The notes under the pieces were generated by a model. That model searched no databases. It had not been told where the DNA came from and worked only from the letters and a program-made list of their open reading frames with translations. A DNA stretch of 64,000 bases from Croceivirga sp. Lineage in GTDB: Bacteria > Bacteroidota > Bacteroidia > Flavobacteriales > Flavobacteriaceae. Shown one piece after another: positions 1-64,000 of this stretch. Within the stretch, counting starts at the first letter, position 1, and each line of letters opens with the position of its first letter. A program made the position numbers and the translations under genes. The stretch lies in NCBI GenBank assembly GCA_028284935.1, contig JANQQQ010000004.1:124001-188000 (forward strand), given 5' to 3'.

Positions 1-1001
1 ACTGGAATTATACATTTACATGTCAATGTATCGAGTTAGGGTCCAAAGACGGGGTAAGCAAGTGTTCAATAATTGAAGAAAACAAATAAGTATTAAGAGA
101 ATTGGTTAAAAGAATTAACACTTATCTCTGATTTTTTTATTAAAATATCCAAAAAATATTTGATAATAATTGCGGAACCTTCTTTGGTATAAGGAGTCCA
201 AAACCTATTAATATCCTGATTTTATGCTGAACAGATTCTGAAACAAAACTCATTGAAGTCCCTAATCTTGCTAGGAGTTCAGGCGTTGCAAATGACGAAG
301 TTACCAGGAATGCTTTACGATGTAGAAAAGATATATCCCAAGGACGAAACCAAAAAGGTTGCATTGTCGCAACCATCTTCTAGATCAAATGAGATCTATT
401 GTAAGAAAGATATAGCATCCCAATGGGACTTCATAAATTATTACAGGTGATACCCCTGATATTTTGAACATAAAACTTCTTGATTGATTAAAATCAAGCG
501 TTTCCAATATGAAATGATGTATCGATAATAATTTCAATATCTTTCTTCAAAAAGCTAGAACTCTGTCCTGCCTAGGTCACTGAAGGTTTAAGGTTTGAAT
601 GCGGCAAGGTTCGACCAAAGAACACTAATTAAAACCAAAACCCTGTAAATGATAATATTTACAGGGTTTTTACTTTTATTGGAACATTAATTTCAATCAA
701 AACTTGCTAATAAAGGTCAACAATTCGGTCAACGGATTTTTAATCGTCAACAGTATTGACCGAATAGCCAAAAATGCAAGCCATAGTTGAAGACCCACAT
801 ATCCTTCCTTGAACTTTTTCTAAACCTAATCATGGGCCAGTGCATCTTTTTGATTTTTGGTCAAAACCATCATGCTATTGGCTTATTTGGTCATCTTCTA
901 AATTTGACAAAAACTTAATGGGCAACAAATACACAGTTTCAATAAGGGTGCTCCGGTCTTTTGTTCCAAATAGCGCATAAATTGGAATTTTTTTTCGCAG
1001 A
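1..1001. other. Gene-free stretch upstream of the S41 peptidase
   Basis: No reading frame here looks like a real protein: the two short overlapping frames near 140-450 have no recognisable domain, signal peptide or start context, and lie on opposite strands over the same bases. What can be seen is a perfect hairpin terminator at 637-670, a 10-bp inverted repeat (arms 723-732 and 756-765) and the motif CGGTCAAC-GATTTT at 726-738, which recurs at 3634-3648. A decayed gene or mobile remnant is possible, but I cannot identify one. Confidence 0.5.
637..670. terminator. Perfect hairpin terminator
   Basis: A 14-bp perfect stem (637-650 pairs with 657-670) closes a 6-base loop and is A-rich on the left and T-rich on the right, so it can end transcription on either strand. 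No intact gene lies directly upstream on the plus strand; the S41 peptidase on the minus strand ends about 330 bases to the right. Confidence 0.6.
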
Positions 1002-2084
1002 TTAATTATTTATTTTCTCCTTAATCTCCTGGTACTTCCTTTGTAGTTTCTTATAGTGCTTTCCTAATGCTTCATCTTTCTTTGAATTCATAAGCATCTC
1101 CAACGCTTTGGTATACGCTACTTTTAAAGTTTCTTCTTCTGTTGTTTTGATATGTGGTATCACCCCTACCCCTTCCCAATCGGTTTTAGTGATAGGGTTG
1201 ATGTTATGTTCAACAGGAACTTGTATAAAAAAGCTATTATCCAGTTCTAAAAAGTTTATTCCATGAGCTGCGCCAGGAGTAGTTTGCCCTATTATAGTTG
1301 CCTTATTAAAGTGTTTCATACCATATGAGAATCCTTCAGCACGTGAAAAACTCTTCTCATCAACAAGTATATAAATAGGTTTATTCAAATAGCGAGTCCC
1401 ATCAACCTCTTGGAAGGTATATTCATTTTCGGTTTCGTCATCAGCCCGATTATAACTAGTACTCCAAAGGATCGGTTCTTCACCAAAAAAGTAACTGGCC
1501 ATATAGGTAGCAGAGCTGTAACCGCCACCATTTCCTCTCAAATCTAGGATTAAGGCATCCGTATTGGAAACAAATCCCATTGTAGCATCGATGGTTGGTT
1601 TGACCCACTGAAAAATATCAAAGAAAGTGAGTTTTATATACCCGATATTTCCTTCTAATATTTCAACTTTTTCAAAACCAAAATTTATCTTTTGAGAATA
1701 CCAATGGTTGATATCAAAAGCTTCTTCTTGTTCCCCAGATTGTTCATTGTTTTCTTCTTCTTGTTTCCTCCTGGATTGGGTAAGGTCAGGTCGGTATTGC
1801 ACCTCAAAGTGTTTGTCTTTTGAAATTGCCAAAAGGTCATTTGTTAGGGAAGTAGCAAAAGCCTTATAGTCGATGACCTGATCATATCTGCCAGAAGCAT
1901 TGATACTGTCAAGTGCCCTATTTATGAGTTTGGCCTTGTCAATAAATACATAATTGTATTGAATGGATTCTTTGATGTTTTCAATAACGGCTTTCTTTTC
2001 TTTTTTTGATATGGAATTTTGGGCCTGGGTGAAGGCAGCTTGAATAGCAAATAGAACAAATAAGATTGATGTTAATCGATACAT
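1002..2084 (-). CDS. Secreted S41-family peptidase
   Basis: This 360-aa protein starts with a clear signal peptide (hydrophobic residues 6-20, ending near AFTQAQ), so it should act in the periplasm or at the cell surface. The middle and C-terminal part match the tail-specific / IRBP-type S41 serine peptidase fold: DLRGNGGG at about 181-188, a KSFSRAE segment at about 244-250 holding the likely nucleophilic serine (S247), and GQTTPGAAHG at about 266-275. No PDZ domain is visible. A Glu-rich patch at about 108-122 separates the N-terminal part from the catalytic core. It is a single minus-strand gene beside an AraC regulator transcribed the other way. The family call is firm; the substrate is unknown. 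Confidence 0.85.
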   Translation of the reverse strand: MYRLTSILFVLFAIQAAFTQAQNSISKKEKKAVIENIKESIQYNYVFIDKAKLINRALDSINASGRYDQVIDYKAFATSLTNDLLAISKDKHFEVQYRPDLTQSRRKQEEENNEQSGEQEEAFDINHWYSQKINFGFEKVEILEGNIGYIKLTFFDIFQWVKPTIDATMGFVSNTDALILDLRGNGGGYSSATYMASYFFGEEPILWSTSYNRADDETENEYTFQEVDGTRYLNKPIYILVDEKSFSRAEGFSYGMKHFNKATIIGQTTPGAAHGINFLELDNSFFIQVPVEHNINPITKTDWEGVGVIPHIKTTEEETLKVAYTKALEMLMNSKKDEALGKHYKKLQRKYQEIKEKINN

Positions 2085-2250
2085 TTGTTTTTTGATTTAA
2101 AATTGATGTAAAGAAAACTTTTTCTTACCGGTGGATGTAACGATTCGCTGACTCAGATGTCCTAAGTTATAGTATCGGACTATTTTTTGGCCATCGCTTA
2201 GGTTTGTCATTTTTCTTATGACCGCTTAATTTCCCCAAAAGGGAAACATT

Positions 2251-2263
2251 AGATTTTGTAAGG
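2251..2263. repeat. Motif AGATTTTGTAAGG, copy 1
   Basis: This 13-base motif occurs exactly at 2251-2263, upstream of the AraC gene, and again at 3642-3654 downstream of it. The second copy is preceded by CGGTCAAC, as is a diverged copy at 726-738. It may be a regulatory site or the edge of a mobile cassette; the sequence alone does not decide. Confidence 0.45.
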
Positions 2264-2325
2264 CACAAAAATTATTTTTGATGGGTTATCAATTAAAATA
2301 ACCTTTAAACCAATAGTCGAGTCGA

Positions 2326-3465
2326 ATGGAAATATCCTTATTTGAATTTCTTATTATTTTGATTATTGGTCAGTGTATCTTCCTGATTTTTGCGATACAG
2401 TATATTCCTGAAAAAAACACAGGCACAAATAGAATCATACAATACCTATTAGCCATTTATAGCTTCTATTTGTTTGAACGAGTTATAATTTCCGAATTAG
2501 GGTGTTATGGCAAATATAAATACCGTTTTATTTTTAATGTATTTTATCTTCTTATTGGGCCTTTGGTTTATATCTATATAAGACGGTTGTTGTTTTATGA
2601 AAATGAAAAATATCGATTGCCATATTATCATTATTTACCGGCAATAATTTATTTGATATATAGCCTTTTCCATTTTTATATTTATGATTCAATAGACAAC
2701 ATAAGTAATTACAATACCACATTATTCTTCATTGTTGAAATCTCATTTTTTATATCTATTACAGGATACCTTATTAAATCTTACTGGTTATTTAGTTATT
2801 ACAGGAAAAATGAAATAAAAGAGCTATCATTTTACCCAAGTAGTATTAGGTACATAAACGTTACGCTCTTTTGCTTGACGATGTATATGTTTTTTTGGTT
2901 ACTAGGTATTTGTGAATTATTTGATATTATCAATTGGATAGAACGTCCTTTAATCTATGACATATGCTGTTTGATTTTTGGTGTACTGATTTACATTGTT
3001 AGCTTTTATAATTTAAAACACCCTGAAATATTTAAAATTCCTTACCCTTCAAGAATTGAAAGTGAAATCAAAAAAAAGAACAAACTTGACGAAAAAGAAG
3101 TACTCAAGATTAAAAGTCTCGTAAATACTTTTTTCGAAGAAAAAAAGGGTTACAGGCATGCGGAGTTGAGCTTGTCGATCTTGGCCAATGAAATCAATAC
3201 GACAACTAATAAATTGTCTTGGGTATTAAATAATAGTTACAAGAAAAGTTTCTATCAACTTGTAAATGAATACAGGGTTAAAGATTTCAAGAAAAAAATT
3301 GTAGACAACGAGTACAAGGAATATACCTTAATTTCCATTGCTCTTGATGTTGGATTCAAGTCTAAATCGACTTTTTATAAGGCTTTTAAGGAGCTTACTG
3401 ACTTTACCCCCACCGAATACATCAAGAAAATTGAATCTACAAAGAAAGGTGACACCCTTAACTAA
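2326..3465 (+). CDS. Membrane-anchored AraC-family transcriptional regulator
   Basis: The protein is 379 aa. The first two thirds (about residues 1-230) hold seven or so hydrophobic helices, and the last 100 residues form an AraC/XylS double helix-turn-helix. Landmarks are SLSILANEI for the first HTH, and ISIALDVGFKSKSTFYKAFK and TPTEYIKK for the second. The layout is common in Bacteroidota, where the membrane part is thought to sense a signal and the tail binds DNA. It is divergent from the S41 peptidase gene and may control it (inference). The gene is visibly richer in A and T than its neighbours, and the 13-base motif AGATTTTGTAAGG flanks it at 2251 and 3642, which hints at separate acquisition. 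Confidence 0.85.
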   Translation: MEISLFEFLIILIIGQCIFLIFAIQYIPEKNTGTNRIIQYLLAIYSFYLFERVIISELGCYGKYKYRFIFNVFYLLIGPLVYIYIRRLLFYENEKYRLPYYHYLPAIIYLIYSLFHFYIYDSIDNISNYNTTLFFIVEISFFISITGYLIKSYWLFSYYRKNEIKELSFYPSSIRYINVTLFCLTMYMFFWLLGICELFDIINWIERPLIYDICCLIFGVLIYIVSFYNLKHPEIFKIPYPSRIESEIKKKNKLDEKEVLKIKSLVNTFFEEKKGYRHAELSLSILANEINTTTNKLSWVLNNSYKKSFYQLVNEYRVKDFKKKIVDNEYKEYTLISIALDVGFKSKSTFYKAFKELTDFTPTEYIKKIESTKKGDTLN

Positions 3466-3794
3466 ATCTTTTGAAAATATTGAGGGCCGTAAGAACTTTT
3501 CTATAAGGAATTCTCCTTTTCTTATTTAGTTATCAACTTTAATTTTATCGGAGCTTTTGTTTTTGGAAATTGGTATATTTCAAAATTGAAAGTCAAATGA
3601 CATCATTTGCTATCTAATTGAACGTCAATGAATCGGTCAACAGATTTTGTAAGGTTCAATAACAGTTTGAAATATCAGGACTTTGGAAAAAGGTTTAAAT
3701 CCTGCTGAAGTCACGTAAAACAAAGAACCACGCTTAAAAGCGTGGTTCTTTGTTTTATGACCTAGCCAAAGGCCGGGTTTTAATCATCAGGCCA
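3466..3794. other. Intergenic region with motif copy and terminator
   Basis: This stretch lies between two convergent genes. It holds the second copy of AGATTTTGTAAGG (3642-3654), preceded by CGGTCAAC (3634-3641), then a short sequence shaped like the 3' end of a tRNA T-arm (near 3690-3713), then a perfect 18-bp hairpin (3717-3756). I see no coding potential. Confidence 0.5.
3717..3756. terminator. Bidirectional hairpin terminator
   Basis: An 18-bp perfect stem (3717-3734 with 3739-3756) closes a 4-base TAAA loop, with A-rich left and T-rich right flanks. It lies between the convergent AraC gene and the minus-strand isomerase gene and can serve both. Confidence 0.8.
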
Positions 3795-4646
3795 TCAATC
3801 AAACCCGATTTCCTTTAAACCCGCATGACTTATTTTGATGGCTTCCAAAGGCTTTTTATCAAATGTCATGTCCTGTTCCACAAAATAGTATTCCATTCCG
3901 GATTGCTTCTTGCCGTCCAAAATCTTTTTAAAATCAATACTCCCTTCCCCTACAGGGGCAAAAAGCCCATTGGCTCCCATATCCTTTACATGCCATGCTT
4001 TAAACCGACCGGGATGTTTTTCAAAGTATGCTACGGGGTCTGCCCCTGCTTTTGTTACCCAAAACAAGTCCATCTCAAAATTAACGTGTTCCGGATTTAC
4101 GTTTTCCAACAAATAATCTATAGGTACCACACCTTCATCATTTGATTTGAACTCAAAATCATGGTTGTGATATAGCAATTGAAGGCCATATGTACTGGCT
4201 TTTTCCCCTAATTCATTGAGTATTTTTGCCAAATCCCCTACGGAACCCTTCATGCCCATGACCATTGTTTTTCGGTCAAAGGTAAACATCCCCATGGGGG
4301 GAATGGGAACAACAAAATATGTAAACCCTACCTTCTTGGCCGCTGCAAAATGCTCATCCGCAGTTTCCAAGGTTATGGAGCTTTGATGAGTGCTTATGGG
4401 ATTTAAATTGAGGGCGTTCAAGGCATTTTTGAAGGCTTCGGGAGACATGCCGTAGTACTTCCCATCCTCATAGCCTGCTGCTTCAATATGGGCATATCCT
4501 ATTTCTTGAACCGCCTTTAAAGTTTCCATTGGGTCTTTCGTCATATCGTCCCTAACCGTATAAAGGGCAAGTCCTCCAAATTGTTCCTGTCCAAAAGTGA
4601 TGGACGAGAAAAGGAAAACAACAAATAGTATTTTGATTTTTTTCAT
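3795..4646 (-). CDS. Exported sugar phosphate isomerase/epimerase-like TIM barrel
   Basis: I place the start at 4646, which gives a 283-aa protein opening with MKKIKILFVVFLFSSITFGQ, a typical signal peptide; an upstream in-frame start would put 17 unlikely residues before it. The body matches the xylose isomerase-like / AP endonuclease 2 TIM barrel: GLALYTVRDDM near the start, YHNHDFEF mid-protein, EMDLFWV, and AWHVKDMG. The His, Glu and Asp residues at those strand ends are the usual metal ligands. Family members are mostly cytoplasmic sugar isomerases, but Bacteroidota carry many exported ones of unknown substrate. It sits alone, facing the AraC gene, so its pathway is not shown by context. 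Confidence 0.8.
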   Translation of the reverse strand: MKKIKILFVVFLFSSITFGQEQFGGLALYTVRDDMTKDPMETLKAVQEIGYAHIEAAGYEDGKYYGMSPEAFKNALNALNLNPISTHQSSITLETADEHFAAAKKVGFTYFVVPIPPMGMFTFDRKTMVMGMKGSVGDLAKILNELGEKASTYGLQLLYHNHDFEFKSNDEGVVPIDYLLENVNPEHVNFEMDLFWVTKAGADPVAYFEKHPGRFKAWHVKDMGANGLFAPVGEGSIDFKKILDGKKQSGMEYYFVEQDMTFDKKPLEAIKISHAGLKEIGFD

Positions 4647-4696
4647 AAAAAGGGGATTTCTTGATTGCCCTGAAAGATAAAGAATATTTGAAGGCA

Positions 4697-4729
4697 AAAA
4701 AACAGCCCATCCATAAGACGGGCCGTTTT
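4697..4729 (-). terminator. Terminator of the small 75-aa gene
   Basis: Read on the minus strand, a GC-rich hairpin with two G-T pairs (arms of about 13 bases) is followed by a run of T. It begins directly after the stop codon at 4730. Confidence 0.6.
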
Positions 4730-4957
4730 CTAAGCTAAAGGGTTTCCCTTTAAGCGTTTTTCAATTTTCCGTTTCTTTTCGGTCAACCGTTTCATGGTGT
4801 CCATTAAACTTGCATCCTTTGTCTTCTTATATATTTCGTTGATCGCCAAAATAAGTTGTTTTGCCTCACGAGAAGCAGCTACCCGATCACTCGTAGACAT
4901 ATGACTAAGCGTCCTGTTCTCGAACTCCGTGGCTTTTTCCAATAAATCTGCAGTCAT
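4730..4957 (-). CDS. Conserved-looking small charged protein (75 aa)
   Basis: This is a short soluble protein, very rich in Lys, Glu and Arg and probably all helical (for example KRLTEKKRKIEKRLKGN at the C-terminus). It has no signal peptide, membrane segment or catalytic motif. A terminator hairpin follows its stop immediately, and ATG at 4957 fits the N-terminus MTADLLEKATEF, both of which favour a real gene. I do not recognise a named family, and its role is unknown. Confidence 0.6.
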   Translation of the reverse strand: MTADLLEKATEFENRTLSHMSTSDRVAASREAKQLILAINEIYKKTKDASLMDTMKRLTEKKRKIEKRLKGNPLA

Positions 4958-5167
4958 TTTTAGTTTAAATTATAAGTCAAAAAACATCTAAAGCACAAAA
5001 GCCGTGCTTTAAATTTATTGATATTCCATTTCCTATATTTGAAAGATCAATACTTTCGTCCAATCCAAGAAATATAGCAATTTTTGATTTAGATGGGCAA
5101 TATAAATAAACTTGGAGATAAAAAATTCCCAAATAAAGCTTAAATTATCGATTAAATTGAATTCGCT

Positions 5168-5644
5168 ATGAAAATTTTAATGAAAAGCAAGGTTTTTACG
5201 CTTGCCCTTGTTCTAATTCTTATCTCTTGTTCTTCCGATGACAATGGCGGAGGAGGTCAAGCAGGAATTGAATTGGCAGGCACTTGGGTTTTGACCCAAA
5301 TTAATTTGAGTGGACCAGTTGATGCCAATAATGACGGTAACTCTTCCGCTGACCTTTTGGACGAAGTGGATTGTTTAAGGGATACGTTGGTTTTGGATGA
5401 AACCCTTGCATGGAATTCTACCGAGGTGGCGGTTAACACGGTTACACAAATTACTGGAAATCTTATTGATGTTAATTGTCCTGATGAAAGAAATCTAAGT
5501 GGTAATTGGGGGGTCTCAGGTGTTAATCTAATTTTGGTAGGTTCCGTAAATAGAACCTTCCTTATTAGCGGAGATCAACTCATTGAAAATTTAGCCCAAG
5601 ATTTACCGGGGATATTAACCCGAGTTTATATTAGACAACAATAG
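5168..5644 (+). CDS. Small lipoprotein, lipocalin-like fold possible
   Basis: The protein is 158 aa with a lipoprotein signal (hydrophobic stretch ending ILISC near residue 21), followed by an Asp/Gly-rich linker (SSDDNGGGG). The mature part begins AGTWVLTQI and continues as alternating short beta strands, a pattern typical of lipocalin-like lipoproteins in Flavobacteriaceae. The two later cysteines (VDCLRD and DVNCPDE) could form a disulphide. The TATATTTG at 5034-5041 matches the Bacteroidota -7 box but lacks a well-spaced -33 partner. Its stop is one base from the stop of the convergent gene that follows. Function is unknown. Confidence 0.7.
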   Translation: MKILMKSKVFTLALVLILISCSSDDNGGGGQAGIELAGTWVLTQINLSGPVDANNDGNSSADLLDEVDCLRDTLVLDETLAWNSTEVAVNTVTQITGNLIDVNCPDERNLSGNWGVSGVNLILVGSVNRTFLISGDQLIENLAQDLPGILTRVYIRQQ

Positions 5645-5645
5645 C

Positions 5646-6239
5646 CTATTCCGCACTTTTAGTGTACAAATACTGAATACTATCCACCTGTTCCCTGAGT
5701 TCCCTATTCTCAGTCTCAAGAGCCCTAAGCCTTACCTCTATATCCTTTAACTGATACTCTTCCGTCGTCACAAAAAGAGGTTTTAACAGACTAAATAGCG
5801 TAAACAAAAAACTTACGGTGACGGCAGCAATCAAACCAAAGAGCAAAAGTCTTTCCCTCTTGTACGATTTCTTTTCACGTCGCCCAAGACTGGCCTTTTC
5901 CTGCGAAGAAAGCTTACGTGTATTGGACAGTTGTTCCAAAAAGGTGTCCCATTTTTCCTCTTCTTGGACGTAAAGGTCCTTGAACCCCCCTTCCTGGAAA
6001 AAATCCGAGGTATAGGCCGTAGCGGAAAGCATAAAGATTTTAGCCCCGTTCCCACTCATAATATCCAATAGTTCTGGATTATGCTCTATGATTTCCCTAA
6101 TGAGCTTTTGAACATACTCCAAGCTATAATTAGGACGTAAGAATTCATCGTACAACAACTGAACTTCAAAATAGTCGTCCCGTTCTAAGGCATATTGAAG
6201 AAATTTATCCTTGAGTTCGGCCTTGAAAAACTCGCTCAT
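5646..6239 (-). CDS. Single-pass membrane protein with coiled-coil tail
   Basis: This 197-aa protein has a soluble N-terminal part of about 130 residues, a basic stretch (GRREKKSYKRER), one hydrophobic segment (about 132-155) and a C-terminal heptad-type helix (LKDIEVRLRALETENRELREQ) predicted as a coiled coil. No signal peptide is present, so the N-terminal part is probably cytoplasmic and the coiled coil outside. I do not recognise a family. The gene ends one base from the convergent lipoprotein gene, leaving no room for an independent terminator. Confidence 0.65.
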   Translation of the reverse strand: MSEFFKAELKDKFLQYALERDDYFEVQLLYDEFLRPNYSLEYVQKLIREIIEHNPELLDIMSGNGAKIFMLSATAYTSDFFQEGGFKDLYVQEEEKWDTFLEQLSNTRKLSSQEKASLGRREKKSYKRERLLLFGLIAAVTVSFLFTLFSLLKPLFVTTEEYQLKDIEVRLRALETENRELREQVDSIQYLYTKSAE

Positions 6240-6404
6240 CAGTACTTGGGAAGGGATTTATTGGTTGCGTCAAATACAAAATTAAGCCAAACAGGAGCAG
6301 AAAATGGTTGCTGGGTAAAAGAATTGTCAGATTTATTAAAAAATAAAATCGAGCTTTGGTTTGTCACCTATTCAAAATGATTTTTCCATTGCCATTACCA
6401 GGAT

Positions 6405-7289
6405 TCAAAATTTAAGCTTTTCCTCCTTATCCCATAGCCCCCAATAGGCCCCAACATCTCCTTCCGAACCAACTTTCCACGATTCATCAAACGAGGAAAA
6501 ATAAAAGATTTCAATAGCTTCTTCCTTTGACCATTTCTGCGTATTCATAAAATACTTCAAAAAATTGGGGAAAGATGGGTAGGCCCCATCAAGATGGGTT
6601 CCTTCACTGGGCCATCCGGTTTCGGTAACGATCACTTTTTTACCATTACCCGCCCTTTCGGCCTGTCTGTACATATCCTTCATGTATAGAAGGGAATAAT
6701 CCAAATCACAACCTTCCCAAAAAGGATAGCAGTTCGCAAGAATAATATCGCAAAGTTCCGTAATTCTTGGTCGTTCCCTAAACTCATAATAGGCATCAAC
6801 ATATCCTATCGGTATATTTTTAATGGCATTTTTCGCTTGATTGATAAAGCCAATCAACTCATCTTCCGTTAGGTCCCCTCGATACATCACTTCGTTTCCG
6901 ACAGCTGCAATATCTACTAGGCCTTCATCAGCCAATTGAATCAAACCTTCCATTTCACGTGCGTTGCTCTCTGGATCATTACCCAACCAGGCCCCAACAA
7001 GCGTCTTAATTCCATAGTCCTTCGCGATTTTCGGTATCAATTCATTGCCCTCAGTACATGAAAATGACCGAATCCATTTGGTATAGGGCTTAATAATCTC
7101 CATTCGGCGCCGAATCTGTTCTTCACTGATTTGATCACCGGGCTCTTGATTTTCCTGGTAAGGGCTAAAACACAAACCATGCATCCCTTCTTTAAGTACC
7201 TCCCTGCATAAAAGTTTTAAATCCTCTTCCGATTTTCCGGAATACTCCATGGACGCAAGTGCCAGAAACCTTTCTGCTTTGTAAGACAT
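6405..7289 (-). CDS. Cytoplasmic GH17-like beta-1,3-glucanase/transglycosylase
   Basis: The 294-aa TIM-barrel protein carries both GH17 signatures: AAVGNEVMY with the acid/base Glu at about 133, and VTETGWPSEG with the nucleophile Glu at about 223. The C-terminal FSSFDESWKVG and GYWGLW-type aromatic stretch also fit the family. GH17 enzymes cut or rearrange beta-1,3-glucan. Unlike the other GH17 in this locus it has no signal peptide or lipobox, so it should act in the cytoplasm on imported oligosaccharides. It is the last gene of the minus-strand glucan locus, 49 bases after the symporter gene. Family is firm; endo-hydrolysis versus transfer cannot be told. Confidence 0.85.
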   Translation of the reverse strand: MSYKAERFLALASMEYSGKSEEDLKLLCREVLKEGMHGLCFSPYQENQEPGDQISEEQIRRRMEIIKPYTKWIRSFSCTEGNELIPKIAKDYGIKTLVGAWLGNDPESNAREMEGLIQLADEGLVDIAAVGNEVMYRGDLTEDELIGFINQAKNAIKNIPIGYVDAYYEFRERPRITELCDIILANCYPFWEGCDLDYSLLYMKDMYRQAERAGNGKKVIVTETGWPSEGTHLDGAYPSFPNFLKYFMNTQKWSKEEAIEIFYFSSFDESWKVGSEGDVGAYWGLWDKEEKLKF

Positions 7290-7338
7290 TATATCTTTCT
7301 ATTTTTTACGTTAAACACCCCTTTGGGAACTCCCAAAT

Positions 7339-8766
7339 TTAAGATTCAGTTGCTTTTCTCTTTTCAAGTTGGGCCCTTATTTCATTTGCCCTTTCTTCAG
7401 AAACATCATAATTTTTCATTATCAACATCGCGAACAAGGTTCCTACCATAGGAAAGAAGCAGAAAAATGCATGAAGACCATCAACCGCTCCCTGTTGCTC
7501 GGTGGTCGCTAAATCAGGGTTGAAACCTACTATTCCTATGATTACACCACTAAGAGCTCCAGCAATGGCGAATCCTACCTTGACCATCCACCAGTAAATG
7601 GCACCAAAAATACCTTCCCTACGTTTACCGGAATTCAATTCATCAATATCTATTACGTCTGCGGTCATTGACATCATAATGGTAAAAAGGCTCCCAATTC
7701 CAAATGAGAAAAACGGGAGTGCTATAATGTACAACCATGGCTTGCCCGGTACAAAAAGAAAGTACATCATGACATAACCAATAATGGAAATCGCCTGAGC
7801 CCACATGAACGCCTTTTTCTTACCCATTTTTTTAGACATCCATGTAACCGCTGGAATCACTATAAAAGTAGTTCCCAAAGCTCCTATACATCCAAAAAGT
7901 GCCACCCAAATACCTGTGGCCACCGCATCGCCATTGAACAATCGATATACAATAACAAAATACGTTAATGCCGCAACGGTGTTAAAAGCATTAAAAATTA
8001 AAAAGGTTGCCCCGCATATTTTTCTGAACTCCGAAATTTTAAATGCTTCCACAAAGCTCTGAACGATCTTCATGAGACTCCCACCAATATTAGCAACATT
8101 TAGGGGTTCATAATCTTCATCGAGCGTCGATTTGCTCTTTATGAACAACGCAGGAACCATTGCAGCAACGGCACAGGGTACAGCCACCCAAACTGCAAGC
8201 TCCCGTACCGCAATTTCTTGGTTGGGAAACCAATCCGGATTATCCATAATCACCCAAAACCAGGGGGCAATAACCCATGCCCACTGTCCGATCCACTGGG
8301 CCACCGCCATGATATTGGTTCGCTCATGAAAATCATCACTCATTTCATAACCCATGGCCACATAGGGCACACTAAAAAAGGTCAGACCCAAATAGAAAAC
8401 AATGGACCATAAAAAGAAATACCAGAAATTATACTGTAGGGTATTATCGGAATACAATTGCCACATCATGGTAAAGGCCACGCCCATAAGAATACCACCA
8501 ATGAGCACGTACTGTTTTCTTCTTCCATACTTGGATTTGGTATTGTCTGAAATAAAGCCCATAATGGGATCTGTAATGGAATCGAAAATCCTTGGGAAAA
8601 AATAAACCAAGGACCATAGCCATCCATCAAATCCGAAGGACTGCACAAGGACAACCATGAATATTCCAAGAATGGCTGGGAACATTTGATTGGCAAACAT
8701 GCCTACTCCAAAAGCTACTTTTTGCCCAAATGGGACTTTTGCTGCGGTACTTATGGCTTTATTCAT
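7339..8766 (-). CDS. GPH-type (MelB-like) sugar:cation symporter
   Basis: This 475-aa protein has twelve hydrophobic segments and the marks of the glycoside-pentoside-hexuronide:cation symporter family of the major facilitator superfamily: FDSITDPIMGFISDNTKSKYGRR in loop 2-3, YVAMGYEMSDD, and a DIDELNSGKRREGIFG motif in the second half. It should sit in the inner membrane and bring glucan oligosaccharides or glucose into the cytoplasm. It lies between GH30 and the cytoplasmic GH17, spaced 25 and 49 bases, so it is probably co-transcribed. With no SusC/SusD in the cluster, it is the only visible transporter. The substrate is inferred from context. Confidence 0.88.
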   Translation of the reverse strand: MNKAISTAAKVPFGQKVAFGVGMFANQMFPAILGIFMVVLVQSFGFDGWLWSLVYFFPRIFDSITDPIMGFISDNTKSKYGRRKQYVLIGGILMGVAFTMMWQLYSDNTLQYNFWYFFLWSIVFYLGLTFFSVPYVAMGYEMSDDFHERTNIMAVAQWIGQWAWVIAPWFWVIMDNPDWFPNQEIAVRELAVWVAVPCAVAAMVPALFIKSKSTLDEDYEPLNVANIGGSLMKIVQSFVEAFKISEFRKICGATFLIFNAFNTVAALTYFVIVYRLFNGDAVATGIWVALFGCIGALGTTFIVIPAVTWMSKKMGKKKAFMWAQAISIIGYVMMYFLFVPGKPWLYIIALPFFSFGIGSLFTIMMSMTADVIDIDELNSGKRREGIFGAIYWWMVKVGFAIAGALSGVIIGIVGFNPDLATTEQQGAVDGLHAFFCFFPMVGTLFAMLIMKNYDVSEERANEIRAQLEKRKATES

Positions 8767-8791
8767 AATCGTTTGGTTTGCTATTGTTCAA

Positions 8792-10282
8792 TTAATTGGT
8801 TATTAAGGTTTGAATTGCTTTAGGGCGGATATTCAGTTTCTTGGATCTATCTCCCAAAATCAATTCAAAATTTCTTGGTTCTTCGTTCATGTTTAAAACC
8901 ACCACGGCAATCGTTCCATCTGGATTCTTGGCAGCGGTAACCCATAAGGAATCATCCGTATTGCGCAACCCTATACGCGTGGCGCCTGGTCTGATATATT
9001 TGCTAAAATGGGCGATGGTGTAATATAAGGGCGTAAAATACACTTCATCCTTTTCCAAATCCACTATTACTGGGGCCACACACCAGTTTTTGGACCAATT
9101 GGGACCCCCATTGCGATCAAGAACCATATTCCAGTCCACCCAACCATCTACCCAATTGTTCAGACAGCCGATCATATCCCTAGCATAGCGATATACGGGA
9201 ACGTATTTAGGATGATACTTTTTTTGCGGTTCCGGAGCCCAGTCCCATCCCCAATCGGTTGCTTCTTTTGACCAGTACCATTGATCATCTTTCCATTTGG
9301 GTACTTGGGCATCAATACATGCTTCAGATTGAATCAGGTGTTTTTCAGGAACTTTTTGATGTGCGTATTGCAACGCCTCTGGAAAAACTTCATAGGTGCT
9401 GGCGTACCAATGTATGGCCGTACCCGCAAAATATTTGGAGGTCTCCGGTGATTTGTACATGATATCTACCCATTCCTTTAGATGTTCGCGGTTTTGATCG
9501 TATCCCAAAATCCTTACATCCCCGTTCCCCGTTTTCTCTAAAACAGGTCCCAAATAATTCTGCACAAAATGGGTCATTTCTTGGGGAGAAAAATGCATGC
9601 TTTCCCAATTATTTCCATTCCCCAAAGGCTCATTTTCAACCGTTATTCCCCAAATGGGTATTCCTACTTCCTTGTAGGCATCAATATATTTAGAGAAAAA
9701 CCGTGCCCAAACTTCATAATATTCAGGCAACAATTTGCCTCCTACATAGCTTTTATTGTCTTTCATCCATGGTGGAGCGGTCCATGGGGAAGCTATTACC
9801 TTAAATCCTCCAATTGAAGTGGCCATGGCCTCCTTTATAAAAGGAATGATATCATCCTTATCCTCTTTAATGGTAAAATGTTCCAATTGCCAATCATCCT
9901 CAACTGGGGCATAGGTATAATTTGTAAGGGAAAAATCACAGGAATTGATATGGGTACGTGTCAAGGAGTACCGAGCACCATCAGGACCAAAATACGCATC
10001 GATGATCCTTTTCCTTTGGGGTACACTTAACTGATTCAAAAGATGGGAGGACGATTGGGTGAAAGAGCCTCCAAACCCTGTAATCCTTTGAAATACTTTT
10101 TCGGGAAAAACTTCAATCTTGGCAAAGGAACCTGTTTGGGCAAATTCATGAATCCTTTTCATTTTATGGCCAGCCGCTGAAGTTTCGTATACTTGGACGG
10201 CTAAGGCTTCCTCTTTATCAGATGAAGGGGGGACCATGGCCAATGGTAGAACAAATGCTATTGCTTTTTCAACACTACCCAT
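8792..10282 (-). CDS. GH30-family glucosidase / beta-1,6-glucanase
   Basis: The protein is 496 aa. The N-terminal GFGGSFTQSSS (about 69-79) is the GH30 opening motif. The acid/base Glu lies in TVENEPLGNGNNWE (about E218), and the nucleophile is in LIQSEACID (about E320). A short C-terminal beta-sandwich follows the barrel, as in GH30 subfamilies 1 and 3. GH30_3 enzymes cut beta-1,6 bonds, which fits debranching of laminarin beside GH16 and GH17. The N-terminus has a weakly hydrophobic stretch (residues 6-17) but no clear cleavage site or lipobox, so location is uncertain. It starts 6 bases after the GH17 lipoprotein gene. Confidence 0.88.
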   Translation of the reverse strand: MGSVEKAIAFVLPLAMVPPSSDKEEALAVQVYETSAAGHKMKRIHEFAQTGSFAKIEVFPEKVFQRITGFGGSFTQSSSHLLNQLSVPQRKRIIDAYFGPDGARYSLTRTHINSCDFSLTNYTYAPVEDDWQLEHFTIKEDKDDIIPFIKEAMATSIGGFKVIASPWTAPPWMKDNKSYVGGKLLPEYYEVWARFFSKYIDAYKEVGIPIWGITVENEPLGNGNNWESMHFSPQEMTHFVQNYLGPVLEKTGNGDVRILGYDQNREHLKEWVDIMYKSPETSKYFAGTAIHWYASTYEVFPEALQYAHQKVPEKHLIQSEACIDAQVPKWKDDQWYWSKEATDWGWDWAPEPQKKYHPKYVPVYRYARDMIGCLNNWVDGWVDWNMVLDRNGGPNWSKNWCVAPVIVDLEKDEVYFTPLYYTIAHFSKYIRPGATRIGLRNTDDSLWVTAAKNPDGTIAVVVLNMNEEPRNFELILGDRSKKLNIRPKAIQTLITN

Positions 10283-10288
10283 GTATCA

Positions 10289-11575
10289 TTAGTGATTTAT
10301 CAATGTCAACCCTTTGGTTGGTGGTACCATCACCTTTTTCATCAGTTCTTCTTTATTCCCTGAAAACGTCTTCGTAATTGGGTTACCGCCCCTGGTCAAC
10401 CCTTCGAACATTCCTTGATCAACTGCATCCCACAACACATACTTCGCTTTTCCTTCTACCGTAAACAATCCAAAGTGTTTTTCCGAATCGCCCGGTTCTT
10501 CCCCCCCTTTCCACGGTTCATCGAACGCTTCAAAATAAAAGCAGGAAATACCTTCAGCGTTTGTCCAATCCCTCATTTTATGGTAAAAGAGGGCTTCTTT
10601 GTACTCATCGGTAGCCTTGGAACCGGCATCCCCATAAAAACCGTTGGAGAAGCTGGCCCACCCTGTTTCACCTATATGAACTGGCTTATTTACCCCCAAA
10701 CTTTTCATATAGGCAACCACACTGTTATATTGATTTTCTGCATATGCTTTGGACCTGTTCATTGTCCCTTCAATTTTTTCAATATCGGATAATCCACTTT
10801 CCTCTTCCAATACTCCCCAAAAATCAGGATTGTAATGCGTATCGTGCATGGGGTAGGTATGAACGGATAGAAAATCAACGGACTTGATAAGCTTGGTAAG
10901 GTCGTCAACATGGTATTCACCTTCTCCCCCACCCCAAGAGGCAAAATTATCCGAACTTGTAATCCACAAGTCTTTTGGAAGCTCACCAGATGCTTTTAAT
11001 CCTTGTAAATGATTTACCCATTTTAAGATAACCCAAGGTTGCACATAGTAGTTGGTAGCCCATTTGACCATAGCCTCGTTACCAACGGCAATCACCTTTA
11101 CGATATCAGGGTGGTTTTTGGCCAACCGGACCGCTTCATCTATTTCTGTGGCATTACGTTCGCTTTCCTTTTCATGGTCAGGTTCCAGATCGGTCCATGC
11201 ATTCTTACAGTCAATCCACGCCCCCAGCATCACATACATCTCAAAATTGGAATCTTCGGATTTGATTTCGTGAATGGCTTGTAACACGTTTGCGGCATGA
11301 GGTAAATGCACCTTATAGGTTCGTAGCACCTTAATGCCCATAGTTGCCAGTATTTTCATGTCTTCCTTCAATTCCGAAATGGTCGGCTCAATACCATGAT
11401 TGGGATGCCGGTATCCGCCGTATGAAATAGCTTGGTATTTTGGATTGCCTAAAATGTATTCTGCTGTCACTTTTTGTTTTTTTTCCTGAGTTATTTCTTT
11501 TGGTTTCGTTTCTTCCCGACATGAGGTCATAAACAAAACTGCCAATACCGCAAGGTGTATTTTTAATCTTTTCAT
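10289..11575 (-). CDS. GH17-like lipoprotein, beta-1,3-glucanase
   Basis: The 428-aa protein begins with a lipoprotein signal ending FMTSC (Cys19), so it is lipid-anchored, probably at the cell surface. The GH17 motifs are present: IAVGNEAMVKW with acid/base Glu near 167, and HIGETGWASF with nucleophile Glu near 303. FYFEAFDEPWKGG near the C-terminus completes the barrel. Expected role: cleavage of the beta-1,3 backbone of laminarin-type glucan. Its ATG overlaps the stop of the phosphorylase gene by 4 bases (ATGA), indicating translational coupling, and GH30 follows 6 bases later. Confidence 0.87.
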   Translation of the reverse strand: MKRLKIHLAVLAVLFMTSCREETKPKEITQEKKQKVTAEYILGNPKYQAISYGGYRHPNHGIEPTISELKEDMKILATMGIKVLRTYKVHLPHAANVLQAIHEIKSEDSNFEMYVMLGAWIDCKNAWTDLEPDHEKESERNATEIDEAVRLAKNHPDIVKVIAVGNEAMVKWATNYYVQPWVILKWVNHLQGLKASGELPKDLWITSSDNFASWGGGEGEYHVDDLTKLIKSVDFLSVHTYPMHDTHYNPDFWGVLEEESGLSDIEKIEGTMNRSKAYAENQYNSVVAYMKSLGVNKPVHIGETGWASFSNGFYGDAGSKATDEYKEALFYHKMRDWTNAEGISCFYFEAFDEPWKGGEEPGDSEKHFGLFTVEGKAKYVLWDAVDQGMFEGLTRGGNPITKTFSGNKEELMKKVMVPPTKGLTLINH

Positions 11576-14500
11576 CTCAATCTGGTTTTAGCTACCGAAA
11601 CAGTTATCTGGAGTACCTCGCCAGTACGTTTAAAAATACTATCGCTCAAAGAGATAGTCAAATGAGCACCTTGAATAACGGTTCGAGAACCATCATTATG
11701 CACTACTTCAACAGCATCGGTCTCAGCTATTCCATAAACTACAGGAATCTGACAATAGGTAAAGCCCAAAGAATCCGGTTCCAGGGTAATTTCCTTATGT
11801 TCTGATTGAAGGTTCACGTACTTAAAGACTTTTTTATCCTTTAAAAATTCCTCTTTTCTCAAGAGTACGGGGTCAAAACCAAGCCGCCCCTTTTGGACCG
11901 TAACCCCCAATTCACCAAACCGACTCAGGATATCTTCTTTGACCTGTCCGGTCATACCCGGCTGTTGGGCCCCTTTCCCTGCCGGCGTATGTGAATAAGG
12001 GTCGGTTGGGAAAGCTCCGTAAAGTTGTGGGGGCTTATGCACCCCTATGCCCTCATTTATTTCATAGAAATGCTCCAACAGTCTTTCTACGACTTTCCCT
12101 TCTTCCTCTTCTTTTATGGCTTTAATGCAACACTCCTTAACAGCCAATAAAAGTTTTGAGACCATATGCCAATAAATGGATCCGAGTCCCTCATATCCGA
12201 AAAAAGTCCCAGACCTGCCCGTAAAGGATTTATGATCAAAAACTGCCTCAAAACACTCCAAAACCCCTTCCCTTTCCCTTTTGGAAATTGAAAACAAGGA
12301 GGTATCCAGGGTGTCCAGTGCTTTTTCAAGGTCCTTTGCATTTCTGAAATTTCCATTAAAATGTACCTTCCCAGAAGCGTCTTTTTTTACTATCTGTCCA
12401 TTTCCACTTTCAAGTAAAGACGTTAGGAGTTTTGAAGTTTTGATACGTTCCTCGGGAACTGTATTCTTATTGATAAACTTCGGCAGGTCCTTATTGGGGT
12501 AGAGTATATAGCTGTACTGGTCCTCCCTAAACAATGAACTTGATTTTAATCCGTCCAACACGTTCAATGCCTGCTCACCATTTAAGTAGCCTGAACTCAG
12601 CACGGCCACTTGTCCTTCCAACATTTCACTGAGATAAGTGATGGAAACACCCCCATCTTTTTCAATTGACATTAGGTTGTATGCATGGTACATGCCATCG
12701 ACCCTTCTATTGGCTTCTATGGAGTGTTCCAAAAACTGGAGGGCAATCTTAATAAAGGCCTTCAACTCATGTATTGAAAGTTGTTGTTTTTTGCCTGAAA
12801 AGGAATCCTTGTATATTTTGTTTCGATAGGTACTTGCAGCGGTTCCCAAACCGTCCAAAATGTTCCTGCGATCGTTATTGGAAATGGTGCCTGACAACAG
12901 CTTTGCATTAGTGGTAAGCGTGGCAAGAATTTCATTAAAGAAAACAAATAGCTCTTTGGAGAGGGAGATTTTTAGGTTGTCCAATCCCTCGAAGTTGTCA
13001 TCAAAAAACTTGAGGTACCTTCTTAAATAATATAGGGTGACCATGGAAACACCGTTACCAACAAGGGCATTGTTGGCATCGTTCCATTCCGGTCGTTGTG
13101 TATTCATCCATATTCCCCCATCAGGAATAAAATTTGACACTTTCGCCAAAACGGAAGCAAGCATTTTTTCTATAAAATTGACCCTATGCAATTGGCCATC
13201 TGCCTGTTTTAATAGGGCGCCGTCTGCCCCCATCCGATTACGCGCCTTTCTTATCGAATCATCCGCAGCACTATCAAATTCTATGGTATCCTTTGGATCG
13301 ATCAATACTTCCTGATAGGATTTTATTTTGTAGGGAACATTAGCGTAAACAAAAATCTCTTTTTCAAAATAGCTTTTTAACCGTTCGGGATAGTGGTCAT
13401 GAATAAACTCCAAAAACTTAAGGGAATATATGATTTGATGATCTCCCCAATATCCAATGTAGGACCAGGGATCGTCCGGTTCTATAACCTCCCAATCGAA
13501 CCCACCCTTTGTAACCCGATATGGATTATACCCATCAAAGGTGGAAGCATTGAAAAACTTTAGTATCATTCCATCGATAAACTCTGGATAGGAATAGGCC
13601 AAAGCTTCCCAATTTTGGAAAATATCCCTCCAGTTGCCCTCATAATCCAAAATTTTGGATCCATCCAGTTCGTTATGGGTGTTGATGGAAAAAACATTCC
13701 AAGGTCGGCTTGGATCTCCATGTCTCCTACTAAATCTTAGTGGCAAATACTCCATACAAAGCCTTTCAAAATCAGGATCGGTATTTTTGGTCAGGAATAC
13801 CTGTAATTCTTGCAAGGTGAAGACTTCGGAAAGTAGGGACAAGTCCTCTTTCTTAGCCAGATATAACGGTTTGTTTGCATGGAGCAAATACTTCTTAAAA
13901 TCACCTTTTTCAATACGATAACCATCATCAAAAATCCCCCCACGCATAATATTAAAGAGGGTATTTGAGAAGTGACGGGTATCCCTTAAGGAATCAGAGG
14001 TACATTGAATAGCATCGGAAGATGCGTTTACTTCAATCAACTTCTTTGTTCCCAAGGCGACATCTTCCTGTACTTTCTCCAAGAGTTGTTCAGGATCTTT
14101 CAGACTACCTATGAGTTCCACAATATTGGAATGGTCCTGGTTGACATTAGCAACAATCGTCCATCGTTTAGAGGCATTAGGTGCCAATAGTTGTTCAAAA
14201 TTCAATAAATATGCTCCTTTTTCCCCTTTAATATCGTCCTCTTGGTATAAGGTTTTGTTCTTTCTAAAGGCATCCAACTGTGCAGCGGACAATAGATGCT
14301 TGGCATCTTTCAATCCTGAAGACCAAATGACATTGGCCTTAAGTGCTTCACTAGGTTCCGCCTTATCCACAATAATGGCACTTAAGGCATAAATTCCAAG
14401 CCCAACGCCGGTAACCAATTCGCTTCTTTTATAGGCATCGACCAAGTTACTTGCCCTGTTCTGGGTTTCGCTTGGAACACCATAGGGCAGGACATTCTGA

Positions 14501-15000
14501 ATACCGTCCAGAACCTCCAATTCTACGGTTAGGGAACCATCATTCCTCAAAGAGGAGTTTCGAACAAAACCAAATAGGTTACTGGAACACCATTGATAGC
14601 TAAAGGTCAGGTTAAGGTTGTTGTTGACCTCTTCAAAAATAATCTTATTGCCATGCACGCTTTTGTAAAGATTACGAGTAACGCTATATTTCCCTTCGTT
14701 ACGGATAGAAAAAGGCTCCCAAACCTCAAATCCAGATGTGTTCTTTATCCTTACAATCGTTTTGCTTCCCGTTATCTCCGAAGACTCGGTGATTTTATCG
14801 TCCGTATAATAGGGGAAAATGGCATATTGGGCATTTTTCCTTCCTGCAGACAATCCTCCATTGCTGGAGATGAACATCCAGTGATTGGAGTCGCTCACAA
14901 CCGTCATAAAAAATGGCCTTAGTACGTCAATGTCACTGATTTTGTAATACTCTTCTTGTCCAATATTTACTCGATGCATAGAAGTTTCCATATATTCCAT
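11572..15000 (-). CDS. Large GH94/GH149-like phosphorylase, probably beta-1,3-oligoglucan phosphorylase
   Basis: The protein is 1142 aa with no signal peptide, hence cytoplasmic. The N-terminal half is beta-rich (sandwich-like). The rest is an (alpha/alpha)6-like helical region with WSYIGYWGDHQ (about 512-521) and PEWNDANNALVGNG (about 637-650). The WND motif matches the catalytic Asp region of inverting phosphorylases such as cellobiose phosphorylase (D641 here), and QPGMTG near 1013-1018 is a likely phosphate-binding loop. Length and partners (GH17, GH30, GH16, symporter) fit GH149, whose members split beta-1,3-glucan oligomers with phosphate to glucose 1-phosphate. I recognise this from motifs, not alignment; GH161 or another GH94-clan family remains possible. 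Alternative starts lie at codons 4 and 8. Confidence 0.7.
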   Translation of the reverse strand: MEYMETSMHRVNIGQEEYYKISDIDVLRPFFMTVVSDSNHWMFISSNGGLSAGRKNAQYAIFPYYTDDKITESSEITGSKTIVRIKNTSGFEVWEPFSIRNEGKYSVTRNLYKSVHGNKIIFEEVNNNLNLTFSYQWCSSNLFGFVRNSSLRNDGSLTVELEVLDGIQNVLPYGVPSETQNRASNLVDAYKRSELVTGVGLGIYALSAIIVDKAEPSEALKANVIWSSGLKDAKHLLSAAQLDAFRKNKTLYQEDDIKGEKGAYLLNFEQLLAPNASKRWTIVANVNQDHSNIVELIGSLKDPEQLLEKVQEDVALGTKKLIEVNASSDAIQCTSDSLRDTRHFSNTLFNIMRGGIFDDGYRIEKGDFKKYLLHANKPLYLAKKEDLSLLSEVFTLQELQVFLTKNTDPDFERLCMEYLPLRFSRRHGDPSRPWNVFSINTHNELDGSKILDYEGNWRDIFQNWEALAYSYPEFIDGMILKFFNASTFDGYNPYRVTKGGFDWEVIEPDDPWSYIGYWGDHQIIYSLKFLEFIHDHYPERLKSYFEKEIFVYANVPYKIKSYQEVLIDPKDTIEFDSAADDSIRKARNRMGADGALLKQADGQLHRVNFIEKMLASVLAKVSNFIPDGGIWMNTQRPEWNDANNALVGNGVSMVTLYYLRRYLKFFDDNFEGLDNLKISLSKELFVFFNEILATLTTNAKLLSGTISNNDRRNILDGLGTAASTYRNKIYKDSFSGKKQQLSIHELKAFIKIALQFLEHSIEANRRVDGMYHAYNLMSIEKDGGVSITYLSEMLEGQVAVLSSGYLNGEQALNVLDGLKSSSLFREDQYSYILYPNKDLPKFINKNTVPEERIKTSKLLTSLLESGNGQIVKKDASGKVHFNGNFRNAKDLEKALDTLDTSLFSISKREREGVLECFEAVFDHKSFTGRSGTFFGYEGLGSIYWHMVSKLLLAVKECCIKAIKEEEEGKVVERLLEHFYEINEGIGVHKPPQLYGAFPTDPYSHTPAGKGAQQPGMTGQVKEDILSRFGELGVTVQKGRLGFDPVLLRKEEFLKDKKVFKYVNLQSEHKEITLEPDSLGFTYCQIPVVYGIAETDAVEVVHNDGSRTVIQGAHLTISLSDSIFKRTGEVLQITVSVAKTRLR

Positions 15001-15062
15001 TTATCAACTTAAAGATTAGCTGGTGCTTGTGTAATTTGATTTGGTTCTTGTTTTTTCAAGGT

Positions 15063-16355
15063 TCAATTTTTATGATTTGCCCCAGCCTTAACTAAGGCAT
15101 CATCTATACTTATGTTTTCAAAATTATTCATAAGTGTGCCGATGGTCATTCCATCTTCGTAAGGATTTAAACCGTGAACCCTTTTTAATACGTAATAGGT
15201 GGCCCTGGGCTGCAATTTGTACATCCCGTTTGCATCCGTTGGACCTTTGGCACATATTCCAAACCACTCCTCGTTCATGTTATTATCTCCAGGCAGGGCT
15301 TGATCTCTTGAATATCCATCATTCGCCCAGGTAGCCGTGTTATTGTGAACGTCCAAATCTTCTGTCTGTTTGTACTTCCACCAACCATCGCTAAATTGAA
15401 AAGTAAACCCTCCCAAGGAATTGCCCACTCCGCTTAATCCCGATGCGTTTTGGTAAATCTCTTTCCAATTTCCCAAGTTATAATAGGCCTGGCTAAACTG
15501 ATCTTCCTTTTTATCTCTGGCATTGAATGCGTCAGCACCGAATTCAGAAAATAAAATTGGCAAATCCAACTCGTTTTTAACCCTATCAAAGGCATCCCCA
15601 AAGGATACCCCTCGATACATATTTGTGCCGTAAATATCAATATCGGTACATTCTTCCTTTACAAGGTCCAAGTAAAGCAAATCACCATTACAAATGGCCA
15701 CGGGATGATTGCCATCAATTTTTTTTACTTCTTTCACGGCGTTATTGAACGCCCTATACAATGCACGTGCCTTTGCTTTCTTCCCTGCATCCACTTCATC
15801 ATCCGGTATTGCTTCTGTTTCCGCACCTTCCCAAGACAAATGATAATTGTTTTCATTTCCTATCATATAAAGCAGCAAACCGGGAGTATCTTTATAGGTC
15901 AGTGCCATATCCCTAACCTCTTTCATTAAAACTTCGATAACGGCTTTATCCGCATAATCCGTTTTTGAAATCCATTTGCCTTTAATGGGGACGCCATAAG
16001 CCCCAAATTGTGTGTTGATCATGGTATATATACCATGTTTTTCATAGATGTATTGAACCCATTTTGGTTTTAAGCCATAGGTCCTAATGGCATTACCGCC
16101 CATGTTTTTTAATAAGGACATCTCTGCATCAAGGGCTTGCTTTATCAAATTATCATCTTTGTCCCATATACCTCTGTCAAGAATTCCATCCCCAATAGGC
16201 ACGTAATCCCAGTTCACACCATTGACCATAAAGGGTTCACCATCCACCAACAACAATTTACCATCTGTACCGCTCAACACGGAAATACGGGCATTTTGTG
16301 AATGAAGAAAAGTGGAAACAAGCAATAGCACTAGGCATGCAAATCGGGTATCCAT
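15063..16355 (-). CDS. Secreted clan GH-A glycoside hydrolase (GH2-type TIM barrel)
   Basis: A signal peptide (residues 1-20, ending TFLHSQ) precedes a single TIM barrel of about 400 residues. Clan GH-A features are MVNGVNWDY near 43-51, NAIRTYG near 88-94, YMIGNENNYH with the acid/base Glu at about 168, and LFSEFGADAF with the nucleophile at about 271. The usual beta-sandwich domains of full GH2 enzymes are absent, so it is a barrel-only protein; the aromatic QFSDGWWKYK segment may line the substrate groove. It sits between GH16 and the phosphorylase in the same orientation, so a glucan substrate is likely. The exact GH family cannot be assigned by eye. Confidence 0.75.
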   Translation of the reverse strand: MDTRFACLVLLLVSTFLHSQNARISVLSGTDGKLLLVDGEPFMVNGVNWDYVPIGDGILDRGIWDKDDNLIKQALDAEMSLLKNMGGNAIRTYGLKPKWVQYIYEKHGIYTMINTQFGAYGVPIKGKWISKTDYADKAVIEVLMKEVRDMALTYKDTPGLLLYMIGNENNYHLSWEGAETEAIPDDEVDAGKKAKARALYRAFNNAVKEVKKIDGNHPVAICNGDLLYLDLVKEECTDIDIYGTNMYRGVSFGDAFDRVKNELDLPILFSEFGADAFNARDKKEDQFSQAYYNLGNWKEIYQNASGLSGVGNSLGGFTFQFSDGWWKYKQTEDLDVHNNTATWANDGYSRDQALPGDNNMNEEWFGICAKGPTDANGMYKLQPRATYYVLKRVHGLNPYEDGMTIGTLMNNFENISIDDALVKAGANHKN

Positions 16356-16510
16356 AACAGGTAATTTATACTTCCTTTTCTGGTACTTACAATTTCGCCC
16401 CTCCGTTTAAATCCTTTTACCGTTATCCATTTTAGCCACCCATTTTTGGGGTTTTAAACGGTCTTTAGAAAACTAAACGCAAGCAGCAGTATAAAGCGGT
16501 CAATTCCAAG

Positions 16511-16543
16511 TTAAAACAAAAGAGACCAGACAAGCTGGTCTCT
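16511..16543 (-). terminator. Terminator after the GH16 gene
   Basis: On the minus strand a 9-bp perfect stem (16535-16543 with 16521-16529, loop of 5) is followed by TTTTGTTTT. It lies 22 bases past the GH16 stop, so GH16 may be a separate transcript from the downstream hydrolase operon, or the stop may be partial. Confidence 0.7.
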
Positions 16544-16564
16544 ATCTGTAACTATTCAAACAAT

Positions 16565-19114
16565 TTATTGATACATCCTAACGTAATCCACTTCCATAGT
16601 GGACTCAGTAAATGCTGGATCAATATCTCCTCCGAGACTTCCACCCATGGCCACATTAAGAATGAAGAAGAAGTCTTTATTGAATGGCAATGTACCATCA
16701 TTAGTGACCGAATGATAAACTACTCCATCAACGGCGAACTTGATGTTGGTTTCCGTCCATTCCATTTCATAGACATGGAATTCATCGGAAGCTCCCTCAA
16801 CTATTGTTGTACCTGTTCGCGAATTGCCTCCAAAATTGTTTGGATCGTGTGTGGATGCCAAGACTACATCTTGATTGTTACCAACATGTTCCATAATATC
16901 CATTTCTCCAGCCGCTGGCCACGGATTTGTCAAGTAATCAGCACCCAACATCCAAATTGCAGGCCACGTTCCGCCGCCAGTGGGCAACTTAGCCCTGGTT
17001 TCTACCCTTCCATAGGTAAACTCTTGAAGGCCTTCAGATTTTATTCGAGCTGATGAATATGCTGCTGCTGCTGTTCCTGGATTTCCAAAGTCAAAGAAGA
17101 TAACAATCCTATCATAGTTAAAAGTTGCGGCGCCGCTAAAGTCGAAAGTCAATTCTTCCCAGGCTCCGGCTGTACTGGTCATAGCATCAACTTCCGCAAA
17201 GTTATTTGCATCATTGGAATCTTCAAGTTTTAAACGAACAACGGCATTGGCAATAGGAGACCACGTTTTTACCGAAATTGTAGGATTGTTGGGCACGTCG
17301 ATTGCCGGTGAAACATCAAAGAACGATGCTGCGAAAGTCTCTGACCCTTCTGATTTGGTGGTCCGCCCTACAGTTGCAGACGTATTTACACCACTCGCAT
17401 CAGGATTTGCAATGACATCCGAAGTTGCTCCCCCAAAATCTGTGAAAGCAGGGGCAGTCCCCTCAAAATCCTGAATAACCGATTGGCTTACACCACCAGC
17501 ATCCAACAATTGGAAATCATCAAAATAATACACGCCTTCTCCTGTAGGACTCTCAGCGCGGGCTGTAATCAAAAGATTTCCACTTGATACGATAACATTG
17601 GAAGCATCGTCTGTGTAAGACTGGATTTCTCCATTGCCCCAACCATTATCTCCAGTACCCAAATCATAGGTCCAATTGACTGGGTTGGGAGCACCATCCG
17701 TATCAAATTCATCTGCCCATATCAAATTGGTAAATACCGTTTCTAAAGGATCTCCAACTCCTTCGCCAAGGGTATCACTACCATCACCACCCTCTTGGAG
17801 CGATACGTTGTCTATATTGACCATTCCCACTTCCCCTCCGTTGTCAAAAAGGACTCGGCTATTTGCATCGCCAAAACCATTGGCATTCAGATTTAAGGTA
17901 AACGTTTGAACATCGGTGGTCAAATTAACAGGAACACTTGCGTTGGAAAAGTCGCCCCCACTAAGTCCGATACCGGCGACAATACTCCTTTCACGATCGG
18001 ACCAAGCATCAAATTCCAATATGTAGTTAGTGCCTGGAACTATATTTAGGCCTGTTTGGCTTAGGTTCACACTGAACACCTCACCTGCCATGTCTACCAT
18101 TACTGAATAATAGGTGTTGTCATCAACAGTTACTACAGGGGCTGGGTCTGAACTTACTCCAACGGTCCATGGGTCTGCACCGGCCTCGAAATCTCCGTTG
18201 ATTAGCTCTCCGCCGCCCATTCCGCCGTCTCCTCCGTCACCCACTACGACATCACTACCGTCACCTTTGACCATTTTATAATTCCAAAAAATTCCCGTAT
18301 CTGTTTCAATAACCACGGTCATGGTTTCACCATCTTCTGAAAATGTTACATCATAAGTAATTGAGTTAGGTAAGGCTACATTTGGTAACTCTCCGCCATT
18401 TACCGCTTTAGGTAACCCCAAGTACGCACCAGCTCCATTCAGGGTCAATGTACCCGCACTTGGATTGTAAGAGAACGTAGCATCTGCTGAACCGTCATGT
18501 GGGGCAACCGGAGCACCACAAGCATCTGCCATACCACTTTGCCAACCTTCAAGCCACGTCTCATCACCCAAGTCGTTGGTGAAAGAACCGTCGTCACCAA
18601 AAATATAGGTATCATTAAAGTAACACGCCCTTTGCATAAGGCCTGTACCGTCAATTGCAAAAAAGCTGATATCACCCGGTGCCGGGCCAACACCAAGGGA
18701 GCCCGCTTCATTGGCCATCACCCATGACCCAAACAGTACTTCGTTGGGATCAATGGTAACTTCCACCTCAACACTTATTGAAGAGCTGATATTACCGCCA
18801 CCCAAACTATAAGCCGTTACGGTGATATTATAAGTAGCTATCCCCTCCGTTGAATACTGATACGATGCTGTTTCCCCAGCTTCTACAACAACAACGTCCG
18901 CACCTTCTTCGAAATTAACAACAAAAATAGCCGCGTTGTCCGCGGTTGGGGTTACCTCAACCAGGCCGGAACCGTCCATGGCTACATTTGAGTCGATGGA
19001 AAGGTTTTCGGGAAAGACACCTTGAACCTGGGCATCATCGTCATCATTACAGGACAGGATTAACGCCGTGAAGCTCACTAGCAATACACTAAATAAGGTG
19101 ATTTTTTTTCTCAT
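16565..19114 (-). CDS. Multidomain GH16 laminarinase lipoprotein with a split catalytic domain
   Basis: The 849-aa protein has a lipobox ending LILSC (Cys22). Domains in order are a PKD-like domain (about 36-122), a lipocalin-like domain often paired with glucanases (about 126-283), a CBM4/9/22-like sandwich (LINGDFE to DNVSLQEG, 303-441) and a GH16 catalytic domain. GH16 begins at LIWADEFD (464) and runs to LLITARAES (522), is broken by about 160 residues resembling a carbohydrate-binding module (524-685), and resumes at YSSARIKSEG (686) to the end. The catalytic triad is intact in GEMDIMEHVG: E737, D739 and E742. It should be surface-anchored and attack the beta-1,3-glucan polymer first. 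The gene follows the regulator gene after 441 bases. Confidence 0.88.
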   Translation of the reverse strand: MRKKITLFSVLLVSFTALILSCNDDDDAQVQGVFPENLSIDSNVAMDGSGLVEVTPTADNAAIFVVNFEEGADVVVVEAGETASYQYSTEGIATYNITVTAYSLGGGNISSSISVEVEVTIDPNEVLFGSWVMANEAGSLGVGPAPGDISFFAIDGTGLMQRACYFNDTYIFGDDGSFTNDLGDETWLEGWQSGMADACGAPVAPHDGSADATFSYNPSAGTLTLNGAGAYLGLPKAVNGGELPNVALPNSITYDVTFSEDGETMTVVIETDTGIFWNYKMVKGDGSDVVVGDGGDGGMGGGELINGDFEAGADPWTVGVSSDPAPVVTVDDNTYYSVMVDMAGEVFSVNLSQTGLNIVPGTNYILEFDAWSDRERSIVAGIGLSGGDFSNASVPVNLTTDVQTFTLNLNANGFGDANSRVLFDNGGEVGMVNIDNVSLQEGGDGSDTLGEGVGDPLETVFTNLIWADEFDTDGAPNPVNWTYDLGTGDNGWGNGEIQSYTDDASNVIVSSGNLLITARAESPTGEGVYYFDDFQLLDAGGVSQSVIQDFEGTAPAFTDFGGATSDVIANPDASGVNTSATVGRTTKSEGSETFAASFFDVSPAIDVPNNPTISVKTWSPIANAVVRLKLEDSNDANNFAEVDAMTSTAGAWEELTFDFSGAATFNYDRIVIFFDFGNPGTAAAAYSSARIKSEGLQEFTYGRVETRAKLPTGGGTWPAIWMLGADYLTNPWPAAGEMDIMEHVGNNQDVVLASTHDPNNFGGNSRTGTTIVEGASDEFHVYEMEWTETNIKFAVDGVVYHSVTNDGTLPFNKDFFFILNVAMGGSLGGDIDPAFTESTMEVDYVRMYQ

Positions 19115-19555
19115 AACGATTTGTTTTCAAGTTAGAATAAAGCTGCATGCAATCTGTTTAACAAAAAGGACTCTTAAACGTCAAAAATTGTGATATCGTT
19201 AAACAAATCGCAAGAATACATATAATAATATTTCAAATTTTAAATTATTGCAAGGAAAAACTCAAGATTTCATAAAATCTTCTACTCTTCTATTCTAAAG
19301 AACCATCTTTTTGAATCTTAAATAGTTTTCCATGAAGCAAGCTATGAAGTATTCCAACCAAATTCACAAAATAGACCTCAACAAAAAATATACAAATTCC
19401 ATTTTTGCACAACTATTTTTATTAAAACCTCAAATTGCAACCGTAATTATTAGGGATTTGGTAATTGATTACTATGTACAAGAGTCCCATGTAAGAACGA
19501 AAAAAAAGTAGTTGTATAGGAAATGTTGTGGTAATTATAGTGGCTGATGTGGCCC
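19115..19555. promoter_or_regulatory. Probable control region of the GH16 gene
   Basis: These 441 AT-rich bases separate the regulator's stop from the GH16 start and hold no gene. An inverted repeat TGTTTAAC (19155-19162) / GTTAAACA (19198-19205), arms 35 bases apart, lies 41-91 bases before the GH16 start and could be an operator. I found no good TAnnTTTG box on the minus strand. Functional assignment is inference from position. Confidence 0.4.
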
Positions 19556-22354
19556 CTATAGGGAAATGATGTATTCAGTTAAGCTATTTTCATGGGGTAA
19601 ATTCATTTTTTTTCGCAAACGGTATCTCTTTACTTCAACACTCCTAACGGAAATGTTCAGTAAAGGGGCTATCTCTTTGGAAGAGAGGTTGAGTCTCAAA
19701 TAAGCGCAAAGTTTAAGGTCATTGGGTGTCATCCCAGGATGCAGTTCCTTGACCTTTTTCAAGAAGTCCTTATCGGCATTATTGAATGCTTCCTCGAAAA
19801 ATTTCCAATCATCCGTATTGTTTAGATTTCTGTCTATGGTGTGGATTACGGATTTCACTTCCGAATTATCTGCAACCTTATTGAGGTGCGATTTAATGGT
19901 ATTCAAAAATTCATTTTTCTTGATCATACTCATTGTTGCCACGGCGAGCTCCCTGTTTTTTGATTCAACCTCAGCCCGGAGTTTATCATTTCTAAGTTTT
20001 ATCAACTCTTTTTCCGCTTTCAGTTTCTTTCTTTTCTGCTTCTTCTTTTCCAGATGAAGTAGTCTTTCTTGCTTTCTTGTATAATAGGCGCGGTACATTC
20101 TGTGAATTCCAAAGAAAAGCGCACATGCTACAAGAACATACAGAAAAATGGCAGGAGCAGACCAATACCAGGGCCTTTTGACCCTAAAATCATAGCTTGC
20201 CAAGTTTGAGGTCATGGTATTGCCCACTTTTGCCTTAACCTCAAATTTATAGTTCCCAAATTTTAAATTATTGAAGGTTACCTCACTTTGCTTTGAAAAA
20301 GGACTCCATTCCTCAAATAGCCCCTCCAACCGATATTGATACCTTACTTCGTTGTACTTATTAAATTGTGGAACTGCAAATGAAAATGATACCGTATTAC
20401 TCTTATAGTCGAATTCAGGTATTGAAGTCAAATCTATTACCCTAGGTTCTTCCAAACCCCTTTGATTTACAACTTTGCCAATCTCAATGGAAAAGGAGGC
20501 CTCCTTTCGTTTGTTCAAATCCAATACAACAAAGCCGTTGGACATTCCAATAATATATTTATCATCCCCTATCGGTGTAAGATTTTCAAATCCTGAAACC
20601 CCCAGACTACCCTTAAAGAACGAAGGGATGGGGATGGTATTCAAGCCCAATGAGGTGCCAAATGCTCCGGGTTGCATATAGGAAAGACCACTTTGGGTAA
20701 AACACCATAATCGATTTGCTGGTTTGTCAGGTATGGAAATACTGGTAACTCCCCCTGCTTCTTCAAACAAAAGCTTGAGCAAAGTCGTATCCGGTGAAAA
20801 CGCAAAACTGTCCTTTTCCTTAAAAAATGCTCCTTCCAAAGAGGTATAGACTATCCGATCTTGGTACTTTGCAATGCTAGATCCATGTCCCATTATAGGC
20901 AAGGACCCTTCCTTTGCAATTGTGGAGTAATCCTCATCCAAGATTAAATGATAAAGGCCTTTATACTCATGGTTCACCAATACTTCCCTTTCTCCCAATA
21001 CCTCCAAAAACCGACTGGAAATGGGAAATCCTTCTATGGTATTTGAGAAAGACCAAGTCCCGTCTTGCTTTTTCAAGATTGAAATCCCATCGTAATTTCC
21101 TTGAATTAAAAGGAGTGGTTGTCCCTTTATTTCCTTTACCACCCAAGTGCCAGGTAAGGTCGATATTAATTGGGCTTTGCCATCATTGATTACAAAAGTG
21201 CCTTTATTGTGACCGCAAAATAGCGTTCCCTGAATCTCTGACAAACTCCAGACCTGTCCGTCTGTACCCGCAATAATCTTAAAATCGGATTCACCATGGG
21301 CTGAATTAACGAACAGCCCTTGATTTGTCCCTAAGTATAAACGATTTTTGAATAGTTTTGTCGCATACACCACGCCCAGTTTTCCGGAATTGTCCCTGAA
21401 TTCATTAAAGGGCGAATCCAAATTAATAACGCTCAAGCCATTGTCCAGACCCAACCACAAATTTTGGTCCCTGTCTTGAAAGGCATATAGTACGGTATTA
21501 TTATTCAAACCGTTTAATTGGTCGATTTTCCTTACTACCAATCCGTCCTTTCCAATATGAATTATACCGTGGGAGATTGTTCCTAAAATGAATGATCCAT
21601 CTGTCAATTGAATTGTACTATAAACGCTCAAATCCTGTACATCCAAGCTTCCAACATTCCATGGCACCACTCCTTCTTCACTTAGGGCAAGAAATTTGGC
21701 ATTATCCAAAATCATCAGAATTTGATTTTCAACCTTAAACATTCCCACAACATTGCGGTCGCTGATCAAACCATGATTGACTACGAGTTTCGGTTTACCA
21801 TGTTGAATTCTATAGACTCCTAAATTTTGATTTTGAAAGTACACCGTTTCATCTACCTTAAAAAGATGTGCCTTGGTAGATTTTGCTTCCAACACTTCAA
21901 AAGTGTGTGAAGCGATATTATAACTGTAAATTCGATCTAGCGATTGGAACAAAATCCAATCATCAAGGACAATAATATTCCAAAATTCCTCATCTTCAAT
22001 CATTTTGGCATCCATCTTGGTAGAAATGGATGAATACTCCAGAATGCCAAAATTGTTCTTTTTCCAATACCCAAACTCCATGTATTGGCCAGTGAAAATC
22101 AAAGAATCGTTTGCAGCAACAGATCTAAAAATTGATGCATTGGGGGACGCATACGTAGTCCATTCCATACCATTAAACTCCAATAGGTTATGGTTGTTGG
22201 CTACATAAATATGTCCATCAAACCCTTGCGTTATGGACCAGTTCTGATTTTCACCACCATAGTCTTTTGGTTGATAACTTTTTATGGGCGGTAGCGCCTG
22301 GGATTGCAGCAAGATTCCAGTAAAGAAAACACCTATATAGAGCCATTTAGCCAT
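19556..22354 (-). CDS. Propeller/YYY-domain transcriptional regulator with LuxR-type HTH
   Basis: The 932-aa protein has a signal peptide (1-20), then about 600 residues of two-component-regulator propeller repeats (such as ITQGFDGHIYVANNHNLLEF and FQDRDQNLWLGLDNGLSVI). A triple-tyrosine sandwich follows (YQYRLEGLFEEWSPF), then one membrane helix (about 740-760), a basic coiled coil and a C-terminal HTH with LSSKEIAPLLNISVRSVEVKRYRLRKKM. The sensor part is periplasmic and the DNA-binding part cytoplasmic, with no kinase or receiver. This type controls polysaccharide loci in Bacteroidota by sensing oligosaccharides. It lies first in the glucan cluster in the same direction, so it probably regulates GH16 and the genes after it. 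Confidence 0.88.
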   Translation of the reverse strand: MAKWLYIGVFFTGILLQSQALPPIKSYQPKDYGGENQNWSITQGFDGHIYVANNHNLLEFNGMEWTTYASPNASIFRSVAANDSLIFTGQYMEFGYWKKNNFGILEYSSISTKMDAKMIEDEEFWNIIVLDDWILFQSLDRIYSYNIASHTFEVLEAKSTKAHLFKVDETVYFQNQNLGVYRIQHGKPKLVVNHGLISDRNVVGMFKVENQILMILDNAKFLALSEEGVVPWNVGSLDVQDLSVYSTIQLTDGSFILGTISHGIIHIGKDGLVVRKIDQLNGLNNNTVLYAFQDRDQNLWLGLDNGLSVINLDSPFNEFRDNSGKLGVVYATKLFKNRLYLGTNQGLFVNSAHGESDFKIIAGTDGQVWSLSEIQGTLFCGHNKGTFVINDGKAQLISTLPGTWVVKEIKGQPLLLIQGNYDGISILKKQDGTWSFSNTIEGFPISSRFLEVLGEREVLVNHEYKGLYHLILDEDYSTIAKEGSLPIMGHGSSIAKYQDRIVYTSLEGAFFKEKDSFAFSPDTTLLKLLFEEAGGVTSISIPDKPANRLWCFTQSGLSYMQPGAFGTSLGLNTIPIPSFFKGSLGVSGFENLTPIGDDKYIIGMSNGFVVLDLNKRKEASFSIEIGKVVNQRGLEEPRVIDLTSIPEFDYKSNTVSFSFAVPQFNKYNEVRYQYRLEGLFEEWSPFSKQSEVTFNNLKFGNYKFEVKAKVGNTMTSNLASYDFRVKRPWYWSAPAIFLYVLVACALFFGIHRMYRAYYTRKQERLLHLEKKKQKRKKLKAEKELIKLRNDKLRAEVESKNRELAVATMSMIKKNEFLNTIKSHLNKVADNSEVKSVIHTIDRNLNNTDDWKFFEEAFNNADKDFLKKVKELHPGMTPNDLKLCAYLRLNLSSKEIAPLLNISVRSVEVKRYRLRKKMNLPHENSLTEYIISL

Positions 22355-22421
22355 AGATTAGCAACGACGATTTCTCTAAATATAGAAAAGTATTATTGAA
22401 GTTGGGTTTTGGAATACCCCT

Positions 22422-22709
22422 CTAGATGATTTCCGCACTTAAACCGGCTTGCAAAAGCCTTGAGCAACGTGGTTTTAAATCGTCATACTCTCCGGTCTTC
22501 ACGGTACATTTTCCGTTATAATGGACAATTAGTGAACATTGCTCTGCCTGCTCGGGTGTGTGGTCGCAGACATCAATAAGAGTGTTGATGACGTGGTCGA
22601 AGGTATTTACATCATCATTGAAAAGGACAATTTCGTTCTGTTTAACAACTTCCTCTTCCAGTAAAAGCTCTTCCGATATTTTTTCTTTTACTCCCATCTC
22701 AATTGACAT
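22422..22709 (-). CDS. clpS: ATP-dependent Clp protease adaptor ClpS
   Basis: The protein is 95 aa, the usual size. The ClpS core is visible: EIVLFNDDVNTFDHVINTL, holding the N-degron pocket residues, then CDHTPEQAEQCSLIVHYNGKC and a C-terminal LKPRCSRLLQAGLSAEI. ClpS docks on the ClpA/ClpC N-domain and delivers N-end-rule substrates. It follows prmA by 6 bases on the same strand, the common Bacteroidota order tpiA-prmA-clpS, so the three are probably one transcript. Confidence 0.95.
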   Translation of the reverse strand: MSIEMGVKEKISEELLLEEEVVKQNEIVLFNDDVNTFDHVINTLIDVCDHTPEQAEQCSLIVHYNGKCTVKTGEYDDLKPRCSRLLQAGLSAEII

Positions 22710-22715
22710 CTACCC

Positions 22716-23543
22716 CTAATGTACATATTTTGCCGCAACCCAATTGTTCTTTTCCGAATTTTTTTCAAATTGAAGATTATATGACGTACATTTTGTGGAA
22801 ATCATATCTAAATCCCTCAAATAGAACCCACTGAGCAATAAAATCCCATTTTCATTTAAGCAAGAGCTATAGGTTGGGATATCCTTTAGTAGTATATTAC
22901 GGTTGATATTGGCGATAATTATATCGTATTTTCTCTGCCCAAGAATTGAGGCGTTCCCCAACTCCACATTGATATGAGCACAATTGTTTTTCCCAATGTT
23001 CTCCATAGTGTTTTCCACGCACCATTCATCAATATCAATGGCGTCTATTTCATGGGCACCTCGCATCTCTGCTAAAATGGCCAACACACCTGTTCCACAG
23101 CCCATGTCCAACACTTTTTTTCCCTTCAAATCTTGCTCCAATACTAATTTAAGCATCATGTAAGTGGTTTCATGATGGCCCGTACCAAAACTCATTTTGG
23201 GTTCTATAACAATTTCAAAAGGGACATTCCTTTTTTCATGGAAAGGTGCCCTAACCCGACAGTCACTGCTAATCTCAATTGGTTCAAAATTTTTCTCCCA
23301 CTCGACATTCCAATTTTGTGGTTCAATCGCTTTTGAAGTCCAACTAATTTCAACATCAGGATTTTGAAAGATAAAAAGCTCATGTAAGGGATGGCCTGAC
23401 CATTGCTCGGAAAGAATGTAAGCCAAAAGACCATTTTCCGTTTCAACAAAACTATCAAAACCCAATTCCCCAAGCTCGGCAATCAATATTTCCCTGGCGG
23501 GCTTCAAAGGGGAAATGGAAAAGGTGAATTCTAAATAGGTCAA
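22716..23543 (-). CDS. prmA: Ribosomal protein L11 methyltransferase
   Basis: This 275-aa protein has an N-terminal substrate-recognition domain followed by a class I SAM-dependent methyltransferase. Visible motifs are FGTGHHETT (about residues 138-146), VLDMGCGTGVLAI (SAM-binding motif I) and IIANINRNIL (motif IV, N-I-N type). It methylates ribosomal protein L11 in the cytoplasm. The only suitable start is TTG at 23543, with no in-frame ATG close upstream. It lies between tpiA (43 bases upstream) and clpS (6 bases downstream) in one probable operon. Confidence 0.95.
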   Translation of the reverse strand: MTYLEFTFSISPLKPAREILIAELGELGFDSFVETENGLLAYILSEQWSGHPLHELFIFQNPDVEISWTSKAIEPQNWNVEWEKNFEPIEISSDCRVRAPFHEKRNVPFEIVIEPKMSFGTGHHETTYMMLKLVLEQDLKGKKVLDMGCGTGVLAILAEMRGAHEIDAIDIDEWCVENTMENIGKNNCAHINVELGNASILGQRKYDIIIANINRNILLKDIPTYSSCLNENGILLLSGFYLRDLDMISTKCTSYNLQFEKNSEKNNWVAAKYVH

Positions 23544-23586
23544 AATAAGGTTCCGTTAGATCCCTTTGTTCGTAATAAAGACAACA

Positions 23587-24336
23587 CTAAATGGCCTTTA
23601 TGATGGTTGTAAAATCATCACACTTCAACGAAGCTCCTCCAATAAGCCCGCCATCCACGTCGGGCTTTGAAAAAATTTCCTCTGCGTTCCCAGGTTTAAC
23701 ACTGCCCCCGTACAAAATGGTCACCCCTGCTGCTACTTCTTCATCGTAAGCTTCTTCAATGGTTTTTCTAATAAAGGCGTGCATCTCTTGGGCTTGCTCC
23801 GGTGTTGCCGTTTCCCCTGTTCCGATTGCCCAAACAGGTTCGTAGGCCAAAATGATGTTTTTCCATTGTTCCTTCTCCAAATGGAAAATGGCATTCTTTA
23901 ATTGGTTTTCAACCACTTCAAAATGACCTCCACTTTTTCGTTCCCCCAATTCTTCACCAAAACAAAATATAACTCGCATATTCTTAGCTAATGCGGCATC
24001 TACTTTTTGGGTCAAAAGGGCATCATCCTCACCAAAGTAGGCACGTCTTTCAGAATGACCCAAAATGACGGTTTCCACTCCAATATTCAGCAACATATCC
24101 GCAGAAATCTCTCCAGTGTAGGCACCACTCTCTGCAAAATGCATGTTCTGAGCCGCCACTTGGATCACGGAATTTTGCAAATGATTTACCGCCAAGGGTA
24201 AATTGACAAAGGTAGGAGCCACAATCACTTCAGCATTAGTATCGGGAAGCTTGGCCGAAAGCTCGGAAAGCAAGACTTCGGTTTCTTCCAAATTTTTGTT
24301 CATTTTCCAATTTCCAGCAACTATTTGGGTTCTCAT
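23587..24336 (-). CDS. tpiA: Triose-phosphate isomerase
   Basis: At 249 aa this is full length. It starts with the typical VAGNWKMNK (catalytic Lys), then has GHSERRAYFGE with the electrophilic His and VLAYEPVWAIGTG with the catalytic Glu. ILYGGSVKPGN and GGLIGGASL form the phosphate-binding end. It interconverts dihydroxyacetone phosphate and glyceraldehyde 3-phosphate in glycolysis. It stands between the DoxX fusion gene (36 bases upstream) and prmA on the same strand. Confidence 0.97.
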   Translation of the reverse strand: MRTQIVAGNWKMNKNLEETEVLLSELSAKLPDTNAEVIVAPTFVNLPLAVNHLQNSVIQVAAQNMHFAESGAYTGEISADMLLNIGVETVILGHSERRAYFGEDDALLTQKVDAALAKNMRVIFCFGEELGERKSGGHFEVVENQLKNAIFHLEKEQWKNIILAYEPVWAIGTGETATPEQAQEMHAFIRKTIEEAYDEEVAAGVTILYGGSVKPGNAEEIFSKPDVDGGLIGGASLKCDDFTTIIKAI

Positions 24337-24372
24337 GTTTTTGGTATTTATCTGTTTATACTATGTATTTGG

Positions 24373-26076
24373 TTATTCAGTTTTAGTGTATTGAAGTCCG
24401 GCCTTTAGCTCCTCGATTTCTTCGATACTGTAACTTTTAAATTCAAAATCATCTCCAAACATACGCTTTCCATTTTCCTCCACGGATAGTTCAAACCCTG
24501 CCTGTTTTCTAAAAATGTTGACAGAATCAGGATTTTTTAGAGGCCAAATGAACGCCACTTGTTCTGGTGTCCCCATAAAGTAAGCGGAACCTTGGGTACC
24601 ATAAATTTGAGGTTTGTTTTGATTCATCAAATGTCGATCTAACATCATGGCATATAACCGAAAGGGAAGTTCTTGCCTCTTGGAAGCCAACTCCATGGTG
24701 TCAATATACTTTTCAATTTTGTTGGAATGCTGAATGACGTACCAAACCGTTTTACCAGCCTCGGAGCCTACCATGCTTTCCCCGGGATATCCCCTCTCCT
24801 CAATGATTTTCTCCACATATTTCATATTGCTGCTATCAATCTCCAACTGCTTGCCCCAATTGCTAAAATCGCCAGTCGCCCTATATTTTTGATCCAAGAT
24901 CATTATGCTATCCAATTTCGCTTTAAGGTCGGCATCAAACTTCATGGCCCTTGGATTGTAAAACACCCCATTTTCCGGGTCTCTAAATTCCAATTCATTA
25001 AAATCGTTATGGTGCTTCTTTTGTAGAATAGTCCCCTTTTCCAAAACCAATATGGCGGGATTGGACCGTACAATGGTCTTTAGGGTGGTCATATCAGTAA
25101 AGTAAAAATCGAAATTCAAATCATGTTCTTGGATAATTGCTTGGCTTTCCCCACTGCCGGAAGCTGACATTCCAATGACCTTGTACCCCTTGCGCAGCGC
25201 TTCATCCGTATAGGTCTTAACTTTGGTAAAGGCGTCCCATTCACTTTTGGCCAGATCATAAGCAACGACCATAACCAATTTTGGTTCGCCCAACATGGAT
25301 TCTGTGAAATCCGATCCATCTTTTTCAATGGTAAAATCATGGATAGGGGGCTCATATCCTTCTTGTACCACTTTGGTTTCCACGCCTACAAATTCCCCTT
25401 CAACATCTGGATAGCCCCCATCCGTTACGTAAACCTTTTCTTCCCCATCTACATTGAATTTCCAAGCAAACTCTTGGATGGGCTTTGGGGCATCTTCGGG
25501 AACTGTCATCCCTTCAGTAATATTGGCCCCTATGCTATAGGGCCTAAAGTCTGCGGAGGGCAAATGGTTGAGTACTTGATAGCAAAATACCACGCAAAGT
25601 AGGGTTGCCAATCCAACAACCGCCCAATTCAACCTCTTGGAAAACAATGGTTTTATGAATTCCAGGCCCCATACTAAAATCAATATCAATACCAAAAGCA
25701 CCACATCTTTTGTAAAGGACTCCCATGGTGTAAGCTTAATGGCATCACCAAAGCAACCACAATCGGTAACTTTATTATAATAGGCAGAATAAAAGGTCAA
25801 AAACGTAAAGAAAATAATCATGGCCAAGAGGCTCCAAACCGTAAGCTTTGGCTTAAATCCCACCAAAAGCAGTACACCCAATAAGACCTCAATGATGACC
25901 ACAACTATGGAAAAAGCAAGGGCATACGGTTCAAAAAAGGGCAAATCCAATACTGCCGGACTAAAATATTCCTCCAGTTTAAAGGAGAAACCAACAGGGT
26001 CGTTCAGTTTTATAAGTCCGCTAATGATAAAGAGAACACCTACAAATATTCTTGAAAAGCCTACTAGATATTTCAT
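24373..26076 (-). CDS. DoxX-type membrane protein fused to thioredoxin-like and DUF6624-like domains
   Basis: I start at 26076 (MKYLVGFSRIFVG), giving 567 aa; seven residues upstream are not typical. The first 165 residues hold four or five membrane helices with SGLIKLNDPVG and TDCGCFGDAIKLTPWE, the pattern of DoxX/MauE proteins of the BT_3928 group. A thioredoxin-like domain follows (about 245-365, KLVMVVAYDLAKSEW to NPAILVLEKGTIL) without a CxxC. The last 185 residues (about 382-567) look like DUF6624: ERGYPG, VGSEAGKTVWYVIQHSN, MMLDRHL and PQIYGTQG. Usual BT_3928 proteins stop after the thioredoxin part, so this is an extended fusion. Context suggests an envelope redox role; the tail's function is unknown. 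Confidence 0.8.
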   Translation of the reverse strand: MKYLVGFSRIFVGVLFIISGLIKLNDPVGFSFKLEEYFSPAVLDLPFFEPYALAFSIVVVIIEVLLGVLLLVGFKPKLTVWSLLAMIIFFTFLTFYSAYYNKVTDCGCFGDAIKLTPWESFTKDVVLLVLILILVWGLEFIKPLFSKRLNWAVVGLATLLCVVFCYQVLNHLPSADFRPYSIGANITEGMTVPEDAPKPIQEFAWKFNVDGEEKVYVTDGGYPDVEGEFVGVETKVVQEGYEPPIHDFTIEKDGSDFTESMLGEPKLVMVVAYDLAKSEWDAFTKVKTYTDEALRKGYKVIGMSASGSGESQAIIQEHDLNFDFYFTDMTTLKTIVRSNPAILVLEKGTILQKKHHNDFNELEFRDPENGVFYNPRAMKFDADLKAKLDSIMILDQKYRATGDFSNWGKQLEIDSSNMKYVEKIIEERGYPGESMVGSEAGKTVWYVIQHSNKIEKYIDTMELASKRQELPFRLYAMMLDRHLMNQNKPQIYGTQGSAYFMGTPEQVAFIWPLKNPDSVNIFRKQAGFELSVEENGKRMFGDDFEFKSYSIEEIEELKAGLQYTKTE

Positions 26077-26226
26077 ACTGAAAATTCTAAAACACAAATA
26101 TCAAATTTCAAAACTATTGTAACCATAAATAAATGCTGATAAAATCCTGTCAATTTTTTACAAAGTGAAAAGTTCTCTCTTCCAAATCCTATGTATAAAT
26201 TCGAAAAAATGGGAACTTAGATTTTG

Positions 26227-26772
26227 TTACTTGGAATTTGCATTGATGTGAATCAATGCGAAAACCGCATAATTGACCATATCTTGGTAGTTGGCATCCA
26301 CCCCTTCACTGGCCACGGTTTTTCCCTTATTGTTTTCAATTTCCTTGACCCTAAGGATCTTCTGTAAAATTAAATCAGTCAATGAACTGACCCTCATATC
26401 TCGCCATGCCTCCCCATAGTCGTGGTTTTTATCCTCCATTAACTTTTTCGTCCTTGCTGCTTGAATGTTGTAAAATTCCAAGGCTTCCTCCCCACTCAAA
26501 TCAGGTTGGTCCACTACACCTTTTTCCATTTGGATCAAGGCCATTAGGGAATAATTGATAATACCAATGAATTCGGATTGTTCGTCCTCATCAACTTTTC
26601 TCACTTCGTTCTCCTGAAGACTACGTATACGCTGCGCTTTAATAAAGATTTGGTCGGTCAAGGATGGAAGTCGTAAAATCCGCCATGCTGTTCCGTAGTC
26701 CCTGGTCTTTTTTTTAAAAAGTTCACGACAACGCTGGATAACGGCATCGTACTGTTCTGAAGTTTGCTGCAT
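26227..26772 (-). CDS. DUF1599 protein
   Basis: Starting at ATG 26772 the protein is 181 aa (MQQTSEQYDAVIQRCREL); an in-frame start 25 codons earlier would consume most of the promoter space shared with folP. It contains two related halves, each with K(K/N)xDYGxAWR and SLTDxIxxKxxRxxxxE (KKKTRDYGTAWRILRLPSLTD and KNHDYGEAWRDMRVSSLTD), which is the DUF1599 signature. The family is soluble, helical and conserved in Bacteroidota; its biochemical role is not established. It is divergent from folP and precedes the DoxX fusion gene on the same strand. Confidence 0.88.
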   Translation of the reverse strand: MQQTSEQYDAVIQRCRELFKKKTRDYGTAWRILRLPSLTDQIFIKAQRIRSLQENEVRKVDEDEQSEFIGIINYSLMALIQMEKGVVDQPDLSGEEALEFYNIQAARTKKLMEDKNHDYGEAWRDMRVSSLTDLILQKILRVKEIENNKGKTVASEGVDANYQDMVNYAVFALIHINANSK

Positions 26773-26866
26773 CTGTATGCGATTTTGCGTATTTTCAGCA
26801 CCTCTTTGGCGTGCGCTTTGAGCGATTCCAAAGATAGTTGAAACCATTCAAAACAAAACAGCTCCA

Positions 26867-27700
26867 ATGACCATAAACTGTAAGGGAAAATTGATTGACC
26901 TATCCGCTCCAAAAGTAATGGGTATCCTAAACATTACCCCAGATTCATTTTATGATGGCGGCAAACACAAAAACTCCGACTCCATCCTCAAGCACACGGA
27001 AAAAATGCTAAATGATGGGGCAACATTTGTGGATGTCGGCGCCTACAGTTCACGACCTGGTGCAAAAGATGTAAGCGAGGATGAGGAGTTACACCGCATT
27101 CTCCCAATCGTTAATCTTATTTTAACCGAATTCCCCACCGCCAATATCTCCGTAGACACCTTTAGAAGTAGGGTTGCAAAGAAATGCCTGCAGGTGGGAG
27201 CGGCCCTGGTGAATGACATTTCAGGGGGTCATCGGGATATGGATATGCTTAAGGTAGTATCGGAATTTCAGGTGCCTTATATTGCCATGCACATGAGGGG
27301 CACTCCTCAAAATATGAAGGATAAAACGGAATACGGTGATTTGTTGAAAGATATGCTATTTTACTTTTCCGAAATCGTTGAAAAGGCAAGGTCCAAAATG
27401 TTGAATGACCTCATTATTGATCCAGGTTTCGGTTTTGCCAAAACCACTTTTCAAAACTTTCTAGTATTGGAAAATCTGACCTTTTTCAAGGACGTGGAAA
27501 AACCTATTCTTGTCGGTATCAGCAGAAAATCAATGATCTACAAAACATTGAACACCAATCCCAACGAAGCATTGAATGGTACCACTGCACTTCATATGAT
27601 TGCATTAAGGAACGGCGCCAACATTTTAAGGGTTCATGATGTGAAAGAGGCCGTTGAGTGTGTCCAACTTTATACCGCCCTACAAAACGGTCAATGCTAG
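26867..27700 (+). CDS. folP: Dihydropteroate synthase
   Basis: This 277-aa TIM barrel joins p-aminobenzoate to the pterin diphosphate in folate synthesis. Visible motifs are KVMGILNITPDSFYDGG (pterin-binding loop 1), DVGAYSSRPGA (loop 2), VNDISGG, MHMRGTP, DPGFGFAK and GISRKSMI, and RVHDVKEAV ends the barrel. It is divergent from the DUF1599 gene and followed after 42 bases by the diadenylate cyclase gene, a frequent Bacteroidota pairing. Confidence 0.96.
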   Translation: MTINCKGKLIDLSAPKVMGILNITPDSFYDGGKHKNSDSILKHTEKMLNDGATFVDVGAYSSRPGAKDVSEDEELHRILPIVNLILTEFPTANISVDTFRSRVAKKCLQVGAALVNDISGGHRDMDMLKVVSEFQVPYIAMHMRGTPQNMKDKTEYGDLLKDMLFYFSEIVEKARSKMLNDLIIDPGFGFAKTTFQNFLVLENLTFFKDVEKPILVGISRKSMIYKTLNTNPNEALNGTTALHMIALRNGANILRVHDVKEAVECVQLYTALQNGQC

Positions 27701-27742
27701 TGCACCAAACATTTTCCCTAATTTTACAAAAACGCGCTGCCA

Positions 27743-28528
27743 TTGGAGTTTTTGAATTTTCTTGAATTTAAAATCACGGATTTCATAGATATCGTCTTGG
27801 TGGCCGTGTTGCTCTATTACATCTATAAACTGGTCAAGGGTACTGTAGCCATCAATATTTTTATAGGAATCGTTATCGTTTGGGCGTTATGGAAGTTGAC
27901 GGAATTGCTTCAAATGAAAATGATAAGTAGTATGGTTGGCGGTTTTATGAACATTGGCCTTATTGCTTTGATTATAGTTTTCCAACAAGAAATTAGAAAG
28001 TTCCTGCTACTTATTGGATCAACAAATTTTGCATCCAAGCGAAGCTTTGTACGTCATTTTAAGTTTTTAAAGCAGGAAGCCTTACCCACAGACGTGGATG
28101 TGGATGCGATTATTGGTGCGGCCAAAAACATGGGCATTAGTAAAACCGGGGCCATATTGGTCATTGAGCGGAACAATAATTTGGATTTCGTAAAATCCAC
28201 TGGGGATAAAATGAATATAGAAATTACCCAACCCATAATAGAAAGTATTTTTTACAAAAACAGTCCTCTACATGATGGGGCCGCCATTATCCAAGACAAC
28301 TACATTACGGCCACTAGGGTCATCTTACCTGTTTCCAATGAACGTAATATTCCCTTACGCTTTGGTCTGCGCCATCGTGCGGCGGTAGGTATTACCGAAA
28401 AAACGGATGCCCTTTGTCTTGTAGTCAGTGAAGAAACAGGGTTGATTTCCTATATCAAAAATGGGGAGTTTGTGCTCTATAAAAGTCTTGAAGAATTATC
28501 TGAAATGATTAAAAAAGACTTGGCTTAA
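27743..28528 (+). CDS. cdaA: CdaA-type diadenylate cyclase
   Basis: The protein is 261 aa. Three membrane helices (about 15-85) precede a DisA_N cyclase domain with the two hallmark motifs SPLHDGAAII (DGA) and LRFGLRHRAA (RHR). It makes cyclic di-AMP from two ATP. The start is TTG at 27743; no in-frame ATG lies between it and the upstream stop at 27719. The stop codon overlaps the next start by one base (TAATG), so the zinc-ribbon membrane protein is probably translated with it. Confidence 0.93.
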   Translation: MEFLNFLEFKITDFIDIVLVAVLLYYIYKLVKGTVAINIFIGIVIVWALWKLTELLQMKMISSMVGGFMNIGLIALIIVFQQEIRKFLLLIGSTNFASKRSFVRHFKFLKQEALPTDVDVDAIIGAAKNMGISKTGAILVIERNNNLDFVKSTGDKMNIEITQPIIESIFYKNSPLHDGAAIIQDNYITATRVILPVSNERNIPLRFGLRHRAAVGITEKTDALCLVVSEETGLISYIKNGEFVLYKSLEELSEMIKKDLA

Positions 28529-29340
28529 TGCATTGTAAAAATTGTGGATACGCCCTTAGGACAGATTACAGTTATTGTCCTAATTGCGGAGCAAAGGTAA
28601 TTCGCAAAAGGATTACCTTTAAAAATCTTCTCTATGATTTTACGGAACGATTTCTGAATCTTGACAATGCCTTCATAAAGACATTTTTCTATTTGTTCAG
28701 GCAACCCGATGATGTTATCGGTGGTTATATACGTGGCGTACGGAAGAAATACATGAATCCTGTTTCGTACTTCACCATTGCAGTGGCCCTTGGTGGATTG
28801 TTCGTGTTCTTGTTTCGGAATGTCTTTACGGATGCCATGGACTATTCGATGAATCTTGGTAAGTCAATGAACAATGACAACCCCATGGCAAACAGTTTAT
28901 CGGATAGTATCAATAATGCCATTTTTGATTACCAACAGCTTTTTTACATATTGTCCATTCCCTTGTTGGCCATGGTCTCTAAATTGATATTTATAGACAA
29001 AAAACAGTTTAACCTAAGCGAACACTTGATAATCAACCTGTATGGTTACTCGCAAATGTCAATTTGTATTAATGTGCTGTATATTCTTTTCATATGGAAC
29101 AGCAAAATCATTTTTTACATATCAACCTTCAATATTGTTTTTCAGATTGGCTATTTCACCTATGTGTTAAAACGTCTTTTTAAGTTAGGTTTTGGCAATA
29201 TGTTCATTAGACTGATGCTTTTTTTGGTTGTTTTAGCGGCACTCTTTTTTGTTTTAATTGTTGGTATTGGAATTTATATGGCATTGCAACCCGAATTTAT
29301 GGAGCAAATAAAGGCCGCACAGGAAGCCAACGCTACCTAA
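28528..29340 (+). CDS. Zinc-ribbon membrane protein (DUF3667-like)
   Basis: This 270-aa protein opens with a zinc ribbon, CKNCGYALRTDYSYCPNCGAK (two CxxC pairs), followed by a soluble linker and the conserved RFLNLDNAFIKTFFYLFRQPDDVI segment before four or five hydrophobic helices. The layout matches DUF3667 proteins, widespread in Bacteroidota and of unknown function. It starts one base inside the cdaA stop, suggesting coupling, and its stop overlaps the stop of the convergent ABC transporter gene by 4 bases. Confidence 0.8.
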   Translation: MHCKNCGYALRTDYSYCPNCGAKVIRKRITFKNLLYDFTERFLNLDNAFIKTFFYLFRQPDDVIGGYIRGVRKKYMNPVSYFTIAVALGGLFVFLFRNVFTDAMDYSMNLGKSMNNDNPMANSLSDSINNAIFDYQQLFYILSIPLLAMVSKLIFIDKKQFNLSEHLIINLYGYSQMSICINVLYILFIWNSKIIFYISTFNIVFQIGYFTYVLKRLFKLGFGNMFIRLMLFLVVLAALFFVLIVGIGIYMALQPEFMEQIKAAQEANAT

Positions 29341-31112
29341 GCCATTTCTTCCTCCTGCAGAAACTGGGCATGATATAAGTCACTGTAATAGCCCCCATTT
29401 TCCAAAAGTTGCTTGTGGGTGCCCATTTCAACAACGTGTCCTGCATCCATAACCAAAATTTTATCGGCCTTTTTGATGGTAGCCAAACGGTGGGCAATGA
29501 TAATTGAGGTTCTTCCCTCAGTAATTTTATTGGTTGCTTCTTGAATCAGTTTTTCAGTATAGGTATCCACGGAGGAAGTGGCCTCATCCAAGATCAAAAT
29601 TCCAGGGTTACTTACATAAGCCCTTAAAAAAGCTATCAGTTGTCGTTGCCCACTCGATAGCATGGTACCCCTCTCTTTGACATTATACTCATAACCCCTA
29701 GGAAGGCTGCTGATAAATTCATGTACGCCTATCTGTTTTGCGGCGTTTTCAATATCGACTAAAGAGATGTTTCCATCCTTAAGGGATATGTTATTGGCAA
29801 TGGTATCCGCGAAGAGGAACACATCCTGCAGGACAATTGCAATGTGGGATCTCAAGGAATCCAATTTAAAGTCCCTGATGTCCACCCCATCAATACGGAT
29901 CTGACCACTATTGATCTCATAAAAACGGTTCAACAGATTGATGATGGTTGATTTACCGGCTCCCGTTGCACCTACAATAGCAATGGTCTCACCCGCTTTG
30001 GCGTCAAAAGAAATACCATGAAGCACCTCCTCGCCTTCGACATAACCAAAACGGACATTTGAAAAAACAATATTGCCTTGTATTTGTGGTAGCTCGGTAG
30101 TACCCGTATCGACAATGTGGCTATCCGTATCCAGAATTTTAAAAACCCTATTGGCGGCCACCATACCCATTTGTAGGGTATTGAATTTGTCCGCAATTTG
30201 CCGTAACGGTCGAAAAAGCAATTCCATCAAAAAGAAAAAAGCAACAATGGTTCCCACCGCGGTATCCTGCACGGATTCTATTTGCTGGATAACCCCAAAA
30301 TAAACGACCAATCCAATCCCGATAGAGTTTGAAATCTCGGCCACCGGAAAGAAAATACTATTGTACCAAACTGTTTTTAACCAAGCATCACGGTGTTTTT
30401 GATTAATGGCCCTGAACTTTTCCCTTTCAATTTTTTCCCTAGTAAAAAGCTGAACAATTTTCATTCCGGCAATGCGTTCCTGCACAAATGAATTAAGGTT
30501 GGCCACTTGGGCACGCACATCAATAAAAGCTACTTTCATAGCCCTTTGAAATAAACGGGTCGCCACCAGGATTACGGGAAGAATGGCAAAAACAATCATG
30601 GCCAAACGCCAATTCATCGCAAGCATAACCGCAGCTGCTGCGACCATTTTCAGGACATCGGCAACGATCACAAAAAAACCTTGGCTAAAAATTTCTCCTA
30701 TACGCTGCATATCGGCAACGGCACGAGTCACCAAAACCCCGATGGAAGACTTGTCAAAATAGGTCATTTTAAAGGCCATCATTTTGCGAAAGAGCTTCAT
30801 ACGCAAATCTTTGATAACCGACTCTCCCAATAGGTTGGCGAAATAATTGAACAAAAGCTGAAAAATCACTTGCCCCAAAAGAACCGCACCCATCACCAGA
30901 ATGGCCGTGAGTAGTTGCCCATGATTTTTTTCATCAAGTGCCTTATTGATGATGTGCTGAACAATAATTGGCGTAAAAACCGCAAAGGCCGCTGACAAAA
31001 TACCCGAAAGCACCACCGTGATAAGGATACCTGGGTATTTTTTGGCAAAGCCAAAAACACGTTGAAAGAGCTTGAAGTCAAATGCTTTTCCGATCTCCTG
31101 TTCCCTGCTCAT
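29337..31112 (-). CDS. MsbA-like ABC exporter (fused permease and ATPase)
   Basis: The 591-aa protein has a six-helix ABC transmembrane domain (about 20-325) and a nucleotide-binding domain with Walker A GATGAGKST, Q-loop VLQDVFLF, signature LSSGQRQ, Walker B LILDEATSSVD and H-loop IAHRLAT. It should work as an inner-membrane homodimeric exporter of lipids or drugs; the cargo cannot be told. Its ATG overlaps the truA stop by 4 bases (coupled translation), and its own stop overlaps the stop of the convergent DUF3667 gene. Confidence 0.92.
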   Translation of the reverse strand: MSREQEIGKAFDFKLFQRVFGFAKKYPGILITVVLSGILSAAFAVFTPIIVQHIINKALDEKNHGQLLTAILVMGAVLLGQVIFQLLFNYFANLLGESVIKDLRMKLFRKMMAFKMTYFDKSSIGVLVTRAVADMQRIGEIFSQGFFVIVADVLKMVAAAAVMLAMNWRLAMIVFAILPVILVATRLFQRAMKVAFIDVRAQVANLNSFVQERIAGMKIVQLFTREKIEREKFRAINQKHRDAWLKTVWYNSIFFPVAEISNSIGIGLVVYFGVIQQIESVQDTAVGTIVAFFFLMELLFRPLRQIADKFNTLQMGMVAANRVFKILDTDSHIVDTGTTELPQIQGNIVFSNVRFGYVEGEEVLHGISFDAKAGETIAIVGATGAGKSTIINLLNRFYEINSGQIRIDGVDIRDFKLDSLRSHIAIVLQDVFLFADTIANNISLKDGNISLVDIENAAKQIGVHEFISSLPRGYEYNVKERGTMLSSGQRQLIAFLRAYVSNPGILILDEATSSVDTYTEKLIQEATNKITEGRTSIIIAHRLATIKKADKILVMDAGHVVEMGTHKQLLENGGYYSDLYHAQFLQEEEMA

Positions 31113-31852
31113 GTAAAAATAGTTTCTGGATAGCTCACTTTGGTCAAATATAATCCTTTTGATGGCACCGATGCCCCAGCATTGCCCCTGTCCTTACTTT
31201 CAATAATGGTCCGGATTGCTTCAGGTTTTCTCTTGTGGACACCCACATCCAAAAGTGTTCCCACTATGGCGCGTACCATATTTCGTAAAAATCGGTTGGC
31301 AGAAATAGTGAAAATCAATTTTTCTCCATCGTTCTTCCAAATGGCCGTCCTCACATCACATAGAAAGGTCTTCACATCCGTGTTGGATTTGGAAAAGCAT
31401 TCAAAATCTTGATATTCCATTAAAATATGGGCAGCCTCGTTCATAGCACTCATGTCCAATGGTCTAAGAACACAATGGGCACTATCCATATAAAATGGAT
31501 TCTTTTCTTGAACAACCCAATACTCGTACGTACGTTCAATGGCATCAAAACGGGCGTGGGCTTCCAAAGCAACCTTTTTGATGCCCGCTACCGCAATGTC
31601 CTGCGGCAAAAAGGAATTCAAACGGAATACCAATTCCCCAAAGTCAACATTCTGGGCAGTATCAAAATGGGCGAACATCTGTCTGGCATGAACACCGGAG
31701 TCCGTTCTACCTGCCCCTATCAATTCCATAGACTCGCGTAGCAAGGTGGAAAGTGCCTTTTCCAGTACCTCTTGTACACTTTTGGCGTTAGGTTGGTTTT
31801 GCCAACCGTGATAGGCGGTGCCTTTATATGAAAGTTCAATAAAATATCGCAA
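31109..31852 (-). CDS. truA: tRNA pseudouridine synthase A
   Basis: This 247-aa protein converts uridines 38-40 of tRNA anticodon arms to pseudouridine. It shows the TruA start (RYFIELSYKGTAYHGWQNQPN), the catalytic GAGRTDSGVHARQ with the nucleophilic Asp, and FLRNMVRAIVGTLLDVG near the C-terminus. The start is TTG at 31852, and I see no in-frame ATG nearby. The ABC exporter gene overlaps its stop by 4 bases. Confidence 0.95.
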   Translation of the reverse strand: MRYFIELSYKGTAYHGWQNQPNAKSVQEVLEKALSTLLRESMELIGAGRTDSGVHARQMFAHFDTAQNVDFGELVFRLNSFLPQDIAVAGIKKVALEAHARFDAIERTYEYWVVQEKNPFYMDSAHCVLRPLDMSAMNEAAHILMEYQDFECFSKSNTDVKTFLCDVRTAIWKNDGEKLIFTISANRFLRNMVRAIVGTLLDVGVHKRKPEAIRTIIESKDRGNAGASVPSKGLYLTKVSYPETIFT

Positions 31853-31934
31853 GCATCACGTTTTGCAGGACCAAATATAATTTAAACCGATACGAGCCCT
31901 TTTCATCATTAAATTTTTAGCATATTTTTAGCGT

Positions 31935-32429
31935 ATGACCAAGATACTTTTGCTGTCGGATACACACAGCTACATGGATGATACCATTTTAAAGTATGCC
32001 AAGCAAGCTGATGAAATTTGGCATGCCGGAGATATTGGCGATTTACTGGTAACCGATGCCTTGACCAAACTGAAACCCCTGAAGGGAGTTCATGGCAATA
32101 TTGACAACCACGTCATTCAAAAGGAATTTCCAGAACACAATCGTTTTATATGTGAAGACGTCGACGTTTGGATTACCCATATTGGCGGGTATCCAGGGCG
32201 CTATGATCGTCGCGTGAGGGAAAGTATTCAAAGTAATCCACCCAAACTGTTCATCTGCGGACATTCCCATATTCTAAAGGTGATGAACGATACGAAATTA
32301 GGATTACTACATATGAACCCGGGAGCATGTGGCAAACATGGTTTACATCGAGTACGGACCATGCTTCGATTTACCATTGACGGAGAAAAAATCGACAATT
32401 TGGAGGTCATTGAACTGGGCAAACGATGA
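31935..32429 (+). CDS. YfcE/MJ0936-type metallophosphoesterase
   Basis: The protein is 164 aa and soluble. All phosphodiesterase metal-binding motifs are present: LLSDTHSYMD, WHAGDIGD, VHGNID, WITHIGGYPG and ICGHSHI. This small family hydrolyses phosphodiesters in the cytoplasm; natural substrates are uncertain. A start codon for the following pseudogene overlaps its stop (ATGA at 32426-32429), so the two were once translated together. Confidence 0.9.
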   Translation: MTKILLLSDTHSYMDDTILKYAKQADEIWHAGDIGDLLVTDALTKLKPLKGVHGNIDNHVIQKEFPEHNRFICEDVDVWITHIGGYPGRYDRRVRESIQSNPPKLFICGHSHILKVMNDTKLGLLHMNPGACGKHGLHRVRTMLRFTIDGEKIDNLEVIELGKR

Positions 32430-33437
32430 AAACAATCTAGATTTTATTAGGTGTATTTTGCTGCGTAACCGGACTATCCCAGAATAATGATGTTTCTCTA
32501 GTCGTTTTGGGTACAGTACAGGACGGAGGTAGTCCCCATATTGGTTGTAGAAGGGAATGTTGTTCCGTTTTGTTTGAAAAACCCGATCCTACAAGAATGG
32601 TGGTTTCCCTGGGTGCTGTGGATCATGGGAATGGGAAAACCTACCTTTTTTAAGCCACTCCAGATATGTCCAGGCAACTAAAAATCTTCAAAAAGTACTC
32701 CGATTAAAATCAAGAAACCCCGAAACGGTATCTTTCTTACCCATGCGCATATAGGTCATTATTCCGGGTTGCTGTTTTTAGGACGCGAAGCCCTTGGTGG
32801 CGATTCCGTTCCGGTCTATGCCATGCCTAGAATGAAACGTTTTTTGGAAACTAATGGTCCTTGGAGTCAATTGGTGCAATTAAAGAACATATCCATTCAG
32901 TCCATTTTTGACAAGGAAGAAATTAGACTCTCATCAAATCTCTCGGTAATACCATTTAGCGTACCTCACCGGGATGAGTTTTCAGAAACCGTTGGATTCA
33001 AAATTGTAGGACCAAACAAATCGGTCCTTTTTATTCCGGATATTGATAAATGGGGAAAGTGGAGCACTTCCATAATCGAGAAAATCAAAAAGGTCGACTA
33101 TGCTTTTTTGGATGCCACCTTTTATGATGGCAAAGAAATCAATAATCGGAATATTGCTGAAATCCCACATCCCTTTGTTATTGAAAGCATGGAACTATTC
33201 AAACGTTTGGAACATAGGGAAAAACCCAAAATACATTTTATCCATTTATATCATACCAGCCCTTTACTTAATGAGCAAAGCGCGGCCTATGGAAAGACCA
33301 TCAATTCAGGATTTAAGGTAGCACGATTCTTCGAACAATTTCGGCTATGGTATCTCCTTGAAGTCCTATTTAGTAAGACTTTTTCATTTTCACGTCTAAT
33401 TAAGCCAAAACACAGAACACAACAACATGAAAACTAA
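32426..33437 (+). pseudogene. Decayed PqqB-like metallo-beta-lactamase-fold hydrolase
   Basis: Reading from ATG 32426 gives a signal peptide and then VVLGTVQDGGSPHIGC, PDPTRMVVSLG and KTYLF, the start of a PqqB-like hydrolase. The frame is broken by TAG at 32438-32440, TAA at 32651-32653 (where the family has Glu before ATPDMSRQL) and TAA at 32705-32707, and by an extra base near 32723-32725. After the shift the sequence continues cleanly as GIFLTHAHIGHYSG, the metal-binding motif, followed by an open frame from 32769 to 33437 (222 aa) that keeps LFIPDIDKWGKW and YAFLDATFYDG. The C-terminus may also be shifted. Several independent lesions argue against one sequencing error. Its end overlaps the next gene by 11 bases. 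Confidence 0.85.
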
Positions 33438-34290
33438 TTTTTTGGGAATTTTTGCCCTAGCCAATGTACTTCTGGTCCTTTCTTGCGCACAAACCGTAAA
33501 AAAAGCGGAGGAAACACCTGAGCAGGCAACCACAATTGTTGAACAAACTCCTGTATATGACACCAACGATCCACAGACCATCTTGGCAGCCATAGAACAA
33601 AAGCATGGAGGTTGGGGTGACCTATGGAAAAAAGGTGATGTACAGTACACCTATAAATACCACGATCCCACCTTGAACAAGACCGACCTTTCCACAGAGC
33701 GTTACATTTTTGCCAATGAAGCTTCGTATGGTCACTACACCCAACATGAAATCAATGTCATGCCTGGGACCGAAGGTAATATCACCCAATGTTTTGACGG
33801 AGAAAAAACCATTGTTATGGTCAATGGAGAAAAAACGGATGATCCACAGGCCAATGCTGTAGGTGCCTTTTTAAGGGGTGCCAACTATTTTTGGTTCGTG
33901 ATGCCCTACAAATTGAATGATAAAGGCACTATAACCACATATCAAGGTCAAAAAGAATATAAGGGCTCCAATTATGATATACTCAAGGTAACTTATGACC
34001 CTGAGCTCACTGGAAAGGAACAAAATGACATTTATATATTGTATGTCAACCCAGACACCAAATTAATTGATCGGTTCTATTTTTCCCTGCCCTTTTTGGG
34101 CGTCAATGATCCAGTATTAATTGCGGATTATGAGTATGAGGATATTGATGGTCAACTGATATCCACAAAGCGCACTTACTTTCTGCCCAATGAGCAAGGA
34201 GCGTACGGAGATGAGCCCAGCTTGATTCAAACCATGAGCGATATCACTTTTAGTAATGGGTTTACAGCGGAAAACCTAATGGACCAATAA
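33427..34290 (+). CDS. Lipoprotein of the DUF6503 type
   Basis: This 287-aa protein has a lipobox (LLVLSC, Cys about 20), a Glu/Thr-rich linker, and a mature domain of about 240 residues rich in beta strands. Examples are AIEQKHGGWGDLWKKGDVQYTY and later strand pairs such as YDILKVTYDPE and DIYILYVNPDTKLIDRFYFSL. The layout resembles outer-membrane lipoproteins of the LolA/LppX-like type, and I believe it is the family named DUF6503; I cannot confirm by search. It is preceded by the pseudogene and followed by a strong terminator at 34316. Confidence 0.72.
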   Translation: MKTNFLGIFALANVLLVLSCAQTVKKAEETPEQATTIVEQTPVYDTNDPQTILAAIEQKHGGWGDLWKKGDVQYTYKYHDPTLNKTDLSTERYIFANEASYGHYTQHEINVMPGTEGNITQCFDGEKTIVMVNGEKTDDPQANAVGAFLRGANYFWFVMPYKLNDKGTITTYQGQKEYKGSNYDILKVTYDPELTGKEQNDIYILYVNPDTKLIDRFYFSLPFLGVNDPVLIADYEYEDIDGQLISTKRTYFLPNEQGAYGDEPSLIQTMSDITFSNGFTAENLMDQ

Positions 34291-34315
34291 ACGAGTGGAG
34301 AAAGGACCTAAAATT

Positions 34316-34345
34316 AAAAGCCCCATCCAATCGGTTGGGGCTTTT
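34316..34345. terminator. Bidirectional hairpin terminator
   Basis: Arms of 10 bases (AAAAGCCCCA with TGGGGCTTTT) close a 10-base loop between the convergent lipoprotein gene and the DUF4293 gene. Confidence 0.8.
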
Positions 34346-34372
34346 CGCACTAATACTACTAAGATGTTAGGT

Positions 34373-34783
34373 CTAACGTAAACGATCTACAGATTTTACA
34401 AGATCTTCATCCTTTTTGATGGCCCTGTTCGCCAGAACCAGAAAAACGATAGAAAATACAGGAATCAGCATCCCAATACCCTTCTCAGAGACCGCCGTCC
34501 CTCCGGATAAGTTTAGTGATCGATAAACGAAAAATCCTAGTAAAAAAAGGTTCAATATCATGTTCAACCTGTTGAGCACAAATTGATGTTGTCTTTTCTT
34601 AAAAAGGAAAATGGCAATAATGGCAAGAACGGCTACTCCCAAGAACGTCGCTAAGACGGACAAATTGTCCTTGGCGGATATCTGAACATCTCCTGATAAG
34701 GTCCAGAGGGAAACCACAAAAGGGAGGATTCCCGAACAGAGGGCCACTACTGCTAGATACAATGTCTGAATACGTTGAATCAT
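34373..34783 (-). CDS. DUF4293 four-helix membrane protein
   Basis: Starting at ATG 34783 the product is 136 aa and begins MIQRIQTLYLAVVAL, the typical DUF4293 start; an upstream in-frame ATG would add 15 charged residues that do not fit. It has four hydrophobic segments and ends with a short basic tail (AIKKDEDLVKSVDRLR). The family is confined to Bacteroidota, usually beside rho as here, and has no known function. It is divergent from rho. Confidence 0.88.
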   Translation of the reverse strand: MIQRIQTLYLAVVALCSGILPFVVSLWTLSGDVQISAKDNLSVLATFLGVAVLAIIAIFLFKKRQHQFVLNRLNMILNLFLLGFFVYRSLNLSGGTAVSEKGIGMLIPVFSIVFLVLANRAIKKDEDLVKSVDRLR

Positions 34784-34821
34784 CCTTTTTTCAAAGTGGA
34801 CTGCAAAATTACGTCGGTTTA

Positions 34822-34856
34822 TTGACAAATAAGCCCTGTTCTTTTAAATATTTTTG
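34822..34856 (+). promoter_or_regulatory. Candidate promoter of rho
   Basis: TATTTTTG at 34849-34856 matches the Bacteroidota -7 box TAnnTTTG exactly. TTG at 34822-34824 is the nearest -33 candidate, with a spacer of 24 bases, one more than the usual range. Transcription would start near 34863 and leave a leader of about 110 bases before rho. Confidence 0.4.
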
Positions 34857-34974
34857 TATACTTGTAGCGTTATTAGTTAGAATACTTGCCTAGGGAAACC
34901 TTTCCCCCATAGTGAAATCCAAATAACATTTTTACTTCAAAATTTAGATTTACGTTTAACCTATTGCATACTTA

Positions 34975-36546
34975 ATGTTTGAAATAACTGATTTAAAAGC
35001 TAAAAAACTGCCTGAATTACAGGAAATTGCAAAGGAATTGAGCATTCCAAAGTTCAAGACCTTAAAAAAATTGGATTTGGTCTACCAAATCTTGGATGTT
35101 CAAGCGTCCAACCCCTCTGCGGTATCAGAAAAAAAAGAAGAAAAGCCTGCAGCCCAAAAACCAAAAAGGGAAAGGGCACCCAGAAAGGTTCAAAAAACTG
35201 AAAGTGCCAAGACCGACACTTCTAAAAAGGATGCTGAAAAAGAGGGCAAGAAAGAACAAGCCCCTTCACAAAACGAACAGCATAAACAAAACGGTCAACA
35301 CAAAAATCAGAATCAGAACCAGAACCAAAACCGTAGAGGCAATCAGAACCAGCGCAACAACCATCAAGACAGGCGCAACAGCAACTTCGATAAGGACTTA
35401 AAAAACAGGTACAAGGAGCCGGAATTTGAATTTGATAGCATTATTGCCAGTGAAGGTGTCCTGGATATTATGCAGGATGGTTATGGTTTTTTACGTTCTT
35501 CCGACTACAACTATTTATCCTCCCCGGATGATATCTATGTTTCGCAAAGTCAAATCCGGTTATTTGGTTTAAAAACTGGGGATACCGTACTTGGAAATAT
35601 TAGGCCCCCTAAAGAAGGGGAAAAGTATTTTCCTTTGATCAAAGTGAACAAGATCAATGGTTTAGACCCCCAAGTGGTTCGCGATCGCGTGGCCTTTGAG
35701 CACCTAACACCGTTGTTCCCTAGGGAAAAGTTCAATGTAGCCCATGGACAAACCACCCTTTCCACAAGAATCGTGGATTTGTTCTCCCCAATTGGAAAAG
35801 GACAACGGGGAATGATCGTTGCACAGCCCAAAACCGGTAAGACCGTGTTATTGAAAGACATTGCCAATGGCATTGCTGCCAATCACCCAGAAGTATATCA
35901 AATCATTTTGTTGATTGATGAACGCCCTGAAGAGGTTACGGACATGCAACGTAATGTACGTGGTGAGGTGGTCGCCTCGACCTTTGACAAGGAGGCGAGT
36001 GAACACGTAAGAGTGGCCAATATTGTCATTGAAAAAGCAAAGCGATTGGTGGAATGCGGGCATGACGTGGTGATTTTGTTGGATTCCATAACGCGTTTGG
36101 CAAGAGCTTATAATACGGTACAACCTGCATCAGGTAAGGTCCTCTCCGGAGGTGTGGATGCCAATGCCCTGCACAAACCAAAACGTTTCTTTGGTGCTGC
36201 CCGTAATATAGAGAATGGTGGGTCACTTTCTATCATAGCAACTGCCTTGACAGAAACCGGTTCCAAAATGGACGAGGTTATTTTTGAAGAGTTTAAGGGT
36301 ACGGGTAACATGGAGTTACAGTTGGATCGTAGAATCAGTAACCGTAGGATATTCCCGGCCATTGATTTGATTTCTTCATCCACTAGACGTGATGATCTGT
36401 TATTGGATGAGCAGACCATTCAGCGTATGTGGATCATGCGCAAATACTTGGCCGATATGAACCCTGTGGAGGCCATGGAGTTTATGGAACAGCGTATGAA
36501 ACAGACCCGAAGCAATGAGGAGTTCTTGATGACCATGCAAGAATAA
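34975..36546 (+). CDS. rho: Transcription termination factor Rho
   Basis: The protein is 523 aa, longer than the E. coli enzyme (419) because of an insertion. Residues 1-42 are the Rho-N helical domain. Residues 45-145 are a charged and then Asn/Gln-rich low-complexity stretch. The RNA-binding cold-shock-like domain follows ([14 protein letters not shown] to IKVNKING, 161-229), then the ATPase with Walker A AQPKTGKT (283-290), [15 protein letters not shown] and the Q/R-loop region. It is a hexameric RNA helicase that ends transcription. The long upstream leader and its own terminator at 36574 suggest a single-gene unit. Confidence 0.97.
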
Positions 36547-36573
36547 GGATAGAAATACCCCAGTAAAATAAAG

Positions 36574-36600
36574 ACCCGATGGAATTCCATTGGGTTTTTT
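36574..36600 (+). terminator. Rho-gene intrinsic terminator
   Basis: A 9-bp stem (36574-36582 with 36587-36595) with a 4-base loop is followed by a run of T, 27 bases after the rho stop. Confidence 0.75.
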
Positions 36601-36678
36601 TGTTAAAAAGATTAAGGTAAAACCCCTATCTTTAAGAAGTAATCCCCCACATTCTATAACCCAATTAACACTAATCAC

Positions 36679-37332
36679 ATGAAAGTCAGAACATTAAATT
36701 TTTCTACCTCCACCCTTGGATTCCTAGTCACTGCTATAATTTTACTCAGCGCTTGCAATCCACAAACCAAAAAAGAGGATGAGCCAGCAATGATGGACAA
36801 AGAAGTCAAAGAGGTGGATGCGCCAGAGGGAATCATTTCTTTGGACGTGGCCAAAGGACTTTGCGAAAACTATGAAAGAAGACGGATTCCGGGCATCAAA
36901 AAATTCGAGGCGGCCAATACGGATTCCGAGGAAAGTTTTATCCCAACACAGTATGTGACGTTCGATTTAAAGACGATAAGGCAGTATTTGGATTACGTTG
37001 AGCAAGAGGCAAAAAGGGCAAACGTCGAACCCGATAGCTTACGTATTTATCTCGGTAACTACGGCAAAGAAGGGAGAGATCCCAACCGGAACACCGTTTT
37101 CATTCTCCCAACCGCGGAAATCGGAAAGGAGTATGGCGGCTTTTATATTGACGGTACTGAGGCCAAGCTCATTCGTAATCATTGGCCAAGAGGGGAAAAT
37201 GGAGGGCAAGAGGGTGAGCCCAAATCAAAGGCTTCGTTTATACCCAACTTCAATCCCCTTCATTTACAGCCAAACGGTAGTCTAATATTAAATTGGGGAG
37301 GATCTGGACCTCCTCCACATACTGATTTTTAA
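36679..37332 (+). CDS. Lipoprotein of unknown function (217 aa)
   Basis: A signal peptide ends in a lipobox (LLSAC, Cys about 26), followed by an acidic linker. The mature domain begins about residue 55 (ISLDVAKGLCENYERRRIP), includes an alpha/beta stretch (TFDLKTIRQYLDYVEQEAKR and SLRIYLGNYG) and ends with a Gly/Pro-rich tail (NWGGSGPPPHTDF). I do not recognise a family. A membrane-protein gene follows its stop after 4 bases, so the two are probably co-transcribed. Confidence 0.65.
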   Translation: MKVRTLNFSTSTLGFLVTAIILLSACNPQTKKEDEPAMMDKEVKEVDAPEGIISLDVAKGLCENYERRRIPGIKKFEAANTDSEESFIPTQYVTFDLKTIRQYLDYVEQEAKRANVEPDSLRIYLGNYGKEGRDPNRNTVFILPTAEIGKEYGGFYIDGTEAKLIRNHWPRGENGGQEGEPKSKASFIPNFNPLHLQPNGSLILNWGGSGPPPHTDF

Positions 37333-37336
37333 GAGT

Positions 37337-38017
37337 ATGTCCCAAGAGTTCGTTGAAGTATTGTCCAATTATTTTTTATTGCCTTTTTATTTAATTGCGT
37401 TAATAATTGCAGTTAGGTATTACAAAAAATATTTTGATACAGCACTTAGGTATTTTCCGGTACTTATTGCATATACGTTCTTCAACGAACTCTTGGGACA
37501 TCTCATAAGATATTCGGATGATTTTGCCTTTCTCCCAGATAAGACGTTTGCAAATGATATTATTTACAACATATATGATTTGTTTTATTACGGTTTCTAC
37601 TTCTTTGTGTTCTGGAGTTTGGCAAAAAAACCAAAACACAGGCTAGTTATAAAAATCATCGCATTTTCAATTTTAGGAATCTATATTATCAATTCCTTTT
37701 TTCAAAACCCCATGCAAATTAGCCTGTATTATGCCAGATCATTAACATCAGTTACGCTAGCGATTTGTGCGGTTTTATATTGGTTTTCTAAAGAAGAATG
37801 GAATTGGGGAACTGAAAAATACAACTTGATGTTTTGGGTTTCTCTTGGTTTGTTTATATTCCATATCATTTTTCCGTTTCTGTTTTTGACAGGATATTTA
37901 AGATCCGAAATTTGGTATAAATATAATTTTCAGACTATTCTCCGAATATCGGTTGTAATTATGTATTGCTTCTTTTGCACTGGCTTTATCATAAGTCGCC
38001 GAAGAGCATTCGGTTAA
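37337..38017 (+). CDS. Seven-helix membrane protein, copy 1 of a tandem pair
   Basis: The 226-aa protein has about seven hydrophobic segments and short loops (NELLGHLIRYSDDF, NYLFYARSL-type segments) and ends with FIISRRRAFG. It has no signal peptide and no catalytic motif. The next gene encodes a clear paralogue that aligns through its whole length (for example YLIALIIAVRYYKKYFDT with YLIALVVSLIHFKKYVDT). The gene is AT-rich. The helix pattern resembles the membrane sensor part of some Bacteroidota regulators, but no DNA-binding domain is attached. Function is unknown. Confidence 0.7.
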   Translation: MSQEFVEVLSNYFLLPFYLIALIIAVRYYKKYFDTALRYFPVLIAYTFFNELLGHLIRYSDDFAFLPDKTFANDIIYNIYDLFYYGFYFFVFWSLAKKPKHRLVIKIIAFSILGIYIINSFFQNPMQISLYYARSLTSVTLAICAVLYWFSKEEWNWGTEKYNLMFWVSLGLFIFHIIFPFLFLTGYLRSEIWYKYNFQTILRISVVIMYCFFCTGFIISRRRAFG

Positions 38018-38028
38018 AGTGTTCTCTA

Positions 38029-38688
38029 TTGTTTAGCTTTTACTTTCTTTTTTACCTGATTGCGCTAGTGGTCTCCTTGATCCACTTCAAGAAATATGTG
38101 GATACTCCCTTACGGTTCTTCCCCCTGCTTATAGCCTACACCCTTTTTAATGAAGTTCTGGGATTTTTTATCCTACAATTTGAGGCCTTTAGTTTTTTTG
38201 ATGAGGAAAAATACAACTGGCACAATGTTATCATCTACAACATTTATCACTTACTGTTCCTTTCCTACATTTTTTGGTTGTACTACAAAGTGCTCAAAAA
38301 GAAAAGGGATAAGAGAATTATCCAAATAGGGGCTTTCGTGACCTTCCTTTCCTATGGAATATCGTTTTTTTTCCAAGATCCTTTCCACTCCAATTTGTAC
38401 TATGCGGATTGTATAGGCTGTATGGCAACCGTTATGGCCATAGTACTGCATTTTAAGGAAATCAGTGGAACCAATGGAGGAATCAACCGCTATAATCTCA
38501 TGGTATGGGTCAATTGTGGTCTCCTTGTTTTTAACGTCTTTTTCCCATTCTACATTTTAAACGGCTACCTCAACGTGGAATTCTACTTGCAATATCACCT
38601 TCGGCAAATACTGTGGGCGGTTATAAGTATTATGTACAGTCTTTTCATCATTGGTTTTATCATTTCAAAACGGAGTGCCTTTCGCTGA
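38029..38688 (+). CDS. Seven-helix membrane protein, copy 2 of a tandem pair
   Basis: This is a paralogue of the gene just before it: FYLIALVVSLIHFKKYVDT, FPLLIAYTLFNEVLGFF and the closing FIISKRSAFR match copy 1. No ATG exists where homology begins. I place the start at TTG 38029 (219 aa), 11 bases after the copy 1 stop; an ATG at 37966 lies inside copy 1 and would add out-of-frame translation of its end. The first nine or so residues of copy 1 have no counterpart, as if the duplication joint trimmed them. Function is unknown. Confidence 0.65.
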   Translation: MFSFYFLFYLIALVVSLIHFKKYVDTPLRFFPLLIAYTLFNEVLGFFILQFEAFSFFDEEKYNWHNVIIYNIYHLLFLSYIFWLYYKVLKKKRDKRIIQIGAFVTFLSYGISFFFQDPFHSNLYYADCIGCMATVMAIVLHFKEISGTNGGINRYNLMVWVNCGLLVFNVFFPFYILNGYLNVEFYLQYHLRQILWAVISIMYSLFIIGFIISKRSAFR

Positions 38689-38757
38689 TTGGTTTTTACT
38701 TCGACTTTTCTGGTTTTTACAACATTAGGGTGTAGTTCATCGGTTTTTTTAAATCAA

Positions 38758-38776
38758 TTTGTAAGATTTTTCGTTC
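38758..38776 (+). repeat. 19-base upstream motif, copy 1
   Basis: TTTGTAAGATTTTTCGTTC occurs exactly here, 22 bases before the first LruC gene, and again at 40816-40834 before the second. The different distances to the start codons (22 and 122 bases) argue against a ribosome-binding role and for a promoter or operator element. Confidence 0.55.
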
Positions 38777-38798
38777 TTTTCAAGTTCGATATTTGGCC

Positions 38799-40727
38799 AT
38801 GAACACAAGGAATCACCCCATTTTGGTTCTTCTTATCCTTTCTAGTTTTCTATTAAGTTCCTGTTTAAAGGAAAAATATGAAGACTACCTGAATTCCCTT
38901 GACCTTCAGGATACCGACTCTATCATTGATACCGGTGCGGTCTTGACGGAACTTACATTTCCATCGGATTTTCAGTTCAATACCGAAACCCATTTGAACA
39001 TCACCATCAATGACAACGCGGACAATATTGCTTACGAGGTGTATGCCCAAAGTAATGAATTGATTGCCTCCCTAGACAGCATTCAAGGCCCGCTACCCTA
39101 TCGCCTTTTTGAAAGAAAAATCAAAGATGGAGGGATACGGGAACACATCTCAGTACCTGCTTATATTGATAGTCTCATGATCGTGAGAAAGTCCAACAAT
39201 TCGGTACAATCGTTTACCGAAGCTGTTGCTTCATCGGGAATCACTTTTACCTATTCGGGAAATTCCGGTAAAAAGCCCGTTACATCCACCAAGGGCGCCA
39301 AGAACACTACAAATGATTGTGCCGATATTTTCGGCCAGCGGTTACCGGTAGATCTCTTCAATACCAGTACGGGTAACAACGGCAACACTCGGAGCATTTC
39401 GGATCTATATTTTCCAAACCAAGGGGTCAGCGCAACAATAGAAGCTACCTCATTTGACGGTGTGGAACTTAAAAGTTCATTTTTTATTGGAATTGCCGGA
39501 CTTTCCACCCCAATTTATACCGTTAATGATTTTGCGTATTGGCTGAGTTCAAGAATAGATACCAACAATGATAGCGATGGGTATGTGGAGTTTGTAATGC
39601 GTTTTGACCAACCTGTGCAAAACCTCCTACTCCATGTACGAAGTGTGGACAACTCCATGTATCAATTTGTAGGTGACGCGCATACGGAAAAACTATTGTC
39701 GGGAGGGTATGAGTTTCTATATGATGAAAACGAACGTATTCTCAGGGACCTAAACCCAAGATCAAGGTCCAGGTATTATAGGGATGGCTATGGCACCATT
39801 TTGATTTCCGCTACTTCCAACGCTTTTGATGAAATTGTTTGGAGACGCATTGATGACCCAAACAGTAATGGACAGAATGATTCTAATTGGTTGACCTTTA
39901 CAGAGGTGCCCACTTGCAATGATCGGGATGGTGATGGCGCAGAGGATATGGTTGACCTTTATCCGGAAGATCCCAACAAGGCCTTTGCTGTTTTCTATCC
40001 AACAAAGACCACAAAAGCCAGTATTGTCTTTGAAGACCTATGGCCATTTTTAGGGGATTATGATTTTAATGATACTGCTGTTGACTATTCCATTAAAACT
40101 ATCCTAAATGCTGACAATGAAGCTGTAGCGCTGGAATTTGACTATATGGTAACCTCTGATGGTGCCAGTTTTGTCAATGCCTTTGCATTTGAATTAACGG
40201 GAATTCGACCAACGGATATCGACCAAGTATCAGGGCATATTTTGAATAATGGCGTTTTTAGTCTTTCCAGCAATGGAACGGAGCAAGGGCAGTCAAATGC
40301 TGTGATACCCATTTTCGATGATCATAGCGCCCTAGTAGGTCAAGAAGGGAAAGTTGTTGTTACTTTTTCAAATCCAGTACCCGAAGGTCAATTGGGCAAT
40401 GGACCTTTTAATCCTTTTCTTGTAGTGGACGGCAATCGGGAAACGGAAGTACATTTGGCGGGCAGTGCGCCAACTTCTCTAGGCAATAATGTTCCAAAGG
40501 TTGCTGGAAACAATGTGGATAGGGATGGGAACTATGCTACCGTAGAAGGTTTACCTTGGGCCATTAACATCACTGAAAACTTTACGGTACTCCAAGAAAA
40601 GGTATCCATTGATGAGGGTTATCTTTTCTTTAGGGAATGGGCACTCTCTGGAGGAAAGAATAGAAAGGATTGGTACAAACCCATCCTTGGTTACCGTAAC
40701 CAAAACAAGCTACAGTTAGATCAGTAG
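38799..40727 (+). CDS. LruC-domain lipoprotein, paralogue 1
   Basis: Starting at ATG 38799 the protein is 642 aa, with a lipoprotein signal ending LLSSC. Order of parts: an N-terminal beta domain (FPSDFQFNTETHLNITINDN), a middle domain of about 200 residues (CADIFGQRLP to LTFTEVPTC) that looks like a C-terminally Cys-capped sandwich, an EF-hand-like calcium site (DRDGDGAEDMVDLYPEDP), and the LruC/DUF4842 domain (FEDLWPFLGDYDFNDTAVDY through LPWAINI and FREWALSGGK). Such proteins lie on the outer surface in Bacteroidota; their role is unknown. The next gene is a paralogue with identical end domains but a different middle. Confidence 0.85.
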   Translation: MNTRNHPILVLLILSSFLLSSCLKEKYEDYLNSLDLQDTDSIIDTGAVLTELTFPSDFQFNTETHLNITINDNADNIAYEVYAQSNELIASLDSIQGPLPYRLFERKIKDGGIREHISVPAYIDSLMIVRKSNNSVQSFTEAVASSGITFTYSGNSGKKPVTSTKGAKNTTNDCADIFGQRLPVDLFNTSTGNNGNTRSISDLYFPNQGVSATIEATSFDGVELKSSFFIGIAGLSTPIYTVNDFAYWLSSRIDTNNDSDGYVEFVMRFDQPVQNLLLHVRSVDNSMYQFVGDAHTEKLLSGGYEFLYDENERILRDLNPRSRSRYYRDGYGTILISATSNAFDEIVWRRIDDPNSNGQNDSNWLTFTEVPTCNDRDGDGAEDMVDLYPEDPNKAFAVFYPTKTTKASIVFEDLWPFLGDYDFNDTAVDYSIKTILNADNEAVALEFDYMVTSDGASFVNAFAFELTGIRPTDIDQVSGHILNNGVFSLSSNGTEQGQSNAVIPIFDDHSALVGQEGKVVVTFSNPVPEGQLGNGPFNPFLVVDGNRETEVHLAGSAPTSLGNNVPKVAGNNVDRDGNYATVEGLPWAINITENFTVLQEKVSIDEGYLFFREWALSGGKNRKDWYKPILGYRNQNKLQLDQ

Positions 40728-40815
40728 TTGAACAAAAAAGGTATTCCATCTTTTTCACCACAGGTATTTTCAATTTCACAACATTGTACTTCCGTTTATC
40801 GATTCATTTGATGTT

Positions 40816-40834
40816 TTTGTAAGATTTTTCGTTC
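40816..40834 (+). repeat. 19-base upstream motif, copy 2
   Basis: This is an exact second copy of TTTGTAAGATTTTTCGTTC, in the gap between the two LruC genes and 122 bases before the second one. Confidence 0.55.
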
Positions 40835-40956
40835 AATTTAGCGCTTGGTTATTTTAAAATTGCTTAGTCGCAGGCTAATTGCCGTTCGTCGATAGCTTTT
40901 TTAATCCCAAATAAAACCTACATGGGCAGCATACCATTATATACACCTTTGAACAA

Positions 40957-43059
40957 ATGTTTATGACTATGAAGCAGTTAGTACAAAAAAAAATACCCTT
41001 ATTGGCAATTTCATTTCTTTTGTTATTAGGCTCTTGTGTAAAGGACAGCCTGGACGAGGTGGTCACTGAAGAAACCCAACAAGAAGAAAACGAGCAAGAA
41101 GAAGAACTTGATGAATCCGCAATCGTAAATCTTGTCATCCCGGAAGGATTTGAGTTTAACACCTCGGAAACAGTGAACATCACCATTAACGACGGTTCTC
41201 CCAATGCCATTTACACCGTCTATGCTTACAATGACGTTCCCTTGTCCATCCAAGAAAATGAGGTGATTAATGATGAAGGGCAAAGTGAATCGGTCACTAC
41301 CTTTGAATCCGATGCCTACAACCAAATTATTTTCTCGGGAAGACCGGTAAGCGGAACATTGGAAAGTACCTTTTCCTTACCCTCATACTATTCCAAAATC
41401 TATATAAGGCGAAGGGAAGGAAAAATCCACTCCTCGGCAGTAGTGGACATTATAAATGGAAATGCAACATATACACATTCCAACATGTCCGGAAAAGCGA
41501 GAAGGGCAGAAGTGGTCCAGTTCAAATCCAAAAATAGTCATAGGTCCTTCACCAATAAAGGGATTGAAATTGACTCCTTGTACTGTGTTAATGGTTCCGG
41601 GCAGTTATTCACGGTCAATCCACTTAATGGGAACCTTACTGATTTGGCAGCCATGCCACAAGGAAGCTGGACGGCGGCAATCGACCATGACAATCTGTAC
41701 CTCTATTCCATTGGCAGAAGCAAACCCTATCCATTAATGCGCTATGATATGGTCAATGATAATTGGACGACGGTAGGAAATGTAGGAATGGGTGGTCCAA
41801 GATTGGATTATAGGGAAGAAGACGGCCTACTCTACTTTTCGGGCAACAACGCCAAAGTATACTCCATTGATCCCTCTAATGGAGCCGTATTATCTACTTG
41901 GAATATCAATAATTTAGACGTTACCAATGGTGGTGACCTGGCTTTTTCCGAGGACGGCACCCTGTTCTTGAGCAGTTTTGGTGGGCTATATCGTCTGGAT
42001 TTGGACAACAACAACGTTTATCAAGCCACACGAATCAGTGCGGACAATCTACCCTTTACCCCCACTTCCATGACCTTTGATAGCAACAACGAACTGTGGT
42101 TGGCCAGTAATGGAGGAAGTTCCGATCTCATCGTTATGGATACCGAAACTGGTGGGTGGGAGTACATCTATGGGCCCAATTCAACATCGGGTATCAATTT
42201 TGGTAGAACCATTAATGATTTGACCACCTACACCATACTTGACGAAGAAACGGAAGACCCGGATACCGACGGAGACGGTATTAGCGATAGTAACGATGAA
42301 TTCCCAGATGATGCTGAAAAGGCCTTTGAACAATTTACTCCCAGCAAATATGGATGGGGTACCGTGGCCTTTGAAGATCTTTGGCCCTTTTTGGGAGATT
42401 ATGATTTTAATGACACCGCCATTGATTATCGCTTTGTAGCCGTTATAAATTCCCAGAACGAGGTAGTGGAACTTGAAATTAATTTTGAAGTTACCTCTGA
42501 TGGCGCAGGATTGACCAATGCCTTTGGTATCGAATTTGAAAGCATTGCCCCAAATCAAGTGGAATCCGTTACAGGAACCGTTTTGACCGATAACTATATC
42601 AATGTGGCTTCCAATGGCGTCGAGGAAGGACAAAATAGGGCTGTTGTCATCTTATACGACAACAACGATGTCATGTTAAACGTGCCCACTCAAGTAACTG
42701 TAAGGTTTACCACTCCTCTGAGTATCGCCCAATTGGGGATTGCACCATTCAACTGCTTCTTGATTGTTGATAAAGACAGAGGGCGGGAAATTCATTTACC
42801 GAATAGATTAAGAACAAGTTTAGGTGTTAATGCCATTGATACTGGAGGTGTCAACCAAGATATTGATGGAAACTACCAAACCGATTCGCGTCTACCGTGG
42901 GCCATCAATGTTGTGCACCAATTCAAGGTGCCCAAGGAAAAAGTCCCTGTAAATCAGGCCTATAATTTCTTTAATCAGTGGGCCACTTCCGGTGGAACGA
43001 TTTATAATGATTGGTATAAGGATAATGCAGGTTATAGGAATGCCTCCCAGATAAAATAA
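40957..43059 (+). CDS. LruC-domain lipoprotein with propeller-like middle, paralogue 2
   Basis: The protein is 700 aa; ATG at 40957 is used, with 40963 and 40969 as close alternatives. A lipobox (LLLGSC) is followed by an acidic stretch (EETQQEENEQEEELDE), the same N-terminal beta domain as paralogue 1 (PEGFEFNTSETVNITIND), and about 230 residues of repeated beta units (LFTVNPLNGNLTDLA, VYSIDPSNGAVLSTW, LYRLDLDNNNVY) suggesting a beta-propeller. A calcium-type loop (DTDGDGISDSNDEFPDD) and the LruC domain (FEDLWPFLGDYDFNDTAIDY) complete it. It is exported and lipid-anchored; function is unknown. Confidence 0.85.
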   Translation: MFMTMKQLVQKKIPLLAISFLLLLGSCVKDSLDEVVTEETQQEENEQEEELDESAIVNLVIPEGFEFNTSETVNITINDGSPNAIYTVYAYNDVPLSIQENEVINDEGQSESVTTFESDAYNQIIFSGRPVSGTLESTFSLPSYYSKIYIRRREGKIHSSAVVDIINGNATYTHSNMSGKARRAEVVQFKSKNSHRSFTNKGIEIDSLYCVNGSGQLFTVNPLNGNLTDLAAMPQGSWTAAIDHDNLYLYSIGRSKPYPLMRYDMVNDNWTTVGNVGMGGPRLDYREEDGLLYFSGNNAKVYSIDPSNGAVLSTWNINNLDVTNGGDLAFSEDGTLFLSSFGGLYRLDLDNNNVYQATRISADNLPFTPTSMTFDSNNELWLASNGGSSDLIVMDTETGGWEYIYGPNSTSGINFGRTINDLTTYTILDEETEDPDTDGDGISDSNDEFPDDAEKAFEQFTPSKYGWGTVAFEDLWPFLGDYDFNDTAIDYRFVAVINSQNEVVELEINFEVTSDGAGLTNAFGIEFESIAPNQVESVTGTVLTDNYINVASNGVEEGQNRAVVILYDNNDVMLNVPTQVTVRFTTPLSIAQLGIAPFNCFLIVDKDRGREIHLPNRLRTSLGVNAIDTGGVNQDIDGNYQTDSRLPWAINVVHQFKVPKEKVPVNQAYNFFNQWATSGGTIYNDWYKDNAGYRNASQIK

Positions 43060-43073
43060 ACACGGGTACGTCC

Positions 43074-43110
43074 ATAAAAAAAGCCTCTCCGAATTGGAAA
43101 GGCTTTTTTT
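43074..43110. terminator. Bidirectional terminator between LruC gene and rpsT
   Basis: An A-run, a hairpin with arms AAGCCTCTCC and GGAAAGGCTT (one mismatch) and a T-run stand between the convergent LruC and rpsT genes. Confidence 0.75.
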
Positions 43111-43129
43111 TGTTTATGCCGTGTCTTAC

Positions 43130-43381
43130 TTACATAGCTGCCACCTTGCTCATCAACTTGCTCTTTAAGTTAGCAGCCTTATTAGCATGAATAATGTTCT
43201 TTTTGGCCAACTTATCGATCATACCAACTACGGTTGGCAATAGGGTTTCTGCCGCTTTTTTATCTTCTTCGTTCCGAAGCTTCTTTAGCGCATTACGCAT
43301 GGTCTTATGTTGATAACGGTTACGTAGACGAACAGCTTCGTTCCTTCTAATTCTCTTTAATGCTGACTTATGATTTGCCAT
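43130..43381 (-). CDS. rpsT: 30S ribosomal protein S20
   Basis: This is an 83-aa basic, helical protein with the S20 start [20 protein letters not shown] and C-terminal [18 protein letters not shown]. It binds 16S rRNA early in 30S assembly. It lies just downstream (minus strand) of two tRNA-Glu genes and proS, a translation-related neighbourhood. Confidence 0.97.
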
Positions 43382-43468
43382 TTTCTCTTTTGTTATGTGT
43401 TATGATCAAGTTGTGAGCAGATTCCTAAAATCTAAATGTATAACTCAAAAACCTGAACGCTAAAATTG

Positions 43469-43540
43469 TAGCCCGTAGGGGAATCGAACCCCTGTTACCA
43501 GGATGAAAACCTGGCGTCCTAACCCCTAGACGAACGGGCC
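43469..43540 (-). tRNA. tRNA-Glu (TTC), copy 2
   Basis: The reverse complement folds as a 72-base cloverleaf: acceptor GGCCCGT with ACGGGCT, anticodon stem CCAGG/CCTGG around loop TTTTCAT (anticodon TTC), and T-arm CAGGGGTTCGATTCCCCT. CCA is not fully encoded. It is identical to the copy at 43634-43705. Confidence 0.97.
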
Positions 43541-43633
43541 AATATGTAACGTATGAAATAAAAAAATGAAATTGAAAATGGATCTGCATCGATAGATTTC
43601 AAACCTCATACCTGTATTTCATACTCTGCCTTG

Positions 43634-43705
43634 TAGCCCGTAGGGGAATCGAACCCCTGTTACCAGGATGAAAACCTGGCGTCCTAACCCCTAGACGAAC
43701 GGGCC
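43634..43705 (-). tRNA. tRNA-Glu (TTC), copy 1
   Basis: This is an identical 72-base tRNA-Glu, 93 bases upstream of the other copy in the transcribed direction. Anticodon loop TTTTCAT and T-arm GGTTCGATT are clear. The pair is probably co-transcribed. Confidence 0.97.
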
Positions 43706-43784
43706 TTAAATGCTTTTTAGGCGGGTGCAAAAATACAACTATTTTTAACTATTGCAATAGTTAGCCGCCTTAATTTTGGTAGCC

Positions 43785-45260
43785 CTAATACGCCTTGGCA
43801 AATAGTACACGATAGGCCGAAGGTTTTCCTGTCACCATGCAGCTGCCCTGTTCTTTTTCGCGATCAATGGGAATACAACGAATAGTAGCCTTGGTCTCTT
43901 CCTTTATCTTGTCTTCTGTTGCTTTGGTGCCATCCCAATGCGCCGCGAAGAAGCCACCTTTTTCTTCCAGCTGCTTTTTGAAATCTTCGTAGGTATCCAC
44001 CAAGGTCACATGCTCCTCTTGGTGTTTCTTGGCTTTTTGGAAAATAGCGGTCTGTATCTCTTCCAATAAGACTTCTATTCTTTCCAGAACCGTGTCCATG
44101 GCAACGGATTCTTTCTCCAAGGTGTCCCTTCGAGCAATTTCTATGGTACCATTTTCCAAGTCCCTGTTCCCAATGGCCAATCGAATGGGTACCCCTTTTA
44201 ATTCATATTCATTGAACTTGAACCCTGGCTTATGGGTGTCCCGATCATCAAATTTGACAGAGATACCCTTAGCCTTTAGGGCATCAACAAGGGGGTATAC
44301 TTTTTCTGAAATGGCTTCCAATTGCTCCAATCCCTTATAGATGGGAACAATGACCACCTGAATGGGCGCCAATTTTGGAGGAAGAACCAAACCGTTATCA
44401 TCACTATGGGTCATGATTAGCGCTCCCATCAGTCGGGTAGAAACTCCCCACGAAGTGGCCCAAACATACTCTTGTTTTCCCTCTTTAGTGGCAAATTTAA
44501 CATCGAACGCCTTGGCAAAATTCTGACCTAAAAAATGGGAAGTACCTGCCTGAAGCGCTTTACCATCTTGCATCAAAGCTTCAATACAATAGGTCTCAAC
44601 CGCTCCTGCAAAACGTTCACTTTCTGTTTTAGTTCCTTTGATTACAGGAACGGCCATGTGGTTTTCCGCAAAATCCGCATACAAATGCATGATCATTTCA
44701 GCCTCTTCAATAGCCTCCTTCTCAGTAGCATGGGCAGTATGCCCTTCTTGCCAAAGAAATTCAGCTGTCCTTAGAAAAAGTCGGGTACGCATCTCCCAAC
44801 GGACTACATTGGCCCATTGGTTCAACAGTAATGGAAGGTCCCTATAGGACTGGATCCATTTCCTGTACGTATCCCAAATAATGGTTTCTGAAGTAGGCCG
44901 TACAATAAGCTCTTCTTCCAATTTGGCATCTTCATCCACTACGACACCATTTCCATCTTCTGCATTTTTCAATCGGTAATGGGTCACTACGGCGCATTCC
45001 TTGGCAAATCCTTCCACGTGACTTGCTTCCTTAGTGAAATAGGATTTTGGTATAAAGATGGGGAAGTAGGCATTTTGATGTCCGGTATCCTTAAACATCC
45101 TATCAAGACCGGACTGCATCTTTTCCCAAATGGCAAATCCATAGGGTTTAATGACCATACAGCCCCGAACACCGCTGTTTTCAGCAAGATCGGCTTTTAT
45201 CACCAATTCATTATACCATTTGGAGTAGTCCTCTGCCCTACTCGTCAAATTTTTTCCCAT
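43785..45260 (-). CDS. proS: Prolyl-tRNA synthetase, archaeal/eukaryotic type
   Basis: The 491-aa enzyme lacks the editing insertion of the E. coli type and belongs to the shorter class II form common in Bacteroidota. Visible class II motifs are [17 protein letters not shown] with [24 protein letters not shown], and [20 protein letters not shown] (motif 3). The anticodon-binding part follows (VVIVPIYKG), and the C-terminal zinc-domain-like end finishes with VLFAKAY. It charges tRNA-Pro. It is transcribed towards the tRNA-Glu pair and divergent from the Gly-Trp-rich lipoprotein gene. Confidence 0.95.
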
Positions 45261-45356
45261 CCAATAAAGTTTGGCACAAAACTTGTGACTAGATTAACAA
45301 AAATTGAACGGTAAAACTACCATTTTTTTAGTATGTTGAATAATAAAAATCGAGAT

Positions 45357-46694
45357 ATGAATCCAAAGCTACCCCGCAAGAAATTCTATGCTTCCCTTGT
45401 TTCAGGAATCCTTGTACTTTCATTGGTTTCCTGTGGTTCTTACCAGCAGGCTTCCTATTATGAGGACGATGGTATTTATTCTTCCGGGAACCGTGTGGTT
45501 TCCGTTGAAAAGAAAAATCCAGAAGCGATTCAGGTACAGGAGACGGAAAATAACATCTACGGCGAGTACTTTGGTCAAAAAGCCGCAGCGTACGGAGAAA
45601 TTTTGGATTCCGAAATTTTCACCGATGTGGATGATTACTACAGTGGTGTAGAAAATGATTCCATTCAACTGGGAGCACAGGTGGATTATTTTGCGAACAA
45701 TAATGATTATAATGGAAATGCTGGTTGGGGCGATAATCCTACCAACCTGTCCATCAATGTCTATGACAACAGCTGGGGCTGGGGAGGCCTTGGCTGGGGA
45801 TGGAATGATCCTTGGTTATGGAATTCCGGTTGGGGCTGGGGCCCTGGTTGGGGTTGGGGATGGAACAATCCTTGGAGATGGAACGCTGGTTGGGGCTGGG
45901 GAGGCGTCGGCTGGGGCTGGAACGCTGGTTGGGGCTGGGGAGGCATCGGCTGGGGTTGGAACAACTGGGGTTGGGGAGGCCCGGGTTGGGGTTGGAACAA
46001 TGGATTTTACAACAGGAATGTTGCCTTTAATAGAACCCGAAGGGGATATACCAATAATGCGTTAGCGAGCAATGCCTTGCGCGGAAGGTCCAACCTAAGA
46101 GGTAATTCTGGAATTAATTCCTCCAGATTACGCAGCAATAGTGGGCGCTCCAATATCAATAGAGGTACCACAGCAAGAAATTCAAGGAGCTATCGCAGTA
46201 ACAGTACGGCAAGAAGGTCCATTAGTTCTGATGCCATTGCCAGGAATCAGAGATACCGTTCCAGTAGGAGCACCAGGTCCTTACCTAGATATAGTGGCAT
46301 CACCCGAGGTAATCCAAGATATAACGGAAGTGCCAGAAGCAGTGCATATGGTCGTTCCGGAACTACGGCCCGAAGGTCAGGTGCTTACAACGGTGCTGGA
46401 AGAAGCACCCGCGGCTATCAATCCTCAACACGTACGGCACCACGAAGTAGTGGGTATAGTCGATCACGTTCAAGTTCTTCAAGAAGCAGCGGATATAGTC
46501 GATCTAGATCCAGTTCCTCCAGAAGCAGCGGTTATCGCTCGTCTTCCAGAGGTAGCTCAAGAAGCTATGGCAGAAGTTCCGGGGGATCAAGAAGCTTTGG
46601 TAGAAGTTCCGGAGGAAGCTATAGAAGTTCTGGAGGTGGGCGTTCATCAGGTGGACGTTCCTCAGGAGGAAGAAGTGGAGGAAGAAGGAACTAA
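45357..46694 (+). CDS. Gly-Trp-rich and Ser-Arg-rich lipoprotein
   Basis: Starting at ATG 45357 (an upstream ATG at 45333 is possible) the protein is 445 aa. A lipobox ends at LVSCGSY. After about 110 ordinary residues comes a block of Gly-Trp repeats (about 139-214, units like GWGWGGLGWGWN). The last 200 residues are Ser/Arg/Gly-rich and basic (SRSRSSSSRSSGYS units), ending GGRSGGRRN. Both blocks are low-complexity and probably disordered or surface-coating; the basic tail could bind acidic polymers such as polysaccharide, DNA or LPS (inference). A FadL-type porin gene follows after 35 bases. I know no function for this type, although similar proteins seem to exist in Flavobacteriaceae. Confidence 0.75.
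   Translation: MNPKLPRKKFYASLVSGILVLSLVSCGSYQQASYYEDDGIYSSGNRVVSVEKKNPEAIQVQETENNIYGEYFGQKAAAYGEILDSEIFTDVDDYYSGVENDSIQLGAQVDYFANNNDYNGNAGWGDNPTNLSINVYDNSWGWGGLGWGWNDPWLWNSGWGWGPGWGWGWNNPWRWNAGWGWGGVGWGWNAGWGWGGIGWGWNNWGWGGPGWGWNNGFYNRNVAFNRTRRGYTNNALASNALRGRSNLRGNSGINSSRLRSNSGRSNINRGTTARNSRSYRSNSTARRSISSDAIARNQRYRSSRSTRSLPRYSGITRGNPRYNGSARSSAYGRSGTTARRSGAYNGAGRSTRGYQSSTRTAPRSSGYSRSRSSSSRSSGYSRSRSSSSRSSGYRSSSRGSSRSYGRSSGGSRSFGRSSGGSYRSSGGGRSSGGRSSGGRSGGRRN
45771..45998 (+). repeat. In-frame Gly-Trp tandem repeats
   Basis: Imperfect repeats of GGTTGGGGCTGGGGAGG-type units encode alternating Gly and Trp. The GC-rich purine pattern makes the complementary strand Pro/Gln-coding, which explains spurious overlapping frames here. 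Confidence 0.8.
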
Positions 46695-46729
46695 TTCCAA
46701 AAAATCAAGTAACAAAAAAATTAGGTGAA

Positions 46730-48232
46730 ATGAGAAAGTTATGTACGCTCATCATGGGAGCATTATGCCTTGGGGTCAATGCACAAAACATTAATGATGT
46801 TCTTAGGTATAGTATCCAAGAAGGTCAAGGAACCGCACGTTTTCAGGCCATGGGAGGTGCTTTTGGAGCACTGGGGGGCGATTTATCCTCGCTCAATGTA
46901 AATCCGGCCGGATCATCTGTTTTTAACTATAGCCAGTTCACCGTCACCGGAACCAACTACAATCGCAACAATGACGCGCTATATGGCAGTAGCACCCGTA
47001 ACTCAGAAATCAATTCGTTGGAATTAAATCAAGTGGGGGGGGTGTTTGTTTTCAAATCATCCAGTTCTCCGTGGAAGAAAATTGCCCTAGCGGTTAATTA
47101 CGATATGGTCGAAAACTTTGATAATGAATTTATCGCGTCTGGAAATTCGGTCGAAGGTATTGACAACTATTTCCTGAATTTCGCACAAGGGGTGCCCTTT
47201 GGGAACCTGCTTTTAAACGATAACGAATTTTTGGAAGAAGCCTATCTAAGGGTAGGAAGACAACAAGGGTTTGGACAACAACAGGCATTTTTGGGGTATT
47301 TTGGAGGATTGATCAATCCGGTTGACGAAGGGGATGCCAATGGCACCGATTATCTGAGCAATGCCTTATATGACAACGTAAACCAGACTTACATTCAAAC
47401 CACCAACGGCTACAACAGTAAGTTTACCGTTAATTTTTCTGGTCAGTACCAAGAGAGTCTGCATATAGGGGCATCATTAAATTTCCACTCCGTGCTCTAC
47501 GAGAGGTTGACCACTTTTGATGAAAATGGATATAATGTGGATTCCCCCGTTCAGTTTACCACTTTTGATAATTTATTGAGAACCGAAGGTGAAGGTTTTT
47601 CCTTTAGTGTCGGAGCCATTGCAAGATTGAATGAGAGCATCAGAATCGGTGGTAGTTACCAGTCACCAACGTGGTACCGCTTTAGGGATGACACCTCGCA
47701 GCGCATAAATTCCACCTTGGCCGACAATGATATCAACTTTATTGATTTTAATATCGTTAACCTTTTTGAAGAGTACCGTATACAGACTCCAGGTAAGGTT
47801 ACGGGTAGTGCTGCCATTGTTTTTGGGAAAGACGGTCTTTTAAGTTTTGACTATGGCTACCAAGATTTTTCCCAAGCAGAACTACGACCTACTACAGATC
47901 CAGCATTTGCTGCCGAAAATGATTTTATAGCCGCACAATTAGGCGTGGTCAACTCTTACAGATTTGGGGGAGAGTATCGGATTGAACGCGTCAGTTTGCG
48001 TGGTGGATATCGAATTGAAGAAAGTCCTTACGAAGATTCTGATTTGATTGGGGATTTGGAAGGATTCTCGGGGGGTATTGGGTATGATTTTGGTGGAAGC
48101 CGATTGGATTTGGCCTTCAGCAGAACCGAACAGGATGTCAATGAATTATTCTTTGAATCGGGAGCCAATAACAATGCATTGGTCAATAGGACAAATACCA
48201 ACCTTGTGCTGTCCTATACCTTGAAATTCTAA
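46730..48232 (+). CDS. FadL/OmpP1-family outer-membrane transporter
   Basis: The 500-aa protein has a signal peptide (GVNAQ cleavage near 19) and the Bacteroidota OmpP1/FadL start: GQGTARFQAMGGAFGALGGDLSSLNVNPAGSSVF, an N-terminal plug region. The rest is a run of amphipathic beta strands ending with an aromatic-terminal strand (NLVLSYTLKF), a sign of outer-membrane assembly by BAM. The family moves hydrophobic compounds such as fatty acids across the outer membrane; the substrate here is unknown. It follows the Gly-Trp-rich lipoprotein gene by 35 bases in the same orientation. Confidence 0.9.
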   Translation: MRKLCTLIMGALCLGVNAQNINDVLRYSIQEGQGTARFQAMGGAFGALGGDLSSLNVNPAGSSVFNYSQFTVTGTNYNRNNDALYGSSTRNSEINSLELNQVGGVFVFKSSSSPWKKIALAVNYDMVENFDNEFIASGNSVEGIDNYFLNFAQGVPFGNLLLNDNEFLEEAYLRVGRQQGFGQQQAFLGYFGGLINPVDEGDANGTDYLSNALYDNVNQTYIQTTNGYNSKFTVNFSGQYQESLHIGASLNFHSVLYERLTTFDENGYNVDSPVQFTTFDNLLRTEGEGFSFSVGAIARLNESIRIGGSYQSPTWYRFRDDTSQRINSTLADNDINFIDFNIVNLFEEYRIQTPGKVTGSAAIVFGKDGLLSFDYGYQDFSQAELRPTTDPAFAAENDFIAAQLGVVNSYRFGGEYRIERVSLRGGYRIEESPYEDSDLIGDLEGFSGGIGYDFGGSRLDLAFSRTEQDVNELFFESGANNNALVNRTNTNLVLSYTLKF

Positions 48233-48256
48233 AGAGCTTACTGTAAGGTAAAGAAG

Positions 48257-48287
48257 AAAAGTCGAACCAAAACGTTCGGCTTTTTTT
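48257..48287. terminator. Hairpin terminator between convergent genes
   Basis: AAAGTCGAAC pairs with GTTCGGCTTT (one G-T pair) and a T-run follows. It serves the FadL gene and probably the convergent T9SS protein gene. Confidence 0.7.
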
Positions 48288-49749
48288 ATCGTAATAAGGC
48301 AAAGTGATTACGTACGGTCTTGGCAACAATCACGGACTGCTCATTTCGTTCGTAATCCAATCGAAACCAATAATCCGAAGATGGTAATTGCCTACCATTA
48401 AAAGTGCCATCCCAACCGGTATCAGTTTCGTCCAACTGTTTTAGAAGCTTGCCAAATCGGTCAAAAATAAAGATGTCGGGACCCGTCAGTTGGTCAATGC
48501 CCAATACCTGCCATAAATCATGGACGCCATCGCCATTGGGAGTAAAGAACTTTGGATAGCCTACGACCAAAAATTCTATGGGCTCGGTCATTCCGCATCC
48601 ATTTTTATCATTGATAATTACCGTATTCAATCCAGGAGGTACATCCAGAAATATGGGATCATCCTGAAATTCACCCCCATTAATGGCATATTCATAATCA
48701 CCCTGTCCATCTACAACGAATTCAACTGCATAACTATCTGGGTCATCAGCATTGGTCAAGTCTTCACGAATAATGATGCCGTCTTCTCCAGGTAAAAGAA
48801 CGGGAATCCCATAAAAAGTAATTAAAATGTCGTCTGTTACCGTAGTAACACCATCCGTACTTTCAATGGTAACAAAATAACGACCTGAATTTGGACTGGT
48901 AACAGTGAGCTCAGTGGCACCAGGACCCGTGGCTAAAGTAGCATCTGGTATTCCATCATCGTCAAAATCAACTTCCCAAGTGATTGTGGCAATATTTGGG
49001 CCAATAGGGGAATTCAATGCTGAGAGCACAATATCCGGATCTCCTTCACAGGCTATGATGTCAAAGCCTAGAAATTCATCCCTCAACGTACAATCCAAGG
49101 CGGTATCTTGATTGGCGTTGACCGAGTTCCCTGTAAACGTGAGCACAAAATTCTCCGGGTCACCGTCAAAATTGGTATTGAAATTATTAATGAGCAGAAA
49201 GTAGACTTCCCCTGCAATTACATCCAGATATTCGTCATACGTATTTTGACTCCCTGTGACATTGGGAGCTCCAACTTGTCCATTTTCTGGATTTACTCCC
49301 ATGCCCGTGAAGTTGGTATCATTTACCTCATAATTACATCGTATGGGCTGTTCGGTTCCATTACTAATATTTCCACAGAAATTATCACCAGTGGTTTGGT
49401 CAAAGGGACCATACAAAGCAAAATCATATTCAGCGGTCACTGGAGCACCGGGAGTGACAGGAAGGGCCTCAATATCAAATCCTATTTGACCGTCAGTTCC
49501 AGCCCTAAAGACATACCAGCCCGTGTTGTTCTCTATGTTTGCCGAGATGACGCTCCCTTTTTCAAGACAACCCGTTTGCCGAATGACATCAGGGTCAAAA
49601 TCGTCAATATCCCCTCCACCATCGGCAATACCATTGATTGGGGCATCGGCACAGACCGGAATAGCGGTTCTACAATCAGGGGAGTTCTGCGCTTTTAATT
49701 GAAAAACAAAAAAAAGCAGACACGATATAGCGCAAAATAGTGTTCGCAT
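48286..49749 (-). CDS. Secreted protein with T9SS type B sorting domain
   Basis: Start chosen at 49749 (MRTLFCAISCLLFFVFQLKAQ), giving 487 aa; an ATG six codons earlier is possible. After the signal peptide comes a beta-rich domain (SPDCRTAIPVCADAP to FVLTFTGNSV, about 25-210) typical of gliding-related adhesin-like proteins, then one Ig/PKD-like repeat. The C-terminal sorting domain follows (FFTPNGDGVHDLWQV, IFIFDRFGKLLKQL, GWDGTFNGRQLPSSDYWF). Type B cargo is exported by the Por/Gld type IX system, and the tail marks the organism as T9SS-positive. Its specific role is unknown; adhesion or gliding is the usual inference. Confidence 0.9.
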   Translation of the reverse strand: MRTLFCAISCLLFFVFQLKAQNSPDCRTAIPVCADAPINGIADGGGDIDDFDPDVIRQTGCLEKGSVISANIENNTGWYVFRAGTDGQIGFDIEALPVTPGAPVTAEYDFALYGPFDQTTGDNFCGNISNGTEQPIRCNYEVNDTNFTGMGVNPENGQVGAPNVTGSQNTYDEYLDVIAGEVYFLLINNFNTNFDGDPENFVLTFTGNSVNANQDTALDCTLRDEFLGFDIIACEGDPDIVLSALNSPIGPNIATITWEVDFDDDGIPDATLATGPGATELTVTSPNSGRYFVTIESTDGVTTVTDDILITFYGIPVLLPGEDGIIIREDLTNADDPDSYAVEFVVDGQGDYEYAINGGEFQDDPIFLDVPPGLNTVIINDKNGCGMTEPIEFLVVGYPKFFTPNGDGVHDLWQVLGIDQLTGPDIFIFDRFGKLLKQLDETDTGWDGTFNGRQLPSSDYWFRLDYERNEQSVIVAKTVRNHFALLR

Positions 49750-50075
49750 AAGTTTGGGGCTATGCATATCTGAATAATATGCTTATAACTATGGATAAGG
49801 GCTTTTTAGTATGTAAACGCATTGAATTCTTTGAAAAATCGACAAACGACAGGAAAACGACCTCCCACAAGCCCAAATGGCACCTTCCCCAAAGTAGGCT
49901 CGCGAATCTATCCATTATTTATGTTACAATCATGCTTAAATTCACTCCCTTACCCCAGTTTACACCCTAACTTTTTAAAAGTCCTTCTTAACAATACTTT
50001 ATGTAGCTAAATGGCAGCTTAACCCATTGAAATCGGCATTAATGCCTATCTTTATGCGCCTTATTGGAAGCTAAA
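49750..50075. other. Divergent intergenic region before folE
   Basis: These 326 bases hold no gene. They contain the candidate folE promoter at 50027-50054 and should also contain the promoter of the divergent T9SS gene, which I cannot place. Confidence 0.5.
50027..50054 (+). promoter_or_regulatory. Candidate promoter of folE
   Basis: TTG at 50027-50029, a 17-base spacer and TATCTTTA at 50047-50054 (one mismatch to TAnnTTTG) fit the Bacteroidota promoter. Predicted transcription start is about 15 bases before the ATG at 50076. Confidence 0.45.
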
Positions 50076-50756
50076 ATGAAATTGGAACAAACTTTGGAAG
50101 AACAGTTTGAAGAGCGTGGCGACAACCATGTTGGCTCTGCTGAGGATACCCCCTTACGAAAAGATGCCTTTGTACTGGACGATAATGAAAAAATCAAGCG
50201 GATTGAACAAAATGTTCGTGAGATTCTTTTGACCTTAGGAATGGATTTAGATGATGATAGCCTAAGGGGAACCCCTAAACGGGTCGCAAAAATGTACGTT
50301 AAGGAGGTTTTTGGGGGATTGCATCCCGACAGAAAGCCAAAATCGTCCACTTTTGACAATAAATACAAGTATGGGGAAATGTTGGTGGAAAAGAACATTG
50401 TCCTATACTCCACATGTGAGCACCATTTACTTCCCATCATTGGAAAAGCCCATGTGGCTTACGTCTCCAACGGAACTGTGGTAGGTCTTTCCAAAATGAA
50501 CCGTATTGTGGACTATTACGCCAAACGACCCCAAGTACAGGAACGGTTAAATATCCAAATTGTTCGGGAGCTTCAGAAAGTTTTGGGTACCGAAGATGTT
50601 GCCTGCGTTATTGATGCCAAACACCTATGCGTGAACTCAAGGGGGATTCGTGATATTGAAAGTAGCACGGTAACGGCAGAATATGGCGGTAAATTCAAAG
50701 AGGAATCCATCCGCCGTGAGTTTTTGGATTACATCAATCTGGATACCGAGTTTTAA
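50076..50756 (+). CDS. folE: GTP cyclohydrolase I
   Basis: ATG 50076 gives 226 aa ([17 protein letters not shown]); an in-frame TTG four codons earlier is less likely. The catalytic core shows [18 protein letters not shown] with the zinc Cys and His residues, [22 protein letters not shown] and [12 protein letters not shown]. It turns GTP into dihydroneopterin triphosphate, the first step of folate synthesis, the pathway also served by folP here. It is followed after 14 bases by cysS. Confidence 0.96.
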
Positions 50757-50770
50757 CTTTCATTTTACCT

Positions 50771-52252
50771 ATGCAACTTTACACAAAATATCCACTCAAA
50801 ATTCACAATTCCCTTGGCGGAAAAAAAGAAGAGTTTAAGCCTATTAAAGAGGGCTACGTGGGTATGTATGTATGTGGCCCCACCGTTTATAGTAATGTTC
50901 ACCTAGGCAATTGCCGCACTTTTATGTCGTTCGATATGATGTTCCGATATTTTAAGCATTTGGGATATAAAGTAAGATATGTGCGCAACATAACCGACGT
51001 AGGACACCTGGAAAATGATTCAGATGATGGAGAGGACAAGATAGCCAAGAAGGCTAAGTTAGAACAGATCGAACCTATGGAGGTTGTTCAGCGCTACACC
51101 GTAGATTTTCACAATATTATTGAAAAATTTAATATACTTCCTCCCAGCATAGAGCCAACAGCTACTGGACATATTGTGGAACAGATTGAAATCATTAAGC
51201 AAATAATTGAAAAGGGTTTCGCTTATGTAACCAATGGTTCGGTCTATTTTGATGTTCAGAAGTTCAATGAAAAATACGAATATGGCAAGCTAAGCGGAAG
51301 ACGGTTAGAAGATATGATGGCCAATACTCGTGAGCTTACCGCCCAAAGTGAGAAAAGAAATCCCCATGACTTTGCCCTTTGGAAAAAAGCAGGTGATCAA
51401 CACATTATGCGCTGGCCTTCCCCTTGGGGCGATGGTTTTCCCGGATGGCACATAGAATGTACAGTTATGAGTACAAAATATTTGGGAAAAACATTTGATA
51501 TCCATGGTGGCGGAATGGATCTTAAATTTCCCCACCACGAGTGTGAAATTGCCCAAGCAGAAGCCGGCTACGGAAAAGCTCCGGTAAACTATTGGATACA
51601 TACCAATATGTTGACCCTCAATGGAAAGAAGATGTCCAAATCCATAGGAAACAATGTCTTCCCCCATGAAATATTTAGTGGTGCCAATGAACTCTTAAGC
51701 AAGGCATACGCACCAGCAGTTGTGCGTTTCTTTATGATGCAAGCACATTATTCCAGTATTTTGGATCTTAGTGATGATGCACTACAAGCATCAGAGAAGG
51801 GATACTATAGATTAATGGATGCAATGAGTGCTTTAGAAAAGCTGGAAACTGGTCCGGAGTCGGACTTTGATGTACAAGTTTGGAGGCAAAATTGTTATGA
51901 CGCCATGAGCGATGATTTCAATACTCCCATTCTCATAGCGCATCTTTTTGATGCAGTTAAACACATCAATCAGATCAAGGAAGGAAATGAAACGATTACG
52001 GTTTCTGATTTAATAGTACTTACCAATACCATTGAGGCTTTCGTGTTCGATGTTTTGGGAATAGCCCATGCTTCTCAAAGTAAAGAGGATTCCAATGATT
52101 TAGATGGGGTTTTGAATTTGCTTATTAAGTTGCGCAACGAAGCACGAGAGAATAAAGATTTTGAAACTTCGGACAAGATTCGGGATGAACTGATTTCCTT
52201 AGGAATTCAACTAAAAGACGGAAAGGATGGCACCACCTTTAGTTTAAAATAG
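50771..52252 (+). CDS. cysS: Cysteinyl-tRNA synthetase
   Basis: This 493-aa class I enzyme has the zinc-binding VCGPTVY with HLGNCRTF (HIGH-type motif), [32 protein letters not shown] and KKMSKSIGN, plus a helical tRNA-binding C-terminal domain. It charges tRNA-Cys. It begins 14 bases after folE, suggesting one transcript, and is followed by yidD after 32 bases. Confidence 0.97.
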
Positions 52253-52284
52253 CGCCGCTGGATCCTATTACCCAATTTTTGACT

Positions 52285-52512
52285 ATGAGCTTAAAAAAAA
52301 TACTTATCGCCCCTTTTGTCTTCTTGGTAAGAGTATATCAACTTTTGATTTCACCCTTAACTCCAGCAACTTGCAGGTACTCCCCCACTTGTTCACAATA
52401 TACCTTGGAAGCCCTAAAAAAACACGGATTGTTCAAAGGGGGTTGGTTGGCCATAAAACGTATTTCCAGTTGCCATCCATGGGGTGGTAAAGGGTATGAT
52501 CCCGTACCTTGA
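52285..52512 (+). CDS. yidD: Membrane protein insertion efficiency factor YidD
   Basis: The 75-aa protein starts at ATG 52285 ([19 protein letters not shown]). The YidD signature is complete: [26 protein letters not shown] and [15 protein letters not shown]. It is a small membrane-associated helper of YidC-mediated insertion. It lies between cysS and lgt; the lgt start I chose is 67 bases after its stop. Confidence 0.95.
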
Positions 52513-52579
52513 GCAAATTCTGGGTAATGCAATAATCCAACGATGCAAAACCATTATCTTAGCCGAAATCTTTAGCCAC

Positions 52580-53515
52580 ATGCACTTTTTGGGATTTATT
52601 TGGAATCCGGATGAGACCATTTTTCAGTTGGGGGTCCTTCAAATAAAATATTACAACATGCTCTGGATAGTGGCCTTTGTTTTGGGCTGGTATGTCATGA
52701 AGCGCATCTTCAAGAACGAAAATAAACCTATGGATAAATTGGATTCCCTTTTTATCTACAGTGTGGTTTCTATTATGTTGGGTGCACGTTTGGGGCATGT
52801 ACTGTTTTATCAATCAGAGCTATTTATTGAAGACCCATTATCCATTTTATTACCCATTCAGACCACTCCTGAATTTAAGTTTACGGGGTTTGCAGGTTTA
52901 GCATCACACGGTGCGACCCTAGGGGCCATTTTGGCGCTATGGTTGTTTTCCAGGAAGAATAAGGATATGAGTGTCTTTTGGCTACTGGATCGAGTTGCCA
53001 TAGCTGCCGGACTGGGGATGGCCTGCGTGCGTATTGGGAATTTTTTCAACTCAGAAATCAATGGCAAAATCGTGGATAAGTCTTTTGGCCTGGCCACTAA
53101 ATTCATCAGGGACTCTGATGATATGCCGGCATATAAGGCCATGCAATTGACCAAGGAAAAAACAGCTTCAGCAGCGTATAAAGCCATAGAAAACAATCCG
53201 GAATTCGCATCCATTTTGGATGCAATACCGTATCGCCACCCGGTACAATTATATGAAGCCTTCGGTTACATTATTGTTTTCTTAATCATGTTTTTTGGAA
53301 TGTACTGGAGAACCGATTTAAAGAAAAAAGAAGGTTTTTTGTTCGGGTTTTGGCTGATAACCGTATGGGGGGTCGTTCGATTTTGTTTTGAGTTTTTCAA
53401 AAAGAGCCAAGGTGGTTTTGAAGAAACCTGGGGAACATTTTCCACCGGTCAATGGTTGAGCATTCCATTGGTATTACTTGGACTTTATTTAATGTTTAGA
53501 CCACAAAAACAATGA
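52580..53515 (+). CDS. lgt: Prolipoprotein diacylglyceryl transferase
   Basis: I start at ATG 52580 (MHFLGFIWNPDETIFQLG), giving 311 aa; a longer frame back into yidD adds 32 residues without homology. It has seven or so membrane helices, GLASHGATLGAILALW, the Lgt signature RIGNFFNSEINGK and HPVQLYEAFGY. A linker of about 60 residues between helices (GLATKFIRDSDD to ILDAIPYRH) is longer than in E. coli. It attaches diacylglycerol to lipobox cysteines of prolipoproteins, which are numerous in this window. Its stop overlaps the next start by 4 bases. Confidence 0.94.
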   Translation: MHFLGFIWNPDETIFQLGVLQIKYYNMLWIVAFVLGWYVMKRIFKNENKPMDKLDSLFIYSVVSIMLGARLGHVLFYQSELFIEDPLSILLPIQTTPEFKFTGFAGLASHGATLGAILALWLFSRKNKDMSVFWLLDRVAIAAGLGMACVRIGNFFNSEINGKIVDKSFGLATKFIRDSDDMPAYKAMQLTKEKTASAAYKAIENNPEFASILDAIPYRHPVQLYEAFGYIIVFLIMFFGMYWRTDLKKKEGFLFGFWLITVWGVVRFCFEFFKKSQGGFEETWGTFSTGQWLSIPLVLLGLYLMFRPQKQ

Positions 53516-54012
53516 AGGTCAGTATAATACCTAGATGCCTGTGTTTTTTAGTTTTTGTAGGACTCCTTGTAGTCACTGGGTGCAAAAGAAAATCCAGTAC
53601 GGAATCGATAACTACTGAAACCATTGCCTTCACGAAAGAAGGGGAATTACAGCTGTTTAAAAAGGATTCCCTCTTACAAACATTGGATGTAGAGTTTGCG
53701 GAGACGGATTACGAGGTGCAGACAGGATTGATGTACCGAAATTCGATGGGGGATAATCAGAGTATGCTTTTTATTTTTCCAGATGTGGCCCTGCATTCGT
53801 TTTATATGAAGAACACAGAATTCCCATTGGATATCTTATTTATTGACGAGAATCAGAAAATAGCCAGTTTCCAAAAGAATGCCCAGCCCTTAAACGAATC
53901 GAGTTTATCCTCAAAAGTCCCCATCAAATATGTACTGGAAATCAATGCAGGGCTTTCGGATAAATGGAATTTGGCAGAGGGAGATAGCATTTCTTTCAAT
54001 AGAATGGAGTAA
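53512..54012 (+). CDS. DUF192 lipoprotein
   Basis: The 166-aa protein has a lipobox (VVTGC, Cys about 24) and a DUF192 domain with YEVQTGLMYRNSM, SMLFIF, SFYMKNTEFPLDILFID and YVLEINAGLSDKW. DUF192 proteins form small beta domains of unknown function, often exported. It overlaps lgt by 4 bases and the next gene by one (TAATG), so it is translated within the yidD-lgt operon. Confidence 0.92.
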   Translation: MKVSIIPRCLCFLVFVGLLVVTGCKRKSSTESITTETIAFTKEGELQLFKKDSLLQTLDVEFAETDYEVQTGLMYRNSMGDNQSMLFIFPDVALHSFYMKNTEFPLDILFIDENQKIASFQKNAQPLNESSLSSKVPIKYVLEINAGLSDKWNLAEGDSISFNRME

Positions 54013-54869
54013 TGCCCATATCAATTTTGCCATCGGAATTGGATGTCGGTAGGGAGTATCCACTCGGGTACACACAATACCTTCCCGAGGGTAAACCTAT
54101 TAAGGCCATGCTTATCTCTTCGGCCACGGCAGTATACCAGAACTATTACAAAAAGTTTGCCCAATATTTTGCTGAGCACGGCTTTGTTACCTACACCTTT
54201 GATTATAGTGGTTTTGGGGCTTCGGGCAACACAACGGAATACTTAAAGACACATAAGGGAGGTGTTATGGGTTGGGGAGCTGTTGACCAAATGGCTATGG
54301 TACAATTGATACGGGAAAACCATCCCGAATTAAAGGTAGTACTGGTCAGTCATAGTATAGGAGGACAGGTAATGGGTTTTAACCCGCTAAATACAACATT
54401 TGAAAAGGTAATCATGGCGGCCTCACAAAGTGGTTATTGGAAAATATATAGTGGATGGGACCGATTGAGATTATCGTTGTTCTGGTATTTTTTCATTCCC
54501 GTGTTTACCCCCATTTTTGGTTATTATCCAGGAAAAATCATAGGTATTGTGGACAATCTTCCAAAAAGCATGGTTCTTGAGTGGAGGAAATGGGGTGTCA
54601 AAAAAGAGTACTTTATGCATTTTCATACCAATGCGAAATATCACTTGGAAGGGTTTAAGGCACCCATTCGTATGTACAGTTTTACCAATGACAATTTCGC
54701 TTCGAAAAAAGGTGTTGATTGGTTGGCAAAACAATATAAAAATGCCAAAGTGGAAAGAATTCATTTTGATAAGGGTTCCAATGGGAAGAGGCCAGGTCAT
54801 TTTGGATTTTTTAAGGAAGAATTTAAAAAAGAGTTTTGGGAACCAACACTGGATTGGTTAACGTCATGA
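54012..54869 (+). CDS. Alpha/beta hydrolase (serine-type)
   Basis: The 285-aa cytoplasmic protein shows the alpha/beta-hydrolase strand order: AMLISSATAVYQNYY, FVTYTFDYSGFGASG, VVLVSHSIGGQ with the nucleophile Ser in SHSIG, and a later GHFGFF that may carry the catalytic His. It resembles predicted hydrolases of the COG4757 type; the substrate is unknown. It starts one base inside the DUF192 stop and overlaps the GNAT gene by 4. Confidence 0.87.
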   Translation: MPISILPSELDVGREYPLGYTQYLPEGKPIKAMLISSATAVYQNYYKKFAQYFAEHGFVTYTFDYSGFGASGNTTEYLKTHKGGVMGWGAVDQMAMVQLIRENHPELKVVLVSHSIGGQVMGFNPLNTTFEKVIMAASQSGYWKIYSGWDRLRLSLFWYFFIPVFTPIFGYYPGKIIGIVDNLPKSMVLEWRKWGVKKEYFMHFHTNAKYHLEGFKAPIRMYSFTNDNFASKKGVDWLAKQYKNAKVERIHFDKGSNGKRPGHFGFFKEEFKKEFWEPTLDWLTS

Positions 54870-55396
54870 ATTTTGGCAGTAATCTTTTATTGAACGGAGA
54901 GGAAACCGAAAGGCTTTTCTTCAGAAAGGTCCGATCATCAGATTTTAAAGATTGGCTTCCTTTTTATAACAATCCCAAAAGTACCCAATTTTGGGATGGT
55001 CTTCCGAAGCACCCTTTGGAAGCATGTCAGCAACAGTTTGACCGAATCTTTGAACGATATCAAAAGGGCCTTGGTGGTATGAACGCCCTAATCCATAAAG
55101 AAACCAATACATTGATCGGGTTATGCGGACTCTTGGTTCAAGAGGTAGATCATCAACCGGAACTGGAAATTGGCTACTCCGTTCTACCCTCGTATTGGCG
55201 AAGCGGATTCGCCTACGAAGCAGCACGTAAATGCAAATCGTATGCAAGGGAACATGGATTGGCAGAAAGTCTCATCTCCATCATTCACGTGAACAATATC
55301 CCATCACAAAAAGTTGCTCAAAAAAATGATATGTCTCTGGATAAAACCACGGTATACAAAGACAATCCAGTCCATATTTTTAGGGTACTATTGTAA
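54866..55396 (+). CDS. GNAT acetyltransferase (RimJ/RimL-like)
   Basis: ATG 54866 overlaps the hydrolase stop (ATGA) and gives 176 aa; a longer frame adds ten non-homologous residues. The fold shows ETERLFFRKVRSSDFKDW at the start, then GLCGLLVQEVDHQPELEIGYSVLPSYWRSGFAYEA, the acetyl-CoA loop region, and INVNN-type VNNIPSQKVAQKND. RimJ/RimL-like enzymes acetylate protein N-termini or small molecules. It ends the yidD-lgt run. Confidence 0.9.
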   Translation: MNFGSNLLLNGEETERLFFRKVRSSDFKDWLPFYNNPKSTQFWDGLPKHPLEACQQQFDRIFERYQKGLGGMNALIHKETNTLIGLCGLLVQEVDHQPELEIGYSVLPSYWRSGFAYEAARKCKSYAREHGLAESLISIIHVNNIPSQKVAQKNDMSLDKTTVYKDNPVHIFRVLL

Positions 55397-55426
55397 TCCT
55401 TATATTTTGGACCTATTGAAAAGCCC

Positions 55427-56677
55427 ATGATTGGACATCACTCCCTTATTTTAGTGGACAATAAAGTAAACACCAAAAAACTGGTTGCTGATCTAATAGT
55501 TGGAAAATACATCAATTTCCCCTGGTTCATCAAAAAAAAATGGGGGGAGTTTTCATTGGAACGTATAGCCCAATTCATCGAGGAAGAGGAACGACACGAT
55601 CAAAAAGAACTTTCCAAAGAAGCCGGGCAATCCCTTAAATCCATGAGCAGCGGGGAACGAAAAAAGGCCTTGCTCCATTTTTTACAGCATCAGAACCCTG
55701 ATGTCCTATTGGTAGTAAATCCTTACGATAGTTTAGATTTACAAACCCAACGCACTTTAGAGCATGATTTTGAGAGAATGGCAAGGCAAACGACCATCAT
55801 TCAAATCATTAATAGAATCTCAGATGCCTTCCTTTTTGCAGAACGATTCTATCTTTCAAACGGTACTTCCCTTGAAACGTATCCTAGTTTGGATGGTCTT
55901 AAAGAAGCGACCCAATTAAAGAACATAAGTATCCGTCAAAAGATTCCAAAGCCTTTAAAAGAAAAGAAGTTCTCCCATGAAAGTTTGGTAGAATTTAAGG
56001 AGGTATCGGTCAGTTTCCATGGCAAACCTATTTTATCAAAAATCAGTTGGTCGATTAAAAAAGGGGAGTTCTGGCAACTAAAGGGACCCAATGGTAGTGG
56101 AAAAAGTACGCTCCTTAGTTTAATTACTGGGGATAGCCATAAAGGGTACGGTCAGGATTTAACACTATTTGGTCACAAAAAAGGTAGTGGAGAAAGCGTT
56201 TGGGATCTCAAAGAAATGATCGGTTATTTTTCACCTGCGATGGTCGATCGGTTTAAAGGATACCATACGTTGGAGCATATGCTTATATCCGGACAACATG
56301 ACTCCGTTGGGCTTTACGTAACACCAACTGAACTGGAAAGACATAAGGCAAGGGAATGGCTTGAACTCCTGGGATTGGAGCATAAAAAACAATGTTATTT
56401 TCATGAATTGAGCATCGGGGCCAAAAGACTGATGATGACGGCAAGAGCCCTAATAAAACATCCTACCTTACTTATTTTGGATGAACCTACCGTAGGTTTG
56501 GACGATCATTCTGCGGTCCTTTTTGTAAGGCTTATCAACGCCTATGCAAGAGAAAGCACCTCTGCTATTATCTATGTATCCCATCGCGAAGAAAAGGGCT
56601 TACGACCAACCCATATTTTTGAGCTTGTACCAGGAAAATACGGCTCCACCGGCACCATCAAATCTCCTCTATTTTAG
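55427..56677 (+). CDS. Tandem ABC ATPase with inactive N-half (ModF-like)
   Basis: The 416-aa soluble protein contains two ABC-type halves. The N-half (about 1-150) has a recognisable signature SMSSGERKKALLHFL and a Walker B relic VLLVVNPYDSLD in which the Asp and the catalytic Glu are replaced (V and N), and lacks a Walker A. The C-half is complete: GPNGSGKSTLLSLITG, signature ELSIGAKRLMMTARAL, LLILDEPTVGLD and H-loop SHREE. No permease is nearby. Layout is like ModF, an ATPase of unclear function; molybdate is not implied by context. Confidence 0.85.
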   Translation: MIGHHSLILVDNKVNTKKLVADLIVGKYINFPWFIKKKWGEFSLERIAQFIEEEERHDQKELSKEAGQSLKSMSSGERKKALLHFLQHQNPDVLLVVNPYDSLDLQTQRTLEHDFERMARQTTIIQIINRISDAFLFAERFYLSNGTSLETYPSLDGLKEATQLKNISIRQKIPKPLKEKKFSHESLVEFKEVSVSFHGKPILSKISWSIKKGEFWQLKGPNGSGKSTLLSLITGDSHKGYGQDLTLFGHKKGSGESVWDLKEMIGYFSPAMVDRFKGYHTLEHMLISGQHDSVGLYVTPTELERHKAREWLELLGLEHKKQCYFHELSIGAKRLMMTARALIKHPTLLILDEPTVGLDDHSAVLFVRLINAYARESTSAIIYVSHREEKGLRPTHIFELVPGKYGSTGTIKSPLF

Positions 56678-56731
56678 CCTTTTTTTGCGTGGTTTTTGTT
56701 ATCTTTTCAAAGAATCAACAAACTTCTTCCC

Positions 56732-58198
56732 ATGCAAAAAATTCAGGTTAAGCCCGGTGCCAAACTCCAAGATTACAAAGCCTATGGTTCCCTATATTCT
56801 TCTGTTCTCGATTTTCTAGAACAATCCAAAGAAGCTATAGCATCCATTGAGGGCAAAACCATTTGGATGATCAATTCAACAGCCATTGGAGGGGGGGTTG
56901 CCGAAATGCTTCCCAGTCAAATGAGGATATTGAGGGAGCTTGGCGTCTCCATCGAATGGTTGGTCATAGAAGCCTTTGAAGATGCTTTCTTTGATCTTAC
57001 CAAACGCATCCATAATGCCATTCACGGGAGTGGTGACGGAAAATTTTCGGAGGCTGATAGGGAAGTCTATGAGGCCGTGAACAAACAGAATCTCCCCAAG
57101 GCGTTGGAACTTATCAAGGAAGGTGATATTGTAGTAGTACATGACCCCCAACCTATGCCCTTGGCAGCTTTGATAAAAAAGGAAAAGAAAGTACCCATTA
57201 TCTGGCGCTGCCATATTGGATTGGAGGAGGATACGGAAATCACTGACGCCGTTTGGAAATTTTTGTCCGTTTATACCGATGATTACGACCATTTTATTTT
57301 CAGTCTACCTTCCTATGTTCCAAAATCATTTAGAAACAGGACGAGTATTATTCCTCCTGCGATAGACCCTTTAAGCCATAAGAACAGGGCACTACAATTA
57401 CATAAATCCATTGGAATTTTATACCAGTCCGGCATAACCGATGATCACGAAGCAATTCTATATCATCGGTATAATCACTTGGTAAGAAGAATACTACCGG
57501 ATGGCTCTTTTGGTTCTCCCAACGAGACCAGCAAACTAAATTTAATCTATCGCCCTTTTGTCACCGAAATTTCCAGATGGGATCGTCTAAAGGGTTTTAA
57601 GGAACTCATGCAGGCGTTCATAAAAATGAAAAAGGACAATCTGGAACATGGTGATCCGGATAGTTTGGAGTACAAGCGCATTAAAATGACCTTGCTTGTC
57701 ATGGGAGGGCCTGACCCAGCTTTTGTTTCTGATGACCCAGAAGGTAAGGCCGTTCTTAAAGAACTTACAGCGGCCTACCAAGCATTGGATAGGGACATGC
57801 AGAATGACATCGCCATTTTATTGCTCCCTTTGGACAATCCTAAAGAGAATGCATTAATTGTCAACGCACTACAACGGGCTTCAAGTATCATTGTACAAAA
57901 CTCCATTCAAGAAGGTTTTGGATTGACCGCCACGGAGGGCATGTGGAAACGAAAACCTCTATTGGTTTCCGCCGCTGCGGGATTGAAGTTTCAGGTGGAA
58001 CATCAAAAAACAGGAATCATAAACGACGACCCAACGGATATAGAACGTCTTTCAAAAGCACTGGCCTATATGCTCAATCATCCGAAGGAGCGGGATAAAT
58101 GGGGCTTCAATGGACAAACAAGGGTCATCCAGCATTTTACCTTGTTCAGTCAGTTGATTTCTTGGTTAAAGGTCTTTGAAAAACAACAATTCGATTAG
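56732..58198 (+). CDS. GT4 glycosyltransferase, TreT-like
   Basis: ATG 56732 (MQKIQVKPGAKLQDY) gives 488 aa. The Rossmann start WMINSTAIGGGVAEMLPSQ and later VVVHDPQPMPLAAL, WRCHIGL, VTEISRWDRLKGFKELM and SIQEGFGLTATEGMWKRKPLL match trehalose synthase TreT and related GT4 enzymes, which join NDP-glucose and glucose, or hydrolyse the product. The nucleotide-sugar Glu is in EGFGLTATE. A direct partner is not visible; trehalose or another glucoside is an inference. It starts 54 bases after the ABC ATPase gene. Confidence 0.83.
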   Translation: MQKIQVKPGAKLQDYKAYGSLYSSVLDFLEQSKEAIASIEGKTIWMINSTAIGGGVAEMLPSQMRILRELGVSIEWLVIEAFEDAFFDLTKRIHNAIHGSGDGKFSEADREVYEAVNKQNLPKALELIKEGDIVVVHDPQPMPLAALIKKEKKVPIIWRCHIGLEEDTEITDAVWKFLSVYTDDYDHFIFSLPSYVPKSFRNRTSIIPPAIDPLSHKNRALQLHKSIGILYQSGITDDHEAILYHRYNHLVRRILPDGSFGSPNETSKLNLIYRPFVTEISRWDRLKGFKELMQAFIKMKKDNLEHGDPDSLEYKRIKMTLLVMGGPDPAFVSDDPEGKAVLKELTAAYQALDRDMQNDIAILLLPLDNPKENALIVNALQRASSIIVQNSIQEGFGLTATEGMWKRKPLLVSAAAGLKFQVEHQKTGIINDDPTDIERLSKALAYMLNHPKERDKWGFNGQTRVIQHFTLFSQLISWLKVFEKQQFD

Positions 58199-58239
58199 AT
58201 TTTAAAGGAGGCTCGTCCAAAAACCCATTAGATTTAACC

Positions 58240-58785
58240 ATGGATAAGGCGCGAATAGGCAAAGAACTCATTGACCATCATGAAAACTTTATAGCAACGC
58301 TACGTTCACTTTCCGATGAGGATTTCCAAAGAAAACCAGGGCATAAATGGACCGCTGGTCAACAGCTTGAGCACATCCTCAAATCTGTAAAACCAGTAGA
58401 AAAGGCCTTTAGTTTGCCCATTGCCGTTTTAAAACTAAAATTTGGCACCACTAATCGAAAGAATAAAACCTACGAACAAGTGGTCGAGGAATACCTTCAG
58501 GTCCTGAAAGAAAATCAAGATTATGTGCTTCCCAAACAATTTGCTCCTGACGAGATTTCCCTTGGAGCAAGGGATAAAAAACTGGAAGAACTAAAACATT
58601 TGGTAAGAAAGTTGAACAAAAATGTTGCTAAAACTTCCCAAGGCTATTTGAATACCCATATTCTTCCGCATCCCGTAATGGGCAAGCTTACGCTTGGGGA
58701 AATGCTCTATTTTACGATTTATCACGTTCAGCATCATCATCGCCAAATTCCAGAGAACCTAGGGAATGAAAATCCGAATAGCTGA
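58240..58785 (+). CDS. DinB-family protein
   Basis: The 181-aa helical protein has the DinB pattern: DHHENFIATLRSLSD, GHKWTAGQQLEHILKS with the first metal His, and MLYFTIYHVQHHHRQI with the second and third His. DinB-type metal enzymes act mostly as thiol transferases; the substrate is unknown. Its end overlaps the next GNAT gene by 20 bases. Confidence 0.9.
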   Translation: MDKARIGKELIDHHENFIATLRSLSDEDFQRKPGHKWTAGQQLEHILKSVKPVEKAFSLPIAVLKLKFGTTNRKNKTYEQVVEEYLQVLKENQDYVLPKQFAPDEISLGARDKKLEELKHLVRKLNKNVAKTSQGYLNTHILPHPVMGKLTLGEMLYFTIYHVQHHHRQIPENLGNENPNS

Positions 58786-59278
58786 TTCAAAAGATGCTGA
58801 GCTAATTGCCCTCTTGGCTAGAATAACGTTTACCGAAACTTTCGGTCATTTATTTCGTTACAAGCAAGACCTTGAAAGTTATCTAGCTCAAACCTTCGGT
58901 GTCCAAAAAATAAGAAGAGGGCTCAACAAAGAAAACAACGTATTTTGGCTTGCCTACATGGACGGCCTTCCCGTGGGCTACGCCAAACTCAAAAAGAACT
59001 CTACCTCTCCGTTTCTGGATGGGGAGCCTATTTGTCAGTTACAAAAAATCTATGTTTTAAAGGATTTCCTTGCTCAAAAAATTGGAAAGGCCCTTCAGGA
59101 TGAACTCCTTGACCACGCCGCAGATTTAGGGTTTAAAAAAATATGGCTATCGGTTTTAAAAAGCAATGAAAGGGCCATTGGCTTCTACCAAAACCATGGT
59201 TTTGTCACCCTTGGACACCATACTTTTGGTATAGGAAAGGAAACTTTTGATTTTCAGGCCATGTCCAAAGAACTTTAG
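58766..59278 (+). CDS. GNAT acetyltransferase
   Basis: The 170-aa protein has the GNAT core KIRIADSKDAELIALLARITFTETFG, GYAKLKKNS, QLQKIYVLKDFLAQKIGKAL (acetyl-CoA loop, with Gln replacing the first loop residue and Gly in IGK) and RAIGFYQNHGFVTLG. The acceptor is unknown. It overlaps DinB by 20 bases, so the two are read together. Confidence 0.9.
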   Translation: MKIRIADSKDAELIALLARITFTETFGHLFRYKQDLESYLAQTFGVQKIRRGLNKENNVFWLAYMDGLPVGYAKLKKNSTSPFLDGEPICQLQKIYVLKDFLAQKIGKALQDELLDHAADLGFKKIWLSVLKSNERAIGFYQNHGFVTLGHHTFGIGKETFDFQAMSKEL

Positions 59279-59324
59279 CTTCCCAAATTCCCTTATTTTT
59301 ATTGGAGTAATATGCACTATCTAA

Positions 59325-60788
59325 ATGAACCAAACACTTGATCTTTCCCTTGAGGATTACAAAGGGTTACTCGACCGCAGTACTGAACTGGTACTACAAC
59401 AGTTTGAAAGAATTGAACAGCTAAAAGGCTACCATGACTTCCCCCAAGGAGAAGTGGAAAAATGGTTTGACGAGCCACTCCCAAAAACTGGAATGGATGC
59501 GTCCCAATTATTGGATGAAGTAAGACAGAAGGTGTTGCAAACAGCCACGGGCAACCTCGGTCCGCATATGTACGCTTATGTAATGTCCGGTGGAAACCAA
59601 ATGGCCATTATTGCTGAGAAATTGGCCACTACCATTAACCAAAATCAAACCAAATGGCACTTGGCCCCGGCTCTCAACGAAATTGAAAAACGGGTCATTC
59701 AATGGACCGCTGAGCTTTTGGACTTTCCCAAGGACTCAGGAGGCGTTTTGATCAGTGGTGGCTCCGCTGCCAATCTCACAGGGCTAACAGTAGCAAGAAA
59801 TATTTTCTTTGAAAAAGAAGGGATTCGGAAGAAAGGTCTTTTTGGGCAAAAACCCTTTGTAGTTTACGCTTCGGAAGAAGTGCACAGTTGCGTGGATAAA
59901 AGTGTGGAGCTTTTGGGAATAGGTACCAACCATCTCAGAAAAATTGCAACAGATGCCCAGTTCAGAATCCGATTGTATACTCTTAAGGAACAAATTCAGG
60001 AAGATTTGAAGAACGGACTCCATCCCTTTTGCCTTATTGGTAACGCAGGAACCGTCAATACAGGAGCAATTGACGATTTGGACGCCCTCGCCGATTTGGC
60101 AGAAAAGTACCAAATGTGGTACCATGTGGATGGTGCTTATGGTGCCCTTGCAGGAATTTTAGACAGTCTTACATCCGAATATCGAGGCATGGAACGTGCG
60201 GATTCCATTGCTTTGGATTTTCATAAATGGCTGTACGTGCCCTTTGAAGCAGGGTGTACTTTGGTAAGAAGTTGGGATAAACTCAAACGTACGTATTTCA
60301 AAAAGGCTGCTTATCTGGATACTGAACTGGCCAATGACGGCAATCGATTGGAATATAATGAACACTATTTTCAACTGTCACGAAACGCTAAGGCCTTTAA
60401 AGTTTGGATGACCATCAAGGCCTATGGTATGGACCGTATTAAGGCCATGATTCAAAAGGATATTGATTTGACCCAATACTTAAACGATTTGGTCCGGGAT
60501 GCCGAGGACTTTGAGTTGGTGGCTGATTCCAAACTAGCGGTTTCCTGTTTTCGATACATTGGTAAAATGACTTCAAGGGAAGAAATTGTGGAGTTCAATC
60601 GAAGATTGATGCCCCAATTGGAAAAGGACGGTCGGGTCTTTATCATGGGAACTTCCTTAAAGGGAGAATATGCGATAAGGGCCTGTTTTATCAATCACAG
60701 AAAAACCAAAGCAACCACAGCATACCTATTGCGGGTGATTCGGGAAGTGGCCCATAAAATGGAATCCAAAATTACAAGTGTGATATGA
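59325..60788 (+). CDS. PLP-dependent group II decarboxylase
   Basis: The 487-aa protein is of the aromatic-amino-acid / glutamate decarboxylase superfamily. Motifs are SGGSAANLTGL, YASEEVHSCVDKSVELLG (PLP-stacking His), GNAGTVNTGAID, YHVDGAYGALAG and ALDFHKWLYVPFEAGC with the PLP-binding Lys at about 301. Members remove the alpha-carboxyl of amino acids; substrate cannot be read from motifs. The TfoX-like gene overlaps its stop by 4 bases. Confidence 0.9.
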   Translation: MNQTLDLSLEDYKGLLDRSTELVLQQFERIEQLKGYHDFPQGEVEKWFDEPLPKTGMDASQLLDEVRQKVLQTATGNLGPHMYAYVMSGGNQMAIIAEKLATTINQNQTKWHLAPALNEIEKRVIQWTAELLDFPKDSGGVLISGGSAANLTGLTVARNIFFEKEGIRKKGLFGQKPFVVYASEEVHSCVDKSVELLGIGTNHLRKIATDAQFRIRLYTLKEQIQEDLKNGLHPFCLIGNAGTVNTGAIDDLDALADLAEKYQMWYHVDGAYGALAGILDSLTSEYRGMERADSIALDFHKWLYVPFEAGCTLVRSWDKLKRTYFKKAAYLDTELANDGNRLEYNEHYFQLSRNAKAFKVWMTIKAYGMDRIKAMIQKDIDLTQYLNDLVRDAEDFELVADSKLAVSCFRYIGKMTSREEIVEFNRRLMPQLEKDGRVFIMGTSLKGEYAIRACFINHRKTKATTAYLLRVIREVAHKMESKITSVI

Positions 60789-61108
60789 CGAGGGAGGAAC
60801 AGCTAAAAATTTACGAAGAAGCCATTTCCATGGAGGGGTTGGAGCGAAAGGGAAAAACCATGCCGTATACCTCATCCAACGGCCATATGTTTTCACAGGT
60901 AAACAAGGCCAATGAACTGGGTATTCGACTATCAAAAGAGGATACTTCGGAATTTGATTCAAAATATGGGGCGCAACCCTTTATTTCTTATGGTGCAACC
61001 ATGCGTGAGTATGTTTTGATTCCTGAGGAATTGCTACTTCAGAAAGAGGAATTAAGTACCTACTTGAAAAAAGGATTCGACTTTGTCAATTCCAAACCGC
61101 CAAAATAA
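60785..61108 (+). CDS. TfoX/Sxy-like small protein
   Basis: This 107-aa soluble protein has RKGKTMPYTSSNGHMFSQVNKANELGIRLSKEDTSEF, a pattern I associate with TfoX N-domain-like proteins, and ends KKGFDFVNSKPPK. The family is linked to competence control in Gammaproteobacteria, but Bacteroidota members are uncharacterised. The start overlaps the decarboxylase stop (ATGA), so the genes are coupled, and a terminator follows the stop at once. Confidence 0.72.
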   Translation: MTREEQLKIYEEAISMEGLERKGKTMPYTSSNGHMFSQVNKANELGIRLSKEDTSEFDSKYGAQPFISYGATMREYVLIPEELLLQKEELSTYLKKGFDFVNSKPPK

Positions 61109-61143
61109 AAAACCGCTTTCCCCAGGTTAGGAAAAGCGGTTTC
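61108..61143. terminator. Bidirectional terminator between TfoX-like gene and secDF
   Basis: Arms AAACCGCTTTCC and GGAAAAGCGGTTT, with one bulged A, and flanking A and T runs lie between the convergent genes. Confidence 0.78.
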
Positions 61144-61163
61144 CCTATTGTAAGGACAAGTAA

Positions 61164-64000
61164 TTAGGCTACAGCTACTTTACCGTCCACAATTTTCTTT
61201 TTCAAAGAATCGAACATGATGGGAGTTGCTATGAATACGGAGGAGTACGTTCCCACCAAAACACCAACAATCATGGCGAACATAAATCCGCGTAGACTTT
61301 CACCTCCAAAAACAAAAATGGCCAAAAGCACAATTAAGGTGGTTAAGGAGGTATTTAGCGTGCGGCTTAAGGTACTGTTCAATGCCTGGTTAATATGTTC
61401 CCCACCTTTCCAACCTTTAAGGCCTACCACCTCCCGAATGCGGTCAAATACCACCACGGTATCGTTCAAGGAGTAACCAATTACGGTCAAGATCGCAGCG
61501 ATAAAGGCTTGGTCAATTTCCATATTAAAGGGCATAATGGCACTTGTAAGAGAGAAAATGCCCAGTACAATCATTACGTCATGGAATACGGCAACAACAG
61601 CTCCCAATGAGAATTGCCATCTTTTAAACCGTAACAAAATGTACAGGAATACTACGGCCAAGGATCCCAAAATGGCGTAGTACGCATTCTGTTTAATATC
61701 ATCTGCAATAGTGGGCCCTACCTTGGTCGATTGTAAGATACCAATGGACTTTTCTGAGGCACCAACCGTAAAGTCTTCAAATGAAGTGCCATCCGGCAGA
61801 TACTGTTGAAGCGAAGTATAGAGCTTGTTTTGAATTTCATTATCCACTTCAATCCCTTCAACATCTACCTTATATGGCGTGGTTACCTTAATCTGATTGG
61901 CTTCCCCAAAGGTCTTTACTTGGGTACCACTTCCAAAGACGTCATTTAAACCTGAAGCAATCTCGGAAGCGTTCACCGCATTTTCAAAACGAATCTGGTA
62001 GGAACGACCTCCAATAAAGTCCACTCCTTGCTGTAACCCGTTAACAAAAAACAACGAAACCACACTAACTCCAACTAGGATAAAAGAGACGACATAGGCG
62101 ATTTTACGCTTTGAAAGGAAATTAATATTCAGGTTGGTAAACAGATTTTTAGTGATTGGGGTAGAAAAGGCCAGTTCCCTACCACGTTTGGCAATGTACC
62201 AATCCACCATCAGTCGTGTCACAAAAATTGCGGTGAACAAAGACGTTACAATACCTATTAAAAGGGTGGTTGCAAATCCTTTGATGGGACCGGAACCAAA
62301 TACAAATAGTATAATGGCCGTAAGTCCCGTAGTGATATTGGCGTCTAAAATAGAGGACAAGGCATTGTTAAATCCATCAGCGACCGCTTGGGCCTTTCCC
62401 TTTCCTCTCGCCAGCTCTTCTTTGATTCGTTCAAAAATCAGCACATTGGCATCCACGGACATACCTATAGTCAAAACAATACCGGCAATACCTGGCAATG
62501 TCAGTACGGCCCCAAGGCTGGTCAGCACCCCAAAAATCAATAGGATATTGAATATCAAGGCAATATCAGCAAAAATTCCGGCCCTTCCGTAATAGAAAAT
62601 CATCCATACCAATACAAAGCCCATGGCAATCAAAAAGGACATAAATCCACTGTCAATCGCTTCCTGTCCCAAAGAGGGCCCCACTACTTCAGATTGAATA
62701 ATCTCAGCAGATGCGGGTAATTTACCCGCGCGTAATACGTTAGCAATATCCTTGGTCTCATTTACTGTGAAGGTCCCTGTAATTTCAGAACGCCCGCCGG
62801 AAATTGGTCCGGAGGAAACCCCAGGAGCTGTATATACTTTATTATCCAACACAATGGCGATCCCCGTTTGGTTGTTAAAGGCGTCACCGGTCAATTTTTC
62901 CCATTCCCTTGCCCCACGAGTGTTCATGCTCATGGTGACCGCAGGTTTATTAAATTGGTCAAAAGTATCCTGGGCATCTGTAATGACGTCCCCACTGATG
63001 CGGGGAGTACGGTCCCTATTGGATTTTAAGGCATACAATTCAGCAATTTCAGAATCCTTTGGGGGCTTCTCAAAGACAAAACGGGTAAACTGGACATCAG
63101 CTGGCAATAGCCTCAAGATTTCCGGCATCCTTAAATAGGCACCCACCTCGGCGGTATCAGCAACTGCCAATCGCGCTATCGCGTGACTTCCAGGAGCAGA
63201 AGGCAACAACTTACCAATCAATGGGTTGGCCTGGGTGGACAAATCCAAGGAATCTTCCGCAACATCGGATAGCAAGGAATCAATTTCAGATTCCGGAGTA
63301 GCATCAGCTACGACTTCCTCCTCAACGGGCTCCAGAATTTCCTGTAGTTTTTCATTGGCATTGACAAAGAACTGTCCTAAACTTTGGTTGCTTTGTTCAT
63401 AGGTTTCCCAAAACTCTAACTGTGCCGTACTGGACAATAGTTCCTGGGCACGTTGTACATCGCGTGCCCCAGGTAATTCCACCAATATACGTCCCGAGTT
63501 TCCCTCCCGTTGGATGTTGGGTTGGGTAACACCAAATCCATCAATACGCTTACGCAATACCTCAAATGCCGAAACAACCGACTCATCAATCTTTCTTCTA
63601 ATGATCGGTTTTACCTCGTCATCTGTCATTTGAAAGTTGATTTCATCACTCAAGGCCTTGTTCGCAAAAATATCCGGAGCGGCCAACTTGGTATCACCCT
63701 TTACCGCATCAAAAGCATCAAAAAAGAGCTCCAAATAAGTATCATCACTGCTTTTGGATGCTTCGTCGGCATCGGCCAGTGCTTTATTGAAAACAGGGTT
63801 CTTCGTATTATTTGCCAGACCTTTTAGGATGTCTTTTACCGAAATCTGGAGGGTCACATTGATACCCCCTTTTAGATCGAGACCTTTATTCAATTCTTTG
63901 GTTTTGGCATCATCGTAGTTGGTATATCCCAAAACGGGGTTTCCTCCAATGGAATCCAAGTATGATGCTTCCAAGGCCTCGCGCTTTGCCACATAGTCTT
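61164..64000 (-). CDS. secDF: Protein translocase fusion SecDF (N-terminus outside the window)
   Basis: At least 944 codons of this gene lie in the window; the frame is open to the edge, so the first membrane helix is missing. The SecD part shows GLDLKGGINVTLQISV, RKRIDGFGVTQPNIQREG, then helices with GIAGIVLTIGMSVDANVLIFERIKEELA. The SecF part follows with GVDFIGGRSYQIRF, and ends in GYSLNDTVVVFDRIRE. A long acidic periplasmic insertion (about residues 210-260, EPVEEEVVADATPESE) is notable. It drives the late stage of Sec export using the proton or sodium gradient. Bacteroidota usually carry SecD and SecF fused, as here. Confidence 0.95.
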   Translation of the reverse strand, partial: DYVAKREALEASYLDSIGGNPVLGYTNYDDAKTKELNKGLDLKGGINVTLQISVKDILKGLANNTKNPVFNKALADADEASKSSDDTYLELFFDAFDAVKGDTKLAAPDIFANKALSDEINFQMTDDEVKPIIRRKIDESVVSAFEVLRKRIDGFGVTQPNIQREGNSGRILVELPGARDVQRAQELLSSTAQLEFWETYEQSNQSLGQFFVNANEKLQEILEPVEEEVVADATPESEIDSLLSDVAEDSLDLSTQANPLIGKLLPSAPGSHAIARLAVADTAEVGAYLRMPEILRLLPADVQFTRFVFEKPPKDSEIAELYALKSNRDRTPRISGDVITDAQDTFDQFNKPAVTMSMNTRGAREWEKLTGDAFNNQTGIAIVLDNKVYTAPGVSSGPISGGRSEITGTFTVNETKDIANVLRAGKLPASAEIIQSEVVGPSLGQEAIDSGFMSFLIAMGFVLVWMIFYYGRAGIFADIALIFNILLIFGVLTSLGAVLTLPGIAGIVLTIGMSVDANVLIFERIKEELARGKGKAQAVADGFNNALSSILDANITTGLTAIILFVFGSGPIKGFATTLLIGIVTSLFTAIFVTRLMVDWYIAKRGRELAFSTPITKNLFTNLNINFLSKRKIAYVVSFILVGVSVVSLFFVNGLQQGVDFIGGRSYQIRFENAVNASEIASGLNDVFGSGTQVKTFGEANQIKVTTPYKVDVEGIEVDNEIQNKLYTSLQQYLPDGTSFEDFTVGASEKSIGILQSTKVGPTIADDIKQNAYYAILGSLAVVFLYILLRFKRWQFSLGAVVAVFHDVMIVLGIFSLTSAIMPFNMEIDQAFIAAILTVIGYSLNDTVVVFDRIREVVGLKGWKGGEHINQALNSTLSRTLNTSLTTLIVLLAIFVFGGESLRGFMFAMIVGVLVGTYSSVFIATPIMFDSLKKKIVDGKVAVA

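Follow-up and report, generated by a model that had tools for sequence, protein, structure and literature searches.

A probable reduced laminarin gene cluster without SusCD, and a predicted enzyme–barrel fusion in the SusCD slot of its relatives

Few carbon pools turned over by marine bacteria are larger than laminarin. The SusC/SusD pair is the accepted outer-membrane gate for it and a usual marker for predicting its use. Here we describe a gene cluster without SusCD in a window of 64,000 nucleotides (C11:124001-188000 of the genome analysed; all positions below are those of the window). The locus itself belongs to a known type, of which it is probably a reduced version; the new part is a fusion protein that occupies the SusCD slot in relatives. 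We consider it probable that the window holds a CAZyme cluster for laminarin, a beta-1,3/1,6-glucan, and that it works in the way proposed below.

The locus consists of eight open reading frames on the minus strand, spanning positions 6405-22354 as originally predicted. Pfam, NCBIfam and PDB matches confirm the gene content of that prediction: a GH16, two GH17s, a GH30, a clan GH-A protein, a phosphorylase with a WND motif, a GPH symporter and a YYY/LuxR regulator. The regulator (19556..22354) combines Y_Y_Y (Pfam, 43.5 bits) with a C-terminal LuxR-type helix-turn-helix (GerE, 22.4 bits, just below the cut-off of 23.5). It is followed by a GH16 glucanase with CBM_4_9 (16565..19114), a short clan GH-A, GH158-like protein (15063..16355), and a GH149 beta-1,3-glucan phosphorylase (11572..15000), which matches NF058639 over residues 6-1136 with 1757 bits, above the family cut-off of 1150, and PDB 6hq6 with 1612 bits. 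A GH17A of the endo-laminarinase type (10289..11575; PDB 6fcg, a GH17, 658.7 bits) overlaps the GH149 gene by 4 bases, and intergenic gaps are at most 49 bases throughout the block from GH149 to GH17B. That block also contains a GH30 (8792..10282; Pfam GH30, 249.7 bits), an inner-membrane GPH-type MFS symporter (7339..8766; Pfam MFS_2, 207 bits; TIGR00792, 175.6 bits, below the cut-off of 231) and a second GH17, of the GH17B type (6405..7289; Pfam GH17, 46.8 bits; PDB 4wtp, a beta-1,3-glucanosyltransferase, E 8e-32); the symporter and the GH17 are separate genes. Beyond the regulator, on the same strand, lie clpS (22422..22709; Pfam ClpS, 70 bits), prmA (22716..23543; Pfam PrmA, 157.9 bits) and tpiA (23587..24336; Pfam TIM, 323 bits).

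Each family carries the motifs which we take to be those expected of its active site: GNE and GETGW or TETGW in the GH17 proteins, ENEP and SEAC in GH30, EMDIME in GH16, and WND at residue 639 of GH149. By a simple pattern test for a lipobox, GH17A (Cys19) and GH16 (Cys22) are predicted lipoproteins. No signal-like start was seen in either the GH149 or the GH17B-type protein. The latter is probably cytoplasmic and a putative exo-glucosidase or transglycosylase; MlGH17B is a beta-1,3-glucanosyltransglycosylase (PMC13188888). Similarity to 6hq6 suggests that GH149 phosphorolyses beta-1,3-gluco-oligosaccharides. By synteny, the GH30 would be a GH30_1 beta-1,6 debranching enzyme, its place in the locus corresponding to that of GH30_1 in PMC13188888; given that its NCBIfam match (NF053856, endo-1,6-beta-glucanase, 249.8 bits) is under the cut-off of 700, this specificity rests on synteny and the published cluster. 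These family assignments support the predicted beta-1,3/1,6-glucan gene set with phosphorolysis and a symporter, and the combination of GH16, two GH17s, GH30, MFS and GH149 is that of the laminarin-utilisation cluster variant B/1.

In the scheme by which we infer substrate, localisation, flux and regulation, laminarin would be cut at the cell surface by the GH16 lipoprotein, and short oligosaccharides would pass the outer membrane into the periplasm, probably through a general porin. Further shortening would be the task of GH17A, as a lipoprotein, and of the secreted GH158-like enzyme, and the GPH symporter would carry the oligosaccharides into the cytoplasm. Here GH30 would take off the beta-1,6 branches, GH17B would trim or transglycosylate, and GH149 would phosphorolyse the beta-1,3 chains to glucose-1-phosphate, sparing ATP. 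Induction of the genes would fall to the YYY-LuxR protein.

Several published clusters resemble the locus. That of Muricauda lutaonensis (PMC13188888) likewise has a LuxR regulator, GH16, a 'GH2' and GH149, and its downstream end runs GH17A, GH30_1, MFS, GH17B in the same order. We take the GH2 named there to be the GH-A gene, which is barrel-bearing in most relatives and short in the window; the available text of that paper says nothing of outer membrane, porin or TonB. In the GH149 clusters and PULs of Bacteroidetes (PMC5827456), GH149 is joined by GH3 or GH30_1 and by GH17 or GH16, and susCD may be present or absent; the available text mentions no outer-membrane enzyme fusion. Laminarin PUL variant B or variant 1 (PMC6298971, PMC10108472, PMC6246565) shares with the locus the GH17 pair, GH30, GH16 and MFS, with GH149 in several, but is defined with SusCD and commonly has an MFS-GH17 fusion, whereas the window has no SusCD and keeps these genes separate. 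One NS4-clade cluster without susCD is on record (PMC10108472), and in the terms of the same paper a locus lacking SusCD is a CAZyme cluster. The SusC/SusD pair of a canonical PUL is indeed absent from the locus, as had been predicted: SusD (PF07980) and the TonB plug (PF07715) have no match in the window, and in-house profiles found no SusC or SusD in its first 36 kb.

Of 100 genomes sampled from the family (one genome per genus, the window genome included), 34 have GH149, as do 9 of the 11 genomes of the genus, eight of them over the cut-off and one split across contigs. In all, 38 clusters from 37 relatives were annotated, leaving out hits on G057, G062, G082 and the split G105, the last of which was examined separately. 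In the 27 clusters bounded by the regulator, counted without correction for kinship, the slot after the regulator holds SusCD in 10, the fusion in 12, both in 2 and neither in 3, the window being among these. The 12 of 39 clusters excluded from this count comprise four with SusCD and fusion, one with SusCD only, two with fusion only, and a remainder with neither or cut. To call SusC and SusD in relatives, profiles were made from the window genome's own proteins; one SusC was checked against Pfam. The occurrence of the fusion in the SusCD slot of many relatives lay beyond the view of the original prediction. GH149 occurs in clusters with and without SusCD alike, and we therefore reject the phosphorylase as a replacement for SusCD. 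For the same reason phosphorolysis is not distinctive of the locus: of the phosphorolytic branch first proposed, the gene for phosphorolysis stands, but not its use as a mark separating this locus from SusCD loci.

In relatives, the GH-A gene mostly encodes a fusion of ∼1050 residues, in which a GH158-like enzyme domain precedes a stretch of ∼620 residues that no Pfam family matches. This C-terminal part is predicted to be an outer-membrane beta-barrel. Structure prediction gives an amphipathic strand meander resembling outer-membrane barrels, with ∼24-26 predicted strands by count and a moderate mean pLDDT of 69, and the structural matches listed comprise transporters, porins, and the LptD and Mtr barrels. 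Searched by sequence, the barrel part gave nothing useful in PDB or Pfam, and a PHROGs search was uninformative. Plug and CarboxypepD_reg domains, both present in a SusC, had no Pfam match in the two fusions scanned. No enzyme-porin fusion was found in the literature searched, nor did a term search of the Zobellia paper PMC5613140 give a match; the enzyme–barrel fusion of laminarin clusters is apparently an undescribed protein.

Structurally, the enzyme domain of the relatives comes closest to the GH158 endo-laminarinases (BuGH158, 6pal; GH158(Pro), 9oro), with which the catalytic Glu motifs align. Sequence similarity is weak, at E 1.2e-7 for the window protein against 9oro and 7.9e-4 for a profile of 19 relatives. 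Foldseek, run with a relative's enzyme domain, ranked GH158 first (E 2.5e-13), and the conserved GNEN and (S/T)EFG motifs (SEFG in the window protein) correspond to the two catalytic glutamates of GH158, the acid/base after beta4 and the nucleophile after beta7. BuGH158 ends in an Ig-like domain, not in a membrane barrel as the fusion does (PMC7157763). A GH2 identity for the GH-A protein was rejected, given its weak Pfam GH2_C match (31.1 bits) and the fold ranking of the relative.

The GH-A protein of the window has 430 residues and a signal-like start, and lacks the barrel, its alignment to the fusion being confined to the enzyme part. With the fusion as query, 6 of the 11 genus members gave a full-length match, whereas the window genome gave only the enzyme part (residues 4-434) and no match to the barrel part. 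The window protein is diverged. The tree places the two short forms, that of the window genome (G000) and that of G107, apart, but the window branch is very long (1.27) and the two may still share an origin; in G107 the upstream side is cut by a contig end and a laminarin-type SusC lies on another contig. A 443-residue form in G048 was rejected as a true short form, its gene being interrupted by a contig end. In chromosomal position the window locus matches that of relatives with the fusion. Among the regions examined, 13 others have the clpS-prmA-tpiA flank beside the cluster, with the fusion at the site in G108 and G100 of the same genus and in G026 and G086, SusCD in G050:C4, and neither in the same-genus G109. 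The fusion cassette seems to have been lost in the window genome, but may instead have been gained elsewhere.

Three further explanations concern the fusion and the missing SusCD. The one that fares best among them, though we place it just short of an even call, is that the fusion and the protein next to it form an enzyme-coupled outer-membrane gate replacing SusCD, and that the window locus derives from a cluster of this type whose gate was lost. The predicted barrel fold and a slot filled by fusion or SusCD both favour this, as does the constancy of the arrangement: in all 78 named loci where the next gene is visible (best 80 of 550 confirmed), the fusion is succeeded by a protein of ∼470 residues that often has a lipobox, and gene order is kept in 7/7 genomes of other families. 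Furthermore, of 17 genomes selected for having a fusion cluster with no SusCD ahead of GH149, 14 show no SusC near the commonest laminarin type, in a test that scored only 31 candidates per genome and misses 4 of 15 in-cluster SusC (G034, G032, G064, and G061 by partial match). The 26 genomes of this test were picked from the window's genus, from those with such fusion clusters and as four SusCD controls; the set does not include G071, G061, G034 and G069, in which SusCD and fusion co-occur. Against a replacement stands the co-occurrence of fusion and SusCD in 2 of the 27 bounded clusters and in 21 of the 80 named loci, which, because they were chosen for the fusion, are uninformative on the overall frequency of SusCD. 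Transport and localisation are putative, the structural model is of moderate confidence, and the barrel could be an anchor instead of a pore. The fusion may be an enzyme-coupled, TonB-independent importer.

The anchor is the second explanation, and a rather doubtful one: the barrel would display the enzyme on the surface in the manner of an autotransporter, with oligosaccharides entering through general porins in strains without SusCD. The enzyme is indeed N-terminal to the barrel, like an autotransporter passenger. However, classical autotransporters have 12 strands, a number far exceeded by that predicted here, and the structural matches listed above also speak against an anchor.

The third explanation, raised in the original prediction, is that a SusCD pair from another part of the genome serves the locus. 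Six SusD genes (on contigs C5, C8, C17, C25 and C27) and 36 TonB-plug matches exist, two of the latter on C11 outside the window, and any plug protein could import glucan. A pair could also be partly hidden, since C8, C25 and C26 are short and break off close to SusC or SusD genes, even though completeness is stated as 99.99%. However, none of the five SusD contigs has a GH16, GH3 or GH17 match, and the adjacent genes tested belong to other categories (GDPD, FG-GAP/UnbV_ASPIC, phosphatase, sulfatase, FAD-oxidoreductase and the alpha-glucoside family GH65). A search with the commonest laminarin SusC found 4/4 controls and at best 34% identity in the window genome, and the four SusC of this genome that were compared are 29-33% identical to it. 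It is important to note that some SusC inside GH149 clusters are equally distant from that type (G034 34%, G032 32%, G064 27%), so its absence weighs little, and a SusC serving the locus could go unrecognised, as were 4 of 15 in the slot. We nevertheless regard dependence on a distant SusCD pair as unlikely.

Returning to the gate, we put forward, more tentatively still, a wider proposal: that many marine Flavobacteriaceae import laminarin without SusCD, by means of a GH158-like laminarinase that carries a large plug-less barrel in the outer membrane, together with a glycan-binding lipoprotein, in a TonB-independent process coupled to hydrolysis, and that the window lineage has lost this gate. 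If this is true of many degraders, surveys based on the SusC/SusD marker would overlook them, and a second way for glycans to enter the cell could be put to the test, with the window as an example of how far such a cluster can shrink.

The eight-gene cluster at 6405-22354 was confirmed, in that all its genes are present and their families are assigned by profile and structure-sequence matches, and the large protein proposed to be a phosphorylase is indeed a GH149, scoring 1757 bits with NF058639, whose cut-off is 1150. GH17A, the endo-laminarinase-type enzyme next to GH149, scores 659 bits against the solved GH17 structure 6fcg, presumably a Formosa enzyme. The lipobox pattern is present in GH16 and GH17A, and the same test does not find it in GH149, GH30 or GH17B, the GH17 at the MFS symporter end. 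This locus is a known kind of cluster. PMC13188888 describes, in M. lutaonensis and other Muricauda, a downstream gene order identical to that of the window cluster, with GH3 in some clusters where others have GH149; PMC5827456 and PMC10108472 describe, respectively, GH149 CAZyme clusters without susCD and a laminarin cluster without susCD in an NS4-clade genome. Further along the window lie two adjoining large genes that both encode a DUF4842 domain (38793-43059, plus strand), and a tandem pair of tRNA-Glu (ttc) genes (43468-43705, minus strand).

Relatives of the cluster's clan GH-A, GH158-like gene at 45% identity or more encode proteins of 1040-1092 residues in 20 of 22 cases, the exceptions being G107 (445 residues) and G061, where the gene is split, apparently into two frames (L088, C1 at about 1626542-1627818). 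Neither Pfam (E up to 1) nor a sequence search of the PDB (E up to 5) gave any match to the extra ~620 residues of this fusion. An AlphaFold2 model places the enzyme barrel at 24-430, followed by a beta meander (mean pLDDT 68.8, pTM 0.48); modelled alone, the C-terminal part has about 24-26 strands by our own count (pTM 0.70, mean pLDDT 69.4). With the whole model, the top Foldseek match is GH158 (E 2.5e-13), while the 50 listed of 843 matches to the C-terminal model are outer-membrane barrel proteins, at E 1e-10 to 3e-6 with TM-scores of just 0.24-0.38; they include 4q35, 6r2q_B, 8agd and 7zgx, which we take to be such barrels. Strand hydrophobicity alternation in this part scores 2.70; shuffled sequences give 1.61 (sd 0.24), and none of 1000 came up to the observed value. 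A search confined to open-licence PMC papers yielded no report of such an enzyme-barrel fusion.

A one-genome-per-species scan confirmed at least 550 relatives, the best 80 of which are all fusions. Within these best 80 named loci, the YYY/LuxR-type regulator is immediately upstream in 52, a ~470-residue protein follows in 78 of 78 (60 of 79 copies with a lipobox pattern), and GH149 is present in 57; where the downstream side exceeds 9 kb, eight loci lack it, and the only protein tested at its place, in L134, is a GH3. SusCD is upstream in 21 of the 80 and not in 53, six being cut. Across the class, the barrel occurs in seven of 149 genomes (our own included), all seven in other families and with frames of 1041-1078 residues. 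Every one keeps the order fusion, ~470-residue protein, GH16, (PKD-type), GH149, and no SusCD was seen within the 20 kb examined at each.

Of the 27 clusters that the regulator delimits, 10 have SusCD only between it and GH149, 12 have the fusion only, two have both and three have neither: G109, G037 (where the fusion is on the opposite strand) and the window. In L133 a Sugar_tr family transporter (18473-20014) directly precedes GH149, and other Allomuricauda/Flagellimonas loci have unnamed genes of similar size there. Separately, a second GH-A relative of 335-347 residues (25-27% identical) lies after GH17A and before GH30 or MFS, at L071:13760-14767 and as nine similar genes in G043, G046, G008, G025, G064, G017, G066, G045 and G005; SusCD is also present in eight of these ten clusters.

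The suggestion that the window locus relies on SusCD encoded elsewhere was not borne out. In this assembly (38 contigs, 99.99% complete), SusD matches comprise six genes on C5, C8, C17, C25 and C27, while GH16 falls on C11 and C37, GH17 on C11 only and GH3 on C13, C21, C30 and C36; thus none of the six SusD genes lies on a contig that carries a match to one of these families. The tested neighbours of the SusD genes are of other kinds (GDPD, FG-GAP/UnbV_ASPIC, phosphatase, sulfatase, FAD oxidoreductase, FecR, a photolyase-related protein and GH65). On C5 and C27 (L045, L049), large FG-GAP/UnbV_ASPIC proteins adjoin the SusCD pairs. Using as query the SusC of the type commonest in GH149 clusters, and scoring 31 candidates in each of 26 genomes, we recovered all four SusCD controls (47-49% identity) and found this type in 10 genomes overall (47-53%, above 860 bits), well separated from the remaining matches, none of which exceeds 40% or 582 bits. 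It is missing from 14 of the 17 genomes picked for a fusion cluster without SusCD before GH149, the others being G002, G050 and G019, whose cluster is cut by a contig end. The window genome and G109 gave no such SusC among their 31 candidates, the best matches being 34-35%, yet the window genome may encode a divergent laminarin SusC. This possibility comes from the slot SusC of GH149 clusters: of the 15 compared, 11 match the query at 44-75%, but four do not (G034 34%, G032 32%, G064 27%, G061 41% over part), and the window genome's own SusC stand at 29-33% (four compared).

The window GH-A protein has 430 residues, is 57% identical to the G100 fusion and sits on a long branch. Its flank, tpiA-prmA-clpS, adjoins the cluster in 13 other regions among those examined; the site carries the fusion in Croceitalea, Muriicola and others (G108, G100, G026, G086/L208, L132, L138, L146, L170, L171, L194), SusCD in G050:C4 and neither in G109. 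The 11 genomes of the genus comprise six with the fusion, two with the short form (the window and G107) and three with neither. In G105, of the same genus, locus L219 has a window-type GH16 upstream of the regulator and the fusion cassette downstream, side by side. The fusion may have been gained elsewhere, not lost here; the simplest reading is that it was lost at the window site.
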